NCBI RefSeq assembly: GCF_021389935.1
Contig: NZ_CP089979.1
Span: 186,001 to 250,000 of the forward strand
DNA length: 64,000 nucleotides
From: Fulvivirga ligni
GTDB taxonomy: Bacteria; Bacteroidota; Bacteroidia; Cytophagales; Cyclobacteriaceae
Direction of reading: 5' to 3'
The notes beneath the pieces are model-generated. The model had not been told where the DNA came from. It saw only the letters and a program-made list of their open reading frames with translations, and made no database searches. Numbering within the stretch: position 1 is the stretch's first letter; every line of letters begins with the position of its first letter. Shown here piece after piece: positions 1-64,000 of this stretch. Position numbers and translations under genes: made by a program.

Positions 1-102
1 GGCCGCTTCATTTACCACAGTATATCCCGCATCTTCAAGAATAATTCTCAAAACTGCGCGCATGTAATAAGAGTCATCGACCACTAGAATGTTTTTACTC
101 AT
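1..102 (-). CDS. CheY-like response regulator, N-terminal part (cut by window edge)
   Basis: Reading leftward from the ATG at 102, the 34 visible codons give MSKNILVVDDSYYMRAVLRI and then an ILEDAGYTVV stretch. This is the first beta strand, the acidic DD pair and helix 1 of a receiver domain. The phospho-acceptor aspartate and everything after it lie outside the window, so an attached output domain cannot be excluded. The gene starts 21 bases after the CheW-like gene stops and shares its direction, so it is probably the phosphate acceptor of the same chemosensory operon. The family is clear; its role as the CheY of this cluster is inferred from position. Confidence 0.85.
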   Translation of the reverse strand, partial: MSKNILVVDDSYYMRAVLRIILEDAGYTVVNEAA

Positions 103-123
103 AACTTATTTTCTTAACAATAA

Positions 124-639
124 TTATTTTGATATCTGTCTTATTTCACTTTCTGACAATACTTTAAGAATATCAAGGAGGATAATGAGATCACCTCCTA
201 CAGCCTTCCCTACACCATCAATAAACCTGTTTCTTATTTTCGCTTTCTCTACCACATCAGCTGAGCGATCGATTTGAGAATCAGTTAAAATCAATGTATT
301 AGGAACTTCATTTACTGTGAAACCTATGGTGTAAGTGTCAGCATCTATCACAATGGTATAGGTTTTACTATTTAAACCACTATTTAAACTAAGAACCGGC
401 TTCATATTGAAACGCTCCTCTAAATCAACAATGGCAATAAGTTCACCTCTCACATTAGCCACCCCCTTAATAAAAGAAGGTGTGCGAGGCATTTTAGAAA
501 CTTTTGGCGTAACAGCCACTTCCTTCACATGCTCTATTTTAACAGCATGGTGCTCACCACCCAAGACAAACGTGACGAACTGGTAGCTCTGCTCTTCTTT
601 GACTTTTTTAGCCTTTGCTGCAACCTCCTTTACACTCAT
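124..639 (-). CDS. CheW-like coupling protein
   Basis: A 171-residue protein, the usual size for a single CheW domain. It has a short lysine-rich lead (about residues 1-17) and then the SH3-like fold: YQFVTFVLGGEHHAVKIEHV, the IKGVANVRGELIAIVDL core near residues 57-75, and a C-terminal GGDLIILLDI strand. CheW proteins bridge chemoreceptor tips to the CheA kinase. It starts 2 bases after the stop of the giant receptor gene and lies 21 bases before the CheY-like gene, so the three are very likely one transcript. No CheA is visible; it may lie beyond the left edge. The longer basic N-terminus is unusual but not diagnostic. Confidence 0.9.
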   Translation of the reverse strand: MSVKEVAAKAKKVKEEQSYQFVTFVLGGEHHAVKIEHVKEVAVTPKVSKMPRTPSFIKGVANVRGELIAIVDLEERFNMKPVLSLNSGLNSKTYTIVIDADTYTIGFTVNEVPNTLILTDSQIDRSADVVEKAKIRNRFIDGVGKAVGGDLIILLDILKVLSESEIRQISK

Positions 640-641
640 GG

Positions 642-3600
642 CTATTTCTTACCTCCCTTGGTGTTCTTTCTAGTCGTAGCTGGCTTAGTAGTCTTCGAAC
701 CAGTACCTGTCACTTTTTTAGATCGAGGTGTAGAAGTCGAATCTTTCTTAGGTGTAGCAGTTGTCTTTTTGGTCGCTGCGGATGCCTTTGTAGATTTTGG
801 TTTCTCTGCCGGCTTTTCCTTAGCATCTGACATTTTAGACGCCATCAATCTCTTGGATGGAGATGAGATAGCTCTACTTTGATTACCACCTTTATTCAAA
901 GTACTGGAAGTTCCCTTTAGCACGCTCGAACTGGTTTTAGGAGAAACCTCTCTTATTGTTCTTCGAGACACGCTAATATTAGCCCTTTTACTAATAATCT
1001 GTGGAGAGAAGTAGTCGCCATTATTATTTTGGTATAACCTGAACGCAGCAATACCCATCTGTAAGTCTTCTGCAATGAATTTCATGTTCTGGCTAGACTC
1101 AGTAAACTCTTCCATTGAAATAGATAATTGCTGAGCTGTAGTAGCAACACCATCCGTGGTAGAAGCTGTTTGTTCAGCGATATCCACTACCTCTTCCACA
1201 TATTTCACTACATCAGAAATCTTTTTCTTTTGTAACTCAGTGGCCACCTTAATGTCTTCTGCTGTTTCCAATGTTTTACTACTTGAATCAGCAATGTTTT
1301 TAAAGGCTTCCGTGGCTTCGAATGTAGCTTGCTTACCTTTATCAACCATCTCTGTCATATTAACAATAGCCGTAGATGCAGACGATGAATCTTTCTTTAC
1401 ATCTGCTACCAGTGTTTCAATTTCATTAGCAGACTTCCTGGAACCCTCAGCAAGTTTTCTGATCTCTTCCGCTACTACGGCGAAACCTTTACCTGCTTCT
1501 CCTGCACGAGCAGCCTCGATCGCTGCGTTAAGTGCAAGTAGGTTGGTTTGAGCAGAGATGTCGGTGATTACACCAAGGTATTTAGAAATTTCCTGAGAAC
1601 GCTCACTTAAGATTTCAATGGTTTTTGTAGTTAAAGCTGCTGAAGCAGAAATTTGCTCCATGTTTTTCACCACCTGCGAAACCGTTTTCATACCCATCTG
1701 AGAAGTGTTCACACCCAGTGCTGCAGCATTGTTCACAATTTCTGCTTTTCGTGCCGTCTCTTCAGTCACGGTCATGATTTCCTCTATCAATTTAAAGGCC
1801 TGATCCGTTTTACCCGCCTGATTCTTAGCACCTTCCGCCATTTCCTGCATAGAGATTGCCACATCAACCGTAATTTCATTCATATCCAGACCTTTGGCAG
1901 CCATCTCCTCTGAGGACTCACCCACTACCATCGAACTCTCGTTGATATTCAATAGAAGGGTATTCAAATTACTTACCGCAGTGTTAAGTGCATTTGACAT
2001 AGAATGAATATCTCCAGCAGTTGCGATCTCCACTCTCTGCGTAAGATCTCCCTCAGAAATGGCTCGTACTATACGGCTTACCTCCAATACTGGTGATACA
2101 ATTGAACCCAAAAGGTTATTTAGCGTATCAACCAATTCTTTCCAGCTTCCACTGATATCGGTCATGGCTACACGTTCCGTAAGTTTACCTTCCGTACCAG
2201 CCACTCTTGCCACCCTACTTACCTCTTGAGCTAGGGAGTTAAGCATAGTCACCATTGAGTTGATTGTTTCTGCCAGCTCAGCTACCTCACCTCGGGCATC
2301 CAAGGTGAACTTTTGAGTCAAATCTCCTTTCGATACCGCCGTTACTAATCGAACAATCCCCCGCACCTGAGTGGTAAGGTTGTTCGCCATTATATTTACA
2401 TTTTCAGTCAGTTGCTTCCATACGCCTTCTACACCCGGTACATTAGCCTGACCACCTAGTTTACCTTCAGTTCCCACCTCACGTGCCACACGAGTTACCT
2501 CGCTGGAGAATACGTTAAGTGAGTCCACCATCTTATTGAGGTTTTCTTTCAATACTGCTAACTCTCCGTTTACATCCACTGTAATCTTTTTAGTCAGGTC
2601 ACCTCTCGCCACTGCGGTTGCTACCTGGGCAATATCTCGCACTTGTAAGGTAAGGTTGCTAGCCATGGTGTTCACGTTCATGGTTAATTCCTTCCAAATA
2701 CCTTCAACACCTGGTACATTGGCCTGACCACCTAGCTTACCTTCAGTTCCCACCTCTCTGGAAACCCTGGTTACCTCACCAGCAAATATGTTCAGTGAGT
2801 CCACCATCTGGTTGATGATGTTTTTAAGCTCTAGAACCTCTCCCTGAACCTCTACAGTAATGGTTTGAGTTAGGTCACCCCTTGCTACAGCCGTTGCTAC
2901 TCCTGCAATTCCACGCACCTGAGTAGTCAGGTTATTCGCCATGATATTCACATTCATAGTGAGCTGCTTCCAAACACCTTCCACACCTGGTACGTTAGCC
3001 TGACCACCTAGTTTACCTTCGGTACCCACCTCACGCGCCACACGAGTTACCTCTTCAGCAAATACGTTAAGTGAATCCACCATTCGGTTTAGGTTTTCCT
3101 TCAGATCAGCAATTTCACCTTTTACATTTACTGTAATCTTCTGACTCAGGTCACCCTCAGCCACGGCAGTTGCCACATTTGATATATCTCGTACCTGAGC
3201 AGTAAGGTTGCTACCCATGGTATTCACATTATCAGTAAGTTCTTTCCAAACACCTTCAACACCTGGCACTTTTGCCTGACTACCCAAGTTACCCTCTGTA
3301 CCCACTTCACGAGCCACACGCGTTACCTCATTAGCAAATATATTCAGGGAATCCACCATCTGGTTGATATTCTCCTTCAGCTCAAGTATCTCACCTTTTA
3401 CATTTACTGAGATTTTCTTTGTCAAATCACCCTTTGCTACGGCTGTTGACACCTTGGCAATATCTCGTACTTGCTCGGTAAGGTTGCTGGCCATGGTATT
3501 TACATTGTCAGTAAGCTCTTTCCATAGTCCTTCAACTCCTGGCACTCGAGCCTGACCTCCTAGATTACCTTCCGTGCCCACTTCACGAGCCACACGTGTT

Positions 3601-5576
3601 ACCTCACTGGCAAATATGTTCAGTGAGTCCACCATCTGATTCAGATATTCCTTCAGTTCTAAGAACTCACCTTTTACATCTACCGTAATCTTTTGAGTCA
3701 TATCACCTTTTGCCACAGCTATAGCTACATCGGCAATATCCCTTACCTGAGAAGTAAGGTTACTGGCCATGGTATTTACATTGTCAGTAAGCTCTTTCCA
3801 TACACCGGCTACGTTTGGCACATTCGCCTGCCCTCCCAGCTTACCTTCGGTACCCACTTCACGTGCCACCCTGGTCACCTCATCTGAGAATATGTTCAGT
3901 GAATCCACCATGAGGTTTATATTCTCCTTTAGATCAGCAATTTCGCCTTTGGCATCCACCTTAATTTTCTGAGTCATATCCCCTTTAGCCACAGCAATAG
4001 CTACATCGGCAATATCCCTTACCTGAGCAGTAAGATTACTGGCCATGGTATTTACATTATCGGTTAGCTCCTTCCATACGCCAGCCACGTTAGGCACATT
4101 CGCCTGACCTCCTAGTTTACCCTCTGTACCCACTTCACGAGCTACACGAGTTACCTCATCGGAGAAAATGTTAAGCGAGTCTACCATTCCGTTAATATTG
4201 GCCTTCAAATCAGCAATCTCACCTTTTACGTCCACCATTACCTTTTGCGACAAGTCTCCTTGAGCCACTGCAGAGGATACTTTTGCAATATCTCGTACCT
4301 GGGCAGTAAGATTACTTCCCATGGTATTCACATTATCCGTAAGATCTTTCCAAACACCAGCCACGTTGGGCACATTTGCTTGTGCTCCCAGCTTACCTTC
4401 AGTACCCACCTCACGGGCCACTCTGGTCACCTCATTACTGAATATATTCAGCGAGTCAACCATTTTATTTATATTTTCCTTTAGATCGGCTATTTCACCT
4501 TTTACATCTACGGAAACCTTTTGCGTTAAATCTCCTTGTGCAACGGCCGTAGATACTTTTGCAATATCCCTTACCTGTGAGGTAAGGTTGCTGGCCATCA
4601 TATTCACATTTTCGGTCAGTTCTTTCCATACGCCTTCTACTCCCGGCACTCGTGCCTGTCCACCAAGATTTCCTTCCGTCCCCACTTCACGAGCCACCCG
4701 AATAACCTCATCTGCAAAGGTATTTAGGGAATCAGTCATCTGGTTAATGTTCTCCTTTAACACCAAGAACTCACCCTTCACATCTACCGACACTTTCTTA
4801 GTAAGATTACCCTTTCCTACTGCTGTAGCTACGTTGGCAATATCCCTCACCTGATTGGTAAGATTACTAGCCATAAGATTCACGTTGTCCGTGAGGTCCT
4901 TCCATACACCGGCTACATTAGGAACAGTAGCCTGACCACCTAACTTACCTTCTGTACCCACCTCAAGAGCCACACGCGTTACCTCTCCGGCAAATAGATT
5001 AAGGTTATCAATGGTTCTGTTAATGGTTTCGGCCATCACCTTAAAATCACCAGTTACAGGAATTTCAAATTTCTCATATAGATTACCGCCTGAAATATTC
5101 TTCAGTACTTTACCCACCTCCAATACCGGTATGGCAATAGAATCTACAAGACCATTGATATTATTAATAATATCTTTCCAGAAGCCTGACGCATTTTCCG
5201 CAGAGGCCCTGGCTGTAAGATTTCCTTCAATACCAGCTACCTTAGATATTCTGGAAACCTCTCCACCCACTCCGGAAATCATTTCCACCATACTATTGTA
5301 GGCTTCAGCTATTTCGGAGAAAATATCATCTTCTTCTTTATTCAGCCTTACGGAAATGTCACCTTTCTTAAAGGCATCAAGAGCAAAAAGTATCTTATTT
5401 AATCGTTTAGTAGCATATTCTTCGTCCTTTAAAGTTTCTTTAATAGGAATGGAATAATTCTCGATGGTATGAGAGGGAGGTTCATTTTGAGATTTGGAGG
5501 GTTGCTTTCCTTTGCTATCTTTCAAGGTAGAATTTTCCTTCTCGCCTTCAGGTTGAGGCTTCTGGGTTGATCTCAT
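642..5576 (-). CDS. Soluble poly-HAMP methyl-accepting chemotaxis protein with basic C-terminal tail
   Basis: A 1644-residue chemoreceptor. No hydrophobic segment long enough for a membrane span or signal peptide is visible, so it should be cytoplasmic. Residues 1-50 are polar. Residues 55-1190 are HAMP units: about ten near-identical 92-residue repeats, each carrying EVGTEG, a VW(K)xLTxNVN stretch and QVRxIAxVxTAVAxGDL, flanked by more diverged copies. The 92-residue unit resembles the poly-HAMP arrays of fungal group III (Nik1/Os-1) histidine kinases. Residues about 1200-1480 form the receptor signalling hairpin, with its tip at [20 protein letters not shown]. The last 61 residues hold 17 Lys and 2 Arg with many Ala, Thr, Ser and Pro, like a histone H1 tail. 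CheW and CheY genes follow directly. The ligand is unknown. Confidence 0.93.
2204..4964 (-). repeat. In-frame tandem array of ~276-bp HAMP repeats
   Basis: Within the chemoreceptor gene, about ten consecutive units of 276 bp (92 codons) repeat from the first to the last EVGTEG-type motif. The units alternate between two flavours, VPNVAGVW and VPGVEGVW, and differ mainly at synonymous positions. Two adjacent units around 3690-4040 share the same [11 protein letters not shown] variant, which suggests a recent duplication. Unit length and open frame are kept throughout, so copy number could change without breaking the protein. Boundaries are set from protein motifs and are approximate. Confidence 0.9.
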
Positions 5577-5694
5577 AAAATTTTAGTTAATGTAATCCAA
5601 TAACCTTTCATGATCAAAATTGTTATCATCTGACATTCTTTTTTAATCTCAAAATCTCATTGAGTTTTAACAAACTTTATTCATCGCGGCAACC

Positions 5695-7392
5695 GTGGAA
5701 GAACCTAAAACCCAAAATACTGAACTGCTTCAGCAAAGCTTAAGTAACTCATTACTGGATAATTGTGTAGATGGAATTATCGGTTTTGATCGTGATTTAA
5801 GAATCATTGAATGGAATAAGATCATAGAATTGCATTATGGCATTTCTAAAGAAATAGCCATCAATAATTACATCTTTGATTATTTCCCTGAACTTTCAAA
5901 AGATGAAGATCATAAACTACTTGCAGAAGTCTTAAAAGGGGGTAGCATATATCTTAAAGACAAATGCTATAAAAACAGACCTGGTTTTTACGAGATTCTT
6001 ATAGCTCCCGTACACGATTATGAGAAAAATGTAATAGGAGGAACAATTACTCTGCATGATATTACAGAGGTAAAAGAAATGCTTGAGCGGGTAAGCCTTC
6101 AGAATAAAAAATTGATGCGCTCTAATGAGCAACTTCAGGTAGAGATCAACGATAGAAAAAAAGCAGAAGATGACCTAAAGCAAGCGCATAATCACTTAGA
6201 ACAGAGGGTACAAGAGAGGACTGCTGAGCTCGCCAAGGCAAAGCAGGAAGCAGAAAACGCTTCTAAAGAGAAAGATAAGTTCCTGGCTAATATGAGTCAT
6301 GAAATACGGACTCCTATGAATGCCATTATTGGTATGGCTCAATTATTATCAGATACGCGTCTTACTAAACAGCAGCAAAAATATGTAGAAACAATTAACT
6401 CTGCATCTGACAATCTACTTTCTCTAATTAATGATATACTGGATTTCAGCAAGATTGAAGCTGGTATGATTACTTTCGAGAATAAGGAATTTGATATTAA
6501 TAAGCTAGCAGCCGAGGTACTTGAAATTACCGCCTTTAAATGTGAAGGGGAACAGATTCAACTTAATAAAAATATCTCTGAACATCTTCCTGCAATTATT
6601 AAAGGAGATAAGTATAGACTGAATCAAATTCTTCTCAACCTACTCAGTAATGCAGTTAAATTTACTTCTCACGGCAATATTAGTCTTACATTAAATCTCG
6701 AAAAAGAGACTGATCAACAAGTATTTGTCAACTTTAAAGTAAAAGATACAGGCATAGGCATTCCTGACGATAAATTAGAAACCATATTTCACAATTTCAC
6801 ACAAGCAAGTAGCGAAACTACCAGAAAATATGGTGGAACTGGACTCGGCCTATCGATTGTAAAATCCTTAGTGGAACTGCAAGGTGGAAATATTGAAGTT
6901 CGTAGTAAGGAAGGTCTGGGCTCAGAGTTTATATTCACTATACCCTATGATAAAGCACAGCCACATAATAATAAAACAACCAGAGAACCAAAACCCACCT
7001 CTCAGAAGGCACAGGTCGAAGGTAAAAAAATACTGGTAGTTGAAGACAATGAATTGAATCAATTCCTGATTAAGTCCCTACTACTAAAGCAAAAGGCAGA
7101 AGTGCACATTGCCAATGATGGTCAGAAAGCTGTTGAGCGATTAAAAATTGAGACTTTCGATTTGGTACTCATGGATATCCAAATGCCCAATATGGATGGA
7201 TATGAAGCCACCAAGCAAATCAGAGCCGGCATAGAATCAGACATCACTATCTTACCTATTGTCGCAATGACCGCTCATGCATTAGTAGGTGAGAAAGAAA
7301 AGTGCTTAGCAGCTGGAATGAATGACTACATTACTAAGCCAATTAAAATAATAGAACTAACCGATTGTTTAAAAAGAGTTTTAAATAGATAA
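5695..7392 (+). CDS. PAS-domain hybrid sensor histidine kinase with receiver domain
   Basis: A 565-residue cytoplasmic kinase. It has a PAS domain (about residues 20-125), a coiled coil (125-195), a HisKA domain with phospho-acceptor His202 in SHEIRTP, and a HATPase domain with N-box Asn319, G1 DTGIGI at 351 and G2 GGTGLGL at 380. A C-terminal receiver follows, with EDN near 450 and acceptor Asp494 in LMDIQMPNMDGYE. The start is a GTG: an in-frame stop lies 8 codons upstream and no ATG intervenes. The Hpt gene begins 3 bases after the stop, so phosphate can pass His202 to Asp494 to the Hpt histidine. It is divergent from the chemoreceptor operon, sharing a 118-bp gap. The final response regulator is not obvious; the adjacent CheY is one candidate. 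Confidence 0.9.
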   Translation: MEEPKTQNTELLQQSLSNSLLDNCVDGIIGFDRDLRIIEWNKIIELHYGISKEIAINNYIFDYFPELSKDEDHKLLAEVLKGGSIYLKDKCYKNRPGFYEILIAPVHDYEKNVIGGTITLHDITEVKEMLERVSLQNKKLMRSNEQLQVEINDRKKAEDDLKQAHNHLEQRVQERTAELAKAKQEAENASKEKDKFLANMSHEIRTPMNAIIGMAQLLSDTRLTKQQQKYVETINSASDNLLSLINDILDFSKIEAGMITFENKEFDINKLAAEVLEITAFKCEGEQIQLNKNISEHLPAIIKGDKYRLNQILLNLLSNAVKFTSHGNISLTLNLEKETDQQVFVNFKVKDTGIGIPDDKLETIFHNFTQASSETTRKYGGTGLGLSIVKSLVELQGGNIEVRSKEGLGSEFIFTIPYDKAQPHNNKTTREPKPTSQKAQVEGKKILVVEDNELNQFLIKSLLLKQKAEVHIANDGQKAVERLKIETFDLVLMDIQMPNMDGYEATKQIRAGIESDITILPIVAMTAHALVGEKEKCLAAGMNDYITKPIKIIELTDCLKRVLNR

Positions 7393-7395
7393 TTA

Positions 7396-7746
7396 ATGAC
7401 TAACTATACTAACCTAGATTATTTAATAGATTTTACAGATAACGATCCAGATTTAATCAAGCAGGGAATTAGCACCTACATGAGTAGATCACCCGAACTA
7501 CTTGATAAATTAGTAACAAGTGTGAAAACTCAAGATTGGAAAGGGATTCATGACAGCGCACACAGTCTTTATACCTCAACCCAAATAGTAGGATTGAGCT
7601 GTCTTGCTAAGCCAATAAAAGAAGTTGAAAGTCAGGCAAGAGAAGAAAAAGGTATGCCTGAGGTATCTGAAAAGGTAGATTACATTAATAAAATAATGCT
7701 TCAATCCTACGAAGAACTTGCAGAGAGTCTTAAAAGGTATGAGTAA
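7396..7746 (+). CDS. Stand-alone Hpt phosphotransfer protein
   Basis: A 116-residue, mostly helical protein. His56 sits in HDSAHSLYTST, which matches the HxLxxS pattern around the phospho-histidine of Hpt domains. A C-terminal helix (EELAESLKRYE) completes the expected four-helix bundle. The start ATG lies 3 bases after the hybrid kinase stop, so the two are co-transcribed and this protein is the probable next relay step after the kinase receiver domain. The usual glycine after HxLK is replaced here by Thr/Ser, a mild deviation. A bidirectional terminator follows. Confidence 0.8.
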   Translation: MTNYTNLDYLIDFTDNDPDLIKQGISTYMSRSPELLDKLVTSVKTQDWKGIHDSAHSLYTSTQIVGLSCLAKPIKEVESQAREEKGMPEVSEKVDYINKIMLQSYEELAESLKRYE

Positions 7747-7770
7747 ATTCTAGAAACACATTAAAACAAA

Positions 7771-7803
7771 AAAGCCATTTTGAAATTCAAAATGGCTTTT
7801 TTG
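7771..7803. terminator. Bidirectional intrinsic terminator between Hpt gene and rpsJ
   Basis: Perfect 14-bp arms at 7771-7784 and 7786-7799 are flanked by A-runs on the left and T-runs on the right. It serves the rightward kinase/Hpt unit and the leftward str operon ending in rpsJ (stop at 7821). Confidence 0.85.
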
Positions 7804-7820
7804 TTTCGGTTATAATAACC

Positions 7821-8126
7821 TTATACTTTGATCTCTACATCAACTCCACTTGGTAATTCAAGTTTCATTAATGCATCAACAGTCTTAGTGCTGTTAGAGT
7901 AGATATCAACTAGTCTTTTGTAAGTACAAAGTTGAAACTGCTCTCTTGACTTCTTGTTCACGTGTGGTGATCTAAGTACTGTAAACTTCTCCTTTATAGT
8001 AGGAAGAGGAATAGGACCGCTAACCACAGCGCCAGTAGTCTTTACTGCTCTTACGATCTTCTCTGATGACTTATCCACCAAGTTATGATCGTATGACTTT
8101 AATTTTATTCTAATTTTTTGATTCAT
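7821..8126 (-). CDS. rpsJ: 30S ribosomal protein S10
   Basis: 101 residues, standard length. It starts [20 protein letters not shown], contains the conserved GPIPLPT stretch and ends in [11 protein letters not shown], all typical of S10. S10 sits in the 30S head and, as NusE, binds NusB/NusG in antitermination. It starts 11 bases after fusA ends and is the last gene of the rpsL-rpsG-fusA-rpsJ unit. A terminator follows at once and the next gene is unrelated and convergent. The usual continuation into rplC-rplD-rplW-rplB is therefore absent here. Confidence 0.97.
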
Positions 8127-8137
8127 AGCTTAATTAA

Positions 8138-10252
8138 TTAAACAGCTGCTCCCTTTACTTCTTCTATAACTTTATCTGCTAAGTTCTTAGGAACTGGATC
8201 ATAGTGAGAGAACGTTAATGAAGCTGTTGCTCTACCTGAAGTGATAGTTCTTAAGTCAGTTACATAACCAAATAGTTCTGACAAAGGAACATCAGCCTTA
8301 ATTACCTGAGCAGCACCTTTAGTATCCATACCTCTCATTAAACCTCTTCTCTTGTTAAGGTCACCAGTAACAGATCCCATGTACTCTTCTGGAGTCACTA
8401 CTTCAACTTTCATAACCGGCTCAAGAAGTTGAGGACCAGCTTGTCTAGTTGCAGCTTTGAAACCTAATCTTGCCGCCATTTCGAAAGAAAGAGCATCCGA
8501 ATCCACGTCGTGGAAACTACCGTGATAGACCTCAACTTTCATAGCTTCGATAGGATAACCAGCTAAAGGTCCGTTCTGCATAGCAGACTCAAATCCTTTC
8601 TGGATAGCCGGGATAAATTCCTTAGGAATAGCTCCACCAGTAATGCTGTTTACAAATTGTAAACCTGGTTTGATAGTACCATCTTCAGCAGGATCAGCAG
8701 GTCCAAGCTTGAATACGATATCAGCGAACTTACCTTTACCACCAGACTGCTTTTTGTAAACCTCTTTGTGATCAACCAATGAAGTAATATCTTCTTTATA
8801 AGCCACCTGAGGAGCACCTTGGTTAACCTCTACTTTGAATTCTCTCTTCAAACGATCCATGATAATATCAAGGTGAAGTTCACCCATACCTCTAAGGATA
8901 GTTTGTCCAGTTTCTTCGTCAGTATTAACTTGTAATGTCGGATCTTCCTCTACAAGTTTAGCAATAGCCATACCCATTTTGTCAACATCGGCCTGAGTTT
9001 TAGGCTCGATAGCATAACCAATTACTGGCTCAGGGAAATCCATAGATTCTAATACAATCTTAGCATTCTCCACACAAAGGGTATCACCAGTTTTAATATC
9101 TTTAAATCCTACTACAGCGGCGATATCACCAGCATGTAATTGGTCAATTTGATTCTGCTTGTTAGCGTGCATCTGGAATATTCTAGAAATACGCTCTTTT
9201 TTATTCGTTCTTGTATTGAAAACATAAGAACCAGAATCCAACAGACCAGAGTAAGATCTTACAAAGCAAAGTCTTCCTACAAATGGGTCAGTAGCAATCT
9301 TAAATGCTAGAGCACTGAAAGGCTCACTCGTTGAAGGCTTTCTTGAAATTTTTTCTTCTGTATCAGGGTCAGTTCCAACAATGTTATCTCTATCTAAAGG
9401 AGATGGTAACAACTCCATTACATAGTTCAACATAGTTTGAACACCTTTATTTTTGAAGGCAGAACCACACATCATAGGAACGAAAGCTAAATCGATAGTA
9501 GCTTTTCTTAAAGCTGCTACCACTTCGTCTCTTGAAATAGATTCAGGATCCTCAAAATATTTCTCCATAAGGCTCTCGTCGTATTCAGCCACAGCCTCCA
9601 ATAACTGCTCTCTGTAGCTATTTACGTCGTCAACCATATCAGCAGGTATCTCTACCTCACTGAAAGTCATACCTAGATCTTCCTCGTTCCATACCATTGC
9701 CTTCATCTCCACTAAGTCAACTACACCTTTGAAGTTAGCTTCAGCACCAATTGGCAATTGTAAAGGAACAGCTTTAGTTCCAAGCATTTCTTTAACTTGC
9801 TTACAAACATTTAAGAAGTCAGCTCCGTCACGGTCCATTTTATTTACGAACCCAACTCTAGCAACTTTATAGTTATCAGCAAGTCTCCAGTTAGTTTCAG
9901 ACTGTGGCTCTACACCATCAACTGCACTAAAAAGGAAAACTAAACCATCCAATACTCTTAAAGATCTGTTTACTTCTACTGTAAAGTCAACGTGTCCTGG
10001 AGTATCAATGATATTAATGTGATATTTTTCACCGTTATATGGCCAGAATACAGTAGTTGCAGCAGAAGTAATTGTAATACCTCTTTCCTGCTCCTGCTCC
10101 ATCCAGTCCATGGTAGCAGCACCGTCGTGTACCTCACCGATTTTGTGGCTAACACCAGTGTAATACAGAATACGCTCTGTAGTAGTGGTCTTACCAGCAT
10201 CGATGTGTGCAGCGATACCTATATTTCTTGTTAATCTAAGATCTCTTGCCAT
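8138..10252 (-). CDS. fusA: Elongation factor G
   Basis: 704 residues, normal for bacterial EF-G. The GTPase motifs are intact: P-loop AHIDAGKTT near residue 16, the switch [10 protein letters not shown] stretch, and NKMDRDG. Domain II, domain IV (PAQ-like [19 protein letters not shown]) and domain V ([19 protein letters not shown]) follow in order. The factor drives translocation and, with RRF, ribosome recycling. It lies 12 bases after rpsG and 11 before rpsJ in the str operon. It is the only EF-G in the window. Confidence 0.98.
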
Positions 10253-10264
10253 TTTTAAAAGATA

Positions 10265-10732
10265 TTAAAATCTAAAGTGTGAAAATGCTTTGTTTGCTTC
10301 CGCCATCCTGTGCGTATCGTCCTTCTTCTTCACAGCTGCTCCTTCACCCTTAGATGCAGAGATGATTTCACCTGCTAGTCTATCTCTCATGGTTTTCTCT
10401 CCTCTCATTCTGGAATAACGAATCATCCATTTGATACCAAGAGTGACCTTTCTGTCAGGACGCACTTCCATAGGAACTTGAAAAGTTGCACCTCCGACTC
10501 TTCTACTCTTCACCTCTACTGAAGGCATAATGTTATTCAATGCTTTCTTCCAGGTTTCAAGACCATTTTCACCAGTCTTACTTTCCACTAGCTCAACAGC
10601 CTCATAGAAAATATTGTATGCTATACTTTTTTTACCATCAACCATAAGATAGTTCACAAACTTGGTAACAAGCGTATCTTGGAACTTAGGATCTGGTAGA
10701 ATGTACCGTTTCTTTGGTTTAGCTTTTCTCAT
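10265..10732 (-). CDS. rpsG: 30S ribosomal protein S7
   Basis: 155 residues, typical S7 size. It begins [20 protein letters not shown] and shows the conserved [12 protein letters not shown] and [10 protein letters not shown] segments, with [13 protein letters not shown] at the end. S7 nucleates assembly of the 30S head and contacts tRNA at the E site. In E. coli it also represses its own operon; whether that holds here is unknown. It lies 14 bases after rpsL and 12 before fusA, within one leftward transcript. Confidence 0.98.
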
Positions 10733-10746
10733 TCTATTCTACTTAT

Positions 10747-11121
10747 TTATTTTTTTGGCCTTTTTGCACCGTACTTAGATCTTCTTTGCAGCCTACCATT
10801 AACTCCGGCTGTATCTAAAGCACCACGAATAATGTGATACCTTACACCTGGTAAATCTTTTACTCTACCACCTCTTATAAGAACAATAGAGTGTTCTTGC
10901 AAGTTGTGACCTTCACCAGGAATATAAGCGTTAACTTCCTTACCGTTTGTAAGTCTAACCCTCGCTACTTTTCTCATAGCCGAATTCGGCTTCTTTGGGG
11001 TAGTCGTGTAAACCCTTGTACATACTCCTCTTCTTTGTGGACATGAGTCAAGAGCTGGTGACTTAGATTTGCTCACCAATTTCTTTCTACCCTTTCTTAC
11101 CAATTGTTGAATAGTAGGCAT
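10747..11121 (-). CDS. rpsL: 30S ribosomal protein S12
   Basis: 124 residues. It starts [15 protein letters not shown] and has the decoding-site motifs [10 protein letters not shown] and [13 protein letters not shown]. The lysines where streptomycin-resistance changes usually occur are unaltered. It is the first gene of the str operon and has its own well-formed upstream promoter. Confidence 0.98.
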
Positions 11122-11163
11122 TTATATAATCTTTAGTTTTATACCTTTTTAAAATTCGGACTG

Positions 11164-11195
11164 CAAAGGTAAAAAATACAGTCTAATTATTCAAA
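11164..11195 (-). promoter_or_regulatory. Bacteroidota-type promoter for rpsL-rpsG-fusA-rpsJ
   Basis: Reading leftward, TTTG (complement of 11192-11195) is followed after 20 bases by TACCTTTG (complement of 11164-11171). This matches the Bacteroidota consensus TTTG-N19-21-TAnnTTTG. It lies 43-74 bases before the rpsL ATG and just beyond the terminator of the rpoBC-DUF3467 unit. Confidence 0.8.
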
Positions 11196-11222
11196 TAGTT
11201 TAATTAAATAAATTCTCAAATA

Positions 11223-11261
11223 AATAAGACTTCCTTGCATTTTTGACAAGGAAGTCTTATT
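11223..11261 (-). terminator. Terminator of the rpoBC-DUF3467 unit
   Basis: Perfect 15-bp arms at 11223-11237 and 11247-11261 enclose a 9-base loop, 26 bases past the DUF3467 stop. The tract after the stem is A/T-rich but not a clean T-run, so termination may be incomplete. Confidence 0.7.
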
Positions 11262-11286
11262 GCTTAATATATTTTTTCGAGAATCA

Positions 11287-11616
11287 TCATGCTTCACCTA
11301 CAGTTCCGCCGAAATTCAGCGGAAATTTAGGAGCCTCTTCTGTCTTCTTTATTGGACCAAAAGTCTCTTCATATCTTTGAATATTGTCATTCAAAGCATT
11401 TAAAAGTCTCTTGGCATGCTCTGGTGTAATTACTATCCTGGACTTAACTTTAGCCTTTGGAACACCTGGCATCAAACGAATGAAGTCAATCACAAACTCA
11501 CTATTAGAGTGAGCTATCATAGCCAAATTAGAATATATTCCTTCCGCAGTTTCCTCGGAAAGTTCTATATTAATTTGATTAGGATTATCCTTCTTGTCTT
11601 TGCTTTCGTCAGCCAT
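11287..11616 (-). CDS. DUF3467 family protein downstream of rpoC
   Basis: A 109-residue protein with a charged lead (MADESKDKKDNPNQ), a compact core with SNLAMIAHSNSEFVIDFIRL and SRIVITPEHAKRLLNALNDN, and a Gly/Pro-rich tail. This pattern fits the DUF3467 family of unknown function. The start lies 3 bases after the rpoC stop, so it is translated from the rpoBC transcript, and a terminator follows. Position next to RNA polymerase genes suggests a transcription-linked role, but nothing in the sequence proves it. No signal peptide or membrane span is visible. Confidence 0.85.
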   Translation of the reverse strand: MADESKDKKDNPNQINIELSEETAEGIYSNLAMIAHSNSEFVIDFIRLMPGVPKAKVKSRIVITPEHAKRLLNALNDNIQRYEETFGPIKKTEEAPKFPLNFGGTVGEA

Positions 11617-11619
11617 ATT

Positions 11620-14600
11620 TTAGTTCTGTAATTCTCTCTGCTTAGATTCCTCTTTTGAAGAAACTAACTCATCATACTCGTCTTGAGAACCTACGATTAC
11701 ATCTTTAAATGATCTCTGTCCAGTACCTGCAGGGATTAAGTGTCCTACAATTACGTTTTCTTTCAATCCTAATAGATGATCCGCTTTACCTCTAATAGCC
11801 GCCTCACTCAGTACTTTAGTTGTTTCCTGGAACGACGCTGCAGATAAGAAGCTTTCTGTCTTCAATGAAGCTTGTGTGATACCTTGTAAGGTTGGTTTAG
11901 AAACAGCAGGCATAGCCTCTCTTACTTCCACCAATTTAAGGTCTTTACGCTTCAATGTAGAGTTCTCATCTCTTAACTCACGAGGTGTAATGATTTGTCC
12001 TGGTCTGAAGTTTTCAGAATCTCCTGCATCAGTAACAACTTTCTTATCTAATACAAGGTCATTCTCTTCACCGAACACAAATTTATCAACAATCTCATTA
12101 GTCAAAAAGCTAGTGTCTCCTGAATCAAGAATCTGAACTTTCTGCATCATCTGGCTAACGATAGCTTCAATGTGCTTATCGTTGATCTTCACACCTTGCA
12201 GACGGTATACTTCCTGAATTTCATTCACCAAGTATTCCTGAACTGCAGTTGGCCCTTTGATAGCCAAGATATCAGCTGGAGTAATCGCTCCATCAGATAA
12301 TGGATAACCTGCCTTCACAAAGTCATTATCCTGTACAAGGATGTGCTTAGATAAAGAAACAAGGTATCTCTTCTTAATTCCGTCTTTCGACTCGATAAAG
12401 ATTTCTCTATTACCTCTCTTAATACCACCGTAAGTCACAACACCATCAATCTCACTTACTACAGCAGGGTTAGAAGGGTTTCTAGCTTCAAAAAGCTCAG
12501 TTACTCTTGGAAGACCCCCGGTAATATCTCTCGATTTACCCATTGTTCGTGGAATCTTAGCCAAAATCTGTCCGGCTTTAATCTTAGCTCCATCTTCTAC
12601 CGCCAAGTGAGCACCTACTGGTATGTTATATGATTTACCATCATTCTTACCATTAATTTTAATGGCAGGGTTCTTAGTCTTATCTTTTGTATCAGTAATT
12701 ACTTTCTCTCTGTGACCAGTTTGCTCATCAGATTCTTCTTTGTAAGTAATACCTTCAATAATAGATTCGAATTCAATTGTACCATCAAACTCACCAAGGA
12801 TTACAGCATTGTAAGGATCCCAGTATACTAACTCTTCACCTTTCGCCACTTTTTGTCCTTCTTTCACCTTAAGGAATGCTCCATAAGGTACGTGGTTAGT
12901 CATTAAGACAGTACCTTTCTTTTCATCTACTACTTTGACCTCACCAGTACGTCCCATGATTACTTCAACACTTTCGCCGTCTTTGTCAGTAGTCTTAATG
13001 GTTCTAATACCTTCAAACTCTATCTTACCGTCAAATTTAGCCTTAATGTTAGCATCTACCGCGATGTTAGATGCAGTACCCCCAACGTGGAAGGTTCTTA
13101 AAGTAAGCTGTGTACCTGGTTCACCAATTGATTGTGCCGCGATAACTCCTACAGCTTCCCCTGCATGTACCATTCTTCCGGTAGCCAGGTTACGTCCGTA
13201 ACATTTAGCACAACCACCTTGCTTAGTTTCACAAGTTAGAAGAGATCTAATCTCTACCTCTTCAATATTACTTTCGTCGATTGTTTTAGCAATCTCCTCA
13301 GTTATCTCAGTTCCTGACTCACAAATTAATTCGTCAGTAATTGGATCATATACATCATGTACAGATACTCTACCTAGAATTCTTTCAGATAATGCCTCTA
13401 CAATATCCTCATTATCTTTCAGAGCAGTAACTGTAAGTCCACGAAGTGTTCCACAGTCATCCTCAGTGATAACAAGATCCTGAGCCACATCCACAAGACG
13501 TCTAGTTAAGTAACCAGCATCCGCTGTTTTCAAGGCGGTATCTGCCAGACCTTTACGAGCACCGTGTGTTGAGATGAAGTACTCAATTACATCTAGCCCT
13601 TCTTTAAAGTTTGAAAGAATAGGGTTTTCAATAATCGCACCTACAGATCCTGCAAGGTTCTTTTGTGGCTTAGCCATCAAACCTCTCATACCACCAAGCT
13701 GACGAATCTGCTCTCTAGATCCCCTCGCACCGGAGTGCATCATCATATAGATTGAGTTGAATCCTTGCTCGTCTTCAGCCAACTGAGTCATCAGGGTGTT
13801 TGTAAGCTGAGTGTTAATTCTTGTCCAGATATCAATTACCTGATTGTATCTCTCATTATCAGTAATAAGACCCATCAAGTAGTTATTCCAAACTGCATCT
13901 ACCTCTTCCTTAGCTTGAGCTACTAGAGCTTCTTTCTCTTCAGGGATAGCTACATCATTAAGTCCCATTGATAGACCACCTTTGTAGGCCATTTGGAAAC
14001 CTAATTCTTTAATATCATCAAGGAAGTGAGCTGTTCTAGCCATTCCTGATACTTTAAATACATCAGAAATAATCTGCTGAAGCTTTTTCTTAGTCAATAG
14101 CTCGTCAACATAACCAACCTCTTCAGGTACATGCTGGTTGAATAAAACTCTACCCGCAACAGTTTCAATAAGCTTATCTTCTAACTCTCCCTTTTCGTTT
14201 CTAACTTTTCCTCTCACTTTAATGTAAGCATGCTTAGAAAGCTGCTTCTCATTAATAGCGATGATTACTTCTTCTGCGCTATAGAAGGTCATTCCTTCAC
14301 CCATAACTGGAACTTCCTCAGTACCTCTTCTTCCCTTAGTCACATAATACAAACCAAGAACCATGTCCTGAGAAGGTACTGTAATAGGTGCACCGTTAGC
14401 TGGGTTAAGTATGTTATGAGATGATAACATTAATAGAGAAGCTTCCAATACAGCCTCTTGTCCTAGCGGTACGTGAACAGCCATCTGGTCACCATCAAAG
14501 TCAGCGTTGAATGCTGTACATACTAATGGGTGCAACTGAATAGCCTTTCCTTCAATAAGCTTTGGTTGGAAAGCCTGAATGCCTAAACGGTGAAGCGTAG

Positions 14601-15921
14601 GAGCCCTGTTAAGTAATACTGGATGTCCTTTCAATACGTTTTCAAGGATATCCCATACCACAGGATCTTTTCTATCAACAATCTTCTTAGCTGATTTCAC
14701 AGTTTTAACAATACCTCTTTCAATCAGTTTTCTGATAATAAATGGTTTGAAAAGCTCAGCTGCCATTGATTTAGGTAAACCACACTCATGTAGTTTTAAT
14801 TCTGGACCTACCACAATTACAGATCTACCAGAGTAATCTACCCTTTTACCAAGTAAGTTTTGACGGAAACGACCTTGCTTACCTTTAAGCATATCACTTA
14901 AAGATTTCAATGCTCTGTTACCATCAGATCTTACAGCATTTACTTTTCTTGAGTTGTCAAAAAGTGAATCCACAGCTTCCTGAAGCATTCTCTTCTCATT
15001 TCTAAGAATAACTTCTGGAGCTTTAATATCGATAAGTCTTTTCAGACGGTTATTTCTGATAATAACTCTTCTGTAAAGATCATTCAAATCTGAAGTAGCA
15101 AACCTACCTCCATCAAGAGGTACTAATGGACGCAATTCTGGTGGTATAACCGGCACCATTCTAATCACCATCCATTCTGGTCTGTTCTCGATTCTTGTTT
15201 TAGCTTCTCTGAATGCCTCAACTACTTTCAGTCTTTTCAAAGCTTCCGCTTTTCTTTGCTGAGAAGTATCCGTAGCAGCCTGATGTCTCAAGTCATAAGA
15301 AAGAGTATCAAGGTCAGTTCTAGCTAATAGCATTTCAAGAGCCTCAGCTCCCATTTTTGCTATGAATTTGTTAGGATCATCATCATCTAAAAGCTGATTC
15401 TCCCTAGGCATTTTATCAAGAATATCTAGATACTCATCCTCTGTAAGGAAGTCCATTTTAGCAAGACCATCCTCTTCTTTAACACCAGGTTGAATAACTA
15501 CATATCTTTCATAATAGATAATTTGATCAAGCTTCTTAGTTGGTAAGCCTAATAAATATCCAATTTTGTTTGGCAAAGACTTGAAATACCAGATGTGAGC
15601 TACAGGAACCACAAGTTCAATGTGTCCCATTCTTTCTCTTCTTACCTTCTTCTCAGTAACTTCAACTCCACATCTGTCACAAATTATACCTTTATATCGT
15701 ATCCTCTTGTATTTCCCGCAGTGACACTCCCAGTCTTTCACAGGCCCGAAAATACGCTCGCAGAACAATCCACCCATTTCAGGCTTATATGTTCTGTAGT
15801 TAATTGTTTCCGGTTGAGTAACTTCACCATGAGAGCTTTCTAAGATAGACTCAGGTGATGCCAAACTGATAGTAACCTTAGAGAAATCGAGGTTTAGCTT
15901 TTTATTCTTTCTGAATGACAT
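11620..15921 (-). CDS. rpoC: DNA-directed RNA polymerase subunit beta'
   Basis: 1433 residues. It contains the N-terminal zinc cysteines ([13 protein letters not shown], about residues 69-86), the Mg-binding [12 protein letters not shown] near residue 471, the bridge-helix/trigger-loop region, and the second zinc site [13 protein letters not shown]. The C-terminus has the conserved [18 protein letters not shown]. It forms the active centre with beta. The gene follows rpoB after a 64-base gap carrying a hairpin, and is followed after 3 bases by the DUF3467 gene. Confidence 0.98.
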
Positions 15922-15940
15922 AATTTGAATATTTGATGTC

Positions 15941-15972
15941 TATGACCAGAAAGGACAAGCCTTCTGGTCATA
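15941..15972 (-). other. Hairpin in the rpoB-rpoC spacer
   Basis: Perfect 11-bp arms (15941-15951 and 15962-15972) with a 10-base loop lie in the 64-base gap between rpoB and rpoC. No T-run follows in the direction of transcription, so it is more likely a processing or stability element than a terminator. Confidence 0.6.
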
Positions 15973-15985
15973 AGTTATTTTTATA

Positions 15986-18900
15986 TTAGTCTAAAGTGAT
16001 CTCCAATGCTAATCCACGTAATTCGTGAACTAATACATTGAATGACTCAGGTATATTTGGCTTTTTCATATTCTCGCCTTTCACGATAGCCTCATATGCC
16101 TTAGCTCTACCGATAACGTCATCCGACTTAATGGTAAGTATCTCCTGTAGAACGTTAGATGCTCCGAATGCTTCAAGAGCCCAAACCTCCATCTCACCAA
16201 ATCTCTGACCACCAAACTGAGCTTTACCTCCAAGTGGCTGTTGAGTAATTAATGAGTAAGGTCCGATAGATCTCGCGTGCATCTTATCATCTACAAGGTG
16301 ACCTAGTTTAAGCATGTATGCAATACCAACGGTTACAGGCTGATCAAATCTTTCTCCTGTTAAACCATCATACAAATATGCTCTACCGTAATCTGGTAAA
16401 CCTGCATCTGACAATTCTTTAGCTACTTCTTCCATAGTAGCACCATCAAAAATTGGAGTAGCGTATCTTCTTCCTAATTCTAACCCGGCCCAGCCTAAAA
16501 CAGTTTCATAGATCTGACCAAGGTTCATCCTAGAAGGTACACCAAGAGGGTTCAAACAGATATCAACCGGAGTTCCATTTTCAAGGAAAGGCATATCCTC
16601 GTCTCTAACGATTTTAGCCACAACCCCTTTGTTACCGTGTCTACCAGCCATTTTATCACCTACTTTAAGTTTTCTCTTCTTAGCGATATAAACTTTAGCA
16701 AGCTGAACAATACCAGCAGGTAATTCATCACCTACCTCAAGAGTAAATCTTTCACGCTTGAATTCACCAGCGATCTCGTTTCTCTTGATGTTATAACTTT
16801 TCACTAATTGGAACACCATGTCATTGATATGCTCATCTGATGTCCAGTTGTCAAGAATCACGTCTGAAATCAAGTTAACTTCCTCAGGAACATTATAAGT
16901 ACTTTCGTCTTTATAAATATTCTTTTCTGGGAACAAGTTATGCTCAATATTCTTTCCAGTGAACTTAACCCCTTTACTGATTAGCTCGTCTCCAAATTTG
17001 TGCTTAATGCCCTGACTTGAATGACCATCTAATAAAGTAGTGAACTTCTCAATCATTTGAGATCTAAGAGCTAAAAGTTCCTTGCTATACTTACTCTTAA
17101 GTATCTCAACTTCTTTTTTAGATTTAGCTCTAAGTTCTTTATCCTTCTTAGGTCTTGAGAATAATTTAGTGTCGATAACCACACCTCTTAATGAAGGTGA
17201 AGCTTTCAATGAAGCATCTTTAACATCACCAGCTTTATCACCGAAGATAGCTCTCAATAGCTTCTCTTCTGGCGTTGGATCAGTTTCACCTTTAGGAGTA
17301 ATTTTACCGATTAGAATATCGCCTTCTTTTACATCAGCTCCTACTCTAATGATACCATTCTCATCCAGGTGTCTTACAGCCTCTTCACTTACGTTAGGGA
17401 TTTCAGAAGTTAATTCTTCCTCACCTCTCTTAGTATCTCTTACCTCTAACTCATATTCATCTATGTGAATAGAAGTATAAATATCATCTCTTACTACCTT
17501 TTCAGATATAACGATCGCATCCTCGAAGTTATATCCTTGCCAAGGCATGTATGCAACTCTTAAGTTTCTTCCAAGAGCTAACTCACCACCTTCTGTAGCA
17601 TAACCTTCTACTAAAGGCTGACCTTTTACTACTCTTTCTCCCTTTTTAACAATAGGAGTCAGGTTAATACAAGTATCCTGGTTAGTTCTTCTAAACTTAA
17701 TTAAGTTGTAAGTTTTAGAGTCCTCATCAAAACTGATTAATAAATCATCATCAGTCATATCGTATTTTACAACGATCTTCTTAGCATCAACGAAATCGAT
17801 AACTCCATTGCCTTCAGCTAATACAAGGGCCCTAGAATCTATAGCTACTCTACCTTCTAAGCCTGTTCCTACAATAGGAGCTTGAGGCTTCAATAAAGGC
17901 ACAGCCTGACGCTGCATGTTTGATCCCATCAACGCTCTGTTCGCATCATCATGCTCCAAGAATGGAATAAGAGATGCCGCAACAGATACAATCTGGTTAG
18001 GAGCAACGTCCATATATCTTACTTCTGGTGGCTCAACAACAGGGAAGTCACCTTCAAATCTGGCCTTCACTCTATCGTTAACAAATTCACCAGTATCTTT
18101 CAATGGTGCATTGGCCTGAGCAATGTTGTGAGTATCCTCTTCTTCAGCAGTTAGATACTTAACATCACCAGTCATATCCACCTTACCTTCACTTACTTCT
18201 CTATAAGGAGTTTCGATGAATCCCATGTTATTCACTTTAGCATGAACACATAAAGATGAAATTAGACCAATGTTTGGACCTTCCGGAGTTTCAATCGTAC
18301 AAAGACGACCATAGTGAGTGTAGTGAACGTCACGAACCTCGAAACCTGCTCTCTCTCTAGATAAACCACCAGGACCTAAGGCAGACATCCTTCTCTTGTG
18401 AGTAATCTCAGCAAGAGGGTTGGTTTGATCCATAAATTGAGATAGCTGGTTAGTACCAAAGAACGAGTTAATTACTGATGACAAAGTTCTAGCGTTGATC
18501 AAATCAACAGGCTTGAAATCTTCGTTATCACGTACGTTCATTCTTTCTTTGATGGTTCTAGCCATTCTAGCTAAACCTACACCAAATTGAGTATATAACT
18601 GCTCTCCAACAGTTCTAACTCTTCTATTACTTAAGTGGTCAATATCATCAACTACAGCTTTAGAGTTGATCAAACCAATTAAGTATTTTACAATTAAGAT
18701 AATATCTTCTGTTGTAAGTACTCTTTGTTCAGAATCAATATCAAGACCTAATTTCTTGTTAATTCTGTAACGACCCACTTCACCAAGATCATATCTCTTC
18801 TCACTGAAGAACAAGCTCTGAATAATATCACGAGCAGTTTGCTCATCAGGAGCTTCAGTATTTCTTAATTGTCTATATATCTGCTCAACAGCTTCTTTCT

Positions 18901-19867
18901 CAGAGTTCGAATTATCTTTAGAAAGCGTGTTGAATATGATTGTAAAATCAGTGACGTTAACGTCTTCTCTATGTAAAATTATTGACTTAGAACCTGAGTC
19001 TACAATTGTCTCTATGTCCTCGTCAGTAAGAATGTGATCTCTTTCTAATAGAACTTCATTTCTATCGATAGATACAACTTCCCCAGTATCTTCATCTACG
19101 AAATCTTCAGTCCATGTTTTAAGAACTCTAGCAGCCAATCTACGACCTTCAGCATCTTTTAAGTCCTTTTTGGTGGCCTTAACTTCCTCTGATAACCCGA
19201 ATAGATCTAAGATATCCTTATCTGTTCCGTAACCAATAGCACGTAACAAAGTAGTTACAGGGAACTTTTTCTTTCTATCGATGTAAGCATACATTACGTT
19301 GTTTACATCAGTAGCAAATTCTATCCATGAACCTTTGAAAGGAATAATTCTTGCAGAATAAAGCTTTGTACCATTGGTATGCTTACTTTGAGCAAAGAAT
19401 ACTCCAGGAGATCTATGTAGCTGAGATACAATAACACGCTCGGCACCATTGATCACAAAAGACCCCTTCTTGGTCATGTAAGGTATGTTACCTAAGAAAA
19501 CCTCTTGCTCAATAGTCTCGAAATCCTCGTGATCCTCATCGTTACAAGTAAGTTTTAATTTTGCCTTTAGAGGCACAGAATATGTCAGACCTCTGTCGAT
19601 ACATTCGTCAACAGAGTACTTTGGAGGATCAACGATATAATCAATAAACTCCAACTCAAAGTTTTCTCTGGAATCGGTGATTGGGAAATTTTCAGAAAAA
19701 ACTTTGAATAACCCCTCTTGCTCCCTCTTTTCGGCAGGGGTTTCCAACTGAAAGAAGTCTTTAAAGGATTGTAACTGTATATCAAGGAAATCAGGGTAAT
19801 CTATTATCTTCTTAATGGAAGAAAAACTGATTCTTGCGTTTTCTTTATTACTAGCCAAAGCTTTCAA
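15986..19867 (-). CDS. rpoB: DNA-directed RNA polymerase subunit beta
   Basis: 1293 residues. The rifampicin-binding region is present near residues 468-500 ([20 protein letters not shown]) without the common resistance changes, and the C-terminal region has [15 protein letters not shown]. The reading frame opens only two codons before a TTG at 19867, and no ATG exists near the conserved N-terminus ([20 protein letters not shown]). The start must therefore be non-ATG: TTG at 19867, or TTG three codons later at 19858. It follows rplL across a 157-base gap that holds an attenuator-like hairpin. Confidence 0.97.
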
Positions 19868-19961
19868 ATTTTAAATTACAAGATTTTGTAAGTGGCCTTA
19901 AACCGTTAAGCGAGTTAAGACCTATTTTTGTACTGAATGTAAAGTATCTACAAACAGCAAA

Positions 19962-20000
19962 AGACCCCGATTAACACCGGGGTCTAACGATTCTGTTAGA
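19962..20000 (-). promoter_or_regulatory. Attenuator-like overlapping hairpins between rplL and rpoB
   Basis: On the transcribed strand, an 8-bp G/C-rich stem (19978-19985 with 19962-19969, loop of 8) is followed by TTTTG, like a weak intrinsic terminator. A second 6-bp stem just upstream (19995-20000 with 19983-19988) shares three bases with it, so the two cannot both form fully. Position between rplL and rpoB matches the attenuators known there in other bacteria. Function here is inferred. Confidence 0.6.
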
Positions 20001-20024
20001 CGACCTAGAATATGTCGCCAAGGC

Positions 20025-20402
20025 TTACTTTAACTCAACCTCAGCCCCAGCTTCTTCAAGCTGCTTCTTAAGACCTTCAGCCTCGTCCTTAGATACGCCT
20101 TCTTTGATAGCTTTAGGAGCTCCATCTACAACTTCCTTAGCTTCTTTAAGACCTAATCCTGTTAATTCTTTTACAAGTTTAACGATAGCTAACTTAGCTC
20201 CACCTGGTGATTTAAGGATAACATCGAATTCAGTCTTCTCAGCTCCACCTTCACCACCGTCAGCAGCAGGTGCCGCTACGGCTACAGCTGCAGCAGCTGC
20301 AGGCTCAATACCATGCGTTTCTTTTAGGTACTCTGCTAGTTCATTAACCTCTTTTACTGTAAGTTCAACTAGTTGATCTCCTAGTGCTTTAACGTCTGCC
20401 AT
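20025..20402 (-). CDS. rplL: 50S ribosomal protein L7/L12
   Basis: 125 residues: an N-terminal dimerisation helix pair (about 1-35), an Ala-rich hinge (residues about 35-50), and the factor-binding domain with [20 protein letters not shown] and [20 protein letters not shown]. Several dimers bind L10 and recruit translation GTPases. It starts 33 bases after rplJ, the usual order, and precedes the attenuator region before rpoB. Confidence 0.98.
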
Positions 20403-20435
20403 TTTATTCTTATTTAGTCAATTATTCTTTTTAAA

Positions 20436-20966
20436 TTAATTTTCTCGTTCGGATAAAGTTTTGATTAAACCTCCCAATATATTCTTTCCGCTTTGAAGCG
20501 CAGAAACAACATTCTTAGCAGGAGATTGTAACAATCCAATAACCTCACCAATGAGTTCTTGCTTAGATTTAAGCTCACTCAATATCTTAAGGTTCTCTTC
20601 ACCAAAGAAGAAATCCTTGTCTATGGAAGCAGCCTTTAACAAAGGCTTTTTAGCCCCTTGTTTTTTTCTATATTCAGTGATTACTTTTCCAGGAAGGTTT
20701 GCAACCTCATTTGAAAATATAATACCAGAAAAACCTTTTAAACTCTCATCAAGACCGTCGAATTCACCTTCAACATTGGCTAAAGCCTTTTTAATAAGAG
20801 AGTTTTTGTATACTCCATACTCAACACCTTTTTCAAAACACACTCTTCTGAATGCATTCACTTGAGCAACAGATAAACCTGCAGCATCAGTGATATAAAA
20901 GTGAGGGTTATTGTTAAACTTTTCAGTAAGAGAATCTATAATCTCTGCTTTTTCTTGCCTTGTCAT
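20436..20966 (-). CDS. rplJ: 50S ribosomal protein L10
   Basis: 176 residues, typical for L10. It starts [17 protein letters not shown], contains the [10 protein letters not shown] segment, and ends with a helical tail that would bind L7/L12 dimers. The ATG overlaps the rplA stop as ATGA, so translation is likely coupled. L10 forms the ribosome stalk base and represses this operon in E. coli; regulation here is not shown. Confidence 0.97.
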
Positions 20967-21667
20967 GATTTTAATCCTGAAATTGATGATTTGTCAATAG
21001 TTATCGAAGGACTCATAGTAGAAGAAATGTTAATACTTCTGAAATAAGTACCTTTTGCAGAGGCAGGCTTAAGCTTCGCAACAGTACTAATCATCTCTTG
21101 GATATTCTCTCTGATTTTCTCAGGAGTGAAAGATGCTTTTCCTACGCTACAGTGAATGATTCCAAACTTATCTACTTTAAAATCAATCTTACCAGCCTTA
21201 ATATCCTGAACCGCTTTACCTACTTCAAGAGTTACAGTTCCAGACTTAGGGTTTGGCATAAGACCTCTTGGACCTAATACTCTACCTAAACGACCTACTT
21301 TAGCCATAACGGTTGGCATAGTGATGATAACATCAACATCAGTCCATCCGCCTTCTATTTTCTTGATGTAATCATCAAGACCTACATAGTCAGCTCCTGC
21401 TGCTTTTGCTTCTTCCTCTTTATCAGGAGTACACAAAACAAGAACTTTTAAATCTTTACCAGTACCGTGAGGTAAAGTTACAACACCACGTACCATCTGA
21501 TCAGCTTTCTTGGGATCAACTCCCAATCTGATATCTAAATCTACTGAAGAATCGAATTTCGTTAAAGAAATCTCTTTCACTAGATTTGAAGCCTCTTCTA
21601 AAGCATACTCTTTAGTAGAATCTACCTTTTCACGAGCTATTTTCTGATTTTTTGTCAGTTTTGCCAT
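20963..21667 (-). CDS. rplA: 50S ribosomal protein L1
   Basis: 234 residues from the ATG at 21667 ([14 protein letters not shown]). A longer frame can be opened from a TTG at 21691, but that overlaps rplK and adds residues not expected in L1, so the ATG was chosen. Conserved L1 segments are [10 protein letters not shown], the [20 protein letters not shown] loop and [14 protein letters not shown]1 builds the mobile L1 stalk. It starts 14 bases after rplK and overlaps rplJ by four bases. Confidence 0.97.
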
Positions 21668-21681
21668 TGTTGCTTCTATTT

Positions 21682-22122
21682 TTAACTCCAAGGAGCTGTT
21701 CCTGTTACTTTTAATCCCATACTTCTGGCAGTACCTGCAACCATTCTCATCGCAGACTCTATTTCAAAAGCATTTAAATCAGGCATTTTAGTTTCAGCGA
21801 TAGTTTTAACCTGATCCCAAGTAACACTACCCACTTTAGCCCTATTTGACTCAGCTGAACCCTTTTTCTTCTTGGCAGCCTCTAATAGCATAACTGCGGC
21901 AGGAGGAGTCTTTACTACAAACTCGAAAGACTTATCTGTGTAAATTGTTACTAGCACAGGTAATATCTGACCCTGCTTTTCTTGAGTTCTAGCATTAAAC
22001 TGCTTACAGAAGTCCATGATATTCAAACCCTTTGAACCTAGGGCTGGACCTACTGGAGGTGACGGGTTAGCCTGTCCTCCTTTTACCTGTAATTTCAAGT
22101 ATCCACTAATTTCCTTAGCCAT
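21682..22122 (-). CDS. rplK: 50S ribosomal protein L11
   Basis: 146 residues. It begins [20 protein letters not shown] with [16 protein letters not shown], the thiostrepton-region N-terminal domain, and ends with the rRNA-binding domain including [11 protein letters not shown]11 supports factor-dependent steps and stringent-response activation of RelA-type enzymes. It lies 4 bases after nusG and 14 before rplA in the same transcript. Confidence 0.98.
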
Positions 22123-22126
22123 TATC

Positions 22127-22684
22127 TTAATCTAATTTTTCTACTTGCATATAGTTCAACTCAACAGGAGTATTCCTGCCAAATATCTTCACCATAACAT
22201 TAAGTTTCTTTCTTTCTTCGAAAACTTCTTCAACGGTTCCTGTAAATCCACTGAACGGTCCGTCCATTACCTTTACAGATTCGCCTACTATGTATGGTGT
22301 TTCTAATTTCTCTTCAAATTCATCAATCTCATCTACCTTACCCAATATTCTATTCACCTCTGATTGACGAAGTGGAACAGGATCTTTAGATGAACCAGTA
22401 CCATTATTACCTAAGAAACCAATTACTCCCGGGATACTTGTTACTAAGTGGTTTGCTTCACCATTACTTAGATCTGCAGACACTAAAACATAACCAGGAA
22501 AAAAGTTTCTTTCCCTTACTCTCTTCTTTCCATTCCTCATTTCGTAAACCTTCTCAGAAGGAATAAGCACCTGAGGGATAAAGTCCATTAACTTCTCACG
22601 CTCCACCTCGGTCTCAAGATAGGTCTTAACCTTCTTCTCTTGACCGCTAACAACTCTAACTACGTACCATTTAAGTTCACTCAT
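22127..22684 (-). CDS. nusG: Transcription antitermination factor NusG
   Basis: 185 residues from the ATG at 22684; a GTG one codon earlier is possible but less likely. The NGN domain ([27 protein letters not shown] near 86-93) is followed by the KOW domain with [18 protein letters not shown]. NusG couples RNA polymerase to Rho or the ribosome. It lies between secE (12 bases upstream) and rplK (4 bases downstream), the classic order. Confidence 0.97.
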
Positions 22685-22696
22685 CACTTTATATAA

Positions 22697-22888
22697 TTAA
22701 AATGCGTCGTAAAACAGGTCCATGCTAGTTTGGAAAGCGTAATCCATTAAACCTATTAGCAAAGCAAAAATCAAAGAAGCTACAAGAACTAGAACTGAGT
22801 TTCTTTGCAACTCACTATATTTAGGCCATGTAACCTTATTTTTCATCTCGTCATACGACTCAAGAATAAAGGACTTTAACTTTTGCAT
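22697..22888 (-). CDS. secE: Preprotein translocase subunit SecE
   Basis: A 63-residue single-span membrane protein. An amphipathic helix with EMKNKVTWPKYSELQRNS is followed by one hydrophobic segment (about residues 33-56). This short form is the common bacterial type, unlike the three-span SecE of enterics. It clamps SecY in the Sec translocon. It lies 19 bases after tRNA-Trp and 12 bases before nusG. Confidence 0.95.
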   Translation of the reverse strand: MQKLKSFILESYDEMKNKVTWPKYSELQRNSVLVLVASLIFALLIGLMDYAFQTSMDLFYDAF

Positions 22889-22907
22889 AGACTTTTAATT
22901 TATTTAG

Positions 22908-22980
22908 CACGGGTGGAGAGACTCGAACTCCCAGCCAATGGTTTTGGAGACCACTACTCTACCAATTGAGCTACACCCGT
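22908..22980 (-). tRNA. tRNA-Trp (CCA anticodon)
   Basis: A 73-nt cloverleaf: acceptor stem ACGGGTG/CACCCGT, D-arm GCTC..GAGT, anticodon loop CTCCAAA and TTCGAGT T-loop, discriminator G. The 3' CCA is not encoded. It precedes secE by 19 bases and shares its transcript, a conserved arrangement with tuf and secE. Confidence 0.97.
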
Positions 22981-23060
22981 AAGTTTCTTTACTTCCAAAT
23001 CAAAGCTAATCAGTCTACTATTTACACAGTTTTCCAATTGCTCGGCTCCAAAATGGTCTG

Positions 23061-23068
23061 CAAAGGTA
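23061..23068 (-). promoter_or_regulatory. Probable -7 promoter box for tRNA-Trp-secE-nusG-rpl-rpoBC
   Basis: The complement of 23061-23068 reads TACCTTTG, a perfect TAnnTTTG box, 80 bases before the tRNA-Trp gene and just after the tuf terminator. The position expected for TTTG holds only a T-rich CTTT/TTTT, so the upstream half is weak. Confidence 0.6.
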
Positions 23069-23087
23069 ATATAAACTTTTAGAAAAT

Positions 23088-23119
23088 AAAAGCGTTCCGA
23101 AAAAATTCGAAACGCTTTT
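23088..23119 (-). terminator. Intrinsic terminator after tuf
   Basis: 14-bp arms (23088-23101 and 23106-23119) with one G-T pair, a four-base loop and a following T-rich run on the transcribed strand. It lies 18 bases past the tuf stop and separates tuf from the tRNA-Trp-secE unit. Confidence 0.85.
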
Positions 23120-23136
23120 TATATAATTCGTATATC

Positions 23137-24324
23137 TTACTCGATAATTTCAGTAACCTGACCAGAACCTACAGTTCTACCACCTTCTCTGATGGCGAAT
23201 CTAAGTCCTTTTTCCATAGCTACAGTGCTGATAAGCTCAACAACGATAGATACGTTATCACCAGGCATTACCATCTCTACTCCTTCAGGAAGCATGATTT
23301 CACCAGTAACGTCAGTTGTTCTTAAGTAGAACTGAGGTCTGTACTTGTTAAAGAAAGGAGTGTGACGACCACCTTCTTCTTTAGAAAGAACGTAAACTTC
23401 AGCTTTGAACTTTTTGTGAGGAGTTACTGAACCAGGCTTACAGATAACCATACCTCTTTTGATATCAGATTTCTCGATACCTCTAAGAAGTAGACCTACG
23501 TTATCACCAGCTTCACCTCTGTCTAATATTTTTCTAAACATCTCAACACCAGTTACTGTAGACTTAAGTCCTTCAGCACCCATACCTAAGATATCAACTG
23601 GATCACCAGAGTTGATTACACCTCTCTCGATTCTACCAGTAGCAACAGTACCACGACCAGTAATAGAGAATACGTCCTCAACAGGCATTAAGAAATCTTT
23701 GTCGATCAAACGTGGAGGAAGTGGAATGTAGTTATCAACTGCATCCATTAACTCTTCAACTTTAGATACCCACTCAGGCTCACCGTTAAGTGCACCAAGA
23801 GCAGAACCTTGGATTACAGGAATATCATCACCTGGGAAATCATAATCAGAAAGAAGCTCTCTGATTTCCATTTCAACAAGCTCTAATAATTCAGGATCAT
23901 CAACTAAGTCTACTTTGTTCATGAAAACAACAAGAGCAGGAACACCTACCTGACGAGAAAGAAGGATATGCTCTCTAGTTTGAGGCATTGGACCATCTGT
24001 AGCAGCAACTACGATGATAGCTCCGTCCATCTGAGCAGCACCAGTTACCATGTTCTTTACGTAATCAGCGTGACCTGGACAGTCTACGTGAGCATAGTGA
24101 CGGTTCTCAGTAGCGTACTCAATGTGCGAAGTATTAATTGTAATACCTCTTTCTTTTTCCTCAGGAGCATTATCGATAGAAGAGAAATCTCTGTTATCTG
24201 CAAGTCCTTTGTCAGACAATACTTTAGATATTGCCGCAGTTAAAGTAGTTTTACCGTGGTCAACGTGACCGATTGTACCAATATTCACGTGGGGTTTTGA
24301 ACGGTCAAAATTTTCTTTAGCCAT
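23137..24324 (-). CDS. tuf: Elongation factor Tu
   Basis: 395 residues, standard EF-Tu. The P-loop GHVDHGKT (about residues 19-26), [12 protein letters not shown] with the catalytic histidine, NKVDLVDD and the SALGALNG motif are intact, followed by beta-barrel domains II and III. It delivers aminoacyl-tRNA to the ribosome. It follows tRNA-Thr by 170 bases and ends in a clear terminator. It sits with the tRNA cluster rather than in the str operon, as in many Bacteroidota. Confidence 0.98.
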
Positions 24325-24494
24325 ATTTGAAAATCCCTAGTTTAGTTAAAATTATGTTCGTTATTTAAATTACTTTTTCTTCCTAAATGAGTATAGAGAA
24401 TCATTTTACCGAAATTATCTCTAATTCACGGCAATGATCCCTAAACATCATCCGACTTACTCTAACGGCTAAGAAATACATCCTAAACCACAAG

Positions 24495-24566
24495 AGCCAA
24501 GAAGGGGATTTGAACCCCCGACCTCTTCCTTACCAAGGAAGCACTCTACCCCTGAGCTATCTCGGC
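24495..24566 (-). tRNA. tRNA-Thr (GGT anticodon)
   Basis: A 72-nt cloverleaf: acceptor GCCGAGA/TCTTGGC, D-arm GCTC..GAGT, anticodon stem CTTCC/GGAAG with loop TTGGTAA, and TTCAAAT T-loop. The discriminator is T and CCA is not encoded. It is third in the Tyr-Gly-Thr-tuf transcript. Confidence 0.96.
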
Positions 24567-24623
24567 TAGTAAACTTATTGAGCCAGGAAAATCTAAACAG
24601 ATTACATCAGACAAATCCAATGA

Positions 24624-24660
24624 CCTGCTTCTTGGCAGGCATCTTGGCTACTTACCGAGA
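24624..24660 (-). other. Two small hairpins in the tRNA-Thr/tRNA-Gly spacer
   Basis: A 5-bp stem (24624-24628 with 24635-24639) and a second stem (24642-24647 with 24655-24660, one G-T pair) lie between the two tRNA genes. The second repeats the tRNA-Thr acceptor strand TCTTGGC and a partner CCGAGA. They may guide processing or be a tRNA remnant. Confidence 0.35.
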
Positions 24661-24692
24661 AATGGCAGGCACTTTACCTTGAACTCAAAATG

Positions 24693-24765
24693 AGCGGGAG
24701 ACGAGGTTCGAACTCGCGACCTATAGCTTGGAAGGCTATCGCTCTACCAGCTGAGCTACTCCCGC
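24693..24765 (-). tRNA. tRNA-Gly (TCC anticodon)
   Basis: A 73-nt cloverleaf: acceptor GCGGGAG/CTCCCGC, anticodon stem ATAGC/GCTAT with loop CTTCCAA, TTCGAAC T-loop, discriminator T, no encoded CCA. It lies between tRNA-Tyr and tRNA-Thr. Confidence 0.97.
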
Positions 24766-24809
24766 TTGAATTCATGCAAAATAACTTTGCACTCATTAAA
24801 TTAAAAGAG

Positions 24810-24892
24810 TGGGGGGAGCAGGATTCGAACCTGCGTAGGCTTGCGCCAACGGATTTACAGTCCGTCCCATTTGGCCGCTCTGGTATCCCCCC
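24810..24892 (-). tRNA. tRNA-Tyr (GTA anticodon)
   Basis: An 83-nt class II tRNA with a long variable arm: acceptor GGGGGGA/TCCCCCC, anticodon stem ACGGA/TCCGT with loop CTGTAAA, TTCGAAT T-loop, discriminator A. It is first in the tRNA-tuf transcript, 72 bases after its promoter. Confidence 0.97.
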
Positions 24893-24963
24893 AAAGCATC
24901 TTTTGTTAAAAGAACTTCTCTGATTTTTGGGGTTTTGATATCCCCTTTTGATCAAAGAGAGTG

Positions 24964-24994
24964 CAAAATTATACGCTTTTTTCTTTTAATCAAA
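24964..24994 (-). promoter_or_regulatory. Promoter of the tRNA-Tyr-Gly-Thr-tuf transcript
   Basis: Reading leftward, TTTG (complement of 24991-24994), 19 bases, then TAATTTTG (complement of 24964-24971). This is a full match to the Bacteroidota TTTG / TAnnTTTG pattern, with A/T-rich sequence upstream. Confidence 0.8.
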
Positions 24995-25027
24995 TTTTCG
25001 CAAAAAAAAGATGATATATTTTTTAAA

Positions 25028-25046
25028 GGCTTCCTCAAATGAAGCC
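25028..25046 (-). terminator. Probable terminator after recF-DUF721
   Basis: A 6-bp stem (25028-25033 with 25041-25046) with a 7-base loop, followed on the transcribed strand by an A/T-rich run. It lies 11 bases past the DUF721 stop. It is short, so only moderately certain. Confidence 0.5.
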
Positions 25047-25057
25047 AGAGGCCGTTT

Positions 25058-25366
25058 TTAGTAGAAAATAATTTCATCAATCATTTTGCTGCCTAATTCC
25101 TTTTCAAAAATTGCCATGATTTTACTTTTGGAGTGATTCAATTTCTGCTTCAGAGGAGCAGAAAGAATTTCAACAAATAAAACCTGGTTCTTGATGTAGA
25201 TCTTACCTGTTCTATCTGCTATGGTTTTACCCATCATTTTAGGCCAGCCTTCTATAAGCCTGGCTTCATTAAATTTACCTTTGAGCTTATAACTATTGAG
25301 CAAGTCGCCAATGGCTTCTTGCACCGATGAGATATCTGATTTGCGCTTATCGATTGGATCCTTCAT
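25058..25366 (-). CDS. DUF721 (DciA-like) protein
   Basis: A 102-residue protein. The core LIEGWPKMMGKTIADRTGKI, then IYIKNQVLFVEILSAPLKQ, matches the DUF721 family, whose member DciA loads or stimulates the replicative helicase DnaB in many bacteria without DnaC. The start overlaps the recF 3' end by 20 bases, so the pair is translationally linked. A replication role is inferred from family and from recF. Confidence 0.85.
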   Translation of the reverse strand: MKDPIDKRKSDISSVQEAIGDLLNSYKLKGKFNEARLIEGWPKMMGKTIADRTGKIYIKNQVLFVEILSAPLKQKLNHSKSKIMAIFEKELGSKMIDEIIFY

Positions 25367-26462
25367 AATTAACAGTTCCTCTTTCCACTTTATAAAACTC
25401 AGCTTTAATATTTAGTTCATTTAGAATGGCCTTTGTCCTTTCTTCTCTGGCTTCCGTAATAAATACTTGCCCGAAATCATGATTGACGACTCGCTCCATC
25501 AAATGCTGTATGCGACGGGTATCCAATTTATCAAAGATATCATCTAATAATAAAATGGGGTTAAATTCCTTTATCGACTTTATAATATCGAAATGCCCCA
25601 TTTTAAGAGCCACTAAAAATGTCTTTTGCTGACCTTGCGAACCATACTTCTTTAGAGCCTTGCCTTCAATAGTAAATTTGAAATCATCTTTATGAACTCC
25701 CATGGTGGTTCTCTCCAAAGCTAAATCTTTTTTAAGAGCTTCTCTGTATTGAATTTCAAAATCATCACTCAGCACATCAGACTGGTAAATAATATCTACA
25801 ATTTCTTTTCTTTCTGAAAGCTCATTATAGTGATGCATAAAGGCTTTTAGGAAATCGCTGTTAAACTCCTGCCGCTTAGCTCCAATTCTCTTTGAGAGGG
25901 CTATGATTTGTTCGTCATAAATTTTTAATAGCTCATAATCTGTACGACCGGTAAATCCAAACTTTTTTAATGCACCATTTCTCTGCCTCAAATATTTACT
26001 ATACACAATGAGGTCATTTAAGTATTCCTCGTTGGTTTGACTAATAATTGCATCAAAAAACTTCCTCCTGGCCTCGCTCCCATCTCTAATAATATCCACA
26101 TCATTGGGCGCAACCAGAACTAAGGGCAACCTCCCTACATGCTCACTGAGTTTTTTATATTCTTGTTTATTGACCTTAAAAGATTTACCAGTTCCTTCCT
26201 TGTAGGAGCAGAGTACTTGTAGCTTTTTCTCGGCCACCTTAAAATCACCTTTAACAGAAAAGAAATCTTGCCCGAATTTTACATTCTGGCTATCGAGGGG
26301 GTTAAATGCACTTCTAGTCATTGATAGATAATGAATAGCATCCAACAAGTTTGTTTTCCCGCTTCCATTCTCCCCCACAAGGCAATTTACTTCCTCAGAA
26401 AAACTAAGAGTGGCTTCTTCGTAATTCTTAAATCCAAACAAACTTAATTTTTCAATGTGCAT
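25347..26462 (-). CDS. recF: DNA replication and repair protein RecF
   Basis: 371 residues, usual RecF length. It begins MHIEKLSLFGFKNYEE, has Walker A GENGSGKTN (residues 30-38), the signature region with GSQGQQKTFLVALKMG and Walker B ILLLDDIFDKLD. RecF helps RecOR load RecA at gaps. It heads a two-gene unit with the DUF721 gene and is divergent from pdhA, sharing a 51-bp gap. dnaA and dnaN, common partners elsewhere, are not nearby. Confidence 0.96.
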   Translation of the reverse strand: MHIEKLSLFGFKNYEEATLSFSEEVNCLVGENGSGKTNLLDAIHYLSMTRSAFNPLDSQNVKFGQDFFSVKGDFKVAEKKLQVLCSYKEGTGKSFKVNKQEYKKLSEHVGRLPLVLVAPNDVDIIRDGSEARRKFFDAIISQTNEEYLNDLIVYSKYLRQRNGALKKFGFTGRTDYELLKIYDEQIIALSKRIGAKRQEFNSDFLKAFMHHYNELSERKEIVDIIYQSDVLSDDFEIQYREALKKDLALERTTMGVHKDDFKFTIEGKALKKYGSQGQQKTFLVALKMGHFDIIKSIKEFNPILLLDDIFDKLDTRRIQHLMERVVNHDFGQVFITEAREERTKAILNELNIKAEFYKVERGTVNYEGSNR

Positions 26463-26476
26463 TAACTTTTTTTACT

Positions 26477-26484
26477 TATTTTCG
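26477..26484 (+). promoter_or_regulatory. Possible -7 promoter box for pdhA
   Basis: TATTTTCG, one base off the TAnnTTTG box, lies 30 bases before the pdhA ATG. No clear TTTG sits about 20 bases upstream, so confidence is low. The same octamer occurs before the DUF2723 gene. Confidence 0.35.
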
Positions 26485-26513
26485 CAGTCCAAATTGGATT
26501 CAAAAATACTATT

Positions 26514-27548
26514 ATGGCAACTACAACAAAAGGAAAGTCTAAATCAAAATCCTCAGCCAAATCCAAATTCGACAAGGAAACGTACATGCAATGGTTTGAA
26601 AGCATGTTACTGATGAGAAAGTTTGAGGAAAAAGCCGGTCAGTTATATGGTCAACAAAAGATAAAAGGATTTTGTCATTTATATATAGGACAGGAAGCTT
26701 GCGTAGCTGGTTCAGTATCAGCGCTTAAAAGAGGTGATAAATATATCACTGCTTACAGAGATCACGCACACCCTATCGCTCTAGGATCAGATCCTAAGGC
26801 AATCATGGCAGAGCTCTTTGCTAAAGAAACAGGTATTTCTAAAGGTAAAGGTGGTTCTATGCACATGTTTGACAAAGAAAATCACTTTTTCGGTGGACAC
26901 GGTATTGTAGGTGGACAAGTTCCTTTAGGTGCTGGTATTGCCTTTGCTGAAAAATACAACAAAACTGATAACCTATGTATGTGCTACATGGGTGATGGAG
27001 CTGTTAGACAAGGTGCTTTCCACGAAGCTTTAAACCTGGCTATGACCTGGAAACTTCCTGTGATATTTGTTATTGAAAATAATGGATATGCCATGGGAAC
27101 TTCAGTGAAGAGAACTTCTAACGTAACTGAACTTTATACTTTAGGTGAATCTTACGATATGCCTTCTGAGCCAGTAGATGCTATGTCTGTAGAGGCTGTG
27201 CATGAGGCTGTGGAAAGTGCAGCGGCGAGAGCTAGAAAAGGAGATGGCCCTACGTTATTAGAATTCAGAACTTACCGTTACAAAGGACACTCTATGTCTG
27301 ACCCTGCTAAGTACAGAACTAAGGATGAATTAGAAGAGTACAAGCAGAAAGATCCTATCGAAATGGTTAGAGCTACTATTCTTAAGAATAAATATGCTAC
27401 TGAGAAGGACATTGAGGCTATTGAGAAGAAGGTAAAAGAAGAAGTGGCGGAATGTGTGAAATTTGCAGATGAGTCAGATTTCCCTAAGCCAGAGGAAGCT
27501 TTCAGAGATGTTTACGCTCAAGAAGATTATCCATACATTACAGACTAA
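26514..27548 (+). CDS. pdhA: Pyruvate dehydrogenase E1 component, alpha subunit
   Basis: 344 residues. After a Lys/Ser-rich lead (2-19) comes the E1 alpha fold, with KGKGGSMHMF, GGHGIVGGQVPLGAG and the thiamine-diphosphate motif GDGAVRQG..ENNGYAMGT. The phosphorylation-loop-like YRYKGHSMSDPAKYRTKDEL is present. With E1 beta it decarboxylates pyruvate for the dehydrogenase complex. The beta subunit, E2 and E3 are not adjacent. A branched-chain 2-oxoacid E1 alpha is the main alternative; sequence features favour pyruvate. Confidence 0.92.
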   Translation: MATTTKGKSKSKSSAKSKFDKETYMQWFESMLLMRKFEEKAGQLYGQQKIKGFCHLYIGQEACVAGSVSALKRGDKYITAYRDHAHPIALGSDPKAIMAELFAKETGISKGKGGSMHMFDKENHFFGGHGIVGGQVPLGAGIAFAEKYNKTDNLCMCYMGDGAVRQGAFHEALNLAMTWKLPVIFVIENNGYAMGTSVKRTSNVTELYTLGESYDMPSEPVDAMSVEAVHEAVESAAARARKGDGPTLLEFRTYRYKGHSMSDPAKYRTKDELEEYKQKDPIEMVRATILKNKYATEKDIEAIEKKVKEEVAECVKFADESDFPKPEEAFRDVYAQEDYPYITD

Positions 27549-27566
27549 ACTTGACTAAATAATGGT

Positions 27567-27594
27567 GAAACAGGATTTTTCAAATTCCTGTTTC
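27567..27594 (+). terminator. Hairpin terminator after pdhA
   Basis: 9-bp arms (27567-27575 and 27586-27594) with a 10-base A/T loop lie 19 bases past the pdhA stop, followed by TATTATG. The T-run is weak. Confidence 0.6.
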
Positions 27595-27621
27595 TATTAT
27601 GTAAAGTTATTATTAGCTTTG
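27591..27621 (+). promoter_or_regulatory. Promoter for the TPR membrane protein gene
   Basis: TTTC (27591-27594, one base off TTTG), 19 bases, then TAGCTTTG (27614-27621), a full TAnnTTTG box. The upstream half overlaps the end of the pdhA terminator stem. The ATG lies 21 bases downstream. Confidence 0.65.
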
Positions 27622-27642
27622 CAGCCTTAAAATTTTTTTGCA

Positions 27643-28356
27643 ATGGCAGATAAAAATCAAACTAATGCTCCTGAACACCACACAGGAGATTACCTGGAAA
27701 ACCCTGAAGCAATAGCAGGACAGATCTCTAAAACAGAGCAATTTGTTGAAAACAACAAAGGGCTTGTACTTGGAGTTGTAGCTGTAGCAGTGCTAGTAGT
27801 TGCTGGCTTCTTTGGTTTTAAATACTACAAGACATCTCAGAATGAGAAAGCTCAAAGTGAAATGTTTCAAGCAGTTTACTATTTCGAGAATGATAGTTTA
27901 AATCTAGCTCTTAATGGTGACGGAAACAGCCTTGGCTTTTTAGACATCATTGATGAATATGGCATTACTGATGCTGCTAATCTTGCTCACTACTACAGTG
28001 GTGCTGCATATTTAAAGCAAGGTAACTATGATGAAGCTATAGCTCAGCTAAAAGACTTCGGAGCTGATGATCTACTGATCCAAGCAAAAGCCTATGCTCT
28101 TATTGGAGATGCTTATATGCAAAAGAAAGATTTTGAAAGTGCTGCTTCTTACTTTAAGAAAGCTGCAGACTATAAGCCTAATAAGTACTTTACACCAGGC
28201 TACTTGCTTAAAGCTGCTATAGCTTATGAGAAGTCTAACAACATAGAGGCTGCAAAAGAATCTTATACTGAAATAATTGAAAAGTACTGGGAATCAGCTC
28301 AAGTACAACAAGCTAAAAAATACAAAGCAAGATTGGGTGGCAACTCTGCTTCTTAA
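27643..28356 (+). CDS. Membrane-anchored tetratricopeptide repeat protein
   Basis: 237 residues. A polar N-terminus (about 1-38) is followed by one hydrophobic span (about 40-62, LVLGVVAVAVLVVAGFFGF) and a periplasmic helical domain. That domain has TPR-like pairs: YYSGAAYLKQGNYDEAIAQL, AYALIGDAYMQKKDFESAAS and AAIAYEKSNNIEAAKESY. The layout, a short cytoplasmic tail, one span and TPRs, resembles YfgM, an ancillary SecYEG-linked chaperone, but similarity is architectural only. It has its own promoter and a strong terminator, so it is monocistronic. Confidence 0.8.
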   Translation: MADKNQTNAPEHHTGDYLENPEAIAGQISKTEQFVENNKGLVLGVVAVAVLVVAGFFGFKYYKTSQNEKAQSEMFQAVYYFENDSLNLALNGDGNSLGFLDIIDEYGITDAANLAHYYSGAAYLKQGNYDEAIAQLKDFGADDLLIQAKAYALIGDAYMQKKDFESAASYFKKAADYKPNKYFTPGYLLKAAIAYEKSNNIEAAKESYTEIIEKYWESAQVQQAKKYKARLGGNSAS

Positions 28357-28379
28357 GCTTTCTTTATAAAGAATATGGA

Positions 28380-28409
28380 GGGATAAGGTTAATCTTTATC
28401 CCTTTTTTT
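28380..28409 (+). terminator. Intrinsic terminator after the TPR gene
   Basis: A 9-bp stem (28380-28388 with 28394-28402, one G-T pair), loop of 5, followed by a T-run. It lies 24 bases past the stop and 22 before ribH. Confidence 0.85.
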
Positions 28410-28430
28410 ATTTTTGAAAAAATTAAAAAT

Positions 28431-28907
28431 ATGGCATCATCACAGAAAAACCTGAGCGATTATAGCTCTAAGAATATACAAGATATCTCTAATAAGAAAT
28501 TCGCTATTGTAGTTTCTGAGTGGAATGACGAGGTGACAGAAGCACTTTATTCTGGTGCTTATGAAACACTACTACAAAACGGAGCGAACAGAGAAAACAT
28601 TATAAGAAAGAATGTACCTGGTAGCTTTGAGCTTACCTTAGGAGCACACTGGTGTGCGGCAGATGATAGCATTGATGCGGTAATCTGCCTGGGCTGTGTA
28701 ATACAAGGAGAAACCAGACATTTTGATTTCATATGTAATGCAGTAGCTAATGGAATTACACATGTGAACTTACAGTTTGCTAAGCCGGTAATCTTTGGGG
28801 TTTTAACTACTGACAACCAGAAGCAGGCACTTGATCGTGCTGGAGGTAAGCATGGAAATAAAGGCGATGAAGCTGCTATTACAGCTATTAAAATGCTCGG
28901 ATTTTAA
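28431..28907 (+). CDS. ribH: 6,7-dimethyl-8-ribityllumazine synthase
   Basis: 158 residues. Key segments are ALYSGAYETL, VPGSFELTLGAHW, the IQGETRHFDFICNAVANGI stretch with the catalytic histidine, and PVIFGVLTTDNQKQALDRAGG. It condenses 5-amino-6-ribitylaminouracil with dihydroxybutanone phosphate, the penultimate step to riboflavin, and normally assembles as a large shell or decamer. The upstream gap is 74 bases and shows no FMN riboswitch. Other rib genes are not in the window. Confidence 0.95.
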   Translation: MASSQKNLSDYSSKNIQDISNKKFAIVVSEWNDEVTEALYSGAYETLLQNGANRENIIRKNVPGSFELTLGAHWCAADDSIDAVICLGCVIQGETRHFDFICNAVANGITHVNLQFAKPVIFGVLTTDNQKQALDRAGGKHGNKGDEAAITAIKMLGF

Positions 28908-28926
28908 TATTTGAAAGCTAAAAAAC

Positions 28927-28954
28927 AAAAAGGAGTGCCAACGCACTCCTTTTT
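28927..28954. terminator. Bidirectional terminator between ribH and the TonB receptor
   Basis: Perfect 12-bp arms (28927-28938 and 28943-28954) with a 4-base loop, A-run on the left and T-run on the right. It serves both convergent genes. Confidence 0.9.
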
Positions 28955-28974
28955 TTATGATTTCACTTTCTGAA

Positions 28975-31900
28975 TTAGAAAGTATATCTTAAGCCCAACT
29001 GCATCTGCCATCTGGATATAAGGCCAGTATCAGTTACAAAGGTACTGTTAAGAGATTCGTTGAAAGTATAAGTTGGATTACCTCCACCATCTACAGCAAC
29101 ACTCAACGGCTGTACACTTCTAGGGATTTGTCTGATGCCCCAGTCTGAGCTGATCAAGTTACCCGCGTTAAGTATATCAAGACTGAACTGAATTTTATTA
29201 CCGTTATTCAATTTATAATCTTGCAATAGCCTGAAGTCAAACCTAGAATACCATGGGCTCAGTGCGCCATATCTTTCGGCATAAGCCCCTCTGTTCTCTT
29301 TTAAGTAATCATCTTGCTCTATATAAGCTCGGTACGCTTCTCTATTAGCATCAGAAACAAAATCCATTTGGTTTAATTCTGCATCTGTTGGAATATAAAT
29401 CAAATCATTTAATCCTGAACCATCTCCATTGATATCTCCAGCATAAGTGTAGCTATATCTTCCTCCTCTTGCATATTCAAAGAATAGCGATACGGTAGTA
29501 GCCCAATGATCATTACCGTAATTAAAGGTCTTATTCAAGTTACCCACTACTCTATGCTTATTTCCATACAAAGAAGGTGAAAGCACGGCTTTGTTCGCAT
29601 TAGTCACAATCGGGTTAATAGAGAAAGCGTCACTTGAAATTTCAGATTCAATTGAACTTACTGATTTAGCATCTAAGTAGTTATAGGCCAAACTAGCGTA
29701 AAGGCCGTTTTCCCATTTTTTCTTTAACTCTAATGTAAGGTTGAAACTTCTACCTTTATCAGTATTGGTAAATACATAGTTAGCAGCTCTACCTCCACCA
29801 AAAGTAACTATATCAGCTCCGGTATAGGTGCCTCTTTGATCTACACCTTGCAACTGACCTGTAGGAGTTCTTAAGCTATAATCACGTACTAGCATGGAAT
29901 TTAAGTCTTTCGTATAACTCAAATCTACGGTTGCCACCAATCCAGATGCTATTACTCTATCTATGCCCAAAGATGATCTCCATACTTGTGGAAATTTAAA
30001 GTTAGGTGCAGTTACATTTAGAAACCCTGTGAATGGATTAGCTACCTGATTACCTATCCACACAAAAGGTAATCTTCCTGTAAAAATTCCACTACCACCA
30101 CGAATCTGCGTTTTACCATTATTTGCCACATCCCAGTTAAAGCCTAATCTAGGAGAAACTAATAAGTTGTTATTAGGTAAATCTGTATTGTCGAAAATTA
30201 CGGGATCATTATCTTCATCATAGTAAATCACCACATCTTCATTCTTAACTATATTATCTGAAGTATTGAAATACAATGGCTTATCAAATCTTAGCCCAAG
30301 CGTTAAAGTAAATTTATCGCTGATTAACCATTTGTCTTGAGCGTAGAAAGCAAGCTGACCAACCTCTGTTTCGGCAAGCGCCCAACTATCATTAGCATTA
30401 TTAGTCTCAAAAGTGTTGATGGCATCCTGAACAGGACCATCCCACTCACCATTATTAACTTGTGTTATAAAGTCTTCCAAATCAGTAGATCCGAATACAC
30501 TAAAGCCGTAAGATGTTAAGTTAAACGAGTTTGCAAAACTGAATTTCTCAAATGACGCACCCAAAGTAAAGGTGTGGTCTCCTGAGTAGATCTCAAAGTT
30601 ATCGCTCAACTGTAACACCTTTTGCTCCAACCTATTGTTAATTGAAAAAGGCTCATGTCCTACAATGATATAGTTACTTCCATCCTTTGTTAAATTAATT
30701 GGAGGAAATGGAGTACTGAAAGGATCTCTGGAATCATCAAAGAGTGTATAACCTGCCTGGAATTTGTTGGAAAATCTATTACCAAATAATGATCTTAATT
30801 CTACTAACCAAGAATCAATGTTGTTATTGATAGTATAACCTGAGTTCTTAAACTGTAATGTATTGGCATCTGGTCCTCTTCGTCCTAGAGCTGTAGGGTG
30901 AGCAGGTTTTTCTTTTGATGCTCTTAAGAAGTTATAGGTTGCTGTAAGGGTGTGACTATTATTAATGTTATAATCTAGCTTCACAATACCCTTTTCATTT
31001 CTAGTATCTAATGTAAAATCTTCATAAGGACCTGTGATGTAGCCAAACCTATCTTCTAAAAGGTCGCTTACTCTTTCTAGATCTGTGGCTAATACTCTGG
31101 ATTCATTAGCAGCGCCTGTGCCTCTGTTGGCTACGAAACTTGAGCCCAGATCCTGACGACGATCTAATTCAAAGTTGGTAAAGAAGAAAAGCTTATTCTC
31201 TATAACTGGACCACCTAAACTGAAACCTGCTTGTACCTGAGATAAATCTGCCTGAATTACATCTTCACCTTCTACTTTTCCTCCAATCATGTCGTTATTT
31301 CGGAAGAAACCGAACACCGTACCATGGAAATCATTGGTTCCACTTTTAGTAACAGCGTTAACGGATGCTCCTGTAAAGCCAGATTGGGTAACGTCATAAG
31401 GTGCAACAGCCACCTGAATTTGATCAATGGCATCAAGTGAGATGGGTTGTGCATCTGCCTGGCCACCAGGGGTAGCAGCGTCAAGCCCGAAAGGGTTGTT
31501 GAATATGGAACCGTCTAATGAAAAGTTGTTGTACTGATCATTTCTTCCTCCGAAAGAATTACCATCAGAAGATGGAGTAAGTCTATAGATATCACCTGCT
31601 GAACGGGTAATGGTAGGAAGCTTTGTGATTTGTTCATTAGAAAAAGCTATTTCGGCACCAGTTCTGTCTGCATTGAATGTATCATCATTTTTACCTGATA
31701 CTACAATTTCTTCCAGTGTCTTTACATCAGGGTCAAGTATTGGGTTCAAAGTGAAGGTTTCTCCTAAAACTAGTTTAATGTTGGTGAACTCCTTTGGTTG
31801 ATACCCCACAAAGCTTACGGTAACTTTGTATGGACCGCCCACTTTTAAGTTAGGAAGATTAAAACGGCCATCTAATCTGGTAGAAGTACCATATTCTACA

Positions 31901-32061
31901 CCTGTAGGCTCATGAATGGCAATCACTGTTGCCCCTGGGAGCACTTCTCCACTAGCATCAGTTACCGTGCCTCGCATACTGGCCGTGGTTACCCCTTGCG
32001 CAAGAGAGTACTGCAATGACAGCATGACCATCATTACAGATAAAAAGATAAATTTCTTCAT
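28975..32061 (-). CDS. Oar-like TonB-dependent outer membrane receptor
   Basis: 1028 residues. A signal peptide (1-21, MKKFIFLSVMMVMLSLQYSL then AQG) precedes a carboxypeptidase-regulatory-like domain (about 25-110, RGTVTDASGEVLPGATVIAI). A plug (about 120-240, with FSLDGSIFNNPFGLD and VNAVTKSGTNDFHGTVFG) and a long beta-barrel ending in a terminal Phe (LGLRYTF) follow. The plug wording and size are closest to Oar-type receptors rather than SusC. Substrate is unknown; Myxococcus Oar takes part in protease secretion and development. It is monocistronic, with no SusD partner. Confidence 0.9.
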   Translation of the reverse strand: MKKFIFLSVMMVMLSLQYSLAQGVTTASMRGTVTDASGEVLPGATVIAIHEPTGVEYGTSTRLDGRFNLPNLKVGGPYKVTVSFVGYQPKEFTNIKLVLGETFTLNPILDPDVKTLEEIVVSGKNDDTFNADRTGAEIAFSNEQITKLPTITRSAGDIYRLTPSSDGNSFGGRNDQYNNFSLDGSIFNNPFGLDAATPGGQADAQPISLDAIDQIQVAVAPYDVTQSGFTGASVNAVTKSGTNDFHGTVFGFFRNNDMIGGKVEGEDVIQADLSQVQAGFSLGGPVIENKLFFFTNFELDRRQDLGSSFVANRGTGAANESRVLATDLERVSDLLEDRFGYITGPYEDFTLDTRNEKGIVKLDYNINNSHTLTATYNFLRASKEKPAHPTALGRRGPDANTLQFKNSGYTINNNIDSWLVELRSLFGNRFSNKFQAGYTLFDDSRDPFSTPFPPINLTKDGSNYIIVGHEPFSINNRLEQKVLQLSDNFEIYSGDHTFTLGASFEKFSFANSFNLTSYGFSVFGSTDLEDFITQVNNGEWDGPVQDAINTFETNNANDSWALAETEVGQLAFYAQDKWLISDKFTLTLGLRFDKPLYFNTSDNIVKNEDVVIYYDEDNDPVIFDNTDLPNNNLLVSPRLGFNWDVANNGKTQIRGGSGIFTGRLPFVWIGNQVANPFTGFLNVTAPNFKFPQVWRSSLGIDRVIASGLVATVDLSYTKDLNSMLVRDYSLRTPTGQLQGVDQRGTYTGADIVTFGGGRAANYVFTNTDKGRSFNLTLELKKKWENGLYASLAYNYLDAKSVSSIESEISSDAFSINPIVTNANKAVLSPSLYGNKHRVVGNLNKTFNYGNDHWATTVSLFFEYARGGRYSYTYAGDINGDGSGLNDLIYIPTDAELNQMDFVSDANREAYRAYIEQDDYLKENRGAYAERYGALSPWYSRFDFRLLQDYKLNNGNKIQFSLDILNAGNLISSDWGIRQIPRSVQPLSVAVDGGGNPTYTFNESLNSTFVTDTGLISRWQMQLGLRYTF

Positions 32062-32223
32062 TGGTTTTGTTATGTTGGGTTTAATTGAAAGCGCAAAATA
32101 GGTTATAACTTACCAGATGATCAACATAAAGGCTAAAAATCAGCCAATAAAATAAGAAATTCACCACTGAAATATCAATTTCACCCTTAAAAACACTACA
32201 ACATCAAACTAATGACATAAAAA

Positions 32224-32247
32224 AAGCATTCCCGGATAGGAATGCTT
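32224..32247 (-). terminator. Intrinsic terminator after icd
   Basis: 9-bp arms (32224-32232 and 32239-32247), loop of 6, followed by a run of T on the transcribed strand. It lies 26 bases past the icd stop. The rest of the 212-base gap to the receptor gene shows no other feature. Confidence 0.85.
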
Positions 32248-32273
32248 CTTATAATATTAATTAGAGTATCAGC

Positions 32274-34511
<2,238 letters not shown>

Positions 34512-34683
34512 TTATGCCATTTTTATGGTTAACGAAATATGTCTAAAACCTCATTTAAAGGGGTGCTAAATTAACAATTTTACCCTTGCAATCTAAATAT
34601 GATACTACATTAATGCACCCCATTCACTGAACTTAATTCCAGTGTAAACTGTATTATTTCAAAATTTAATTATTGGAACACTT

Positions 34684-35262
34684 ATGAGTTACCTTTTTAT
34701 TATCTTGACCTATCTGTTCAGTGTATTTTCATTGCCTTTAACTGCTGATGTGGATGTTTGTTTAAACACTGAAGAGAAAAAACTGTATTCAATGATTAAT
34801 GAATATAGAAAGCAGAAAAAATTGCCTCCTATCCCCTATTCAGCCAAACTTACTGTAGTGGCACAGGCCCATGCAAAAGACTTAGCTAATAATTACCATT
34901 TCGACCCTCAAGGTGAATGCAATCCGCACAGCTGGTCTGATAAAGGCGATTGGACATCTTGCTGCTATACAAATGACCATAAGCAAGCCAAGTGCATGTG
35001 GGACAAGCCCAAAGAAATAGCAGGATATGAAAGTGAAGGCTATGAAATAGCTTATTATAACAGCGGCGGAGCCACTGCAGACAAAAGTTTAAGCGGATGG
35101 AAAAAAAGCCCATCGCATAATCCACTGATTATAAATTCAGGTATGTGGGAAAAAGCAAAATGGCAAGGCGTAGGCATCGGAATATATGAAGGCTATGCAG
35201 TAGTATGGTTTGGACAACTAGCCGATAATCAGAATCAGATTTCTTCTTGCGAGGTCAATTAA
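34684..35262 (+). CDS. Secreted CAP-superfamily (SCP/PR-1) protein
   Basis: 192 residues with an N-terminal signal peptide (about 1-21). The body has the CAP pattern: an early helix LYSMINEYRKQKKLPPIPYS, LTVVAQAHAKDLANNYHF, and later KSPSHNPLIINSGMWEKAKW, GVGIGIYEGYAVVWFGQ. Six cysteines after the signal peptide, including a CC pair near 95-96, suggest disulfides outside the cytoplasm. CAP proteins have varied or unknown roles. It stands alone, divergent from icd. Confidence 0.85.
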   Translation: MSYLFIILTYLFSVFSLPLTADVDVCLNTEEKKLYSMINEYRKQKKLPPIPYSAKLTVVAQAHAKDLANNYHFDPQGECNPHSWSDKGDWTSCCYTNDHKQAKCMWDKPKEIAGYESEGYEIAYYNSGGATADKSLSGWKKSPSHNPLIINSGMWEKAKWQGVGIGIYEGYAVVWFGQLADNQNQISSCEVN

Positions 35263-35270
35263 ACAAAAAA

Positions 35271-35292
35271 GGGAGCCAATAAATTAGCTCCC
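35271..35292. terminator. Bidirectional terminator between CAP gene and panB
   Basis: A 6-bp G/C-rich stem (35271-35276 with 35287-35292) with a 10-base loop, an A-run on the left, and weaker T content on the right. It is strongest for the leftward panB transcript. Confidence 0.75.
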
Positions 35293-35314
35293 TTCATTTT
35301 AATATTTTTAAAGT

Positions 35315-36133
35315 CTAGTAGGATTCACTTTCATTTGGAAAGTCACTGGCTTTAACGTCATTTACAAAACCAACCACTGCATCTGTAATCACCTGATCCA
35401 GGTCTGCATATCTTCGGAGGAATTTAGGCTTAAATTCCTTATTCATCCCTAACATGTCTTGAACTACAAGCACCTGACCATCTACACCTCCACCAGCTCC
35501 AATACCGATAATTGGAATAGAAACCTTTTCAGCCACCTTCTGTGCTAGTGCTGCCGGTATTTTTTCAAGCACTATAGAGAAGCAACCTAACTCTTCAAGA
35601 AGCTTAGCATCGCTCACTAATTTATTGGCCTCCTCTTCTTCTTTAGCCCTCACAGAATAAGTTCCAAACTTATAAATTGACTGAGGAGTAAGGCCTAAAT
35701 GCCCCATAATAGGGATGCCCGCACTTAAAATTCTTTTTACCGAGTCCTCTATTTCTTTGCCCCCTTCAATTTTTACAGCATGAGCACCAGATTCTTTCAT
35801 AATTCTTATGGCCGACCTCAATGCTTCAGAAGAGTCTCCTTGATAAGATCCAAAAGGTAAATCAACTACAACAAAAGCTCTATCCACACCCCTTACTACA
35901 GAAGCGGCATGATAAATCATTTGGTCTAAAGTAATAGGCAAAGTAGTTTCATGCCCCGCCATAACATTAGATGCTGAATCTCCTACCAGGAGAATATCAA
36001 TCCCTGCCTGATCCAAAATTCTGGCCATGGAAAAATCATAAGCGGTAAGCATAGAAATTTTCTCACCCCTATTTTTCATCTCCTGGAGCTGATGAGTAGT
36101 AATCTTTTTTATATCTTTTTTATGAACTGACAT
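35315..36133 (-). CDS. panB: 3-methyl-2-oxobutanoate hydroxymethyltransferase
   Basis: 272 residues, standard PanB. It shows [19 protein letters not shown], the metal-binding [17 protein letters not shown] (Asp52), DLPFGSYQ and the [15 protein letters not shown] stretch. It transfers a hydroxymethyl group from methylene-THF to 2-oxoisovalerate, the first step to pantothenate. It starts 6 bases after the PAS kinase gene, so both are likely on one transcript. panC is not in the window. Confidence 0.96.
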
Positions 36134-36139
36134 TACAAA

Positions 36140-37606
36140 TTATTTAGTATTTGGAATTACAAACTTAAAGGTTGTACCTTCTAACTCCTCACTTGTAACG
36201 TGAATTTGAGCTTTAAGTTTGTCCGCCACTCTCTTTACGATATAAAGACCAAGGCCTGAGCCTTCACTCTTTTCTGTGGCTCTGTAAAACATATCAAAAA
36301 TATGCGGAAGCTTAGATTCTTCAATACCTTCACCATTGTCAGTTACTTCTATGGTAGCCTTATCGGCATCCACAGTCGCTTCAATTTTTATGAATGACCG
36401 CTCTTTATGAAAGGAACGATATTTTATAGCATTGGAAATGAGATTATTGAGAATAATTCTCACCCTGGTTAAATCAGAATAAAAATCTACAGGCTGCTTT
36501 ATATTGGTTAAAATTTCTAAACCTTCTGTATTAGAAGCATTATAATAGCTTGAAATACTATTATTTATTTCAACCATAAGATTAATGAATGTATGAGGAT
36601 CATTTACCCTATCATTTCGGGAAATACTCAATAGCTCCACCACCAAAGAGTCAAGTCGCTTTACACTACCCTCAATCTTCTCAATACATTCTTGCCTTAC
36701 CCTTACATCAGTTTCTATTCTAAATAGATCTATAAGACCTAAAATAGACCTTAGCGGAGAGCGCAAATCATGAGAAGCATGATATATAAAACTGTCTAGT
36801 TCAAAATTTACCTTCTGAAGTTCAATAAGGCTAGATTTCGTTTCGGTTATATCTTTTATAATACAATCCACCACCTCTTCTGCCGGATAAAGCACTGCAC
36901 CTAGAGAAATCCATAATGTACCTTCTGAAGTTTCTACCTTAAGCTCAAGGTCATCTATACTTCCGTTGGCGTCTAAAAGCTTATATATAGTTTTAGTATT
37001 CTTTCTGCCGATAATGCTTTCACAAGTAGTAACATGCCTTTCTTCATTAGGAACATTAAACAAATGCCAAAATTTTTCATTGGCTTCCAGTATGTTACCT
37101 GTGTTAATGTTACTTCTCACCATGGCTATCATGGAGTTTTGAAACAGGTTTTTATACTTGTCTTCGCTAATCTTTATCTGACTCACCTGCTCCTTCTGCT
37201 CGGTGATATCTGTATACACTCCCGTTATACGATCAATATCCCCATTCTCGTCTCTGTATAACTCAATTCTTGAATTGACCCAAAGATATTTACCACAGGT
37301 ATGTCTTAGCTTAAACACTTGCTCATAAAAACTTACAAAACCGTTTAAGTAATCTATGAAGTGATTTACTATTTTACTTCTATCATCGGGGTGTATTAAA
37401 CCTCGCCAAAAACCTTTGGCCGGGAGAGGTTCCTGCGGATCATGTCCAAGAAGGCTCTTGAGCTCCGGAGAGAAATAAATCTTATTATCCTTAAAAAACC
37501 ATTCCCAGCTACCACTTTTGGGTGAAGCTTCTTTCAGAGCATCATTATTTTTAATGAGCTCTACGGGATTTTCAAGCTTATCAAGAATATCCTTTACTTG
37601 AATCAT
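36140..37606 (-). CDS. PAS-domain sensor histidine kinase (soluble)
   Basis: 488 residues without membrane spans. The first PAS (about 30-138, PAS fold type 3, ending in VYTDITEQ) is followed by a second PAS (about 150-257, ending in IKDITE). The HisKA domain has acceptor His279 in HASHDLRSPLRSILG, and the HATPase domain has the N-box NNLISNAIKY, DNGEGI and GSGLGLYIV. It would sense an intracellular signal. No response regulator is adjacent. It sits between the PRT gene (78 bases upstream) and panB (6 bases downstream). Confidence 0.9.
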   Translation of the reverse strand: MIQVKDILDKLENPVELIKNNDALKEASPKSGSWEWFFKDNKIYFSPELKSLLGHDPQEPLPAKGFWRGLIHPDDRSKIVNHFIDYLNGFVSFYEQVFKLRHTCGKYLWVNSRIELYRDENGDIDRITGVYTDITEQKEQVSQIKISEDKYKNLFQNSMIAMVRSNINTGNILEANEKFWHLFNVPNEERHVTTCESIIGRKNTKTIYKLLDANGSIDDLELKVETSEGTLWISLGAVLYPAEEVVDCIIKDITETKSSLIELQKVNFELDSFIYHASHDLRSPLRSILGLIDLFRIETDVRVRQECIEKIEGSVKRLDSLVVELLSISRNDRVNDPHTFINLMVEINNSISSYYNASNTEGLEILTNIKQPVDFYSDLTRVRIILNNLISNAIKYRSFHKERSFIKIEATVDADKATIEVTDNGEGIEESKLPHIFDMFYRATEKSEGSGLGLYIVKRVADKLKAQIHVTSEELEGTTFKFVIPNTK

Positions 37607-37684
37607 GTATAACGTAATGGCAGATTAAAAAATAAATTAAAGCATGTAATATAAGATGCTAAAACGTTTAATTCAAGCAATTAG

Positions 37685-38188
37685 CTATTGAAGATAAACG
37701 GCGGTCTTGTTCTTATCTAATTCAACCGCAACATGATCATTTATGGTAGTAGCCAATTCATATCCGGCATACTTAGTAGAAATAGGGAACTGAGTATGAC
37801 TTCTATTCACTAAAACCGCTGTTTCAATTTTTTTGACTTTAACGTTTAGAAAGGGTTTTAGACTGTAAGCCATGGTACGACCTGTGTTCATTACATCATC
37901 GATAAGCACTATGCATTTGCCTTTGATGTCTTTGGTGTCACAATCTAAAGAAATGTCACTTTGTGTTGGAGCGAACTTATCAAGAGTCACTCCTATCAAT
38001 GAAACTTTAAAACTGGCTATTTTAGTTAAATCTGATTGTAATAACTTGGCTAATTGGTAGCCTTGCTCGTGAATGCCTGCAAGTATTACTTCCTTTTCCT
38101 GAAAGTTATTTTCGTAGATCTCATAGGCCATGCGCTTTATTTTTTGACGCACCTGATCATCAGCCAGTATTAAACTTTTATCTTCCAT
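37685..38188 (-). CDS. PyrR-like phosphoribosyltransferase family protein
   Basis: 167 residues. The PRPP-binding loop CIVLIDDVMNTGRT (residues 92-105) is a textbook type I phosphoribosyltransferase motif, with an upstream AGIHEQGYQLA hinge. Length fits PyrR or hypoxanthine-guanine type enzymes. The start lies 3 bases after the Lrp-type regulator gene, so the two are one unit. Whether it salvages a base or regulates pyrimidine genes is not decided by the sequence. Confidence 0.85.
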   Translation of the reverse strand: MEDKSLILADDQVRQKIKRMAYEIYENNFQEKEVILAGIHEQGYQLAKLLQSDLTKIASFKVSLIGVTLDKFAPTQSDISLDCDTKDIKGKCIVLIDDVMNTGRTMAYSLKPFLNVKVKKIETAVLVNRSHTQFPISTKYAGYELATTINDHVAVELDKNKTAVYLQ

Positions 38189-38191
38189 AAA

Positions 38192-38668
38192 TTACTGTGG
38201 TATAGGCATTACTTTACTATCCTTAAAGGTAGAAAGTATTACTAAAGACTGCATATTATCTACCACCTCAATATTGGTAACTTTTTCAAGCATAAGCTTT
38301 TGATAGGCTGCAATGTCTTCAGCTATGATTTTCAAAATAAAATCTCCAGAACCTGTAACATGGTGACACTCAATAATTTCATCAATTTCATTGATACTCT
38401 GAGTGAAAGATTCGATGTTATCTTTATTATGCCCCTTAAGTGAAACCATCACAAAAGTACTTACTCCCAGCCCTACCTTCTCGGTATTTAATTTCGCGTG
38501 ATAGCTCTTAATTATTCCAGACATTTCCAGCTTCTTTACTCGCTCTAATGTAGGAGCCGGAGACAGTCCAATTTCCTGAGCCAACTGCGCATTAGTAATT
38601 TTGGCGTTGGCTTGTAAAATTTTTAATATCTTAAGATCTATCTTATCTAATTTAACCTTGTCTTTCAT
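38192..38668 (-). CDS. Lrp/AsnC family transcriptional regulator
   Basis: 158 residues from the ATG at 38668; a TTG one codon earlier is less likely. The N-terminal winged helix-turn-helix (KLDKIDLKILKILQANAKI, then AQLAQEIGLSPAPTLERVKK) is followed by the RAM effector domain with HHVTGSGDFILKIIAEDI. These proteins bind DNA as dimers or octamers and respond to amino acids or other small molecules. A perfect palindrome sits 7 bases before the start, suggesting autoregulation. It is followed by the phosphoribosyltransferase gene. Confidence 0.92.
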   Translation of the reverse strand: MKDKVKLDKIDLKILKILQANAKITNAQLAQEIGLSPAPTLERVKKLEMSGIIKSYHAKLNTEKVGLGVSTFVMVSLKGHNKDNIESFTQSINEIDEIIECHHVTGSGDFILKIIAEDIAAYQKLMLEKVTNIEVVDNMQSLVILSTFKDSKVMPIPQ

Positions 38669-38674
38669 CAATAT

Positions 38675-38691
38675 ACCAAATAATATTTGGT
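38675..38691. promoter_or_regulatory. Palindrome upstream of the Lrp-type gene, probable operator
   Basis: ACCAAATA-A-TATTTGGT: perfect 8-bp arms around one central base, ending 7 bases before the lrp-like start codon. Size and symmetry suit a dimeric winged-helix regulator. Binding is inferred, not shown. Confidence 0.55.
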
Positions 38692-38750
38692 GCGAAGATA
38701 GTTAGAAAATATAAGTATACAGAAATAACTAGGAAGTATTAGTAAATATA

Positions 38751-41700
38751 TTAGTGATTTATGGCCACTTTAAATGTATCTGAAGAGCCTCCAACGTTGG
38801 TTTTCAGGATATAAAGGCCATCCTCAATTCCCTTCACGCTGAACTGAATTAATTGATAACTATTGACTAAACTGAACTCCTCCTGATACACCAGCTGTCC
38901 ATTGAGATTATAAAGGTAAATTTCAGCCTGCTGATCTGTTTTAGTTACCACTCTTAAAGACATTTGGTTATCAGCGGGGTTAGGCTGTGGAGCCAAAACC
39001 ACTACGTCGGCCGCCGATGCAGAGCTTATACAGATATTGTTATTGGCAGGATCACTATCCGATATACCGCTAATGACACTTTCAACATTAATACATAAAT
39101 AAGGGGCACTTAGCGAATTAATGGTCAAGTCTAATGTTATATTGCTTTGCTGCCCAGGTAACAGCTTCATTTTCTTCACCTGTTGTATAATGGCAGCATT
39201 ACCTAAATCTATTTCGACTTTGATACTATCTAATGATATGGTTCCATTATTTCTTAAGCCCAAGATAACCTGCCCATTTTGATAAAAAGCATTTACGATT
39301 TCTAACTCAAGATCAGGAAACAAAACATTGACTATCTGTCGAGCGGTGTCAGAACACTGATTTAAATCTGTAGCCACTAGTTCTACTGTATAGTCAGCCT
39401 CTTCGTTGAATGTATGTTGAGCATCTTCAGTAGTTAAAGTATCTTGATCAGAGAATGTCCATTGGTATGTACTGGCCCCTTCAGATTCATTAGTAAAGGA
39501 AACATCTAAGGGCGGAGCACCAAATGCTAAAGATGAAGTAAACGCTGCAATTGGCGATTTGAAGATTTGGATATTGGATGTAGCACTATAATTACACCCA
39601 TTTACAGTTTCCAATAATAGGTCAACATCATAAGCACCTTCATTCCCAAATGCATATCTAAAGGAAGAATCCTGACCAATTGTTTCGCCATCTAACAACC
39701 AGTTTCTAGACGCTACTGCATCTCCTACAAAATTGGTAATATCAGAAATAAGTGTTTGTGCATTATCACAATTAAGCTCTGTACTGACATTAATGTCTAG
39801 CAATGGACTGATCTGAATACTTTTATATAAAGTAGATGAGCACAGATTCTGAGAAGTAGCCGTGAGGCCAACATTATAGGTTATTGGAAAGTCAAAAGTA
39901 ATGCTCGGGTTTTGATCAGCACTAAACACACCACCCAAATCCCAGGCCCATGATGTGATACCTTGCCCGGGCACAGGCTCCGTTTCATCCAGAAATTTCA
40001 CTTCTTCACCTATACACAATTTATCATAACTGAAATCTACCTGCGGAGCTGGCTTAACATCTACAGCCCTTTCTGTTGAATCAGCACAGCCATTAGTAGT
40101 GGTGACCACCAGCTTTACATCGTAGCTGCCCTCTTCCTCAAAATTATGTACAGGATCACGGTCAGTAGAAAAATAACCATCATCAAAATCCCAACGCCAT
40201 GACTGCAGGTTAGCATCTGCCACCTGGCTCTGGTCTATAAGTTGCGTTAATGAGCCTTCACAAGATAGTTCATTACTAAACTGCACTTGGGGCAACTGAT
40301 AAACGCTCACATTCTTAGTAATATCAGACTGACAACCAACAGCATTAGAAACCATAAGTGTAACGCCATAGGTGCCTGCGGCGCTGTATTCAAATAATGG
40401 ATTTTCAAGATTAGAAGTATATCCATTTCCGAAATCCCAACTGTAGCTATCAATAGTACCTGTAGACTCATTTGTAAACTGTAGAGATTGTCCTTCGCAG
40501 TCATCATTCACCTGAAAAGATGGGATGGGGCCTTGCTGCACATTATTAACCACCTGTGCCGTTTCTGCTGAACATCCAGGAATACTAGCAATTAACTTCA
40601 CTTCCTGATCACCAGAAGTAGTAAATTCATAATTCAAGTCCCTGGTGTTGGAGATAGAATCACCCTCTATCTGCCATTCCCAGGAAATGTTACCATTGTA
40701 AACATCAGCAGTGTTATTAATAAAAATCTTAGCATCATTAGTACAAATGGGAGCAGCCGGCAGAGTAAAATCCGGTACAGGCTCATCATAGATAGTAATA
40801 TCCTTCTCCACAAAATTACTACAGCCATTAGAGCTTTCTACCGAAAGGTTCACTGTATAATCTCCAGCTGAAGAATACAGGTGACTTGGATTGGCAGTGG
40901 TCGAAGTATTGGAGTCTCCGAAAGACCAGTTGTAGGAGGTGATATCTCCGGAGCTGTTTATGTTACTGAATTGGACTGGAGTTGTGGAGCAGATGGTTTC
41001 GTTTGTGAGGTCTACGTCTGGGGCTTGGGAGTTTGTTATGGTGATGGTTTTTGTGATTTGGTCGGAGTTTCCGTTTTCGTCGTAGGCTGTTAGGGTTATG
41101 GGGTAGACTCCTGGCACTGAAAATTGTATATAGGGGTTAACTAATGCATTAGAAGTTCTTAAAGAGCTATAACACTGTCCTGAAAAATTAAATCGATATA
41201 AAGCAGAATTGGCAATTGATGTCATCAGTACAATAGGCTCATCTCTTTCTACTGCCGATAATGTTATAACATTGTCACTGCCAACTGATAGTTCCCTTAC
41301 GAATACCCAACCTTCATCTTCCTCAACTAAAACATCAATTCTATCCCCCAAATTAAGGACCAACAGAACATTTCTACCTTCATCCCTAATGAAAGAAATT
41401 CTATAAGGAGAGTTAAGATTATGATTTTCTAGAATAACATTCTCAACTAAAGGTGGTTGGTCTAAACCCTGGGTGAAAACGAGTTTTAATAACAGATTTT
41501 GGTCATTACTGACAACAAAAAACTCCCATATCCCATTTCTTTTTCTTTTAGATATGCTCTGAATTTTAGTGAGTCCATTCAAGCTAAAAGTATATTGACT
41601 TGTAGCTTGATTTAAAAAACCGTTGGAAAAGTTTACAACATTTATTTCACCGTTACTATTTTTAATGGTTATCAAAGTTTTTTGATCATCCTCATTAATT

Positions 41701-42296
41701 ACCTCAAGCGAGGATGTACCAGTCAATGGTGATGCTCCCTCAATAAAATCAAAACTTTCAAGAGATGATCCTACTTCTTGTCCGAAAAAGAGTCTACTAA
41801 CTCCAGATGTCCCCGATTCATTTGCGACAAAGCCAACCCACCTTCCATCTTCCTTAACAACTTTCACATCATTTGGAGAAGAAAATGATCCCCCGCTATT
41901 CGCTATAGCTTGAACTGAACTTATTGATTCCAAAAAATCATTTTCAAAGCTTACCTTTCTTAAAGAACCATTGGAGAAAAATACAGCAACTGAAGTATCT
42001 GGCAGTATTGCAAATGCATTTGAACGATAAACGTTGGAATTACCAATTGAAATGTTACTGTAATCATAGGTTAGCAAATGGGGGCTACAAAAATTCCATT
42101 TTAAGCTATCGTAATCACTGCTTTGGTTATTTATTAAAATATTTTGATTCAAACAAGAATTAGCCGGTAAAGAAAAGGATGCAACTTGTGCATGACCAAT
42201 AGTAGACAGGAACAATATATATGTGAATGCTACCAGTTCCTTAAACCAAGTAAGACCTTTACATTTATACCACCAGTGAATTATCTCTACTACCAT
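38751..42296 (-). CDS. Large PKD-repeat surface protein with T9SS sorting domain
   Basis: 1181 residues from the ATG at 42296; a TTG at 42323 would extend it further into the upstream gene. A signal-peptide-like segment (about 14-37, ending IGHAQ) precedes about 370 residues of repeated beta strands resembling propeller blades. About eight PKD domains follow (for example ITSYNWSFGDSNTSTTANPS), then a CARDB-like domain (PDLELEIVNAFYQNGQV) and a type A T9SS C-terminal domain (QPNPADNQMSLRVV, LYNLNGQLVYQEEFS, GLYILKTN). It should cross by Sec, then T9SS, and be anchored or released at the surface. It overlaps the last glycosyltransferase gene by 32 bases. A segment at about 40915-41112 has distinct codon use. 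Confidence 0.9.
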   Translation of the reverse strand: MVVEIIHWWYKCKGLTWFKELVAFTYILFLSTIGHAQVASFSLPANSCLNQNILINNQSSDYDSLKWNFCSPHLLTYDYSNISIGNSNVYRSNAFAILPDTSVAVFFSNGSLRKVSFENDFLESISSVQAIANSGGSFSSPNDVKVVKEDGRWVGFVANESGTSGVSRLFFGQEVGSSLESFDFIEGASPLTGTSSLEVINEDDQKTLITIKNSNGEINVVNFSNGFLNQATSQYTFSLNGLTKIQSISKRKRNGIWEFFVVSNDQNLLLKLVFTQGLDQPPLVENVILENHNLNSPYRISFIRDEGRNVLLVLNLGDRIDVLVEEDEGWVFVRELSVGSDNVITLSAVERDEPIVLMTSIANSALYRFNFSGQCYSSLRTSNALVNPYIQFSVPGVYPITLTAYDENGNSDQITKTITITNSQAPDVDLTNETICSTTPVQFSNINSSGDITSYNWSFGDSNTSTTANPSHLYSSAGDYTVNLSVESSNGCSNFVEKDITIYDEPVPDFTLPAAPICTNDAKIFINNTADVYNGNISWEWQIEGDSISNTRDLNYEFTTSGDQEVKLIASIPGCSAETAQVVNNVQQGPIPSFQVNDDCEGQSLQFTNESTGTIDSYSWDFGNGYTSNLENPLFEYSAAGTYGVTLMVSNAVGCQSDITKNVSVYQLPQVQFSNELSCEGSLTQLIDQSQVADANLQSWRWDFDDGYFSTDRDPVHNFEEEGSYDVKLVVTTTNGCADSTERAVDVKPAPQVDFSYDKLCIGEEVKFLDETEPVPGQGITSWAWDLGGVFSADQNPSITFDFPITYNVGLTATSQNLCSSTLYKSIQISPLLDINVSTELNCDNAQTLISDITNFVGDAVASRNWLLDGETIGQDSSFRYAFGNEGAYDVDLLLETVNGCNYSATSNIQIFKSPIAAFTSSLAFGAPPLDVSFTNESEGASTYQWTFSDQDTLTTEDAQHTFNEEADYTVELVATDLNQCSDTARQIVNVLFPDLELEIVNAFYQNGQVILGLRNNGTISLDSIKVEIDLGNAAIIQQVKKMKLLPGQQSNITLDLTINSLSAPYLCINVESVISGISDSDPANNNICISSASAADVVVLAPQPNPADNQMSLRVVTKTDQQAEIYLYNLNGQLVYQEEFSLVNSYQLIQFSVKGIEDGLYILKTNVGGSSDTFKVAINH

Positions 42297-43221
42297 ACTT
42301 ATTTGAATATCTCGGAATGTCAAAAAAAACTCTATACACGAACTTCCATCTAATTTTTACAATCCTAAAGTATCTTTGTCTTTCAATCTTAGACATTAAT
42401 GGTAAAAGAAAGATGGTAAATATGGAGTTAAAATATACCCCAATCACATACACCCAATATGCCTGATAACTGATCTTATACCAGTATAAAAAATCAGACA
42501 ATAAATTCTGATCATTAATGATGGTCTGCCTACTACTACCTCCTCCATAATGAACTACTGTTGATCTTTCACATAGCTTAATCCGGTAGCGGTCCTTAAT
42601 TCTATTCCTAAACCATTCTGTTTCTTCGCAGTACATAAAAAAATCAGGATCGAATCCTTTTGTCTCCTCAAACACAATCCTATCCAAAAAAATATAAGCT
42701 CCATACAATCCTCCGACCTCTGTAGAGTCAGCTTTAGGAAGTGCGTTAAGATACTTATAGAAAAATGGATTAGAATTAATTACCCCAATCTTAAATGCCA
42801 TCAAAACATCATCCCTTCTTCTTGAGAAGAAAGATCTTTGGGATGATAAATCACTATTTCTAATATCTGCCCCGTAAATTTTGTACTGCTTTTGATTTTC
42901 ATCAGCAAATGCCACAGCGTTGGTTAATACGTCATTTAAGAAATAAGTATCCGAATTTAACAACAAATAATATCTACCTTTAGCAAAATTCATCCCTTGA
43001 TTATTGGCTATGCCAAAACCAACATTCTTAGAATTTTGAATAAGCTTAATCATTGGAAATTTATTAACAAGTTCTTCACCTTCTTTATTTTTAGAGTTAT
43101 TATCAACAATAATAATCTCATATTTAACACCTAATGATGTATTCTCCACTATACTATTAATACATGCGGTAGTAAGGGGTAAAGTGTTATAATTAACTAT
43201 GATCACAGAAACATCAATCAT
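42265..43221 (-). CDS. Family 2 glycosyltransferase (rhamnosyltransferase-like)
   Basis: 318 residues. It starts MIDVSVIIVNYNTLPLTTAC, has VDNNSKN, NVGFGIANNQGM and the NSD metal site in LLLNSDTYF, a layout common in WbbL-type rhamnosyltransferases. A hydrophobic C-terminal stretch (about 265-285) may attach it to the membrane. It is the last glycosyltransferase of the leftward run, overlaps the sulfotransferase gene by four bases (ATGA) and is itself overlapped by the PKD gene. The sugar and acceptor are unknown. Confidence 0.88.
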   Translation of the reverse strand: MIDVSVIIVNYNTLPLTTACINSIVENTSLGVKYEIIIVDNNSKNKEGEELVNKFPMIKLIQNSKNVGFGIANNQGMNFAKGRYYLLLNSDTYFLNDVLTNAVAFADENQKQYKIYGADIRNSDLSSQRSFFSRRRDDVLMAFKIGVINSNPFFYKYLNALPKADSTEVGGLYGAYIFLDRIVFEETKGFDPDFFMYCEETEWFRNRIKDRYRIKLCERSTVVHYGGGSSRQTIINDQNLLSDFLYWYKISYQAYWVYVIGVYFNSIFTIFLLPLMSKIERQRYFRIVKIRWKFVYRVFFDIPRYSNKYGSRDNSLVV

Positions 43222-44048
43222 ATACTCAATGACTTCAATTGCTTGTAAATGTCAAATGCTTCCTTTAGGACCTTATTTTTGTTTTCATCCGAGGTCTTAT
43301 GCAGAATGTCTTCATCGTAAATTTCTTTAATCGTGGCTTTAATCTCTAAACCAATATTATCCTTTAACCACCGCACTAGTTCGTTCTCATTTCCAATAAA
43401 ATCATTTACTTCGGTTATTATTATGTCTTTGGGATTTTTATACTGGAAATCTATAATGCTTTTATTATATTCAATGTAAGTTTTTTGGAATGTTGAAATC
43501 CACTTATTCCTATTGAGATCTATATCGATATACCATGCTAATCTCTTAATTGGATTCCGGGTATAATACCATTTATTCTTACGTAATCTCTTATATAAAG
43601 ACTCTATCACCTCAATTGGATTTCTAAAAACAGCGACAACTTTAAGATTTGGAATATAATGCTCCTTTATATCATTCATGAATAGTGTAAACCGGGGTTC
43701 TTTCCATCCCCAAATTTCATGATTGTGGTTTCTTTCATTTATCAATCTAGATAATTCTATCTTATAATGATTAAATTTAAATTTATCACCCTCCAGAATA
43801 AGTCCTGTTGAGTGCAATCCCATTTTTGTCAGCTCATTACTCGATAATCTTAGAAAATCAAGATCTTCAAAATGACCATATTTATTATCACTATATCCAC
43901 TCAACAGCATATCACCCATAAATAGATTATTTTGATTAAGCCATTGAGAAACTAAAGAAGTTCCTGATCGATGCATCCCAGATACGAATAATACTCTATT
44001 ACTAGGTTCGCCTGCTATTACAGACTGAAAATTAGGAGAATCTATCAT
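43218..44048 (-). CDS. Sulfotransferase family protein
   Basis: 276 residues. The PAPS 5'-phosphosulfate loop is GMHRSGTS (residues 24-31), after beta strand RVLFVS. The 3'-phosphate-binding strand AVFRNPIEVIESL follows near 139-151, and GWKEPRF lies at 114-120. This is the layout of Sulfotransfer-type enzymes acting on glycans. Its place inside a glycosyltransferase run suggests it sulfates the exported glycan. It overlaps neighbours by four bases on both sides. Some related proteins have lost activity, so PAPS use needs proof. Confidence 0.8.
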   Translation of the reverse strand: MIDSPNFQSVIAGEPSNRVLFVSGMHRSGTSLVSQWLNQNNLFMGDMLLSGYSDNKYGHFEDLDFLRLSSNELTKMGLHSTGLILEGDKFKFNHYKIELSRLINERNHNHEIWGWKEPRFTLFMNDIKEHYIPNLKVVAVFRNPIEVIESLYKRLRKNKWYYTRNPIKRLAWYIDIDLNRNKWISTFQKTYIEYNKSIIDFQYKNPKDIIITEVNDFIGNENELVRWLKDNIGLEIKATIKEIYDEDILHKTSDENKNKVLKEAFDIYKQLKSLSI

Positions 44049-45232
44049 AGCTTATTTATTACCTGTTTATATACCCTTGTCAAATTCTCAATTGATCTGT
44101 ACTTCTTAGCCAATTGATTTGACACGTTATTAATCCTATCAACATTATAATCTTTAATAATTTGCTTTATTTCAAGAAAGTCTTCATCGGAAATATATTC
44201 TTCAAAGTCAACTACTTTACCCCCTCCTTTAACTTCCTCAATAATGGTTGAATCATCGCCAATTTGAGGTGACATAATGATAGGTAATCCATTTGCCCAA
44301 TATTCACCATTTTTTATTGGAGAAAATGCCATAGACCATCTAGTTCTTCGATGCAAGCAAAGTCCAAAATCAGCAACACTCAAATAATCTTTAACGGTGT
44401 AATGAGGTACATTTGTAATAAATACCATTTTCAAATCTATATGATGCTTTGATAATAGAGCATATAGTTCTGTTTTTTCCTGAGGAGTTAATATTATTAA
44501 GTAAACATTTTGTTGTTCAATAAAATTCTTAAATAGATTGAAGGCTACATCATCATAATATAAGCCGCCAAACTTCCCTACATATACTCCAACTACCGCC
44601 TCATGAGAAATCTTCATTTTTCTTCTTAACTCATTGCGAGCTTTATTACTAAACTGGAAACTTTCGCCATCTACGACGCAAGGAATAGCCTCGATATTGC
44701 TATTCCCGTAAGTATTTACTAAATAATCTTTATAACTATTAGAAACCGTAATTAATGTCTCTGCAGTTCGAATTTGTTTATACTCATAATACTTTTGAAT
44801 GAGGTATCTTATATCCCATTTTTTCCAAACATCACTAGCTGCCATATAACTTGAATGCGGCTCAAAAGACTCAACGATAAATGGAATTTTTGTCTTCTGC
44901 CAAATGAGATAACCCAGAGCCCCAGCGGGAGCACCTCGGCAAATAATCTTATCAAAATTCCACTCTCTACAAAGAAGGATTAGTTGTTTAGGCAAAACAT
45001 TAAAATCTCTTATTTTATCCCTAAAAAAACTTTTATATGGTGAATAAAATGGTTTATGTATTACTTTATCCAGCTCCCAATTACACTCAGCCTTTGCAAC
45101 ATTTCTTTCTATTGAAACATAAACAATATTCTGAACTACCTCAAACTGATTTAATACAGCTAAAGTAGGCCTTATACTGGCCTCACTCAACCCTTCATAG
45201 ACAGACCAGTACCCTATATACAGAATATTCAT
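44045..45232 (-). CDS. Family 4-type glycosyltransferase
   Basis: 395 residues with a GT-B layout: MNILYIGYWSVYEGLSEASI at the N-terminus, VVGVYVGKFGGLYYD at the start of the second domain, and KNGEYWANGLPIIMSP as the donor-binding EX7E-like region. It overlaps the sulfotransferase and the next glycosyltransferase gene by four bases each. Donor and acceptor cannot be told. Confidence 0.82.
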   Translation of the reverse strand: MNILYIGYWSVYEGLSEASIRPTLAVLNQFEVVQNIVYVSIERNVAKAECNWELDKVIHKPFYSPYKSFFRDKIRDFNVLPKQLILLCREWNFDKIICRGAPAGALGYLIWQKTKIPFIVESFEPHSSYMAASDVWKKWDIRYLIQKYYEYKQIRTAETLITVSNSYKDYLVNTYGNSNIEAIPCVVDGESFQFSNKARNELRRKMKISHEAVVGVYVGKFGGLYYDDVAFNLFKNFIEQQNVYLIILTPQEKTELYALLSKHHIDLKMVFITNVPHYTVKDYLSVADFGLCLHRRTRWSMAFSPIKNGEYWANGLPIIMSPQIGDDSTIIEEVKGGGKVVDFEEYISDEDFLEIKQIIKDYNVDRINNVSNQLAKKYRSIENLTRVYKQVINKL

Positions 45233-46041
45233 CTAAGTAATACGTTTAATGCCCTAAGCACTTTTCCTCTACCTAGATAGGATTTAAACATAATTTTTTT
45301 AATCCTTCTTAAGAGATATTTCAATTGAACCTGGTTGATCTCAGGCCAATGACATAAAATATTATATATATTAAAATATCCGTTTTCTAATGACGTTAAT
45401 GAGGACATGGCGGATTCATGACCTATTCTTCTTTTGTATATTACCTTGTCTGTGGATTTATATAATTTACCAGAACATATCGAAAGGTAGAACAATAGGT
45501 CCTCACCATGTGTAAGATTTTCGCGAAAGTTATAATACACATGAGCACTATTCTTAATCATCCAGGTTATTCCAAAAAAGCATTCTTCAGATAATTTTAA
45601 CAGACTATTAAATGGATCACCTTCAAATGTAGGAACATATTCTCTTACGACATTATCTACATTTTGATCAAAGATCTGAACACGCCCATCAACAAAATCG
45701 ACACGATCATCATCGAAAAAAACAGAAAGCCTATCCTTAATACTGTTAAAAGAAAGTAAATCATCGCTATCTAAAAAACAAAAATACTTTCCTCTCATAT
45801 TTTGTAGACCTACATTTCTAGCAGAACTAACTCCATTGTTACTCTTCTTAAAATAACAAATTCTTTCATCATTGAATAAATTAATAATTTCCTCTGATTC
45901 ATCGGTGGAACCGTCATTTATTATTAATAACTCCCAATTTGAATATGACTGACTTATAACCGAATTTATACTGTCATACAAAAAATCCCTGGCATTGAAG
46001 ACAGGCATAATGATTGTGACTAAAGGATTTCTGTCAAGCAT
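45229..46041 (-). CDS. Family 2 glycosyltransferase
   Basis: 270 residues, GT-A fold: PLVTIIMPVFNARDFLYDSI, LLIINDGSTDESEEI, SARNVGLQNMRGKYFCFLDS and the metal-binding DSDD. The C-terminal part is short and basic. Its start overlaps the preceding gene by 22 bases, so translation is probably coupled. Confidence 0.9.
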   Translation of the reverse strand: MLDRNPLVTIIMPVFNARDFLYDSINSVISQSYSNWELLIINDGSTDESEEIINLFNDERICYFKKSNNGVSSARNVGLQNMRGKYFCFLDSDDLLSFNSIKDRLSVFFDDDRVDFVDGRVQIFDQNVDNVVREYVPTFEGDPFNSLLKLSEECFFGITWMIKNSAHVYYNFRENLTHGEDLLFYLSICSGKLYKSTDKVIYKRRIGHESAMSSLTSLENGYFNIYNILCHWPEINQVQLKYLLRRIKKIMFKSYLGRGKVLRALNVLLR

Positions 46042-47090
46042 TCTTCAACTTCTTGAATTTTTCTCTCATATGAATTATCTGCTGCCAAGGATTTTCTTGC
46101 TAATATCAAATCTTCAGTATTGTGATTAGCTAGATTCTCAATTACTTCTCCAATTAATTGACACCAACTTTCAGAAGTTCTTGCCATATAAATCAAATCC
46201 TCAAAAGGCAAGTATTCCTTTGTATAAGAAGTAATTATAGGCTTCCCTACTGCCAAGTATTGCCAAAATTTATGCGGCGATGCATATGTCACATAATATT
46301 CTTTCGAATATGCCAACATCAGAATATCTGCAGCATTCAAATACGACCATAGTTCGGCAGGAGGAACAGCTTCTAAAAGATATGTATTTTCATAAGATTT
46401 AAAAGGTTCAGGAACAAAATCCATGTTACTCCCCAAAAAAATAAAATCTGTTTTAGGTTGACTTATTACGGCCTGCTGCAATAGGTTCCAGTCTATAAAT
46501 GGCATAGCCAAATTCCCCACGTATAAGGCCTTAATTCCGTTGGTCCCTGGAAGAGTAACTATGTCCGACGAATATTCTGAAAGATTTACTCCATGAGTAA
46601 TTAGATACGTATTTGTATTATACATAAAAAGCTTTTCTACAATATCAGGTATTACACCAAAACAGATTTTAGCAGTAGTTGCAGCTTGTCTAGTATTAAA
46701 ATCTTGATTCAAATCCACAATATGAGAGATACATAATACTTTTTCGGGTAACGCATAAAAATCAAAGAACACTGAGTTATCAAAAGACCATACAATGTCA
46801 AAATCAACTCCGCACAATTTTTGCAAATTATTGAATTTTATGCTGATAAAATAACGCTGCAGCCAGGTCGGAAGGAATCTAAGTCCTTTCACAAATCCTG
46901 AATAATTGATTATAAAGAGATCCTCATATCTAGAATTAGTAATCTTATACTTACTGCCAGAGGGGGGATTAAGAAAAAACACTTTATTCCCTTTTTTTGA
47001 CAAGTTAACTGCGTAATGGTGTTTTGAAACAAAAACATGATTCCAAGGTTCAGGAGAAATTAGTAAGATATTTTTGTTGGATAAGGTCAC
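46020..47090 (-). CDS. GT-B glycosyltransferase
   Basis: 356 residues. It starts at a GTG (47090); upstream codons run into a stop with no ATG. The N-terminal KNILLISPEPWNHVFVSKHH and later IKALYVGNLAMPFIDWNLL, FIFLGSNMDF and SPHKFWQYLAVGKPIITSY give a GT-B two-domain layout of the family 1/4 kind. It lies 5 bases after the next upstream gene. Confidence 0.82.
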   Translation of the reverse strand: MTLSNKNILLISPEPWNHVFVSKHHYAVNLSKKGNKVFFLNPPSGSKYKITNSRYEDLFIINYSGFVKGLRFLPTWLQRYFISIKFNNLQKLCGVDFDIVWSFDNSVFFDFYALPEKVLCISHIVDLNQDFNTRQAATTAKICFGVIPDIVEKLFMYNTNTYLITHGVNLSEYSSDIVTLPGTNGIKALYVGNLAMPFIDWNLLQQAVISQPKTDFIFLGSNMDFVPEPFKSYENTYLLEAVPPAELWSYLNAADILMLAYSKEYYVTYASPHKFWQYLAVGKPIITSYTKEYLPFEDLIYMARTSESWCQLIGEVIENLANHNTEDLILARKSLAADNSYERKIQEVEECLTEIL

Positions 47091-47095
47091 TATAA

Positions 47096-48205
47096 TTAAT
47101 TATTATCGATTATTGATTCCATCATATTTTTGTAAAGCGAGCCAATCTTTTGATGAGTATATTTAGAGGCATATGATTCCCTCTTCAAGTCATCACACTG
47201 AACACCCTTACAGAGAGCGTTGAACCAGTCTTCTTCACACCATGAAGACAACAACCACCCAGATTCACCTATAACCTCAGGTATTCCACCGATTTTGGGG
47301 GCAATTACCGTAGCCCCACAGCTAATAGCCTCCGCACAAACCACTGAGAAAGTTTCATAATTGGTAGGATGTAGAAATAGAGCGCACGTTTGCATCTTAT
47401 CTACAATCTGATTTTCATTCATTTTCCCCAAAAAAATAAGCCGCCCGTACTTATCATTCTTATTTTTCCATTGTATCATATCATCATACAATGTACCATA
47501 CCCTCCAATTTGCAACTCATACTTATTCTCATTTTTGCTGTTAAAAGCTACGAAAGCATTAAAAAGAGGGAAAGGATCCTTTGGTGGCTTCCATTGACTA
47601 AGCATAAAAAAAAACTCTCTTCTCTTTACTCTATTATTATTTAAAAAAACATTGTCTACAATATTAGGAACAATGAAAGAAGGGAAGTTAGCTCCAGAAA
47701 ACCTTTTTATATCTTCCGACAAAGCCTTTGAAACAGAAATCACCGGAATATTTTGTCGAAATATATGTTGTATCCTTGGTACATCATCTGCCGATGCCAT
47801 TCCAAAATTATTATGATAAGCACTCCAATGTTCAGTAATAACAATTGGTGTTTTCACCCACCTTTTAATCCAATGCCAATATGTTAAATTGGGATAAGCA
47901 ATATGAAAATTGATGATGTCGAACTTGCTTTTTCTCTCACGAAAAAGCACCAGAATTACCATCACAATCGCTATTAGTTCTAATAAAAACCAAGGTGTCA
48001 TTTGGGATGAAAAGAGATATTTCTTATTACCTAGCAATTCTTTTTTCCCAAAAGCTACTTCGAATAAACTTCGGGCTGATTCTACATGATATACTGTATT
48101 TTCACAGCCTACCAAATTTAAAGACTCAATATGCCTATAAATCCATAATGCGGTTTTTGGATTATTATAGGATGGATACCAAGAAGTAATGTGAAGTACT
48201 TTCAA
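47096..48205 (-). CDS. Family 4 glycosyltransferase
   Basis: 369 residues. The start is a TTG at 48205, giving the family-typical MKVLHITSWYPSYNNPKTAL; no ATG is nearby. Domain II shows GRLIFLGKMNENQIVDKMQT and the EX7E donor site in HPTNYETFSVVCAEAISCGA. It lies 2 bases after the upstream family 2 gene. Sugar specificity is unknown. Confidence 0.9.
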   Translation of the reverse strand: MKVLHITSWYPSYNNPKTALWIYRHIESLNLVGCENTVYHVESARSLFEVAFGKKELLGNKKYLFSSQMTPWFLLELIAIVMVILVLFRERKSKFDIINFHIAYPNLTYWHWIKRWVKTPIVITEHWSAYHNNFGMASADDVPRIQHIFRQNIPVISVSKALSEDIKRFSGANFPSFIVPNIVDNVFLNNNRVKRREFFFMLSQWKPPKDPFPLFNAFVAFNSKNENKYELQIGGYGTLYDDMIQWKNKNDKYGRLIFLGKMNENQIVDKMQTCALFLHPTNYETFSVVCAEAISCGATVIAPKIGGIPEVIGESGWLLSSWCEEDWFNALCKGVQCDDLKRESYASKYTHQKIGSLYKNMMESIIDNN

Positions 48206-48207
48206 AA

Positions 48208-49158
48208 CTAAAACAAACTTTTTCTAATACAATATTGTAAAGTTCGCCAATTGATAATATACCATGGCCTCTCTTTTACAGCATAAAGAGAATTTAGAAT
48301 AGCCTCTTTATTAAGACCGGAAAACATCAAGTTTTCGGCCTTTTTCCTGTAAAATAAAGAAGGGTCTTCTTCGAAAGGAATTTTTAATTCATTGATATAT
48401 CTAACCAGTCCAGACAGATCATTTTTTTCAATAGAGTCAGATTCAGAGTTTTTTCTTTCTTTAGCTAAAAACCTAACAATATCATGACCTAGAAATTGAG
48501 TAGGGTTTTTAAACCCCTTCGTCATCGCCGTGCCTACTGACCGATAGAGGTATAATGGCTGATGATAGTTTATATTACTCATCTTATATCCGCTTTCATT
48601 AATTCTCAACAACCAATCATAATCTTCACTGATAATTCCAAGCGGTTGAAGTTGTTCCCTAAAGCCCCCAACTCGTTTCAAAACTTCCCTCCTGAACATA
48701 ATAGAGGGCTTTTGAAAAAAATTACATTTTATCAATTCCTCTTGTATTCGAGCAGTATTCTCCTCCTGATTTAATTGTTTACGGATTATATTACCCTTTG
48801 GATCAATCACGGCATAATTAGTCCCAATCAAATCAAGTCCCTTATTCAGTCCTTCTAATTGTAATTCCAACCTTTTACAATGTGATACGTCATCAGCATC
48901 CTGAAAAGCTATAATATCACCCTCAGCCTTTTTAAAAAGAAAATTGATTGTCCTTTGATAACCGAGATTACTTGAATTTCTATAAACCTTAATTCTTTCA
49001 TCATAAATCTTCGATACAATTTCCCAGCTTCCATCAGTTGAGTGATCATCACATACAATCACTTCTAAATTATTATATGTTTGATTTAGAATAGAGACTA
49101 TTGACTCTTCAATAAAATTAGATGCATTGTATACAGGAATAATTACTGAAACTCGCAT
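48208..49158 (-). CDS. Family 2 glycosyltransferase
   Basis: 316 residues, GT-A fold with MRVSVIIPVYNASNFIEESI, VIVCDDHSTDGSWEI and the metal-binding DADD in IAFQDADDVSHCKR. It overlaps the FkbM gene by 16 bases. It resembles the family 2 enzyme two genes upstream in motif wording, so the two may be old duplicates. Confidence 0.9.
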   Translation of the reverse strand: MRVSVIIPVYNASNFIEESIVSILNQTYNNLEVIVCDDHSTDGSWEIVSKIYDERIKVYRNSSNLGYQRTINFLFKKAEGDIIAFQDADDVSHCKRLELQLEGLNKGLDLIGTNYAVIDPKGNIIRKQLNQEENTARIQEELIKCNFFQKPSIMFRREVLKRVGGFREQLQPLGIISEDYDWLLRINESGYKMSNINYHQPLYLYRSVGTAMTKGFKNPTQFLGHDIVRFLAKERKNSESDSIEKNDLSGLVRYINELKIPFEEDPSLFYRKKAENLMFSGLNKEAILNSLYAVKERPWYIINWRTLQYCIRKSLF

Positions 49159-49925
49159 AACTTTTTATTAACACCAAACACGGTTTCCCCCTTTGAATAT
49201 AATTGAAATCCAGCCTTACTTAAAAAGTCACAGATTTGAATTCGAGATGCAACTTCGTCATGGATTTCAATACATAAAAGCTTGGTCTTATCGATTACAT
49301 TAATAAATGAAGGTTCTTCAATAATTATTTTTTGTTCAGCTCCTTCAATATCAATTTTAAGCACATCTATTTCATGCCATTTGTGGTCTTTCAAAATATT
49401 AAAAAGTACTGCTGATTCGACCAATTCCAAGTCTGAATCGGATTCCTTAGCACTTAATGACCATGACTGCCCGTCCCTGAAAGTTCGATCTATAACAACC
49501 CCATCTGAATGAATCCAAAGCGCCTTGTTTACGACTATATGATCACTAAAACCAGTTAAGTTTCTTTTCAGCACCTGGAGGTTCTTACTATCCATTTCTA
49601 TGAGCATTAATTGTACGTGTGGATATTTTCTTAGAAAATACAAGCTTGTCAGGCCGATATTTGCACCTGCATCAACGAAATTCTTAACTGAACCATTTAA
49701 ATAATAATTTATGAGATGATTAAAAAACGAATATTCCTCGTCAATTAATACCTGTTTAAACACCCTATAATCGGATCCTGAATTCCTCAAGTAGATGGGT
49801 GAGTCGTTCCAGCAGAATTTTTCAGAATCTACTTTATATTCTTTCAGCTCTTCCCTCAGAAAAAAGTCTTTATCAATTCGCAGTATTTTGACGAGGACTC
49901 TTCTAACCACATCAATCAAATTCAT
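49143..49925 (-). CDS. FkbM family methyltransferase
   Basis: 260 residues. The SAM-binding motif NFVDAGANIGLTSLYF (residues 82-97) and the later LKIDIEGAEQKII are the FkbM signature. These enzymes often O-methylate sugars in surface glycans. It overlaps both neighbours (16 and 4 bases), so it belongs to the glycan operon. The target sugar is unknown. Confidence 0.9.
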   Translation of the reverse strand: MNLIDVVRRVLVKILRIDKDFFLREELKEYKVDSEKFCWNDSPIYLRNSGSDYRVFKQVLIDEEYSFFNHLINYYLNGSVKNFVDAGANIGLTSLYFLRKYPHVQLMLIEMDSKNLQVLKRNLTGFSDHIVVNKALWIHSDGVVIDRTFRDGQSWSLSAKESDSDLELVESAVLFNILKDHKWHEIDVLKIDIEGAEQKIIIEEPSFINVIDKTKLLCIEIHDEVASRIQICDFLSKAGFQLYSKGETVFGVNKKLCEFQ

Positions 49926-50917
49926 TTTTTATTAATTTCATGAATATTCAAAAATCTCTTTTTACTAGATATCAAGTTACGAATTTCAGACTTTATGGTA
50001 AGTAAGCTAATTTCCATAAAACAAACATAATTCTTGAAATCAAGAGGATTATTAGTAATTGATTTTACACTTAATAACCAACTATTCACATTAAGTCCCT
50101 GATGGTATAAATAATTAGCACCAAATCTAAATGGATATGAAGGATCTTTTATTGTTTTCTGCAGCAGTTCCAACTTAATATCTTCCAATTTTTCAAGATC
50201 GTTTATATTGGGAGTTCTTAATCTAATTCCATGCAATTTATATATTACGTCACTGTTGATTACTCTCTCATTATTAAAATAACCGATACTCTTTGTTAGT
50301 GAGGTTTTGCTCATCCTGTAATAATATAAGGGATCACGTAAATTCTTAGCCTTGAAGTAACCTATAAATCTTAAATTAAAATCAATGTCTTCTCCATGCG
50401 TGAAATTTCTATATAAAGGCCCTACTTTATCTAAAACTTTTATTCTTAATATCGTGGTAGGTCCATGAAGAGCCGGTTTCCTATCTTCCAAAAATGAACT
50501 GATCATTTCGCTATCAAGCGGCAAATTAGAGGTTGACATCAGCCTATTGCTCATGAATGAGATATAGTTTGACCCAACCATATCTATTTGACAATCATCA
50601 ACCAAAGCAGCTATCTGTAATTCGAACCGATCCAGACGAGAAATATCATCTGCGTCATGTATAGTTAAATATTGACCTCTGGCTTTTTCAATAAGCCTAT
50701 TTACCGTAGCAACTTTACCCCTGTTAAATTGATTATGACTTATAACTATTCGTGGATCAGTATATGAATCAATAATCTTTCTAGTTTTATCATTAGATCC
50801 ATCATCAGCGATTATTAGCTCAAAGTCAGTATATGTTTGATTTAGAACACTGTCAATAGCAGCACTGACATATCTTTCTGCGTTATATGCAGCCATTATC
50901 ACAGTTAATGAAGTCAT
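49922..50917 (-). CDS. Family 2 glycosyltransferase
   Basis: 331 residues: SLTVIMAAYNAERYVSAAID, LIIADDGSNDKTRKI, then YLTIHDADDISRLDRF with the DADD metal site. It heads the second part of the operon after an 82-base gap, the only real gap in the run, which shows no clear promoter. It overlaps the FkbM gene by four bases. Confidence 0.9.
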   Translation of the reverse strand: MTSLTVIMAAYNAERYVSAAIDSVLNQTYTDFELIIADDGSNDKTRKIIDSYTDPRIVISHNQFNRGKVATVNRLIEKARGQYLTIHDADDISRLDRFELQIAALVDDCQIDMVGSNYISFMSNRLMSTSNLPLDSEMISSFLEDRKPALHGPTTILRIKVLDKVGPLYRNFTHGEDIDFNLRFIGYFKAKNLRDPLYYYRMSKTSLTKSIGYFNNERVINSDVIYKLHGIRLRTPNINDLEKLEDIKLELLQKTIKDPSYPFRFGANYLYHQGLNVNSWLLSVKSITNNPLDFKNYVCFMEISLLTIKSEIRNLISSKKRFLNIHEINKK

Positions 50918-50999
50918 TCTAAAAATTATGGTTATTAGCCGTTTGTTTTAATACAAAAGGTGCTTTGAAAATTAATTGTAAATACTAATCGGAAGAAAA

Positions 51000-51935
51000 T
51001 TATAATTGAGGATCAAACCCGCTTTGCTTATATTTACTTACGATAGAGCTTCTTTTATTATATAACTCACGTTTCTCTCTGTAAAGCTTGAATCTATTTA
51101 TGGATTCAGTAAATTGTATTTTAAGTATAGCCTTAATTACATCTTCCAATCCCATAAATATTTCATTCTTTAAATCTTTAGAATTATAACTTTCAGATAT
51201 ATCTAACGCACAAACCTTGAATTTTTTAATAGCTATATGACGCTTAAAGTTTTTATCATTGTGTTTCCCTTCTCTATCTTCTGTATCATGATAGGCAAAA
51301 GAAGAAGGCACTAAACCCACCTTTAGATTAAAGTATTTAAGCCTTTGTAAATAATTATTATCCTCTCCATAATGCGGAAAATTTAATGAATCGAATAAAC
51401 CTACTAATTCGATTGTTTTAATAGGTATCAACCAAGCTGCTGCATTTATAAAATTAACTTCATAAACATTTTTTATAGGGTGTTTTAAAACTAAATCTGA
51501 ATAAAACTTTCTCCCTCCATCTGAAGGATTACTTATGAAAGTGCTGAAGAGAAACTCTAACATTTCGCCACTTGCGTTCAAATGTATTGGACTCAACACT
51601 CCATAATTTGAGTTTTCTTTGGCTCTCAACACCAAATTTTCGATGGTATCACTTCGAACCCAAGCATCATGATTGAGCAAAAAAACAAAATCAGAGCAAG
51701 AAGTTTGAGCAAGTTTCAGTCCTATGTTATTTGCTGCTGCAAATCCCAAATTTTCATCATTACTGATAAGAGTTATTTGTGGATAATTACTTTTTATAAA
51801 ATCAATTGTTTCATCATCAGATGCGTTATCCACTATTACAACGTTAACTTCTACTGTACTCGACAGTAAGCTATCGATACACTTTTGAATCCATTTAATC
51901 GAATTATAAGTTACAACTACGGCAGTAATCCTCAT
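51000..51935 (-). CDS. Family 2 glycosyltransferase (rhamnosyltransferase-like)
   Basis: 311 residues: MRITAVVVTYNSIKWIQKCI, VVIVDNASDDETIDFI, DENLGFAAANNIGLKLA and NHD in FVFLLNHDAWVRSD. The asparagine-aspartate site and later FPHYGEDNNYLQRLK fit the rhamnosyltransferase-like subgroup. The start overlaps the upstream methyltransferase stop by one base (TAATG). Confidence 0.88.
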   Translation of the reverse strand: MRITAVVVTYNSIKWIQKCIDSLLSSTVEVNVVIVDNASDDETIDFIKSNYPQITLISNDENLGFAAANNIGLKLAQTSCSDFVFLLNHDAWVRSDTIENLVLRAKENSNYGVLSPIHLNASGEMLEFLFSTFISNPSDGGRKFYSDLVLKHPIKNVYEVNFINAAAWLIPIKTIELVGLFDSLNFPHYGEDNNYLQRLKYFNLKVGLVPSSFAYHDTEDREGKHNDKNFKRHIAIKKFKVCALDISESYNSKDLKNEIFMGLEDVIKAILKIQFTESINRFKLYREKRELYNKRSSIVSKYKQSGFDPQL

Positions 51936-52699
51936 TAACGGTCAAACATTAATTTAAACTCATCAAAAGAAATCAAATTTAAAACCTCTTTACGACTCAA
52001 ACTCAATGCGGAGTATTCATAAAATTCGTCATCCATTGAGGTAGGCGCTCCAATATTTTTACCCTTTGAAATAAGACCAACCCCCCAATCTATATCAATA
52101 CAACAGCTGGATAAATCATCCATTTTCCTATACTTCACAAATGCCTTCCATGTCGATCCGTTCCAATACTTGTTCGCAGGCGTCCACTCATATGAATATT
52201 GATCCCTCGCATGCCATTCTGTGGGCGGGTTGCAATCATGTAATACAATAAACCCATCATCCTTTACATATCTTAAAGCATTAGAGATATCTCGATCAAC
52301 ATATGAAGCCAGATGCATACCATCTATAAATACTACATCAAATTTTATAGACTTCGATAATAGAGCTCCTTGATCCAACTGCTCGAAGAAATCATCACTA
52401 GTTAATTTAAAATCGACAGGGTTTTGGGTATATTCTAAACCAGGGTCCACACTATATTTAACATTTGCGTTAATTAAGGCAAAATTATCCTGAGGGTTTC
52501 TCACACCAATTTCAAGATACAATGTTTCTCGGTTTAATGATGCTAATAAGTGATTTATTACATCATATCGCTTTTTGTCACTAGTTACTTGATCTATAGA
52601 ACCTTTCTGAGCATCTAAATAATGCTTATTTTTAAACACAACTTCTTCGTAATACTCACCAAGCTTATATCTTCTATATAGTTTTTTAAAATATTTCAT
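51935..52699 (-). CDS. Class I SAM-dependent methyltransferase
   Basis: 254 residues. The pattern LYLEIGVRNPQDNFALINA, then YSVDPG, FDVVFIDGMHLASYVDRDI and GFIVLHDCNPP matches the Methyltransf_24-like group. The first glycine motif is short (EIGV), as usual for that group. It lies between the acetyltransferase (overlap of 4) and a glycosyltransferase, so it probably modifies the glycan. The substrate is unknown. Confidence 0.8.
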   Translation of the reverse strand: MKYFKKLYRRYKLGEYYEEVVFKNKHYLDAQKGSIDQVTSDKKRYDVINHLLASLNRETLYLEIGVRNPQDNFALINANVKYSVDPGLEYTQNPVDFKLTSDDFFEQLDQGALLSKSIKFDVVFIDGMHLASYVDRDISNALRYVKDDGFIVLHDCNPPTEWHARDQYSYEWTPANKYWNGSTWKAFVKYRKMDDLSSCCIDIDWGVGLISKGKNIGAPTSMDDEFYEYSALSLSRKEVLNLISFDEFKLMFDR

Positions 52700-53292
52700 A
52701 TTTTAGGAACTGACATCAAATACTCAATTTTTTCCTCAATTTTGGTCATGTCCCACTCCCACCAAGAATCTTGCAGAAGCCGAATAATTATTTCATCAGA
52801 AAATCTGCTTTTAATTTTTTTCGCCGGATTTCCTCCCCAAATCTCATAGTGACCGACATCTTTAGTTATTACACTGCCTGCTGCCAAAACAGCTCCATTA
52901 CCTACATTCACACCTGACATGATAGTAACACCTCTGCCGATCCAAACATCATTTTGAATAACAACGTCTCCATTCGTACTCGGATGCCCTTCTATATGAA
53001 AGGACTTTTCATGGAAATGAGGAATTTTATTAAATGGATAAGTCGTAATCCAATCATACCGATGATTTCCCCCTAAAAAAATAGTCACGTCATCGGAGAT
53101 CGAGCAAAACTTTCCAATATGTAAACTGGCGCCACTATCAGCAAATAGAACTGATGGTTTTCCATAAGTAAATTCTCCTATATGAAAATTATCATGAGTA
53201 AGAATTTCTCTTGTGAAAAACAGACTCTTCATTTCACTCTTTTTTCTGAATAGGTGGCTCAGGCGTGCTCTGATGTTGCTAAATAATTTCAT
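52696..53292 (-). CDS. CatB-like hexapeptide acetyltransferase
   Basis: 198 residues from the ATG at 53292; a TTG one codon earlier is less likely. Hexapeptide repeats of a left-handed beta helix run through about 50-165 (ASLHIGKFCSISDDVTIFLG; VVIQNDVWIGRGVTIMSGVN; GNGAVLAAGSVITKDV). The loop with NHRYDWITTYPF and the GGNPAKKIKSRFS segment are typical of CatB/xenobiotic-type acetyltransferases found in O-antigen loci. It overlaps the exporter ATPase gene by 14 bases. Confidence 0.9.
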   Translation of the reverse strand: MKLFSNIRARLSHLFRKKSEMKSLFFTREILTHDNFHIGEFTYGKPSVLFADSGASLHIGKFCSISDDVTIFLGGNHRYDWITTYPFNKIPHFHEKSFHIEGHPSTNGDVVIQNDVWIGRGVTIMSGVNVGNGAVLAAGSVITKDVGHYEIWGGNPAKKIKSRFSDEIIIRLLQDSWWEWDMTKIEEKIEYLMSVPKI

Positions 53293-54460
53293 CAAACTTT
53301 ATAATACCAACATTAAAATCTTCTAAATGTGATAATTTCTTTGAGTTCTCTTGAACTTCAAATTGACAACATTCTTCAACTTTGTCATACACTTCTTGAC
53401 CTGGTTTATACAATATTAGATTTAAATAATACTGCCCTTTATTAAAAATTTCACTTGAAAATTTCACCATGAACTCTTTCTCATCCGAACTAATAACTTT
53501 ATCTAGTGCACCAACTGCGACATTATCATAATTAAAAACCCTTAGTAATAAGTGTAAACTATCATCCAGAACCTTCTTATTAACAGTTACTTTAACTATA
53601 AGCAACTTTTGTCCTGAATGATCTGTAAAATCTAAATGAACTCGTTTGATATAATTTACTTCTTCCGAAAATGAACCCTCCGCATTAAATTCATGGGTAT
53701 TATGCTGATTGCCGATAGACATGTATTTATTTAATACATCTCCTATCTTGCTAGACATCTCCACATTGCCATTATGGAGTAAAATCCCCTTGGTGCAAAG
53801 ATGCCTGATAGAAGAAAGGTTATGACTAACAAACAAAACAGTCCTCCCCTCATTCTTGCTAACCTCATCCATTTTACCGAGACACTTTTTCTGAAATTCA
53901 GCATCCCCTACAGCTAAAACCTCGTCTACAATCAAAATTTCTGGTTCCAAATGAGCTGCCACACTAAAAGCAAGACGGACTTTCATGCCTGAGCTATAGT
54001 GCTTTACAGGTGTATCTATAAACTTCTCCACACCACTAAAGGCCACAATCTCATCGAACTTGGCTTTAATCTCAGCCCTTTTCATTCCTAATATGGTACC
54101 ATTAAGATAAATATTTTCTCTACCACTAAGCTCCATATGGAAGCCTGTACCAACTTCGAGTAGAGAAGACACTCGACCATTAATTTCAAACCTACCAGTT
54201 GTGGGTTCGGTAATCCTGCTGAGAATTTTCAAAAGAGTACTTTTACCGGCACCGTTTCGACCTATGATACCTACAGCTTCACCTTTTTTTATCTCAAAAT
54301 CTATATCTCTCAGTGCCCAAAAATCTTCTTTGGAACTATTGCCTTTACCAAATAAGCTTGACAACTTAGTTCCAAAAGCACTTCTGAAATCGCCTTCTTT
54401 TTTATGGCCAATTTCATATTTCTTTCCGAGCCCTTCGACTTTTATTGCTATATCTCCCAT
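53279..54460 (-). CDS. Polysaccharide ABC exporter ATPase with C-terminal domain (Wzt-like)
   Basis: 393 residues from the ATG at 54460 (MGDIAIKVEGLGKKYEIG); an ATG at 54472 would add four residues and overlap the permease gene. Walker A GRNGAGKST lies at residues 67-75, the signature YSSGMKVRLAFS and Walker B ILIVDEVLAVGD follow. The residues after about 255 form an extra beta-rich domain, as in Wzt proteins, where it recognises the modified chain end before export. It pairs with the permease one base upstream. Confidence 0.92.
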   Translation of the reverse strand: MGDIAIKVEGLGKKYEIGHKKEGDFRSAFGTKLSSLFGKGNSSKEDFWALRDIDFEIKKGEAVGIIGRNGAGKSTLLKILSRITEPTTGRFEINGRVSSLLEVGTGFHMELSGRENIYLNGTILGMKRAEIKAKFDEIVAFSGVEKFIDTPVKHYSSGMKVRLAFSVAAHLEPEILIVDEVLAVGDAEFQKKCLGKMDEVSKNEGRTVLFVSHNLSSIRHLCTKGILLHNGNVEMSSKIGDVLNKYMSIGNQHNTHEFNAEGSFSEEVNYIKRVHLDFTDHSGQKLLIVKVTVNKKVLDDSLHLLLRVFNYDNVAVGALDKVISSDEKEFMVKFSSEIFNKGQYYLNLILYKPGQEVYDKVEECCQFEVQENSKKLSHLEDFNVGIIKFDEII

Positions 54461-54461
54461 A

Positions 54462-55289
54462 TTAAACCACATCAGCCATTATCCGCTCTACCTTCTTAAA
54501 GTAAAAGAGCGATGATATAAACAAAATAATTATTATTGAAAAAGAAATCAAGCTATATACTGATGGGGCTTGTTGTCCAAGCAAAGTCCACCTGAACCCT
54601 TCAATGACACCTACCATAGGATTAAGATAGTACAATATGCTAGCCCAATCAGGAAGATTATTTATTACTAGGGAGGAGGGATATCCTACTGGAGTAGCAT
54701 ATAACCCAAACTGCACAAGAAATGGGACCACATGCTTAAAGTCACGATAACGAATGGTTAATGCACTCATCCAAATACCAACTGCCAAAGCTGATATTAT
54801 GGTCATTATTAAAAATAAAGGAAAATAAACGATATTAATTGAAGGGGTGAACCCATATACCATCATTAATACAATCACCAAAAATAACCCAATGCAAAAG
54901 TCCACCAGCCCTACTACTGCTTTAGATAAAGGGATTACCAGGCGAGGGAAATATATTTTCTTAACCATCTCCTGAGCAGAAATGATGGAATCTCCCGCTT
55001 GTGCTAGTACAAAAGCAAAATAACTCCAGGCGGCCATTCCTGAAATAGCAAAAAGAGCATAGGGCACACTGCCCGTATCTACTTTAATCGCCTTCCCAAA
55101 TACCAAGATAAATATTAGTAGAGTTGCTAATGGCTGAATAACAACCCAGATAAGACCCAGAGCTGTCTGAGCATATCTCACCCTCAGATCTCTGTAAGCT
55201 AGTATTAAAAATAAGTCTTTATATTGAAATAATTCTTTAAGATTTAGGCGTAAACCTTTTTTATTTGCATCAACGATTAACTTATGCAT
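54462..55289 (-). CDS. Polysaccharide ABC-2 exporter permease (Wzm-like)
   Basis: 275 residues. NLKELFQYKDLFLILAYRDL, then VRYAQTALGLIWVVIQPLAT, is the hallmark of ABC-2 O-antigen/capsule permeases. About six membrane spans follow, and the C-terminal SILYYLNPMVGVIEGFRWTL is typical. It exports lipid-linked glycan across the inner membrane with the Wzt-like ATPase. Its ATG abuts the ATG of the divergent glycosyltransferase gene within one ATGCAT hexamer. It is the first gene of the leftward glycan operon. Confidence 0.93.
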   Translation of the reverse strand: MHKLIVDANKKGLRLNLKELFQYKDLFLILAYRDLRVRYAQTALGLIWVVIQPLATLLIFILVFGKAIKVDTGSVPYALFAISGMAAWSYFAFVLAQAGDSIISAQEMVKKIYFPRLVIPLSKAVVGLVDFCIGLFLVIVLMMVYGFTPSINIVYFPLFLIMTIISALAVGIWMSALTIRYRDFKHVVPFLVQFGLYATPVGYPSSLVINNLPDWASILYYLNPMVGVIEGFRWTLLGQQAPSVYSLISFSIIIILFISSLFYFKKVERIMADVV

Positions 55290-56372
55290 TCTAAATCAAT
55301 TCTTTTTATAACTCCCTACCCTCAAGGACAAGCCCCAAGCCAACGCTTCCGCTTTGAACAGTATCTCCCAATCCTAAAAAAGAATAATCATCAGTTTAAG
55401 ATCTCCCCATTTTTGACTAAAAAGGCCTGGGATACACTCTACAAAGATGGTAAAATCATTTCCAAGTTGTATTATTTTTTTCAAGGTTTTGTAACCCGTT
55501 TGATTGATATTGTTCGGACACCTTATTATGACTTCATTTTTATACACAGAGAAGCAACACCTGTAGGGCCCCCATTTTTTGAATGGATAATCTCAAAAAT
55601 ATTAAGAAAAAAAATAATCTACGATTTTGATGATGCTATATGGCTTGAGGATCCAGATGAAAAAGGCTCAATCAAAAGCATGGTGAAATGGAAAAGTAAA
55701 GTAAGTTCCATTTGTAGATGGAGTTATAAGGTAAGTACCGGTAATGAGTATTTGGCAAAATATGCCGCTAATTTTTGCACAAACGTCATTATTAATCCCA
55801 CTACAATTGACACCGAACACTTACATAATCCAGATATAACAGTGAACCCTAAAAACGATGAAAATTTAGTTATAGGCTGGACTGGAACACATAGCACTTT
55901 ACAATACCTGAATCCGTTGGTTCCGATTATAGCTGAGTTAGAAGAAATTTTTGACTTTAACTTTATTATTATTTCAAATAAAGCTCCTTCGTTCAAGCTT
56001 AAATCACTAAAATTTATTCCATGGAACAAAAACACTGAAATTAAAGACCTACAACGTTTCGATATTGGAGTCATGCCCTTAACAAATGATTTATGGTCAC
56101 AAGGAAAATGCGGATTTAAAGCTCTTCAATACATGGCCTTGGGTATACCTGCCATAGCATCGCCAGTTGGAGTAAACTCCCTAATTATAGATGACAATGA
56201 AAATGGATTTCTTTGCCATACCAGGGAAGAATGGAAGAAAAATATAGAGACACTAATTATCAATAAGGATAAAAGAAAGTTATTTGGCAGATCAGCTAGG
56301 AAAAAAGTTGAGAATTTTTATTCAGTATCTTCCAATTCAGACAACTTCCTATCCTTATTCTCTTTGGAGTAA
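55284..56372 (+). CDS. Family 4-type glycosyltransferase
   Basis: 362 residues, GT-B fold. It starts MHSKSILFITPYPQGQAPSQ directly at the first beta strand, has IYDFDDAIWLEDPDE, VIGWTGTHSTLQYLNPLVPI and a donor site around CGFKALQYMALGIPAIASPV. It reads rightward, away from the exporter, and its 3' end overlaps the convergent membrane-protein gene by 55 bases. It probably acts in the same glycan pathway. Confidence 0.87.
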   Translation: MHSKSILFITPYPQGQAPSQRFRFEQYLPILKKNNHQFKISPFLTKKAWDTLYKDGKIISKLYYFFQGFVTRLIDIVRTPYYDFIFIHREATPVGPPFFEWIISKILRKKIIYDFDDAIWLEDPDEKGSIKSMVKWKSKVSSICRWSYKVSTGNEYLAKYAANFCTNVIINPTTIDTEHLHNPDITVNPKNDENLVIGWTGTHSTLQYLNPLVPIIAELEEIFDFNFIIISNKAPSFKLKSLKFIPWNKNTEIKDLQRFDIGVMPLTNDLWSQGKCGFKALQYMALGIPAIASPVGVNSLIIDDNENGFLCHTREEWKKNIETLIINKDKRKLFGRSARKKVENFYSVSSNSDNFLSLFSLE

Positions 56373-57661
56373 TAATATAGTATGATCATACCGACGATGT
56401 AGAAAGGCATAAGTGGAATCTTGTATCGTGCTAATGTTCCAAAATTGGAGGTCGAGATACCTACTGCAAATGCAAAAATTAATGAGAAAAGAATACAAAA
56501 AAGAACTTCAGGTTTCATTAGAAATTTGAAAAAATTTGCAACTCCAAATTTCCAAAGCATCCATAATGTTAACCCAAGCATAAACAAAGACTCTAGCGAC
56601 GATAATAACATCAAGGGATTTCTTACCTCCCAAAGATACGGCCTGAATAATGATACGTTAATGGCTTCAGGAGCAAGTCTGATCATACTTCCGACTGTCC
56701 CATCCAAGTCTCCCAATGTATATCCAGAGTTATCTCCCATTCTTGCCCCCCAACCATAGCGAATGTCATATGCAGTCATTTGAGCGGTAGTCGCAATATT
56801 ATCAAGAGCATATTTTGAATTTTGTTCACCTACTTGGTTAATGGCTAAATATCCAATTGCAATTGCGGCCCCCAACATAAGAGGTGTTACAAAAAACTTC
56901 GTAATAGGAGACTTTATCTTTCCTATATTATTAACAAAAAACCACAAAATTAATGCTGGTAAAAAAGAGAGAAGTATATAAACCTTAATATTAAGTATAA
57001 GCCAGCCACTCAAAATTAAAATTATGAAATTGAGCACATTGAGATTCTTTCGAAATAAAAGTTGATAGAAGGAATAAGTTAACCACCCCAGCGCCCCCAT
57101 AGTCACCGTATCCTTCAAGATACCTGAACCCCAAAAAAACACTGAAGGCATAAAAAAGATAGCTAAAGCTAACCACTTATGCACAGATGGATACAGCGAG
57201 TAGAACACTAAAAATAAAGCCCACATTCCTGTGAAAGAAAATGCTGCAAACAGGACAGCTGTAGCACTGTAGGTGGAAAAGGTTAGTATATCAAGGAGCG
57301 TCACTATCTTGATCAAGAAATAAGAATGCTCATCTCTATAATACCATATATTTTTAGCGTAATCGTAGACACCTTCATAATCTCCATTGGCCATTAACAT
57401 CTTAAGGCCTTTAGATATATCATCATTAAAAGCTAGCCAAATCCAGCGGCTTCCGTGGGTGTGGTATGCAAAGGTGTCTCCTCCACCATAGTAAAACTGA
57501 TAAACCAGACCTACACAGATGGCACCAATTATTTTAACAGTAAGGGCGGGAATAAAATATTTTGAAGTGATTTCGTCAGACACATAAGGCCTTGCTATGT
57601 ACGCGATTACATACACAATTAGCAAGACTATAGGTGTTACTACAAAATCTTTTAACTCCAT
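56318..57661 (-). CDS. Polytopic membrane protein of unknown function
   Basis: 447 residues with roughly ten to eleven hydrophobic spans. The first periplasmic loop holds YYGGGDTFAYHTHGSRWIWL, with an Asp and two His that could be functional; the last loop has VGISTSNFGTLARYKIPLMP. Topology and location beside glycan genes recall Wzy-like polymerases or GT-C transferases, but no family motif is recognised. It starts 8 bases after the TPR gene stop, so it may share that transcript. Confidence 0.7.
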   Translation of the reverse strand: MELKDFVVTPIVLLIVYVIAYIARPYVSDEITSKYFIPALTVKIIGAICVGLVYQFYYGGGDTFAYHTHGSRWIWLAFNDDISKGLKMLMANGDYEGVYDYAKNIWYYRDEHSYFLIKIVTLLDILTFSTYSATAVLFAAFSFTGMWALFLVFYSLYPSVHKWLALAIFFMPSVFFWGSGILKDTVTMGALGWLTYSFYQLLFRKNLNVLNFIILILSGWLILNIKVYILLSFLPALILWFFVNNIGKIKSPITKFFVTPLMLGAAIAIGYLAINQVGEQNSKYALDNIATTAQMTAYDIRYGWGARMGDNSGYTLGDLDGTVGSMIRLAPEAINVSLFRPYLWEVRNPLMLLSSLESLFMLGLTLWMLWKFGVANFFKFLMKPEVLFCILFSLIFAFAVGISTSNFGTLARYKIPLMPFYIVGMIILYYYSKENKDRKLSELEDTE

Positions 57662-57669
57662 TGGTTTAT

Positions 57670-58857
57670 TTAAAAATCACGAAGCTTTTCACGGGCACTT
57701 TTATGCACGCTATCACCTCTCTTGGCCTGCTTCTTCACTAGCTTGTAATATCGCTTGGATTCGCGATCATTTCCTTCCTCCTTATAGATATCTCCCAGGG
57801 CAAGTAAAGAGTAATGATAATATCCAGTGTCTGTAGCTTTTATTTCTTCTGAGTAGGTCTTCGCTTTCAAGTAATAGTATTTTGCCTTTTCATTATTTTT
57901 TTGCGATTCGTAAATCTGCCCAAGAAAAAAGGCTGCATATCTTCCACTAGTTCCCTCATAACCTATCATGCCATCATCAATTCTTTTAATAATGTCTTCG
58001 GCTACAGGTCTTGCTGCATGAAACTTACCGGATGAATATAACAGCCTGGCGTAATAACGGTGGAAATAAGGATTATCCGGATAGGTAGTATGCAGATATT
58101 CTCCTATCTGCAACGCGCGAGGTTTATTGTTTTCGTAACTATTTAGTATCCTCATTAAGAATACCATGGCCTCAATTCTGGTGTAGAAGGCATTATAAGA
58201 AACCTCAGTCAATTGCTGAATGCCTAACTTTTTATCTCCTTTAGGAAAGAATGCTATAATTGGCTTTAACAGCGGATAATTTTCCGGCACCCACACTGAG
58301 AAGTAATTATAAAGGGCTTTTCCAAACAATAGCTCAGGACTTAGATCAGAGTCATCTTCTATTTCCTGCATATAGTTTAGGGCATTTTTACCCACAAAAG
58401 CAGATTTAGTCCATTTACCACGCTCTTCTGTAGAATATAGCCTCCCCTCAAAACCGTAGGCTGCTGCCAAAAAGAAGGTGGCCTCCACTTTGTGCTTGGG
58501 TTTCTCATAGAGATTTTCTGAAATAAGAATTACAGAGTCCATATAGGCCAGAAATTTCTCATCATGACTGGTGTTGTTCATGTCAGGCATGATTTTCCAC
58601 CATTCGCTAAGTCCCAATAAAAAGTATGGTAGCGGATGCCATTTATATTTTTGTTTCAGCCATCGAAACTGCTGTTCTGCCTTATCAAATTTAAAATTAT
58701 ACAGATCATTCATGGCCTGGTTTATCTCAATTTGCAATTGCATATCCGAGATAAGAATAACCTGCTTGTCATCCTCCGCCTCTTCCTGAGCCAATGAAAG
58801 TGTAATAGATAAAAATAGAAATGTTAGTGTTAAAAACGACCTCATAATTAGTGACAT
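57670..58857 (-). CDS. Secreted/periplasmic TPR protein
   Basis: 395 residues with a signal peptide (about 1-23, ending SLAQ; a second Met at residue 5 could be the start). Helical repeats follow, including FDKAEQQFRWLKQKYKWHPL, FFLGQIYESQKNNEKAKYYY and LLALGDIYKEEGNDRESKRY. These are TPR-like pairs. Such proteins scaffold complexes; the partner is unknown. It lies just upstream of the polytopic membrane-protein gene and is divergent from a small membrane-protein gene. Confidence 0.78.
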   Translation of the reverse strand: MSLIMRSFLTLTFLFLSITLSLAQEEAEDDKQVILISDMQLQIEINQAMNDLYNFKFDKAEQQFRWLKQKYKWHPLPYFLLGLSEWWKIMPDMNNTSHDEKFLAYMDSVILISENLYEKPKHKVEATFFLAAAYGFEGRLYSTEERGKWTKSAFVGKNALNYMQEIEDDSDLSPELLFGKALYNYFSVWVPENYPLLKPIIAFFPKGDKKLGIQQLTEVSYNAFYTRIEAMVFLMRILNSYENNKPRALQIGEYLHTTYPDNPYFHRYYARLLYSSGKFHAARPVAEDIIKRIDDGMIGYEGTSGRYAAFFLGQIYESQKNNEKAKYYYLKAKTYSEEIKATDTGYYHYSLLALGDIYKEEGNDRESKRYYKLVKKQAKRGDSVHKSAREKLRDF

Positions 58858-58980
58858 AAAGATATATCTTTATTTTTTCTTTGCATTAGGATATTCATAA
58901 TCCTTGACATAAACGGTTAAAAGGTCTGGTCTAGTTCTTAACGGTGAAAATTTTATTTTCTTGTTTAGTATCTTTCCGGC

Positions 58981-59616
58981 ATGAAAGCCACTGCTGAATC
59001 TGAAAGCTCATTTTTTGATATCCCTAAATGGAGGGCGTTTTTCTTAATTACTCTGGTCACCATCTTTATGCTTATAGCCAAAAAGGTGTTTTTGGAAAAT
59101 GATACAGCAGCCTTTGAAATTTTGGAGAGCAGAGGTCAAATGGGCGTTTTTCACACATTAAATACGCTTCAGTATGTTTCTGTTCCGCTCATTTACCTGA
59201 TCAAATTCACAGTAATAGCATTTATACTTTGGGTGGGCTGCTTCATGTTTGGCTACAAAGTAACTTTCGGACAGGTTTGGCAGGTTGTGGTAATCTCTGA
59301 GTTCATATTTTTTATACCTGAAACCATAAAGCTCCTATGGCTACTACTCGTAGAATCCGACCCTGACCTTCATCAAATCAAAGCTTTCTATCCTCTTTCC
59401 CTAATAAACCTCACTGATACTGATGAACTTGCTGGCAAATGGTTTTACCCATTAAAGGCCTTAAACGTATTTGAAGTTATATATTGGTTCCTACTTGCTG
59501 CCGGTATTCATCATATGGCAAACAAAAGAAAAGAGATAGCTTATGCCATAGTTTTCTCTTCTTATGTTCTAATGTTTATCCTTTGGCTGGGCTTTTTTGC
59601 CGTGGTTTACAAATAG
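58981..59616 (+). CDS. YIP1-like integral membrane protein of unknown function
   Basis: 211 residues with about five hydrophobic spans, near 15-33, 60-80, 90-115, 150-175 and 188-209. Layout and the WQVVVISEFIFFIPETIKLL region recall YIP1-like proteins, without clear motifs. It reads the same way as the DUF2723 gene, 119 bases upstream of it, with no clear promoter between. Confidence 0.65.
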   Translation: MKATAESESSFFDIPKWRAFFLITLVTIFMLIAKKVFLENDTAAFEILESRGQMGVFHTLNTLQYVSVPLIYLIKFTVIAFILWVGCFMFGYKVTFGQVWQVVVISEFIFFIPETIKLLWLLLVESDPDLHQIKAFYPLSLINLTDTDELAGKWFYPLKALNVFEVIYWFLLAAGIHHMANKRKEIAYAIVFSSYVLMFILWLGFFAVVYK

Positions 59617-59700
59617 TGAATAAGCGAAATTCTCTAAAGGTTAAAATTTCTTAAAAAGAGACTAATCCTTCATGAATATGGTTAATTACACATAGTTCGT

Positions 59701-59708
59701 TATTTTCG
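59701..59708 (+). promoter_or_regulatory. Possible -7 promoter box for the DUF2723 gene
   Basis: TATTTTCG, one base off TAnnTTTG, lies 28 bases before the ATG. No TTTG at the expected spacing is present. The same octamer lies 30 bases before pdhA. Confidence 0.35.
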
Positions 59709-59735
59709 CTTTCTAATTTATAATTTAACATCCTA

Positions 59736-62696
59736 ATGGAATTTAAAAGAGTCAATAATATTGCTGGCTGGATTGTGTTTGCCATAGCAACTATTGTGTA
59801 TTTATTAACCCTGGAGCGAACTGGAAGCTTTTGGGACTGTGGCGAATTCATTGCAGTATCATATAAGTTAATGGTTCCTCACCCTCCTGGTGCTCCTCTT
59901 TTCTTATTAATCGGTAGAATATTTTCTTTTTTATCTTTTGGAGATGGCACCGAAGTAGCATACTGGATAAACGTTTCCAGTGCTCTTAGCAGTAGCTTTA
60001 CCATTCTTTTCCTTTTCTGGACTATCTCTATGTTTTCTAGAAAAATGTTAAAGATTAACATAAATGACAAGCTGAATGCTGAGCAAACCTGGTTGATCAT
60101 TGGTGCCAGTGCAGTAGGATCGTTGGCTTATACATTTTCAGATTCATTCTGGTTTTCCGCTGTAGAAGCTGAGGTTTATGCCATGTCTTCATTCTTTACC
60201 GCCTTTGTATTCTGGGCCATTTTAAAATGGGATTTAATAGAAGACGAAAGCAAAGCTAACAGGTGGCTCATTCTTATTGCCTATATGATGGGCCTTTCCA
60301 TTGGAGTCCACCTTCTGAACTTAGTAACAATTCCTGCTTTAGGACTTATATATTATTTCAAAAAGTACAAACCTACACAGTGGGGCCTTGTACTAACCAT
60401 GATTATAAGTGGTTTCCTTGTAATTTTAGTGAATAACCTCATTATTCCAGGGCTGCCTAGCTTAGCAGGATCATTTGAGATTTTCTTCGTGAATAGCCTT
60501 GGTCTACCTTTTGGTTCTGGAGCTATTTTCGTGGGAGGCTTACTTATTGCTGGATTAATTTTGGGTATTCAATACTCATTAAAACATGAGAAAGCAATAC
60601 TAAACACTGCTTTATTAGGACTTACTTTTATACTCATAGGTTACTCATCTTATGCCATTATCGTTATCAGGTCTAATTACGATACACCTATTGATGAGAA
60701 CAATCCTGAGGACGTTATCTCTTTCGTAAAATACTTAAAACGTGAGCAATACGGCAGTAGACCTCTACTTTATGGTCAATATTATACTGCTCAGCCTACG
60801 GGAATTGAAGATGGACCCGCACAGTATGTCAAAGGTGAAGATAAATACGAAGAGACTGACAAGAAGCAATCGTATACTTATGATGCCGCTGATAAGACTT
60901 TATTCCCTAGAATGTACAGTGCCGACCCCAGGCACATACAGAGGTACCGCGAAGTAGCCAACATCCCTGAAGGGCAAAAACCTACTTTTGGAGACAATGT
61001 TGAGTTCATGGTAAAACATCAGCTAGGGTGGATGTACATGAGATATTTCATGTGGAATTTTGCAGGTAGAGAAAGTGATATTCAAGATGCAGACTGGATG
61101 AAACCAAGTGATTGGTTTCAGGATGTTCCGCAAGAAATAGCCGAGAACGAAGGTAGAAACAACTTCTTTATGATTCCTCTTATTTTAGGAATCATTGGCC
61201 TTGTTTTCCATTTACAAAAGGATAAAAAGAACTTTGCCGTGGTGGCCATGCTATTCTTCCTTACGGGAATTGCACTTATATTATATCTAAACTCGCCACC
61301 GATAGAGCCTCGTGAAAGGGACTACATCTATGTGGGTTCATATTATGCCTTTGCAATTTGGATTGGATTCTCCGTGTTGGCCATAGCCGAACTGTTAAAG
61401 AAAATTACCGGAGCAAAATTGGCAGCCATCATTTCAACAGTATTATGTCTTTCTGCTCCAGCCATTATGGCTCAGCAAGGCTGGGATGATCACAATAGAG
61501 ATAATCGTTTCTTCTCTGTAGACTCAGCTAAGAACTTCTTGGCCTCTACAGCAGAAAACGCCATATTATATACCGGTGGAGACAATGATACTTTCCCTCT
61601 TTGGTATGCTCAGGAAGTAGAAGGCTACAGAACTGACGTAAGAGTAGTGGTACTTAGTTACTACAACACTGACTGGTACATCTGGCAGACCATGAGACCA
61701 GTTTATGAATCTGAGGCATTCCCTTATACACTTACCATTGAGAACTATAAGCAAGATGGCCTGAATGACTATTTACCATATCAGGATCTTGGTCTGAAAG
61801 TAATTGATCTAAAGCAATATCTGCAACTGATCAAAAACAATGATAAGCGACTAAGAACTAAATATGCTTCTGCTAACGTATTGCCAAGCAAAACTTTCTC
61901 TTTAAATGTAGATAAAGAAAAAGTAAGACAGCTAGGCATTGTTCCTAAAGGTATGGATAGTCTGGTAGTAGATAAAATGGTATTTAGCCTGAAAAAAGGT
62001 AAATCAGCCATCATGAAAAATGACCTGGCCCTACTTGATGTTATCGCTACATCTAACTGGGAAAGACCTATTTATCTGAATAACACATCAATGCAGCAAA
62101 TAAGCATTGACTTAAGTCAGTATGCTATTCAGGAAGGTAACGCCTACCGTATATTACCAGTGAAGAATCCTAATCCAAGAATGGATTTTGTAGACACTGA
62201 AATAATGTACGATAATTTGGTGAACAACTTCCAGTACAGAGAACTTGACAATCCGGATGTATATTATACTCAAGATTATAGAAACTTTGTACTCAACCAT
62301 CGTACAAGCTTTAACACATTAGCTACGGCATTAATTAACGAAGGCAAAACTGAAAAAGCTAGAAAAGCTATCTTGTTCAGCTTGGAAACTATGCCGGATA
62401 AAGCGGTTCCTTATGATTATACTGCTACACGTACAGTCGCTTTATTATTCGAAATAGGAGAAAAAGATAAGGCTTTGGAAATAGCAAAAACTATTGGTGA
62501 CCGCTCTGTGGAAATGATCCAATACCTGACTCAGGAAGATATAGAGTTAGGCATGGAGCTTCAGCGTAATCTTTTAGTACTTGGTGAACTACAAAGAACA
62601 TTAAACGAGTACGGTGAAGATGAACTAGCTCAGAAATATGAAGAAGTTTACAGCCAGATTGTAAGCGGTCTTCAGCTGAACAGAAGAAATATGTAG
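59736..62696 (+). CDS. DUF2723 membrane protein (GT117 / O-mannosyltransferase-like)
   Basis: 986 residues. The N-terminal half has about a dozen spans with the family motif SFWDCGEFIAVSYKL (Asp34, Glu37) and VPHPPGAPLFLLIGRIFS. A soluble half (about 600-986) includes LYTGGDNDTFPLWYAQEVEG and ends in helical repeats (TEKARKAILFSLETM). DUF2723 proteins are GT-C-like and are thought to glycosylate exported proteins or lipids in Bacteroidota. The Asp-Glu pair resembles the catalytic acidic pair of GT-C enzymes. The donor is unknown. Confidence 0.9.
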   Translation: MEFKRVNNIAGWIVFAIATIVYLLTLERTGSFWDCGEFIAVSYKLMVPHPPGAPLFLLIGRIFSFLSFGDGTEVAYWINVSSALSSSFTILFLFWTISMFSRKMLKININDKLNAEQTWLIIGASAVGSLAYTFSDSFWFSAVEAEVYAMSSFFTAFVFWAILKWDLIEDESKANRWLILIAYMMGLSIGVHLLNLVTIPALGLIYYFKKYKPTQWGLVLTMIISGFLVILVNNLIIPGLPSLAGSFEIFFVNSLGLPFGSGAIFVGGLLIAGLILGIQYSLKHEKAILNTALLGLTFILIGYSSYAIIVIRSNYDTPIDENNPEDVISFVKYLKREQYGSRPLLYGQYYTAQPTGIEDGPAQYVKGEDKYEETDKKQSYTYDAADKTLFPRMYSADPRHIQRYREVANIPEGQKPTFGDNVEFMVKHQLGWMYMRYFMWNFAGRESDIQDADWMKPSDWFQDVPQEIAENEGRNNFFMIPLILGIIGLVFHLQKDKKNFAVVAMLFFLTGIALILYLNSPPIEPRERDYIYVGSYYAFAIWIGFSVLAIAELLKKITGAKLAAIISTVLCLSAPAIMAQQGWDDHNRDNRFFSVDSAKNFLASTAENAILYTGGDNDTFPLWYAQEVEGYRTDVRVVVLSYYNTDWYIWQTMRPVYESEAFPYTLTIENYKQDGLNDYLPYQDLGLKVIDLKQYLQLIKNNDKRLRTKYASANVLPSKTFSLNVDKEKVRQLGIVPKGMDSLVVDKMVFSLKKGKSAIMKNDLALLDVIATSNWERPIYLNNTSMQQISIDLSQYAIQEGNAYRILPVKNPNPRMDFVDTEIMYDNLVNNFQYRELDNPDVYYTQDYRNFVLNHRTSFNTLATALINEGKTEKARKAILFSLETMPDKAVPYDYTATRTVALLFEIGEKDKALEIAKTIGDRSVEMIQYLTQEDIELGMELQRNLLVLGELQRTLNEYGEDELAQKYEEVYSQIVSGLQLNRRNM

Positions 62697-62714
62697 GCCA
62701 CAGCCTACACCAAC

Positions 62715-62743
62715 AAAAAAGGCGAGCAATGCTCGCCTTTTTT
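62715..62743. terminator. Bidirectional terminator after the DUF2723 gene
   Basis: Perfect 14-bp arms (62715-62728 and 62730-62743) bounded by an A-run and a T-run. It serves the DUF2723 gene and the convergent methyltransferase gene. Confidence 0.9.
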
Positions 62744-62763
62744 GTTTTAATACCTTTTTAAAA

Positions 62764-63537
62764 TTACTTTTCCATAATGCAGAAAAGATCTAAAGATTCA
62801 TCTGCATTGTCTGATAGAATATAATCTGTATGATGAATTTGGTTCACCAAACTATCATTACTGGTCTTCAGCTTATTTCTATTCACCCTATTCAAAATAT
62901 CATAAGGAATTCTCAATAGAGGCGCTGGTAATCTGTACTGGAGATTCAAAACATCAAAACGAGTGATTTTCTGTACACTCTTTTTGTTCATCTCATAATA
63001 CTCCATCACCTTTTCATTTCCAGCTACACCTTTCATATCTACTTTAGAGAATATACTTTTAGCCAAAGCTTCTAATTCACCAGCTTTATACTCCCTGATA
63101 TGCCATGGATTTCTGGTAAGTGTTTTCTTAATATTGGGTGTGGTAATTAGGGCCTTTCCACCAGGCTTCAACACTCGTCTAATTTCTTCCAGGTATAACC
63201 TGTCATTCTTAATGTGCTCTATCACCTGAAAGCTGATGATAACATCAAATGAATTATCTTCAATTTTATTTAAAGGAGGAATATTATCCTGAATGAACTT
63301 CACGTCAGGGTACTCAGCGGTAAGCTGATCTATCACTTCCTTTATTTTATCTATAGCAGTATAGCTATCACATTTATCTTTTAATAAGGTTATTCCTCTT
63401 CCTTCACCGCAGCCAATTTCAAACAAATCACCTTTTACATAGTCTTCAGCTAAATAATATGCCTTTAATAATCGTTGATGAATAGGATTATCTGATGCTA
63501 TTTTGTCTGAAGCTATTTCCGTTGTATAAACACTCAT
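62764..63537 (-). CDS. Class I SAM-dependent methyltransferase
   Basis: 257 residues. Motif I is LFEIGCGEGRGITLL, with AIDKIKEV as the acidic strand, SFDVIISFQVIEHI as motif II and VLKPGGKALITTPN. This is the Methyltransf_11/UbiE-like small-molecule type. Nothing more specific can be told. It stands alone between a terminator and a divergent secreted-protein gene. Confidence 0.85.
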   Translation of the reverse strand: MSVYTTEIASDKIASDNPIHQRLLKAYYLAEDYVKGDLFEIGCGEGRGITLLKDKCDSYTAIDKIKEVIDQLTAEYPDVKFIQDNIPPLNKIEDNSFDVIISFQVIEHIKNDRLYLEEIRRVLKPGGKALITTPNIKKTLTRNPWHIREYKAGELEALAKSIFSKVDMKGVAGNEKVMEYYEMNKKSVQKITRFDVLNLQYRLPAPLLRIPYDILNRVNRNKLKTSNDSLVNQIHHTDYILSDNADESLDLFCIMEK

Positions 63538-63668
63538 GTCATGAAAATTTACAACAAAGTAAACGAATTATAAACAAATACCTTTTACCCTGTTTTTATT
63601 TTAAACGGCAAAACATGTATATTCCCTGCCGCATCTATTAACCTAACCGTTTCCGATAGACATAAATT

Positions 63669-64000
63669 ATGCGCTCACTCATATTCATTTTCACATTCTT
63701 ACTGGTCTCCACTTATTTATTTGCTCAGAATACTATCCGTGATATTAATTTCTCATATAGGTATACCCCAAATTACGAGATAGAAGTCACCCAAAAGGCA
63801 TATAAGAAGCCTGACTTTGTGCAACTAGACTTGAAATTGCTGATTAACAAAGCGGGAGCGACTAAAGATGACTACACTTTCTCTTACTACACTACCACCT
63901 CAGTGCAGGCAGAGTTTAAAGCCGTTCCCCTGATACATGTAGACACAATCAACCATGTTGAGATAAAAGGAGGTCATATGCTCCACCTCAGCTTCCCAAA
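63669..64000 (+). CDS. Secreted protein, N-terminal part (cut by window edge), possibly GWxTD-type
   Basis: From the ATG at 63669 the frame stays open for 110 codons to the window end. A signal peptide (MRSLIFIFTFLLVSTYLFAQ) is followed by NTIRDINFSYRYTPNYEIEV. The RDINFSY-type start after the signal peptide recalls GWxTD-domain proteins of Cytophagales, but the diagnostic region lies outside the window, so this is a guess. It is divergent from the methyltransferase gene. Confidence 0.7.
   Translation, partial: MRSLIFIFTFLLVSTYLFAQNTIRDINFSYRYTPNYEIEVTQKAYKKPDFVQLDLKLLINKAGATKDDYTFSYYTTTSVQAEFKAVPLIHVDTINHVEIKGGHMLHLSFP

Follow-up and report, generated by a model that had tools for sequence, protein, structure and literature searches.

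A predicted PAPS-dependent sulfotransferase gene in an ABC-exported glycan operon of Fulvivirga ligni

Here, we examined a window of 64,000 nucleotides (positions 186,001 to 250,000 of contig NZ_CP089979.1) from the genome of the marine bacterium Fulvivirga ligni, a 6.52-Mb single contig, in which a gene for a 276-aa protein of the Sulfotransfer_3 family lies in an operon for an ABC-exported glycan. We consider that this protein is probably (probability about 0.8) a cytoplasmic PAPS-dependent carbohydrate sulfotransferase that sulfates an O-antigen- or capsule-like glycan before it leaves the cell. The family and fold of the protein, its conserved PAPS-site residues, the place of its gene in the operon and a supply of PAPS encoded in the same genome all bear on this reading. 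So do the repeated finding of homologues next to ABC exporters and the polymorphism of the locus among related species. It would be an ordinary enzyme, of a type already known and in a familiar kind of setting, and the trait is one that is under-documented in the phylum.

The sulfotransferase gene and its operon

The sulfotransferase gene occupies 43218–44048 on the minus strand, with its ATG at 44048 and its stop codon ending at 43218; the coordinates given in an initial annotation of this DNA, which omitted the strand, were exact. The overlap with glycosyltransferase genes on both sides that was claimed there amounts to 4 bp in each case, and both overlaps read ATGA: 44045–44048 is shared with a GT4-type gene upstream (44045–45232) and 43218–43221 with a GT2 gene downstream (42265–43221). 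Sulfotransferase identity had also been proposed, and membership of the Sulfotransfer_3 family is supported, the protein scoring 32.6 bits against the Pfam profile PF13469 (cut-off 27). It falls just under the cut-off for Sulfotransfer_1 (21.4 bits, cut-off 22), and no NCBIfam model matched it.

The ABC-exported glycan operon of the initial annotation is real and includes the sulfotransferase gene. It lies on the minus strand and extends from the gene for a Wzm-like permease (54462–55289, ABC2_membrane) down to position 42265, where the GT2 gene ends. The permease gene is followed by one for a Wzt-like ATPase with a C-terminal extension (53279–54472), identified by ABC_tran and a weak match to Wzt_C that lies below the cut-off of that model, and the two make up a polysaccharide ABC exporter. 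The remaining genes encode a hexapeptide-repeat acyltransferase (52696–53295), two methyltransferases, one of the Methyltransf_24 type (51935–52699) and one of the FkbM family (49143–49925), the sulfotransferase, and eight glycosyltransferases or glycosyltransferase-like proteins. Five of the eight are GT2 enzymes (51000–51935, 49922–50917, 48208–49158, 45229–46041 and the last gene of the operon at 42265–43221, the latter two assigned with Pfam) and two are of the GT4 type (47096–48205, Pfam; 44045–45232, Pfam and NCBIfam), while the eighth (46020–47090) has weak matches to Glyco_trans_1_2 and TuaH. A divergent GT1/GT4-type glycosyltransferase gene on the plus strand (55284–56372) forms a conserved end of the locus.

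Scans for promoters and terminators gave results no better than those from shuffled controls, as might be seen if the gene or the whole operon were silent or decaying and the cell surface received no sulfate from it. However, the reading frames are open, the residues discussed below are conserved, and Fulvivirga sediminis, which among named relatives is the nearest at this locus, retains the whole gene set at about 93–97 % identity, including a 95 %-identical sulfotransferase in the same operon. We find a silent or decaying operon barely credible.

PAPS-site residues and fold

In a review of polysaccharide sulfotransferases, the working definition comprises a Lys or Arg in the loop, a Ser in the 3′-phosphate helix (PB-helix) and the sheet fold, and the catalytic base is given as His or Glu (PMC11625862). 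The PAPS loop of the window protein is GMHRSGTS (residues 24–31), which is the Arg rather than the Lys form. When 16 homologues with identities down to 21 % were compared, G24, M25, H26 and S28 of the loop were invariant, as were E61, K116, P118, R119 and R142, and R27, T30, S150 and R154 were retained in at least 90 % of the set. Hence, the loop is not a chance motif, and the intact PAPS loop noted in the initial annotation is borne out by this conservation, as are the PAPS-site residues. K116, P118 and R119 form a KxPR motif, R142 and S150 constitute the predicted 3′-phosphate site, and E61 is the candidate catalytic base. The AlphaFold model of the protein is confident (pLDDT 85.3, pTM 0.85) and places a strand at 135–141 followed by a helix at 144–157, corresponding to a strand–turn–helix 3′-phosphate site with the conserved Ser.

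A single-sequence search of the PDB with the window protein returned no match, and profile and fold searches were therefore used. The profile search against solved sulfotransferases reached an E value of 0.012 at best, which is below significance, and the relation in sequence to the solved enzymes is marginal. Profile alignments with tyrosylprotein sulfotransferases bring the Arg-Ser-Gly of the loop into register, along with the K, P, R and S positions. When Foldseek was used to compare the model with the PDB, 36 of the 37 matches at E ≤0.001 were sulfotransferases and the other was an adenylate kinase (best E value 7.6e-07). The top matches, all with a probability of 1.00 and TM-scores of about 0.4–0.54, were to PAP-bound tyrosylprotein sulfotransferases, the sulfotransferase domains of CurM and an olefin synthase, and mycobacterial Stf proteins. 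TM-scores near 0.5 support membership of the superfamily and say nothing about the acceptor or substrate.

PAPS supply and the context of homologues

The initial annotation had proposed a search of the genome for PAPS synthesis genes, and this search located cysQ, cysC, cysD and cysN together at about 1.226–1.230 Mb (L029:10195–14963), each above its NCBIfam cut-off. They lie outside the sulfotransferase operon, about 1 Mb from the window (0.186–0.250 Mb), and are directly preceded by a wecA-like gene (Glycos_transf_4), with which a different polysaccharide operon ends. A second APS-kinase match in F. ligni was weak (L002, 24 bits) and was set aside, since by eye it looks like a P-loop protein of the gluconate-kinase type.

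A CC...CxxC pattern of cysteines is typical of APS reductases. The two CysH-like proteins of F. ligni carry these cysteines, which would leave PAPS for sulfation, and PAPS may thus be made mainly for that purpose and not for sulfate assimilation; we put this no more strongly because these two proteins are not resolved into APS or PAPS reductases by the NCBIfam models.

With these enzymes, CysD/CysN and CysC would make PAPS, and the neighbouring glycosyltransferases would assemble a lipid-linked glycan in the cytoplasm. The window protein would then transfer the sulfuryl group from PAPS, the presumed donor, to a hydroxyl of a sugar in this glycan (O-sulfation), and the sulfated product would be exported by Wzm/Wzt to become an O-antigen- or capsule-like polymer at the surface, while the by-product PAP would be cleared by CysQ. 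The uses put forward in the initial annotation for such a polymer, namely adhesion, phage resistance or calcium binding, are candidate roles. A supply of PAPS does not by itself assign the window enzyme, as F. ligni has two other Sulfotransfer_3 genes on G000:C1, one near 2.709 Mb and one near 5.952 Mb, the former within a second surface-polysaccharide region. They are not close paralogues, since the window protein matched only itself when compared with its own genome. These two genes are the ones at L031:9032–9925 and L032:10001–10924, and one of them is apparently solitary.

Among 147 related genomes, 84 include Sulfotransfer_3 matches and 99 a strong match to APS kinase (CysC). Both were found in 80 genomes, Sulfotransfer_3 alone in four, CysC alone in 19 and neither in 44, so that APS kinase is present in 80 of the 84 genomes with Sulfotransfer_3 compared with 19 of the 63 without it. 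The direction of this co-occurrence is clear, although the Fisher p value of 8e-18 ignores shared ancestry and should not be taken at face value. Partial, weak APS-kinase matches in three genomes (G099, G047 and G068) were rejected, the one in G099 being, by eye, a signal-recognition-particle GTPase.

A scan of the genome contigs with a degenerate pattern matched only F. sediminis. In three genomes of the same order (G097, G021 and G073), homologues of the window gene adjoin wzm/wzt or share an operon with them. In another (G144), an APS kinase gene (195 bits) is followed by a different sulfotransferase gene and then, third in the run, by the homologue. Two further homologous domains (L017 and L018) are within longer proteins that also include, as judged by eye, GT2-like glycosyltransferase sequence.

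These contexts bear on whether a PAPS-dependent enzyme encoded here might act on something other than the operon polymer, such as a lipid, a protein or a small molecule, with its place in the operon reflecting shared regulation or cassette transfer. Enzymes acting on each of these acceptors are found in the sulfotransferase families, tyrosylprotein sulfotransferases head the fold search, and a PAPS-dependent enzyme of Bacteroides sulfates cholesterol (PMC10932419). However, the gene overlaps a glycosyltransferase gene by 4 bp on each side, its homologues recur in the glycan loci of other genera, and homologous domains are fused to GT2-like sequence, and we regard a different acceptor as unlikely.

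Beyond the genus, the closest homologue (40 % identity) is found in G097, a single-contig genome from another family, where it lies in a similar operon and is one of eight Sulfotransfer_3 matches. No recognisable CysC, CysD or Sat was found in this genome (L034 and L085), and hence PAPS use by this sulfotransferase family is not proven there. An APS-reductase-like CysH is present in G097. Either the assembly lacks the sulfate-activation genes or they went unrecognised, or PAPS is obtained in some other way, or the proteins are not all PAPS-dependent. Strains lacking APS kinase have been reported in a paper on Flavobacteriaceae genomes (PMC4755562). The case of G097 somewhat lowers our confidence in a PAPS-dependent sulfotransferase and, together with the lack of an NCBIfam match and the weak sequence relation to solved enzymes, it is what would be expected if the fold had been kept for another job, such as some other nucleotide-dependent transfer or a structural one in the glycan assembly complex, with no sulfate added. 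Against this, the loop Arg, the Arg and Ser of the 3′-phosphate site, Lys116 and the acidic residue are all retained at 21–40 % identity, Sulfotransfer_3 co-occurs near-completely with APS kinase, and in G144 the APS kinase gene is two genes upstream of the homologue. Another job for this fold therefore seems to us improbable, and sulfation of the operon glycan remains the preferred reading.

Polymorphism of the locus and known sulfated polysaccharides

Retention of the ends with a variable interior is the usual behaviour of O-antigen and capsule loci. The glycan locus of F. ligni (42265–57661) was compared with those of F. sediminis and of four congeners in which Wzm is well conserved (G005, G009, G012 and G013), and here too the outer genes are kept and the interior varies. 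The genes for a TPR protein, a membrane protein, Wzm and Wzt are retained on one flank. On the opposite flank, wherever the available stretch extended that far, those for a PKD protein, an Lrp-type regulator and others are kept. In G005, whose Wzm is 93 % identical, both the window sulfotransferase gene and the adjacent GT2 gene are missing, and the same ABC glycan locus includes a gene for a different Sulfotransfer_3/Sulfotransfer_1 protein (L102:18767–19462). A homologue of the window gene was not found in the stretches read from G009, G012 and G013. This resemblance to O-antigen and capsule loci points to sulfation as a surface trait that varies.

Next to the glycan locus, 38751–42323 encodes a PKD-repeat protein whose Por secretion tail is a type IX secretion signal. 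It shares 71 % identity with its counterpart in F. sediminis and 45 % with that in G005, whereas the Lrp-type regulator and a phosphoribosyltransferase encoded beside it are about 90–95 % identical, as if it had diversified along with the glycan locus. One could go further and propose a species-variable, sulfated glycan resembling an O-antigen or A-LPS, with the sulfate exchanged as a cassette (the close relative G005 carries a different member of the sulfotransferase family), and with a possible part in anchoring type IX-secreted proteins, given the position of the Por-tailed protein next to the locus and its greater variation relative to its neighbours. The surface would then bear an exchangeable trait facing phages and ions, but we attach little credence to this extended proposal.

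The initial annotation held that sulfated LPS or capsule is rarely described in Bacteroidota, and this agrees with a limited search of the open-access literature, in which we found no sulfated surface polysaccharide of this phylum with a proven structure. The gene family is nevertheless common in the relatives of F. ligni. A survey of mat genomes that applied a BLAST criterion reported no sulfotransferase gene in its Bacteroidetes genomes (PMC9723792), and as the profile used here detects the family in more than half of the relatives (84 of 147), the capacity may be under-counted. Work on marine Bacteroidota has dealt with them as organisms that degrade sulfated algal glycans. If these bacteria also make sulfated surface polymers, there would be a link between the sulfate that they set free and the sulfate on their own surface. 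The locus also offers a natural comparison between close species with and without the sulfotransferase gene at the same site.

In comparison with known systems, the window protein shares with PF13469, the family that includes NodH, a profile match above the cut-off, the RSG loop and the R...S 3′-phosphate site; NodH itself was found via PF13469 by its RXG loop motif (PMC11625862). It is, however, a weak and divergent member with no characterised close relative. The PAP-bound structures of TPST1 and TPST2 are the best fold matches and their loop and 3′-phosphate residues align with those of the window protein, but the sequence identity is only about 12 %, and TPST1 and TPST2 are eukaryotic enzymes that act on protein tyrosines, whereas the window gene has no peptide-acceptor context. 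The closest likeness in gene arrangement is to marine Gammaproteobacteria, where sulfated capsules from ABC-type clusters with PAPS genes are established (PMC11641403, PMC11766843). In Vibrio sp. KMM 8419 and in Cobetia marina KMM 1449, the cluster for the capsule includes an ABC transporter, glycosyltransferases, sulfotransferases and PAPS genes, and the sulfated polymers of these strains were solved by NMR (PMC11641403, PMC11766843). The F. ligni locus, from another phylum, has in common with them an ABC-exported glycan cluster that includes glycosyltransferase and sulfotransferase genes, with a PAPS supply in the genome. As its PAPS genes lie outside the cluster, about 1 Mb away, it represents a looser version of the same arrangement.

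Follow-up and report, generated by a model that had tools for sequence, protein, structure and literature searches.

The 64,000-nucleotide window that we analyzed (Fulvivirga ligni contig NZ_CP089979.1, positions 186,001 to 250,000) contains two divergent genes whose start codons lie within a single hexamer. On the + strand, GT (55284..56372) encodes a 362-aa glycosyltransferase with a Glycos_transf_1 domain (PF00534, E 1.6e-10); on the - strand, WZM (54462..55289) encodes a 275-aa ABC-2 permease like those of polysaccharide exporters (PF01061, E 2.4e-17). Both start codons fall in the ATGCAT at 55284..55289, and the two coding sequences overlap head-to-head by 6 bp at their 5' ends. The other end of GT overlaps by 55 bp (56318..56372) with the convergent WZY447 (56318..57661, - strand), a 447-aa protein that is hydrophobic on inspection, matched no Pfam or NCBIfam family, and carries an arbitrary label that claims no function. 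Upstream of WZY447 lies TPR395 (57670..58857, - strand), a TPR-like protein and positionally the first gene of this run, followed by a 123-bp divergent intergenic region (58858..58980) that is the closest conventional place for a promoter of the leftward genes. This region contains a perfect 14-bp inverted repeat, AAAGATATATCTTT, at 58858-58871, directly before the TPR395 start; it occurs once in the window (vs 0.08 expected when one mismatch is tolerated), is also found before TPR395 in the congener G005 and, if an offset of 3 bases is allowed for, in G006, and may be an operator or leader element.

WZM heads a leftward cassette. It is adjoined by WZT (53279..54472, - strand), an exporter ATPase (PF00005, E 6.2e-22) with a Wzt_C-like tail, giving the adjacent ABC-2 permease and ABC ATPase of a Wzm/Wzt exporter. 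As in known Wzm/Wzt export cassettes, the permease gene precedes one for an ATPase bearing a Wzt_C-like tail, after which come sugar-transfer and modification genes; in contrast to them, matches to the NCBIfam Wzm and Wzt equivalogs are below cut-off. The sole NCBIfam match of WZM was the Wzm/RfbD galactan permease, at 55.4 bits vs a cut-off of 380, and the Wzt_C domain of WZT scored 23 bits, short of the required 30.4. The rest of the near-gapless run (38751..53295, - strand), delimited by ORF gaps and family matches, includes a glycosyltransferase, methyltransferases, a hexapeptide transferase, a T9SS-tail protein and others. From 58857 to 38751 the leftward run comprises 17 ORFs separated by gaps of at most 8 bp, except for one of 82 bp and the 1028 bp filled by GT, and GT therefore sits antisense inside an otherwise nearly gapless run. 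At the far end of this run the T9SS-tail protein (38751-42323), of 1190 aa, carries a T9SS type A sorting domain; in the comparison with G006 (71% identity), every codon from 2 to 30 that encodes the same residue is identical, vs 0.70 in the rest of the gene.

The cassette has a different history in different congeners. All 12 ORFs from 42265 to 53295 have counterparts at 93-97% protein identity in G006, whereas in G005 six of the same 12 lack any match at E<=1e-10 and the other six reach only 34-58%. WZM is 93% identical in both genomes; for WZT, the G005 match covers 63% of the length at 84%. This pattern of ORFs kept in G006 and not in G005, with WZT matched in part, therefore means that the cassette has been exchanged in one lineage, with replacement in G005 and a right edge within WZT beside WZM.

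The window leaves practically no other choice for either start, because stops lie close upstream and the next possible starts are far downstream: in the GT frame the first in-frame stop is codon -2 and the next ATG, GTG or TTG is codon 44, and in the WZM frame these are codons -3 and 37. The preliminary description had two divergent genes starting within one ATGCAT, with both starts fitting their families, and in both respects it holds, given the Glycos_transf_1 and ABC2_membrane domains and the bracketing stops and starts. It is very improbable that one of the genes in fact begins further downstream and that there is no overlap. A coding-score start rule did shift a start in this pair, and the GT frame of G005 has a second ATG at codon 29; against this stand the remoteness of the next starts in the window, the conservation of the hexamer in G005 and G006, and a Met at the same residue as the WZM start in 10 of 11 aligned WZM relatives. 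For this pair we trust the homology-based start over the coding-score rule. Start-context scoring gave ordinary or low values, in the 55-67th percentile for GT and the 7-35th for WZM across G000, G005 and G006.

Overlaps of this kind are scarce on the chromosome. We took a census of 1.704 Mb (window included) of the same 6.52-Mb chromosome, with 1419 called ORFs. Using earliest starts, 6 of 192 divergent pairs overlap, and the only one that does so by 1-30 bp is GT/WZM; with earliest ATGs the overlapping pairs are 3 of 190, and GT/WZM is again the single case of 1-30 bp. The coding-score rule leaves 2 of 192 pairs overlapping and no case of 1-30 bp, since it relocates a start in GT/WZM. The word ATGCAT itself is not enriched (14 in the window vs 22.4 expected). 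Divergent overlaps have been counted at 331 in 58 prokaryotes and termed strongly under-represented (PMC2174442), probably since starts need regulatory DNA. GT/WZM has both features of such divergent overlapping gene pairs, a 5' overlap on opposite strands and its retention in relatives, and does not differ from them in kind; here the 3' end of GT also overlaps an opposing gene. Among open papers we found none on divergently transcribed genes with overlapping start codons, and the titles and abstract openings of open papers on divergent overlaps or face-to-face promoters held no similar case. The arrangement is uncommon, but of a known kind.

Within the genus, 6 of 15 genomes have a WZM match at E<=1e-60. 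The preliminary description had proposed conservation of the junction as a check, and the hexamer is identical in G005 and G006, while in G009 the junction reads TACATGA and the two starts overlap by 2 bp (CATG). As read from these genomes the overlap is kept in relatives, at 6 bp in two and 2 bp in one, and is hence no annotation accident. The G009 junction differs from that of the window by one base of length after the CAT and by WZM codon 2 (TAT vs CAT; Tyr vs His). In G012 and G013 the CATG-type WZM start is kept and WZM is an intact ORF, and no GT ORF lies between WZY447 and WZM, which are separated by gaps of ~694 and ~540 bp, respectively. The G012 gap retains the GT start (MISKILFLNPY), followed by stops; it has slight protein similarity to the window GT (best tblastn E 0.005) and two stretches of DNA that match the region of GT in G009 (one at the junction with E 2e-11, the other with E 2.5e-10), and is clearly recognizable as a broken GT copy. 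The G013 gap gives weaker matches (E 0.019 by tblastn; in DNA, 9e-9 for the one at the junction and 7e-4 for another) and is probably a GT relic. More distant GT relatives occur elsewhere in G012 and G013, at 39 and 40% identity.

The palindrome itself is not needed, judging by these junctions: G009, G012 and G013 have CATG, and L261, a locus from another genus, has ATGCAT at its WZM start and no GT match within 1.5 kb upstream. ATGCAT is its own reverse complement, and its presence therefore tells only that both proteins begin Met-His. Among the 39 WZM loci listed, the window's own included, six have a divergent GT, of which four overlap and the others are 68 bp and 497 bp apart. Other divergent GT/permease pairs, in eight further genomes or contigs, have gaps of 10 to 497 bp and none overlaps; some of the permeases of further divergent pairs are only 35-42% identical to WZM. 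Six loci (L066, L080, L087, L104, L139 and L150) have the divergent genes 10 to 190 bp apart, and at L151, also without overlap, the gap is 1491 bp with WZY447 in between. The GT/WZM overlap was thus found only within the genus, and the palindrome looks like a by-product of tight gene packing, not a switch.

The pairing of GT with WZY447 is far more widespread than the overlap with WZM. GT matches at E<=1e-10 occur in 40 of 58 genomes (own included), and a WZY447 match is convergent to GT at 104 of 133 GT loci (duplicates included), 83 of the 104 being distinct. Among these 83 the two genes overlap by 46-58 bp in 30, by 4 bp in 10 and by 8-79 bp in 8 others, are separated by gaps of 1-123 bp in 23, and are rearranged over >300 bp in 12. 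In 26 of the 30 loci of the 46-58 bp class, counted by eye, the WZY447 stop is complementary to three bases of GT, the final one of a codon and the first two of the conserved Tyr codon in a YS/YA motif. Any T- or C-ending codon before that Tyr gives TAA or TAG, and the protein motif of GT can therefore maintain the overlap with no need for a regulatory reason.

If promoters lie inside these coding sequences, codons there may be under additional constraint. As a measure of this we used the fraction of codons using the same codon among those encoding the same residue in both genomes. For WZM codons 2-30 (55200..55286), a candidate embedded promoter and leader region for + strand transcription of GT, this fraction was 0.93 between the window and G005 or G006, vs 0.59 and 0.51 in the rest of the gene (0 of 5000 permutations each). 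With G009 added, the pooled genomes having GT gave 0.77 vs 0.46 (0 of 20000 permutations), whereas five WZM relatives without an adjacent GT gave 0.39 vs 0.41 (13426 of 20000 permutations). The 5' excess of WZM ranked 1 of 36 genes against G005 and 1 of 52 against G006, at 0.34 and 0.42 vs runners-up at 0.31 and 0.39; the average gene also has a small 5' excess (0.62 vs 0.53 and 0.69 vs 0.62). Consistent with this location, the best-conserved 40-bp bin between G000 and G009 (0.93) lies 20-60 bp inside WZM. G012 and G013, neither with an intact GT here, nonetheless show an excess in WZM codons 2-30 when compared with each other (0.65 vs 0.35), and G009 and G013 show none (0.46 vs 0.43); together these two comparisons count against GT as the only cause of the 5' conservation. 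A recombination tract is a less likely source of the signal, because such a tract would need to end at the junction, where GT codons 1-60 are not raised, and because part of the signal is also seen against G009.

On the other side, GT codons 61-150 (55464..55733) form a weak candidate for an embedded region promoting - strand transcription of WZM. Across four genomes the fraction was 0.56 vs 0.42 for GT codons 61-120 (52 of 5000 permutations) and 0.56 vs 0.41 for codons 91-150 (42 of 5000), the two best of six windows tested and for that reason weaker than they look; codons 1-30 and 1-60 were not raised in the same four genomes (0.49 vs 0.44 and 0.45 vs 0.44). Apart from the junction itself, the G012 relic is best preserved in the stretch at 220-300 bp (0.80 and 0.70 vs G009), and in G013 this stretch is kept no better than its surroundings (0.61, 0.57). 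A single Bacteroidota promoter box (TAnnTTTG; PMC6847099) reading toward WZM also lies inside GT, 304 bp upstream of WZM. The conserved GT codons, the relic stretch and the box coincide 180-450 bp from the junction, which is suggestive, not proof.

The box is enriched in the genome (93 vs 41.1 in shuffles, and 20 vs 4.9 with a TTG at 17-23 bases), and one antisense copy in 1083 bp is not clearly above the coding background of 0.35 per kb. Judged by eye among aligned relatives, all six specified bases of the 304-bp site are present in the window only. No TAnnTTTG occurs on the + strand anywhere within WZM, nor in the 123-bp region upstream of TPR395. Scanning the junctions of six genomes for TTG, 17-23 bases and TAnnTTTG, with 8 of 9 positions matching, gave scattered sites, none matchable across the genomes, and a sigma-70 scan was uninformative (11 sites vs 15.0 expected). 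Terminator-like sites numbered 8 vs 3.1 expected, with none on either strand at the WZY447/GT boundary (56300-56400); in the G012 and G013 gaps there were 1 vs 0.8 and 0 vs 0.1 expected, respectively.

The layout also suits a noncontiguous operon, in which GT contains no promoter for the leftward cassette and transcription reaches the cassette from TPR395-WZY447 by crossing GT; in this version the one embedded promoter is that of GT, whose mRNA would be antisense to the central part of a long transcript. We regard this as a serious possibility, only slightly less probable than promoters embedded on both sides. The leftward run is interrupted by nothing longer than 82 bp apart from GT, the boundary between WZY447 and GT has no terminator-like site, and among the 39 WZM loci listed three (L043, L044 and L048, from three other genera) have a co-oriented WZY447 immediately upstream of WZM, 11-64 bp from the WZM start set by homology, the WZM frame of L048 being broken. 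GT is, moreover, an opposite-strand gene interspersed in a co-directed run, the likeness that this locus bears to menE-menC-MW1733-ytkD-MW1731 of S. aureus (PMC7154746); joint transcription is reported there and is a prediction here, and here the coding region of the inner gene is overlapped at both ends. The extra conservation in GT codons 61-150 and the part of GT kept in the G012 relic instead suit a promoter inside GT, the promoter box is absent upstream of TPR395 too, and in other divergent pairs the intergenic space could hold a promoter. It is unlikely that all 17 ORFs of the polysaccharide export and assembly run form a noncontiguous operon in which GT mRNA pairs with the middle of the export transcript and the level of GT sets the output of the downstream cassette. 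The preliminary description further suggested that expression of the two genes may be mutually exclusive or tuned. Such an excludon-like switch (excludons are described in PMC7154746), in which the GT and WZM transcripts would exclude or tune each other, finds no support beyond the arrangement itself, and we consider it quite unlikely: exclusion would have no clear purpose, because both proteins plausibly serve surface-polysaccharide work; G012 and G013 keep an intact WZM ORF while GT is lost here, though distant GT relatives persist elsewhere; and only some members of the genus have the ATGCAT form.

We tentatively favor, at a little short of an even chance, lineage-specific compaction with promoters embedded on both sides, and not a palindromic switch. 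GT belongs to the widespread convergent pair with WZY447, and within the genus the permease heading the export cassette is packed against the GT start, the other divergent GT/permease pairs found keeping at least 10 bp. Transcription of GT would begin in about the first 100 bp of WZM, and that of the WZM cassette some 180-450 bp into GT. F. johnsoniae leaders average 33 nt, with 87% longer than 10 nt (PMC6847099), and antisense 5' leaders are therefore expected if both promoters are embedded; these leaders would overlap by a few hundred bases at most, and the six shared bases would be inert by themselves. Embedded promoters and cassette read-through can coexist, and transcripts running on from WZY447 through GT may contribute to cassette expression. 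The earlier claim that the promoter of each gene must lie in the coding sequence of the other thus stands in part: it follows if each gene has its own promoter, and codon conservation on both sides agrees with it, but "must" is too strong, because WZM may be read from WZY447 across GT, with no other leftward gap >82 bp and no terminator-like site at the boundary.

With both starts forced, congeners at a 6-bp overlap, at a 2-bp overlap or with GT decayed, and the inner gene overlapped at both ends, this locus provides a clean case for promoters inside coding sequence. It also suits the question of whether transcription of a long surface-polysaccharide operon can pass through a gene that faces the other way.
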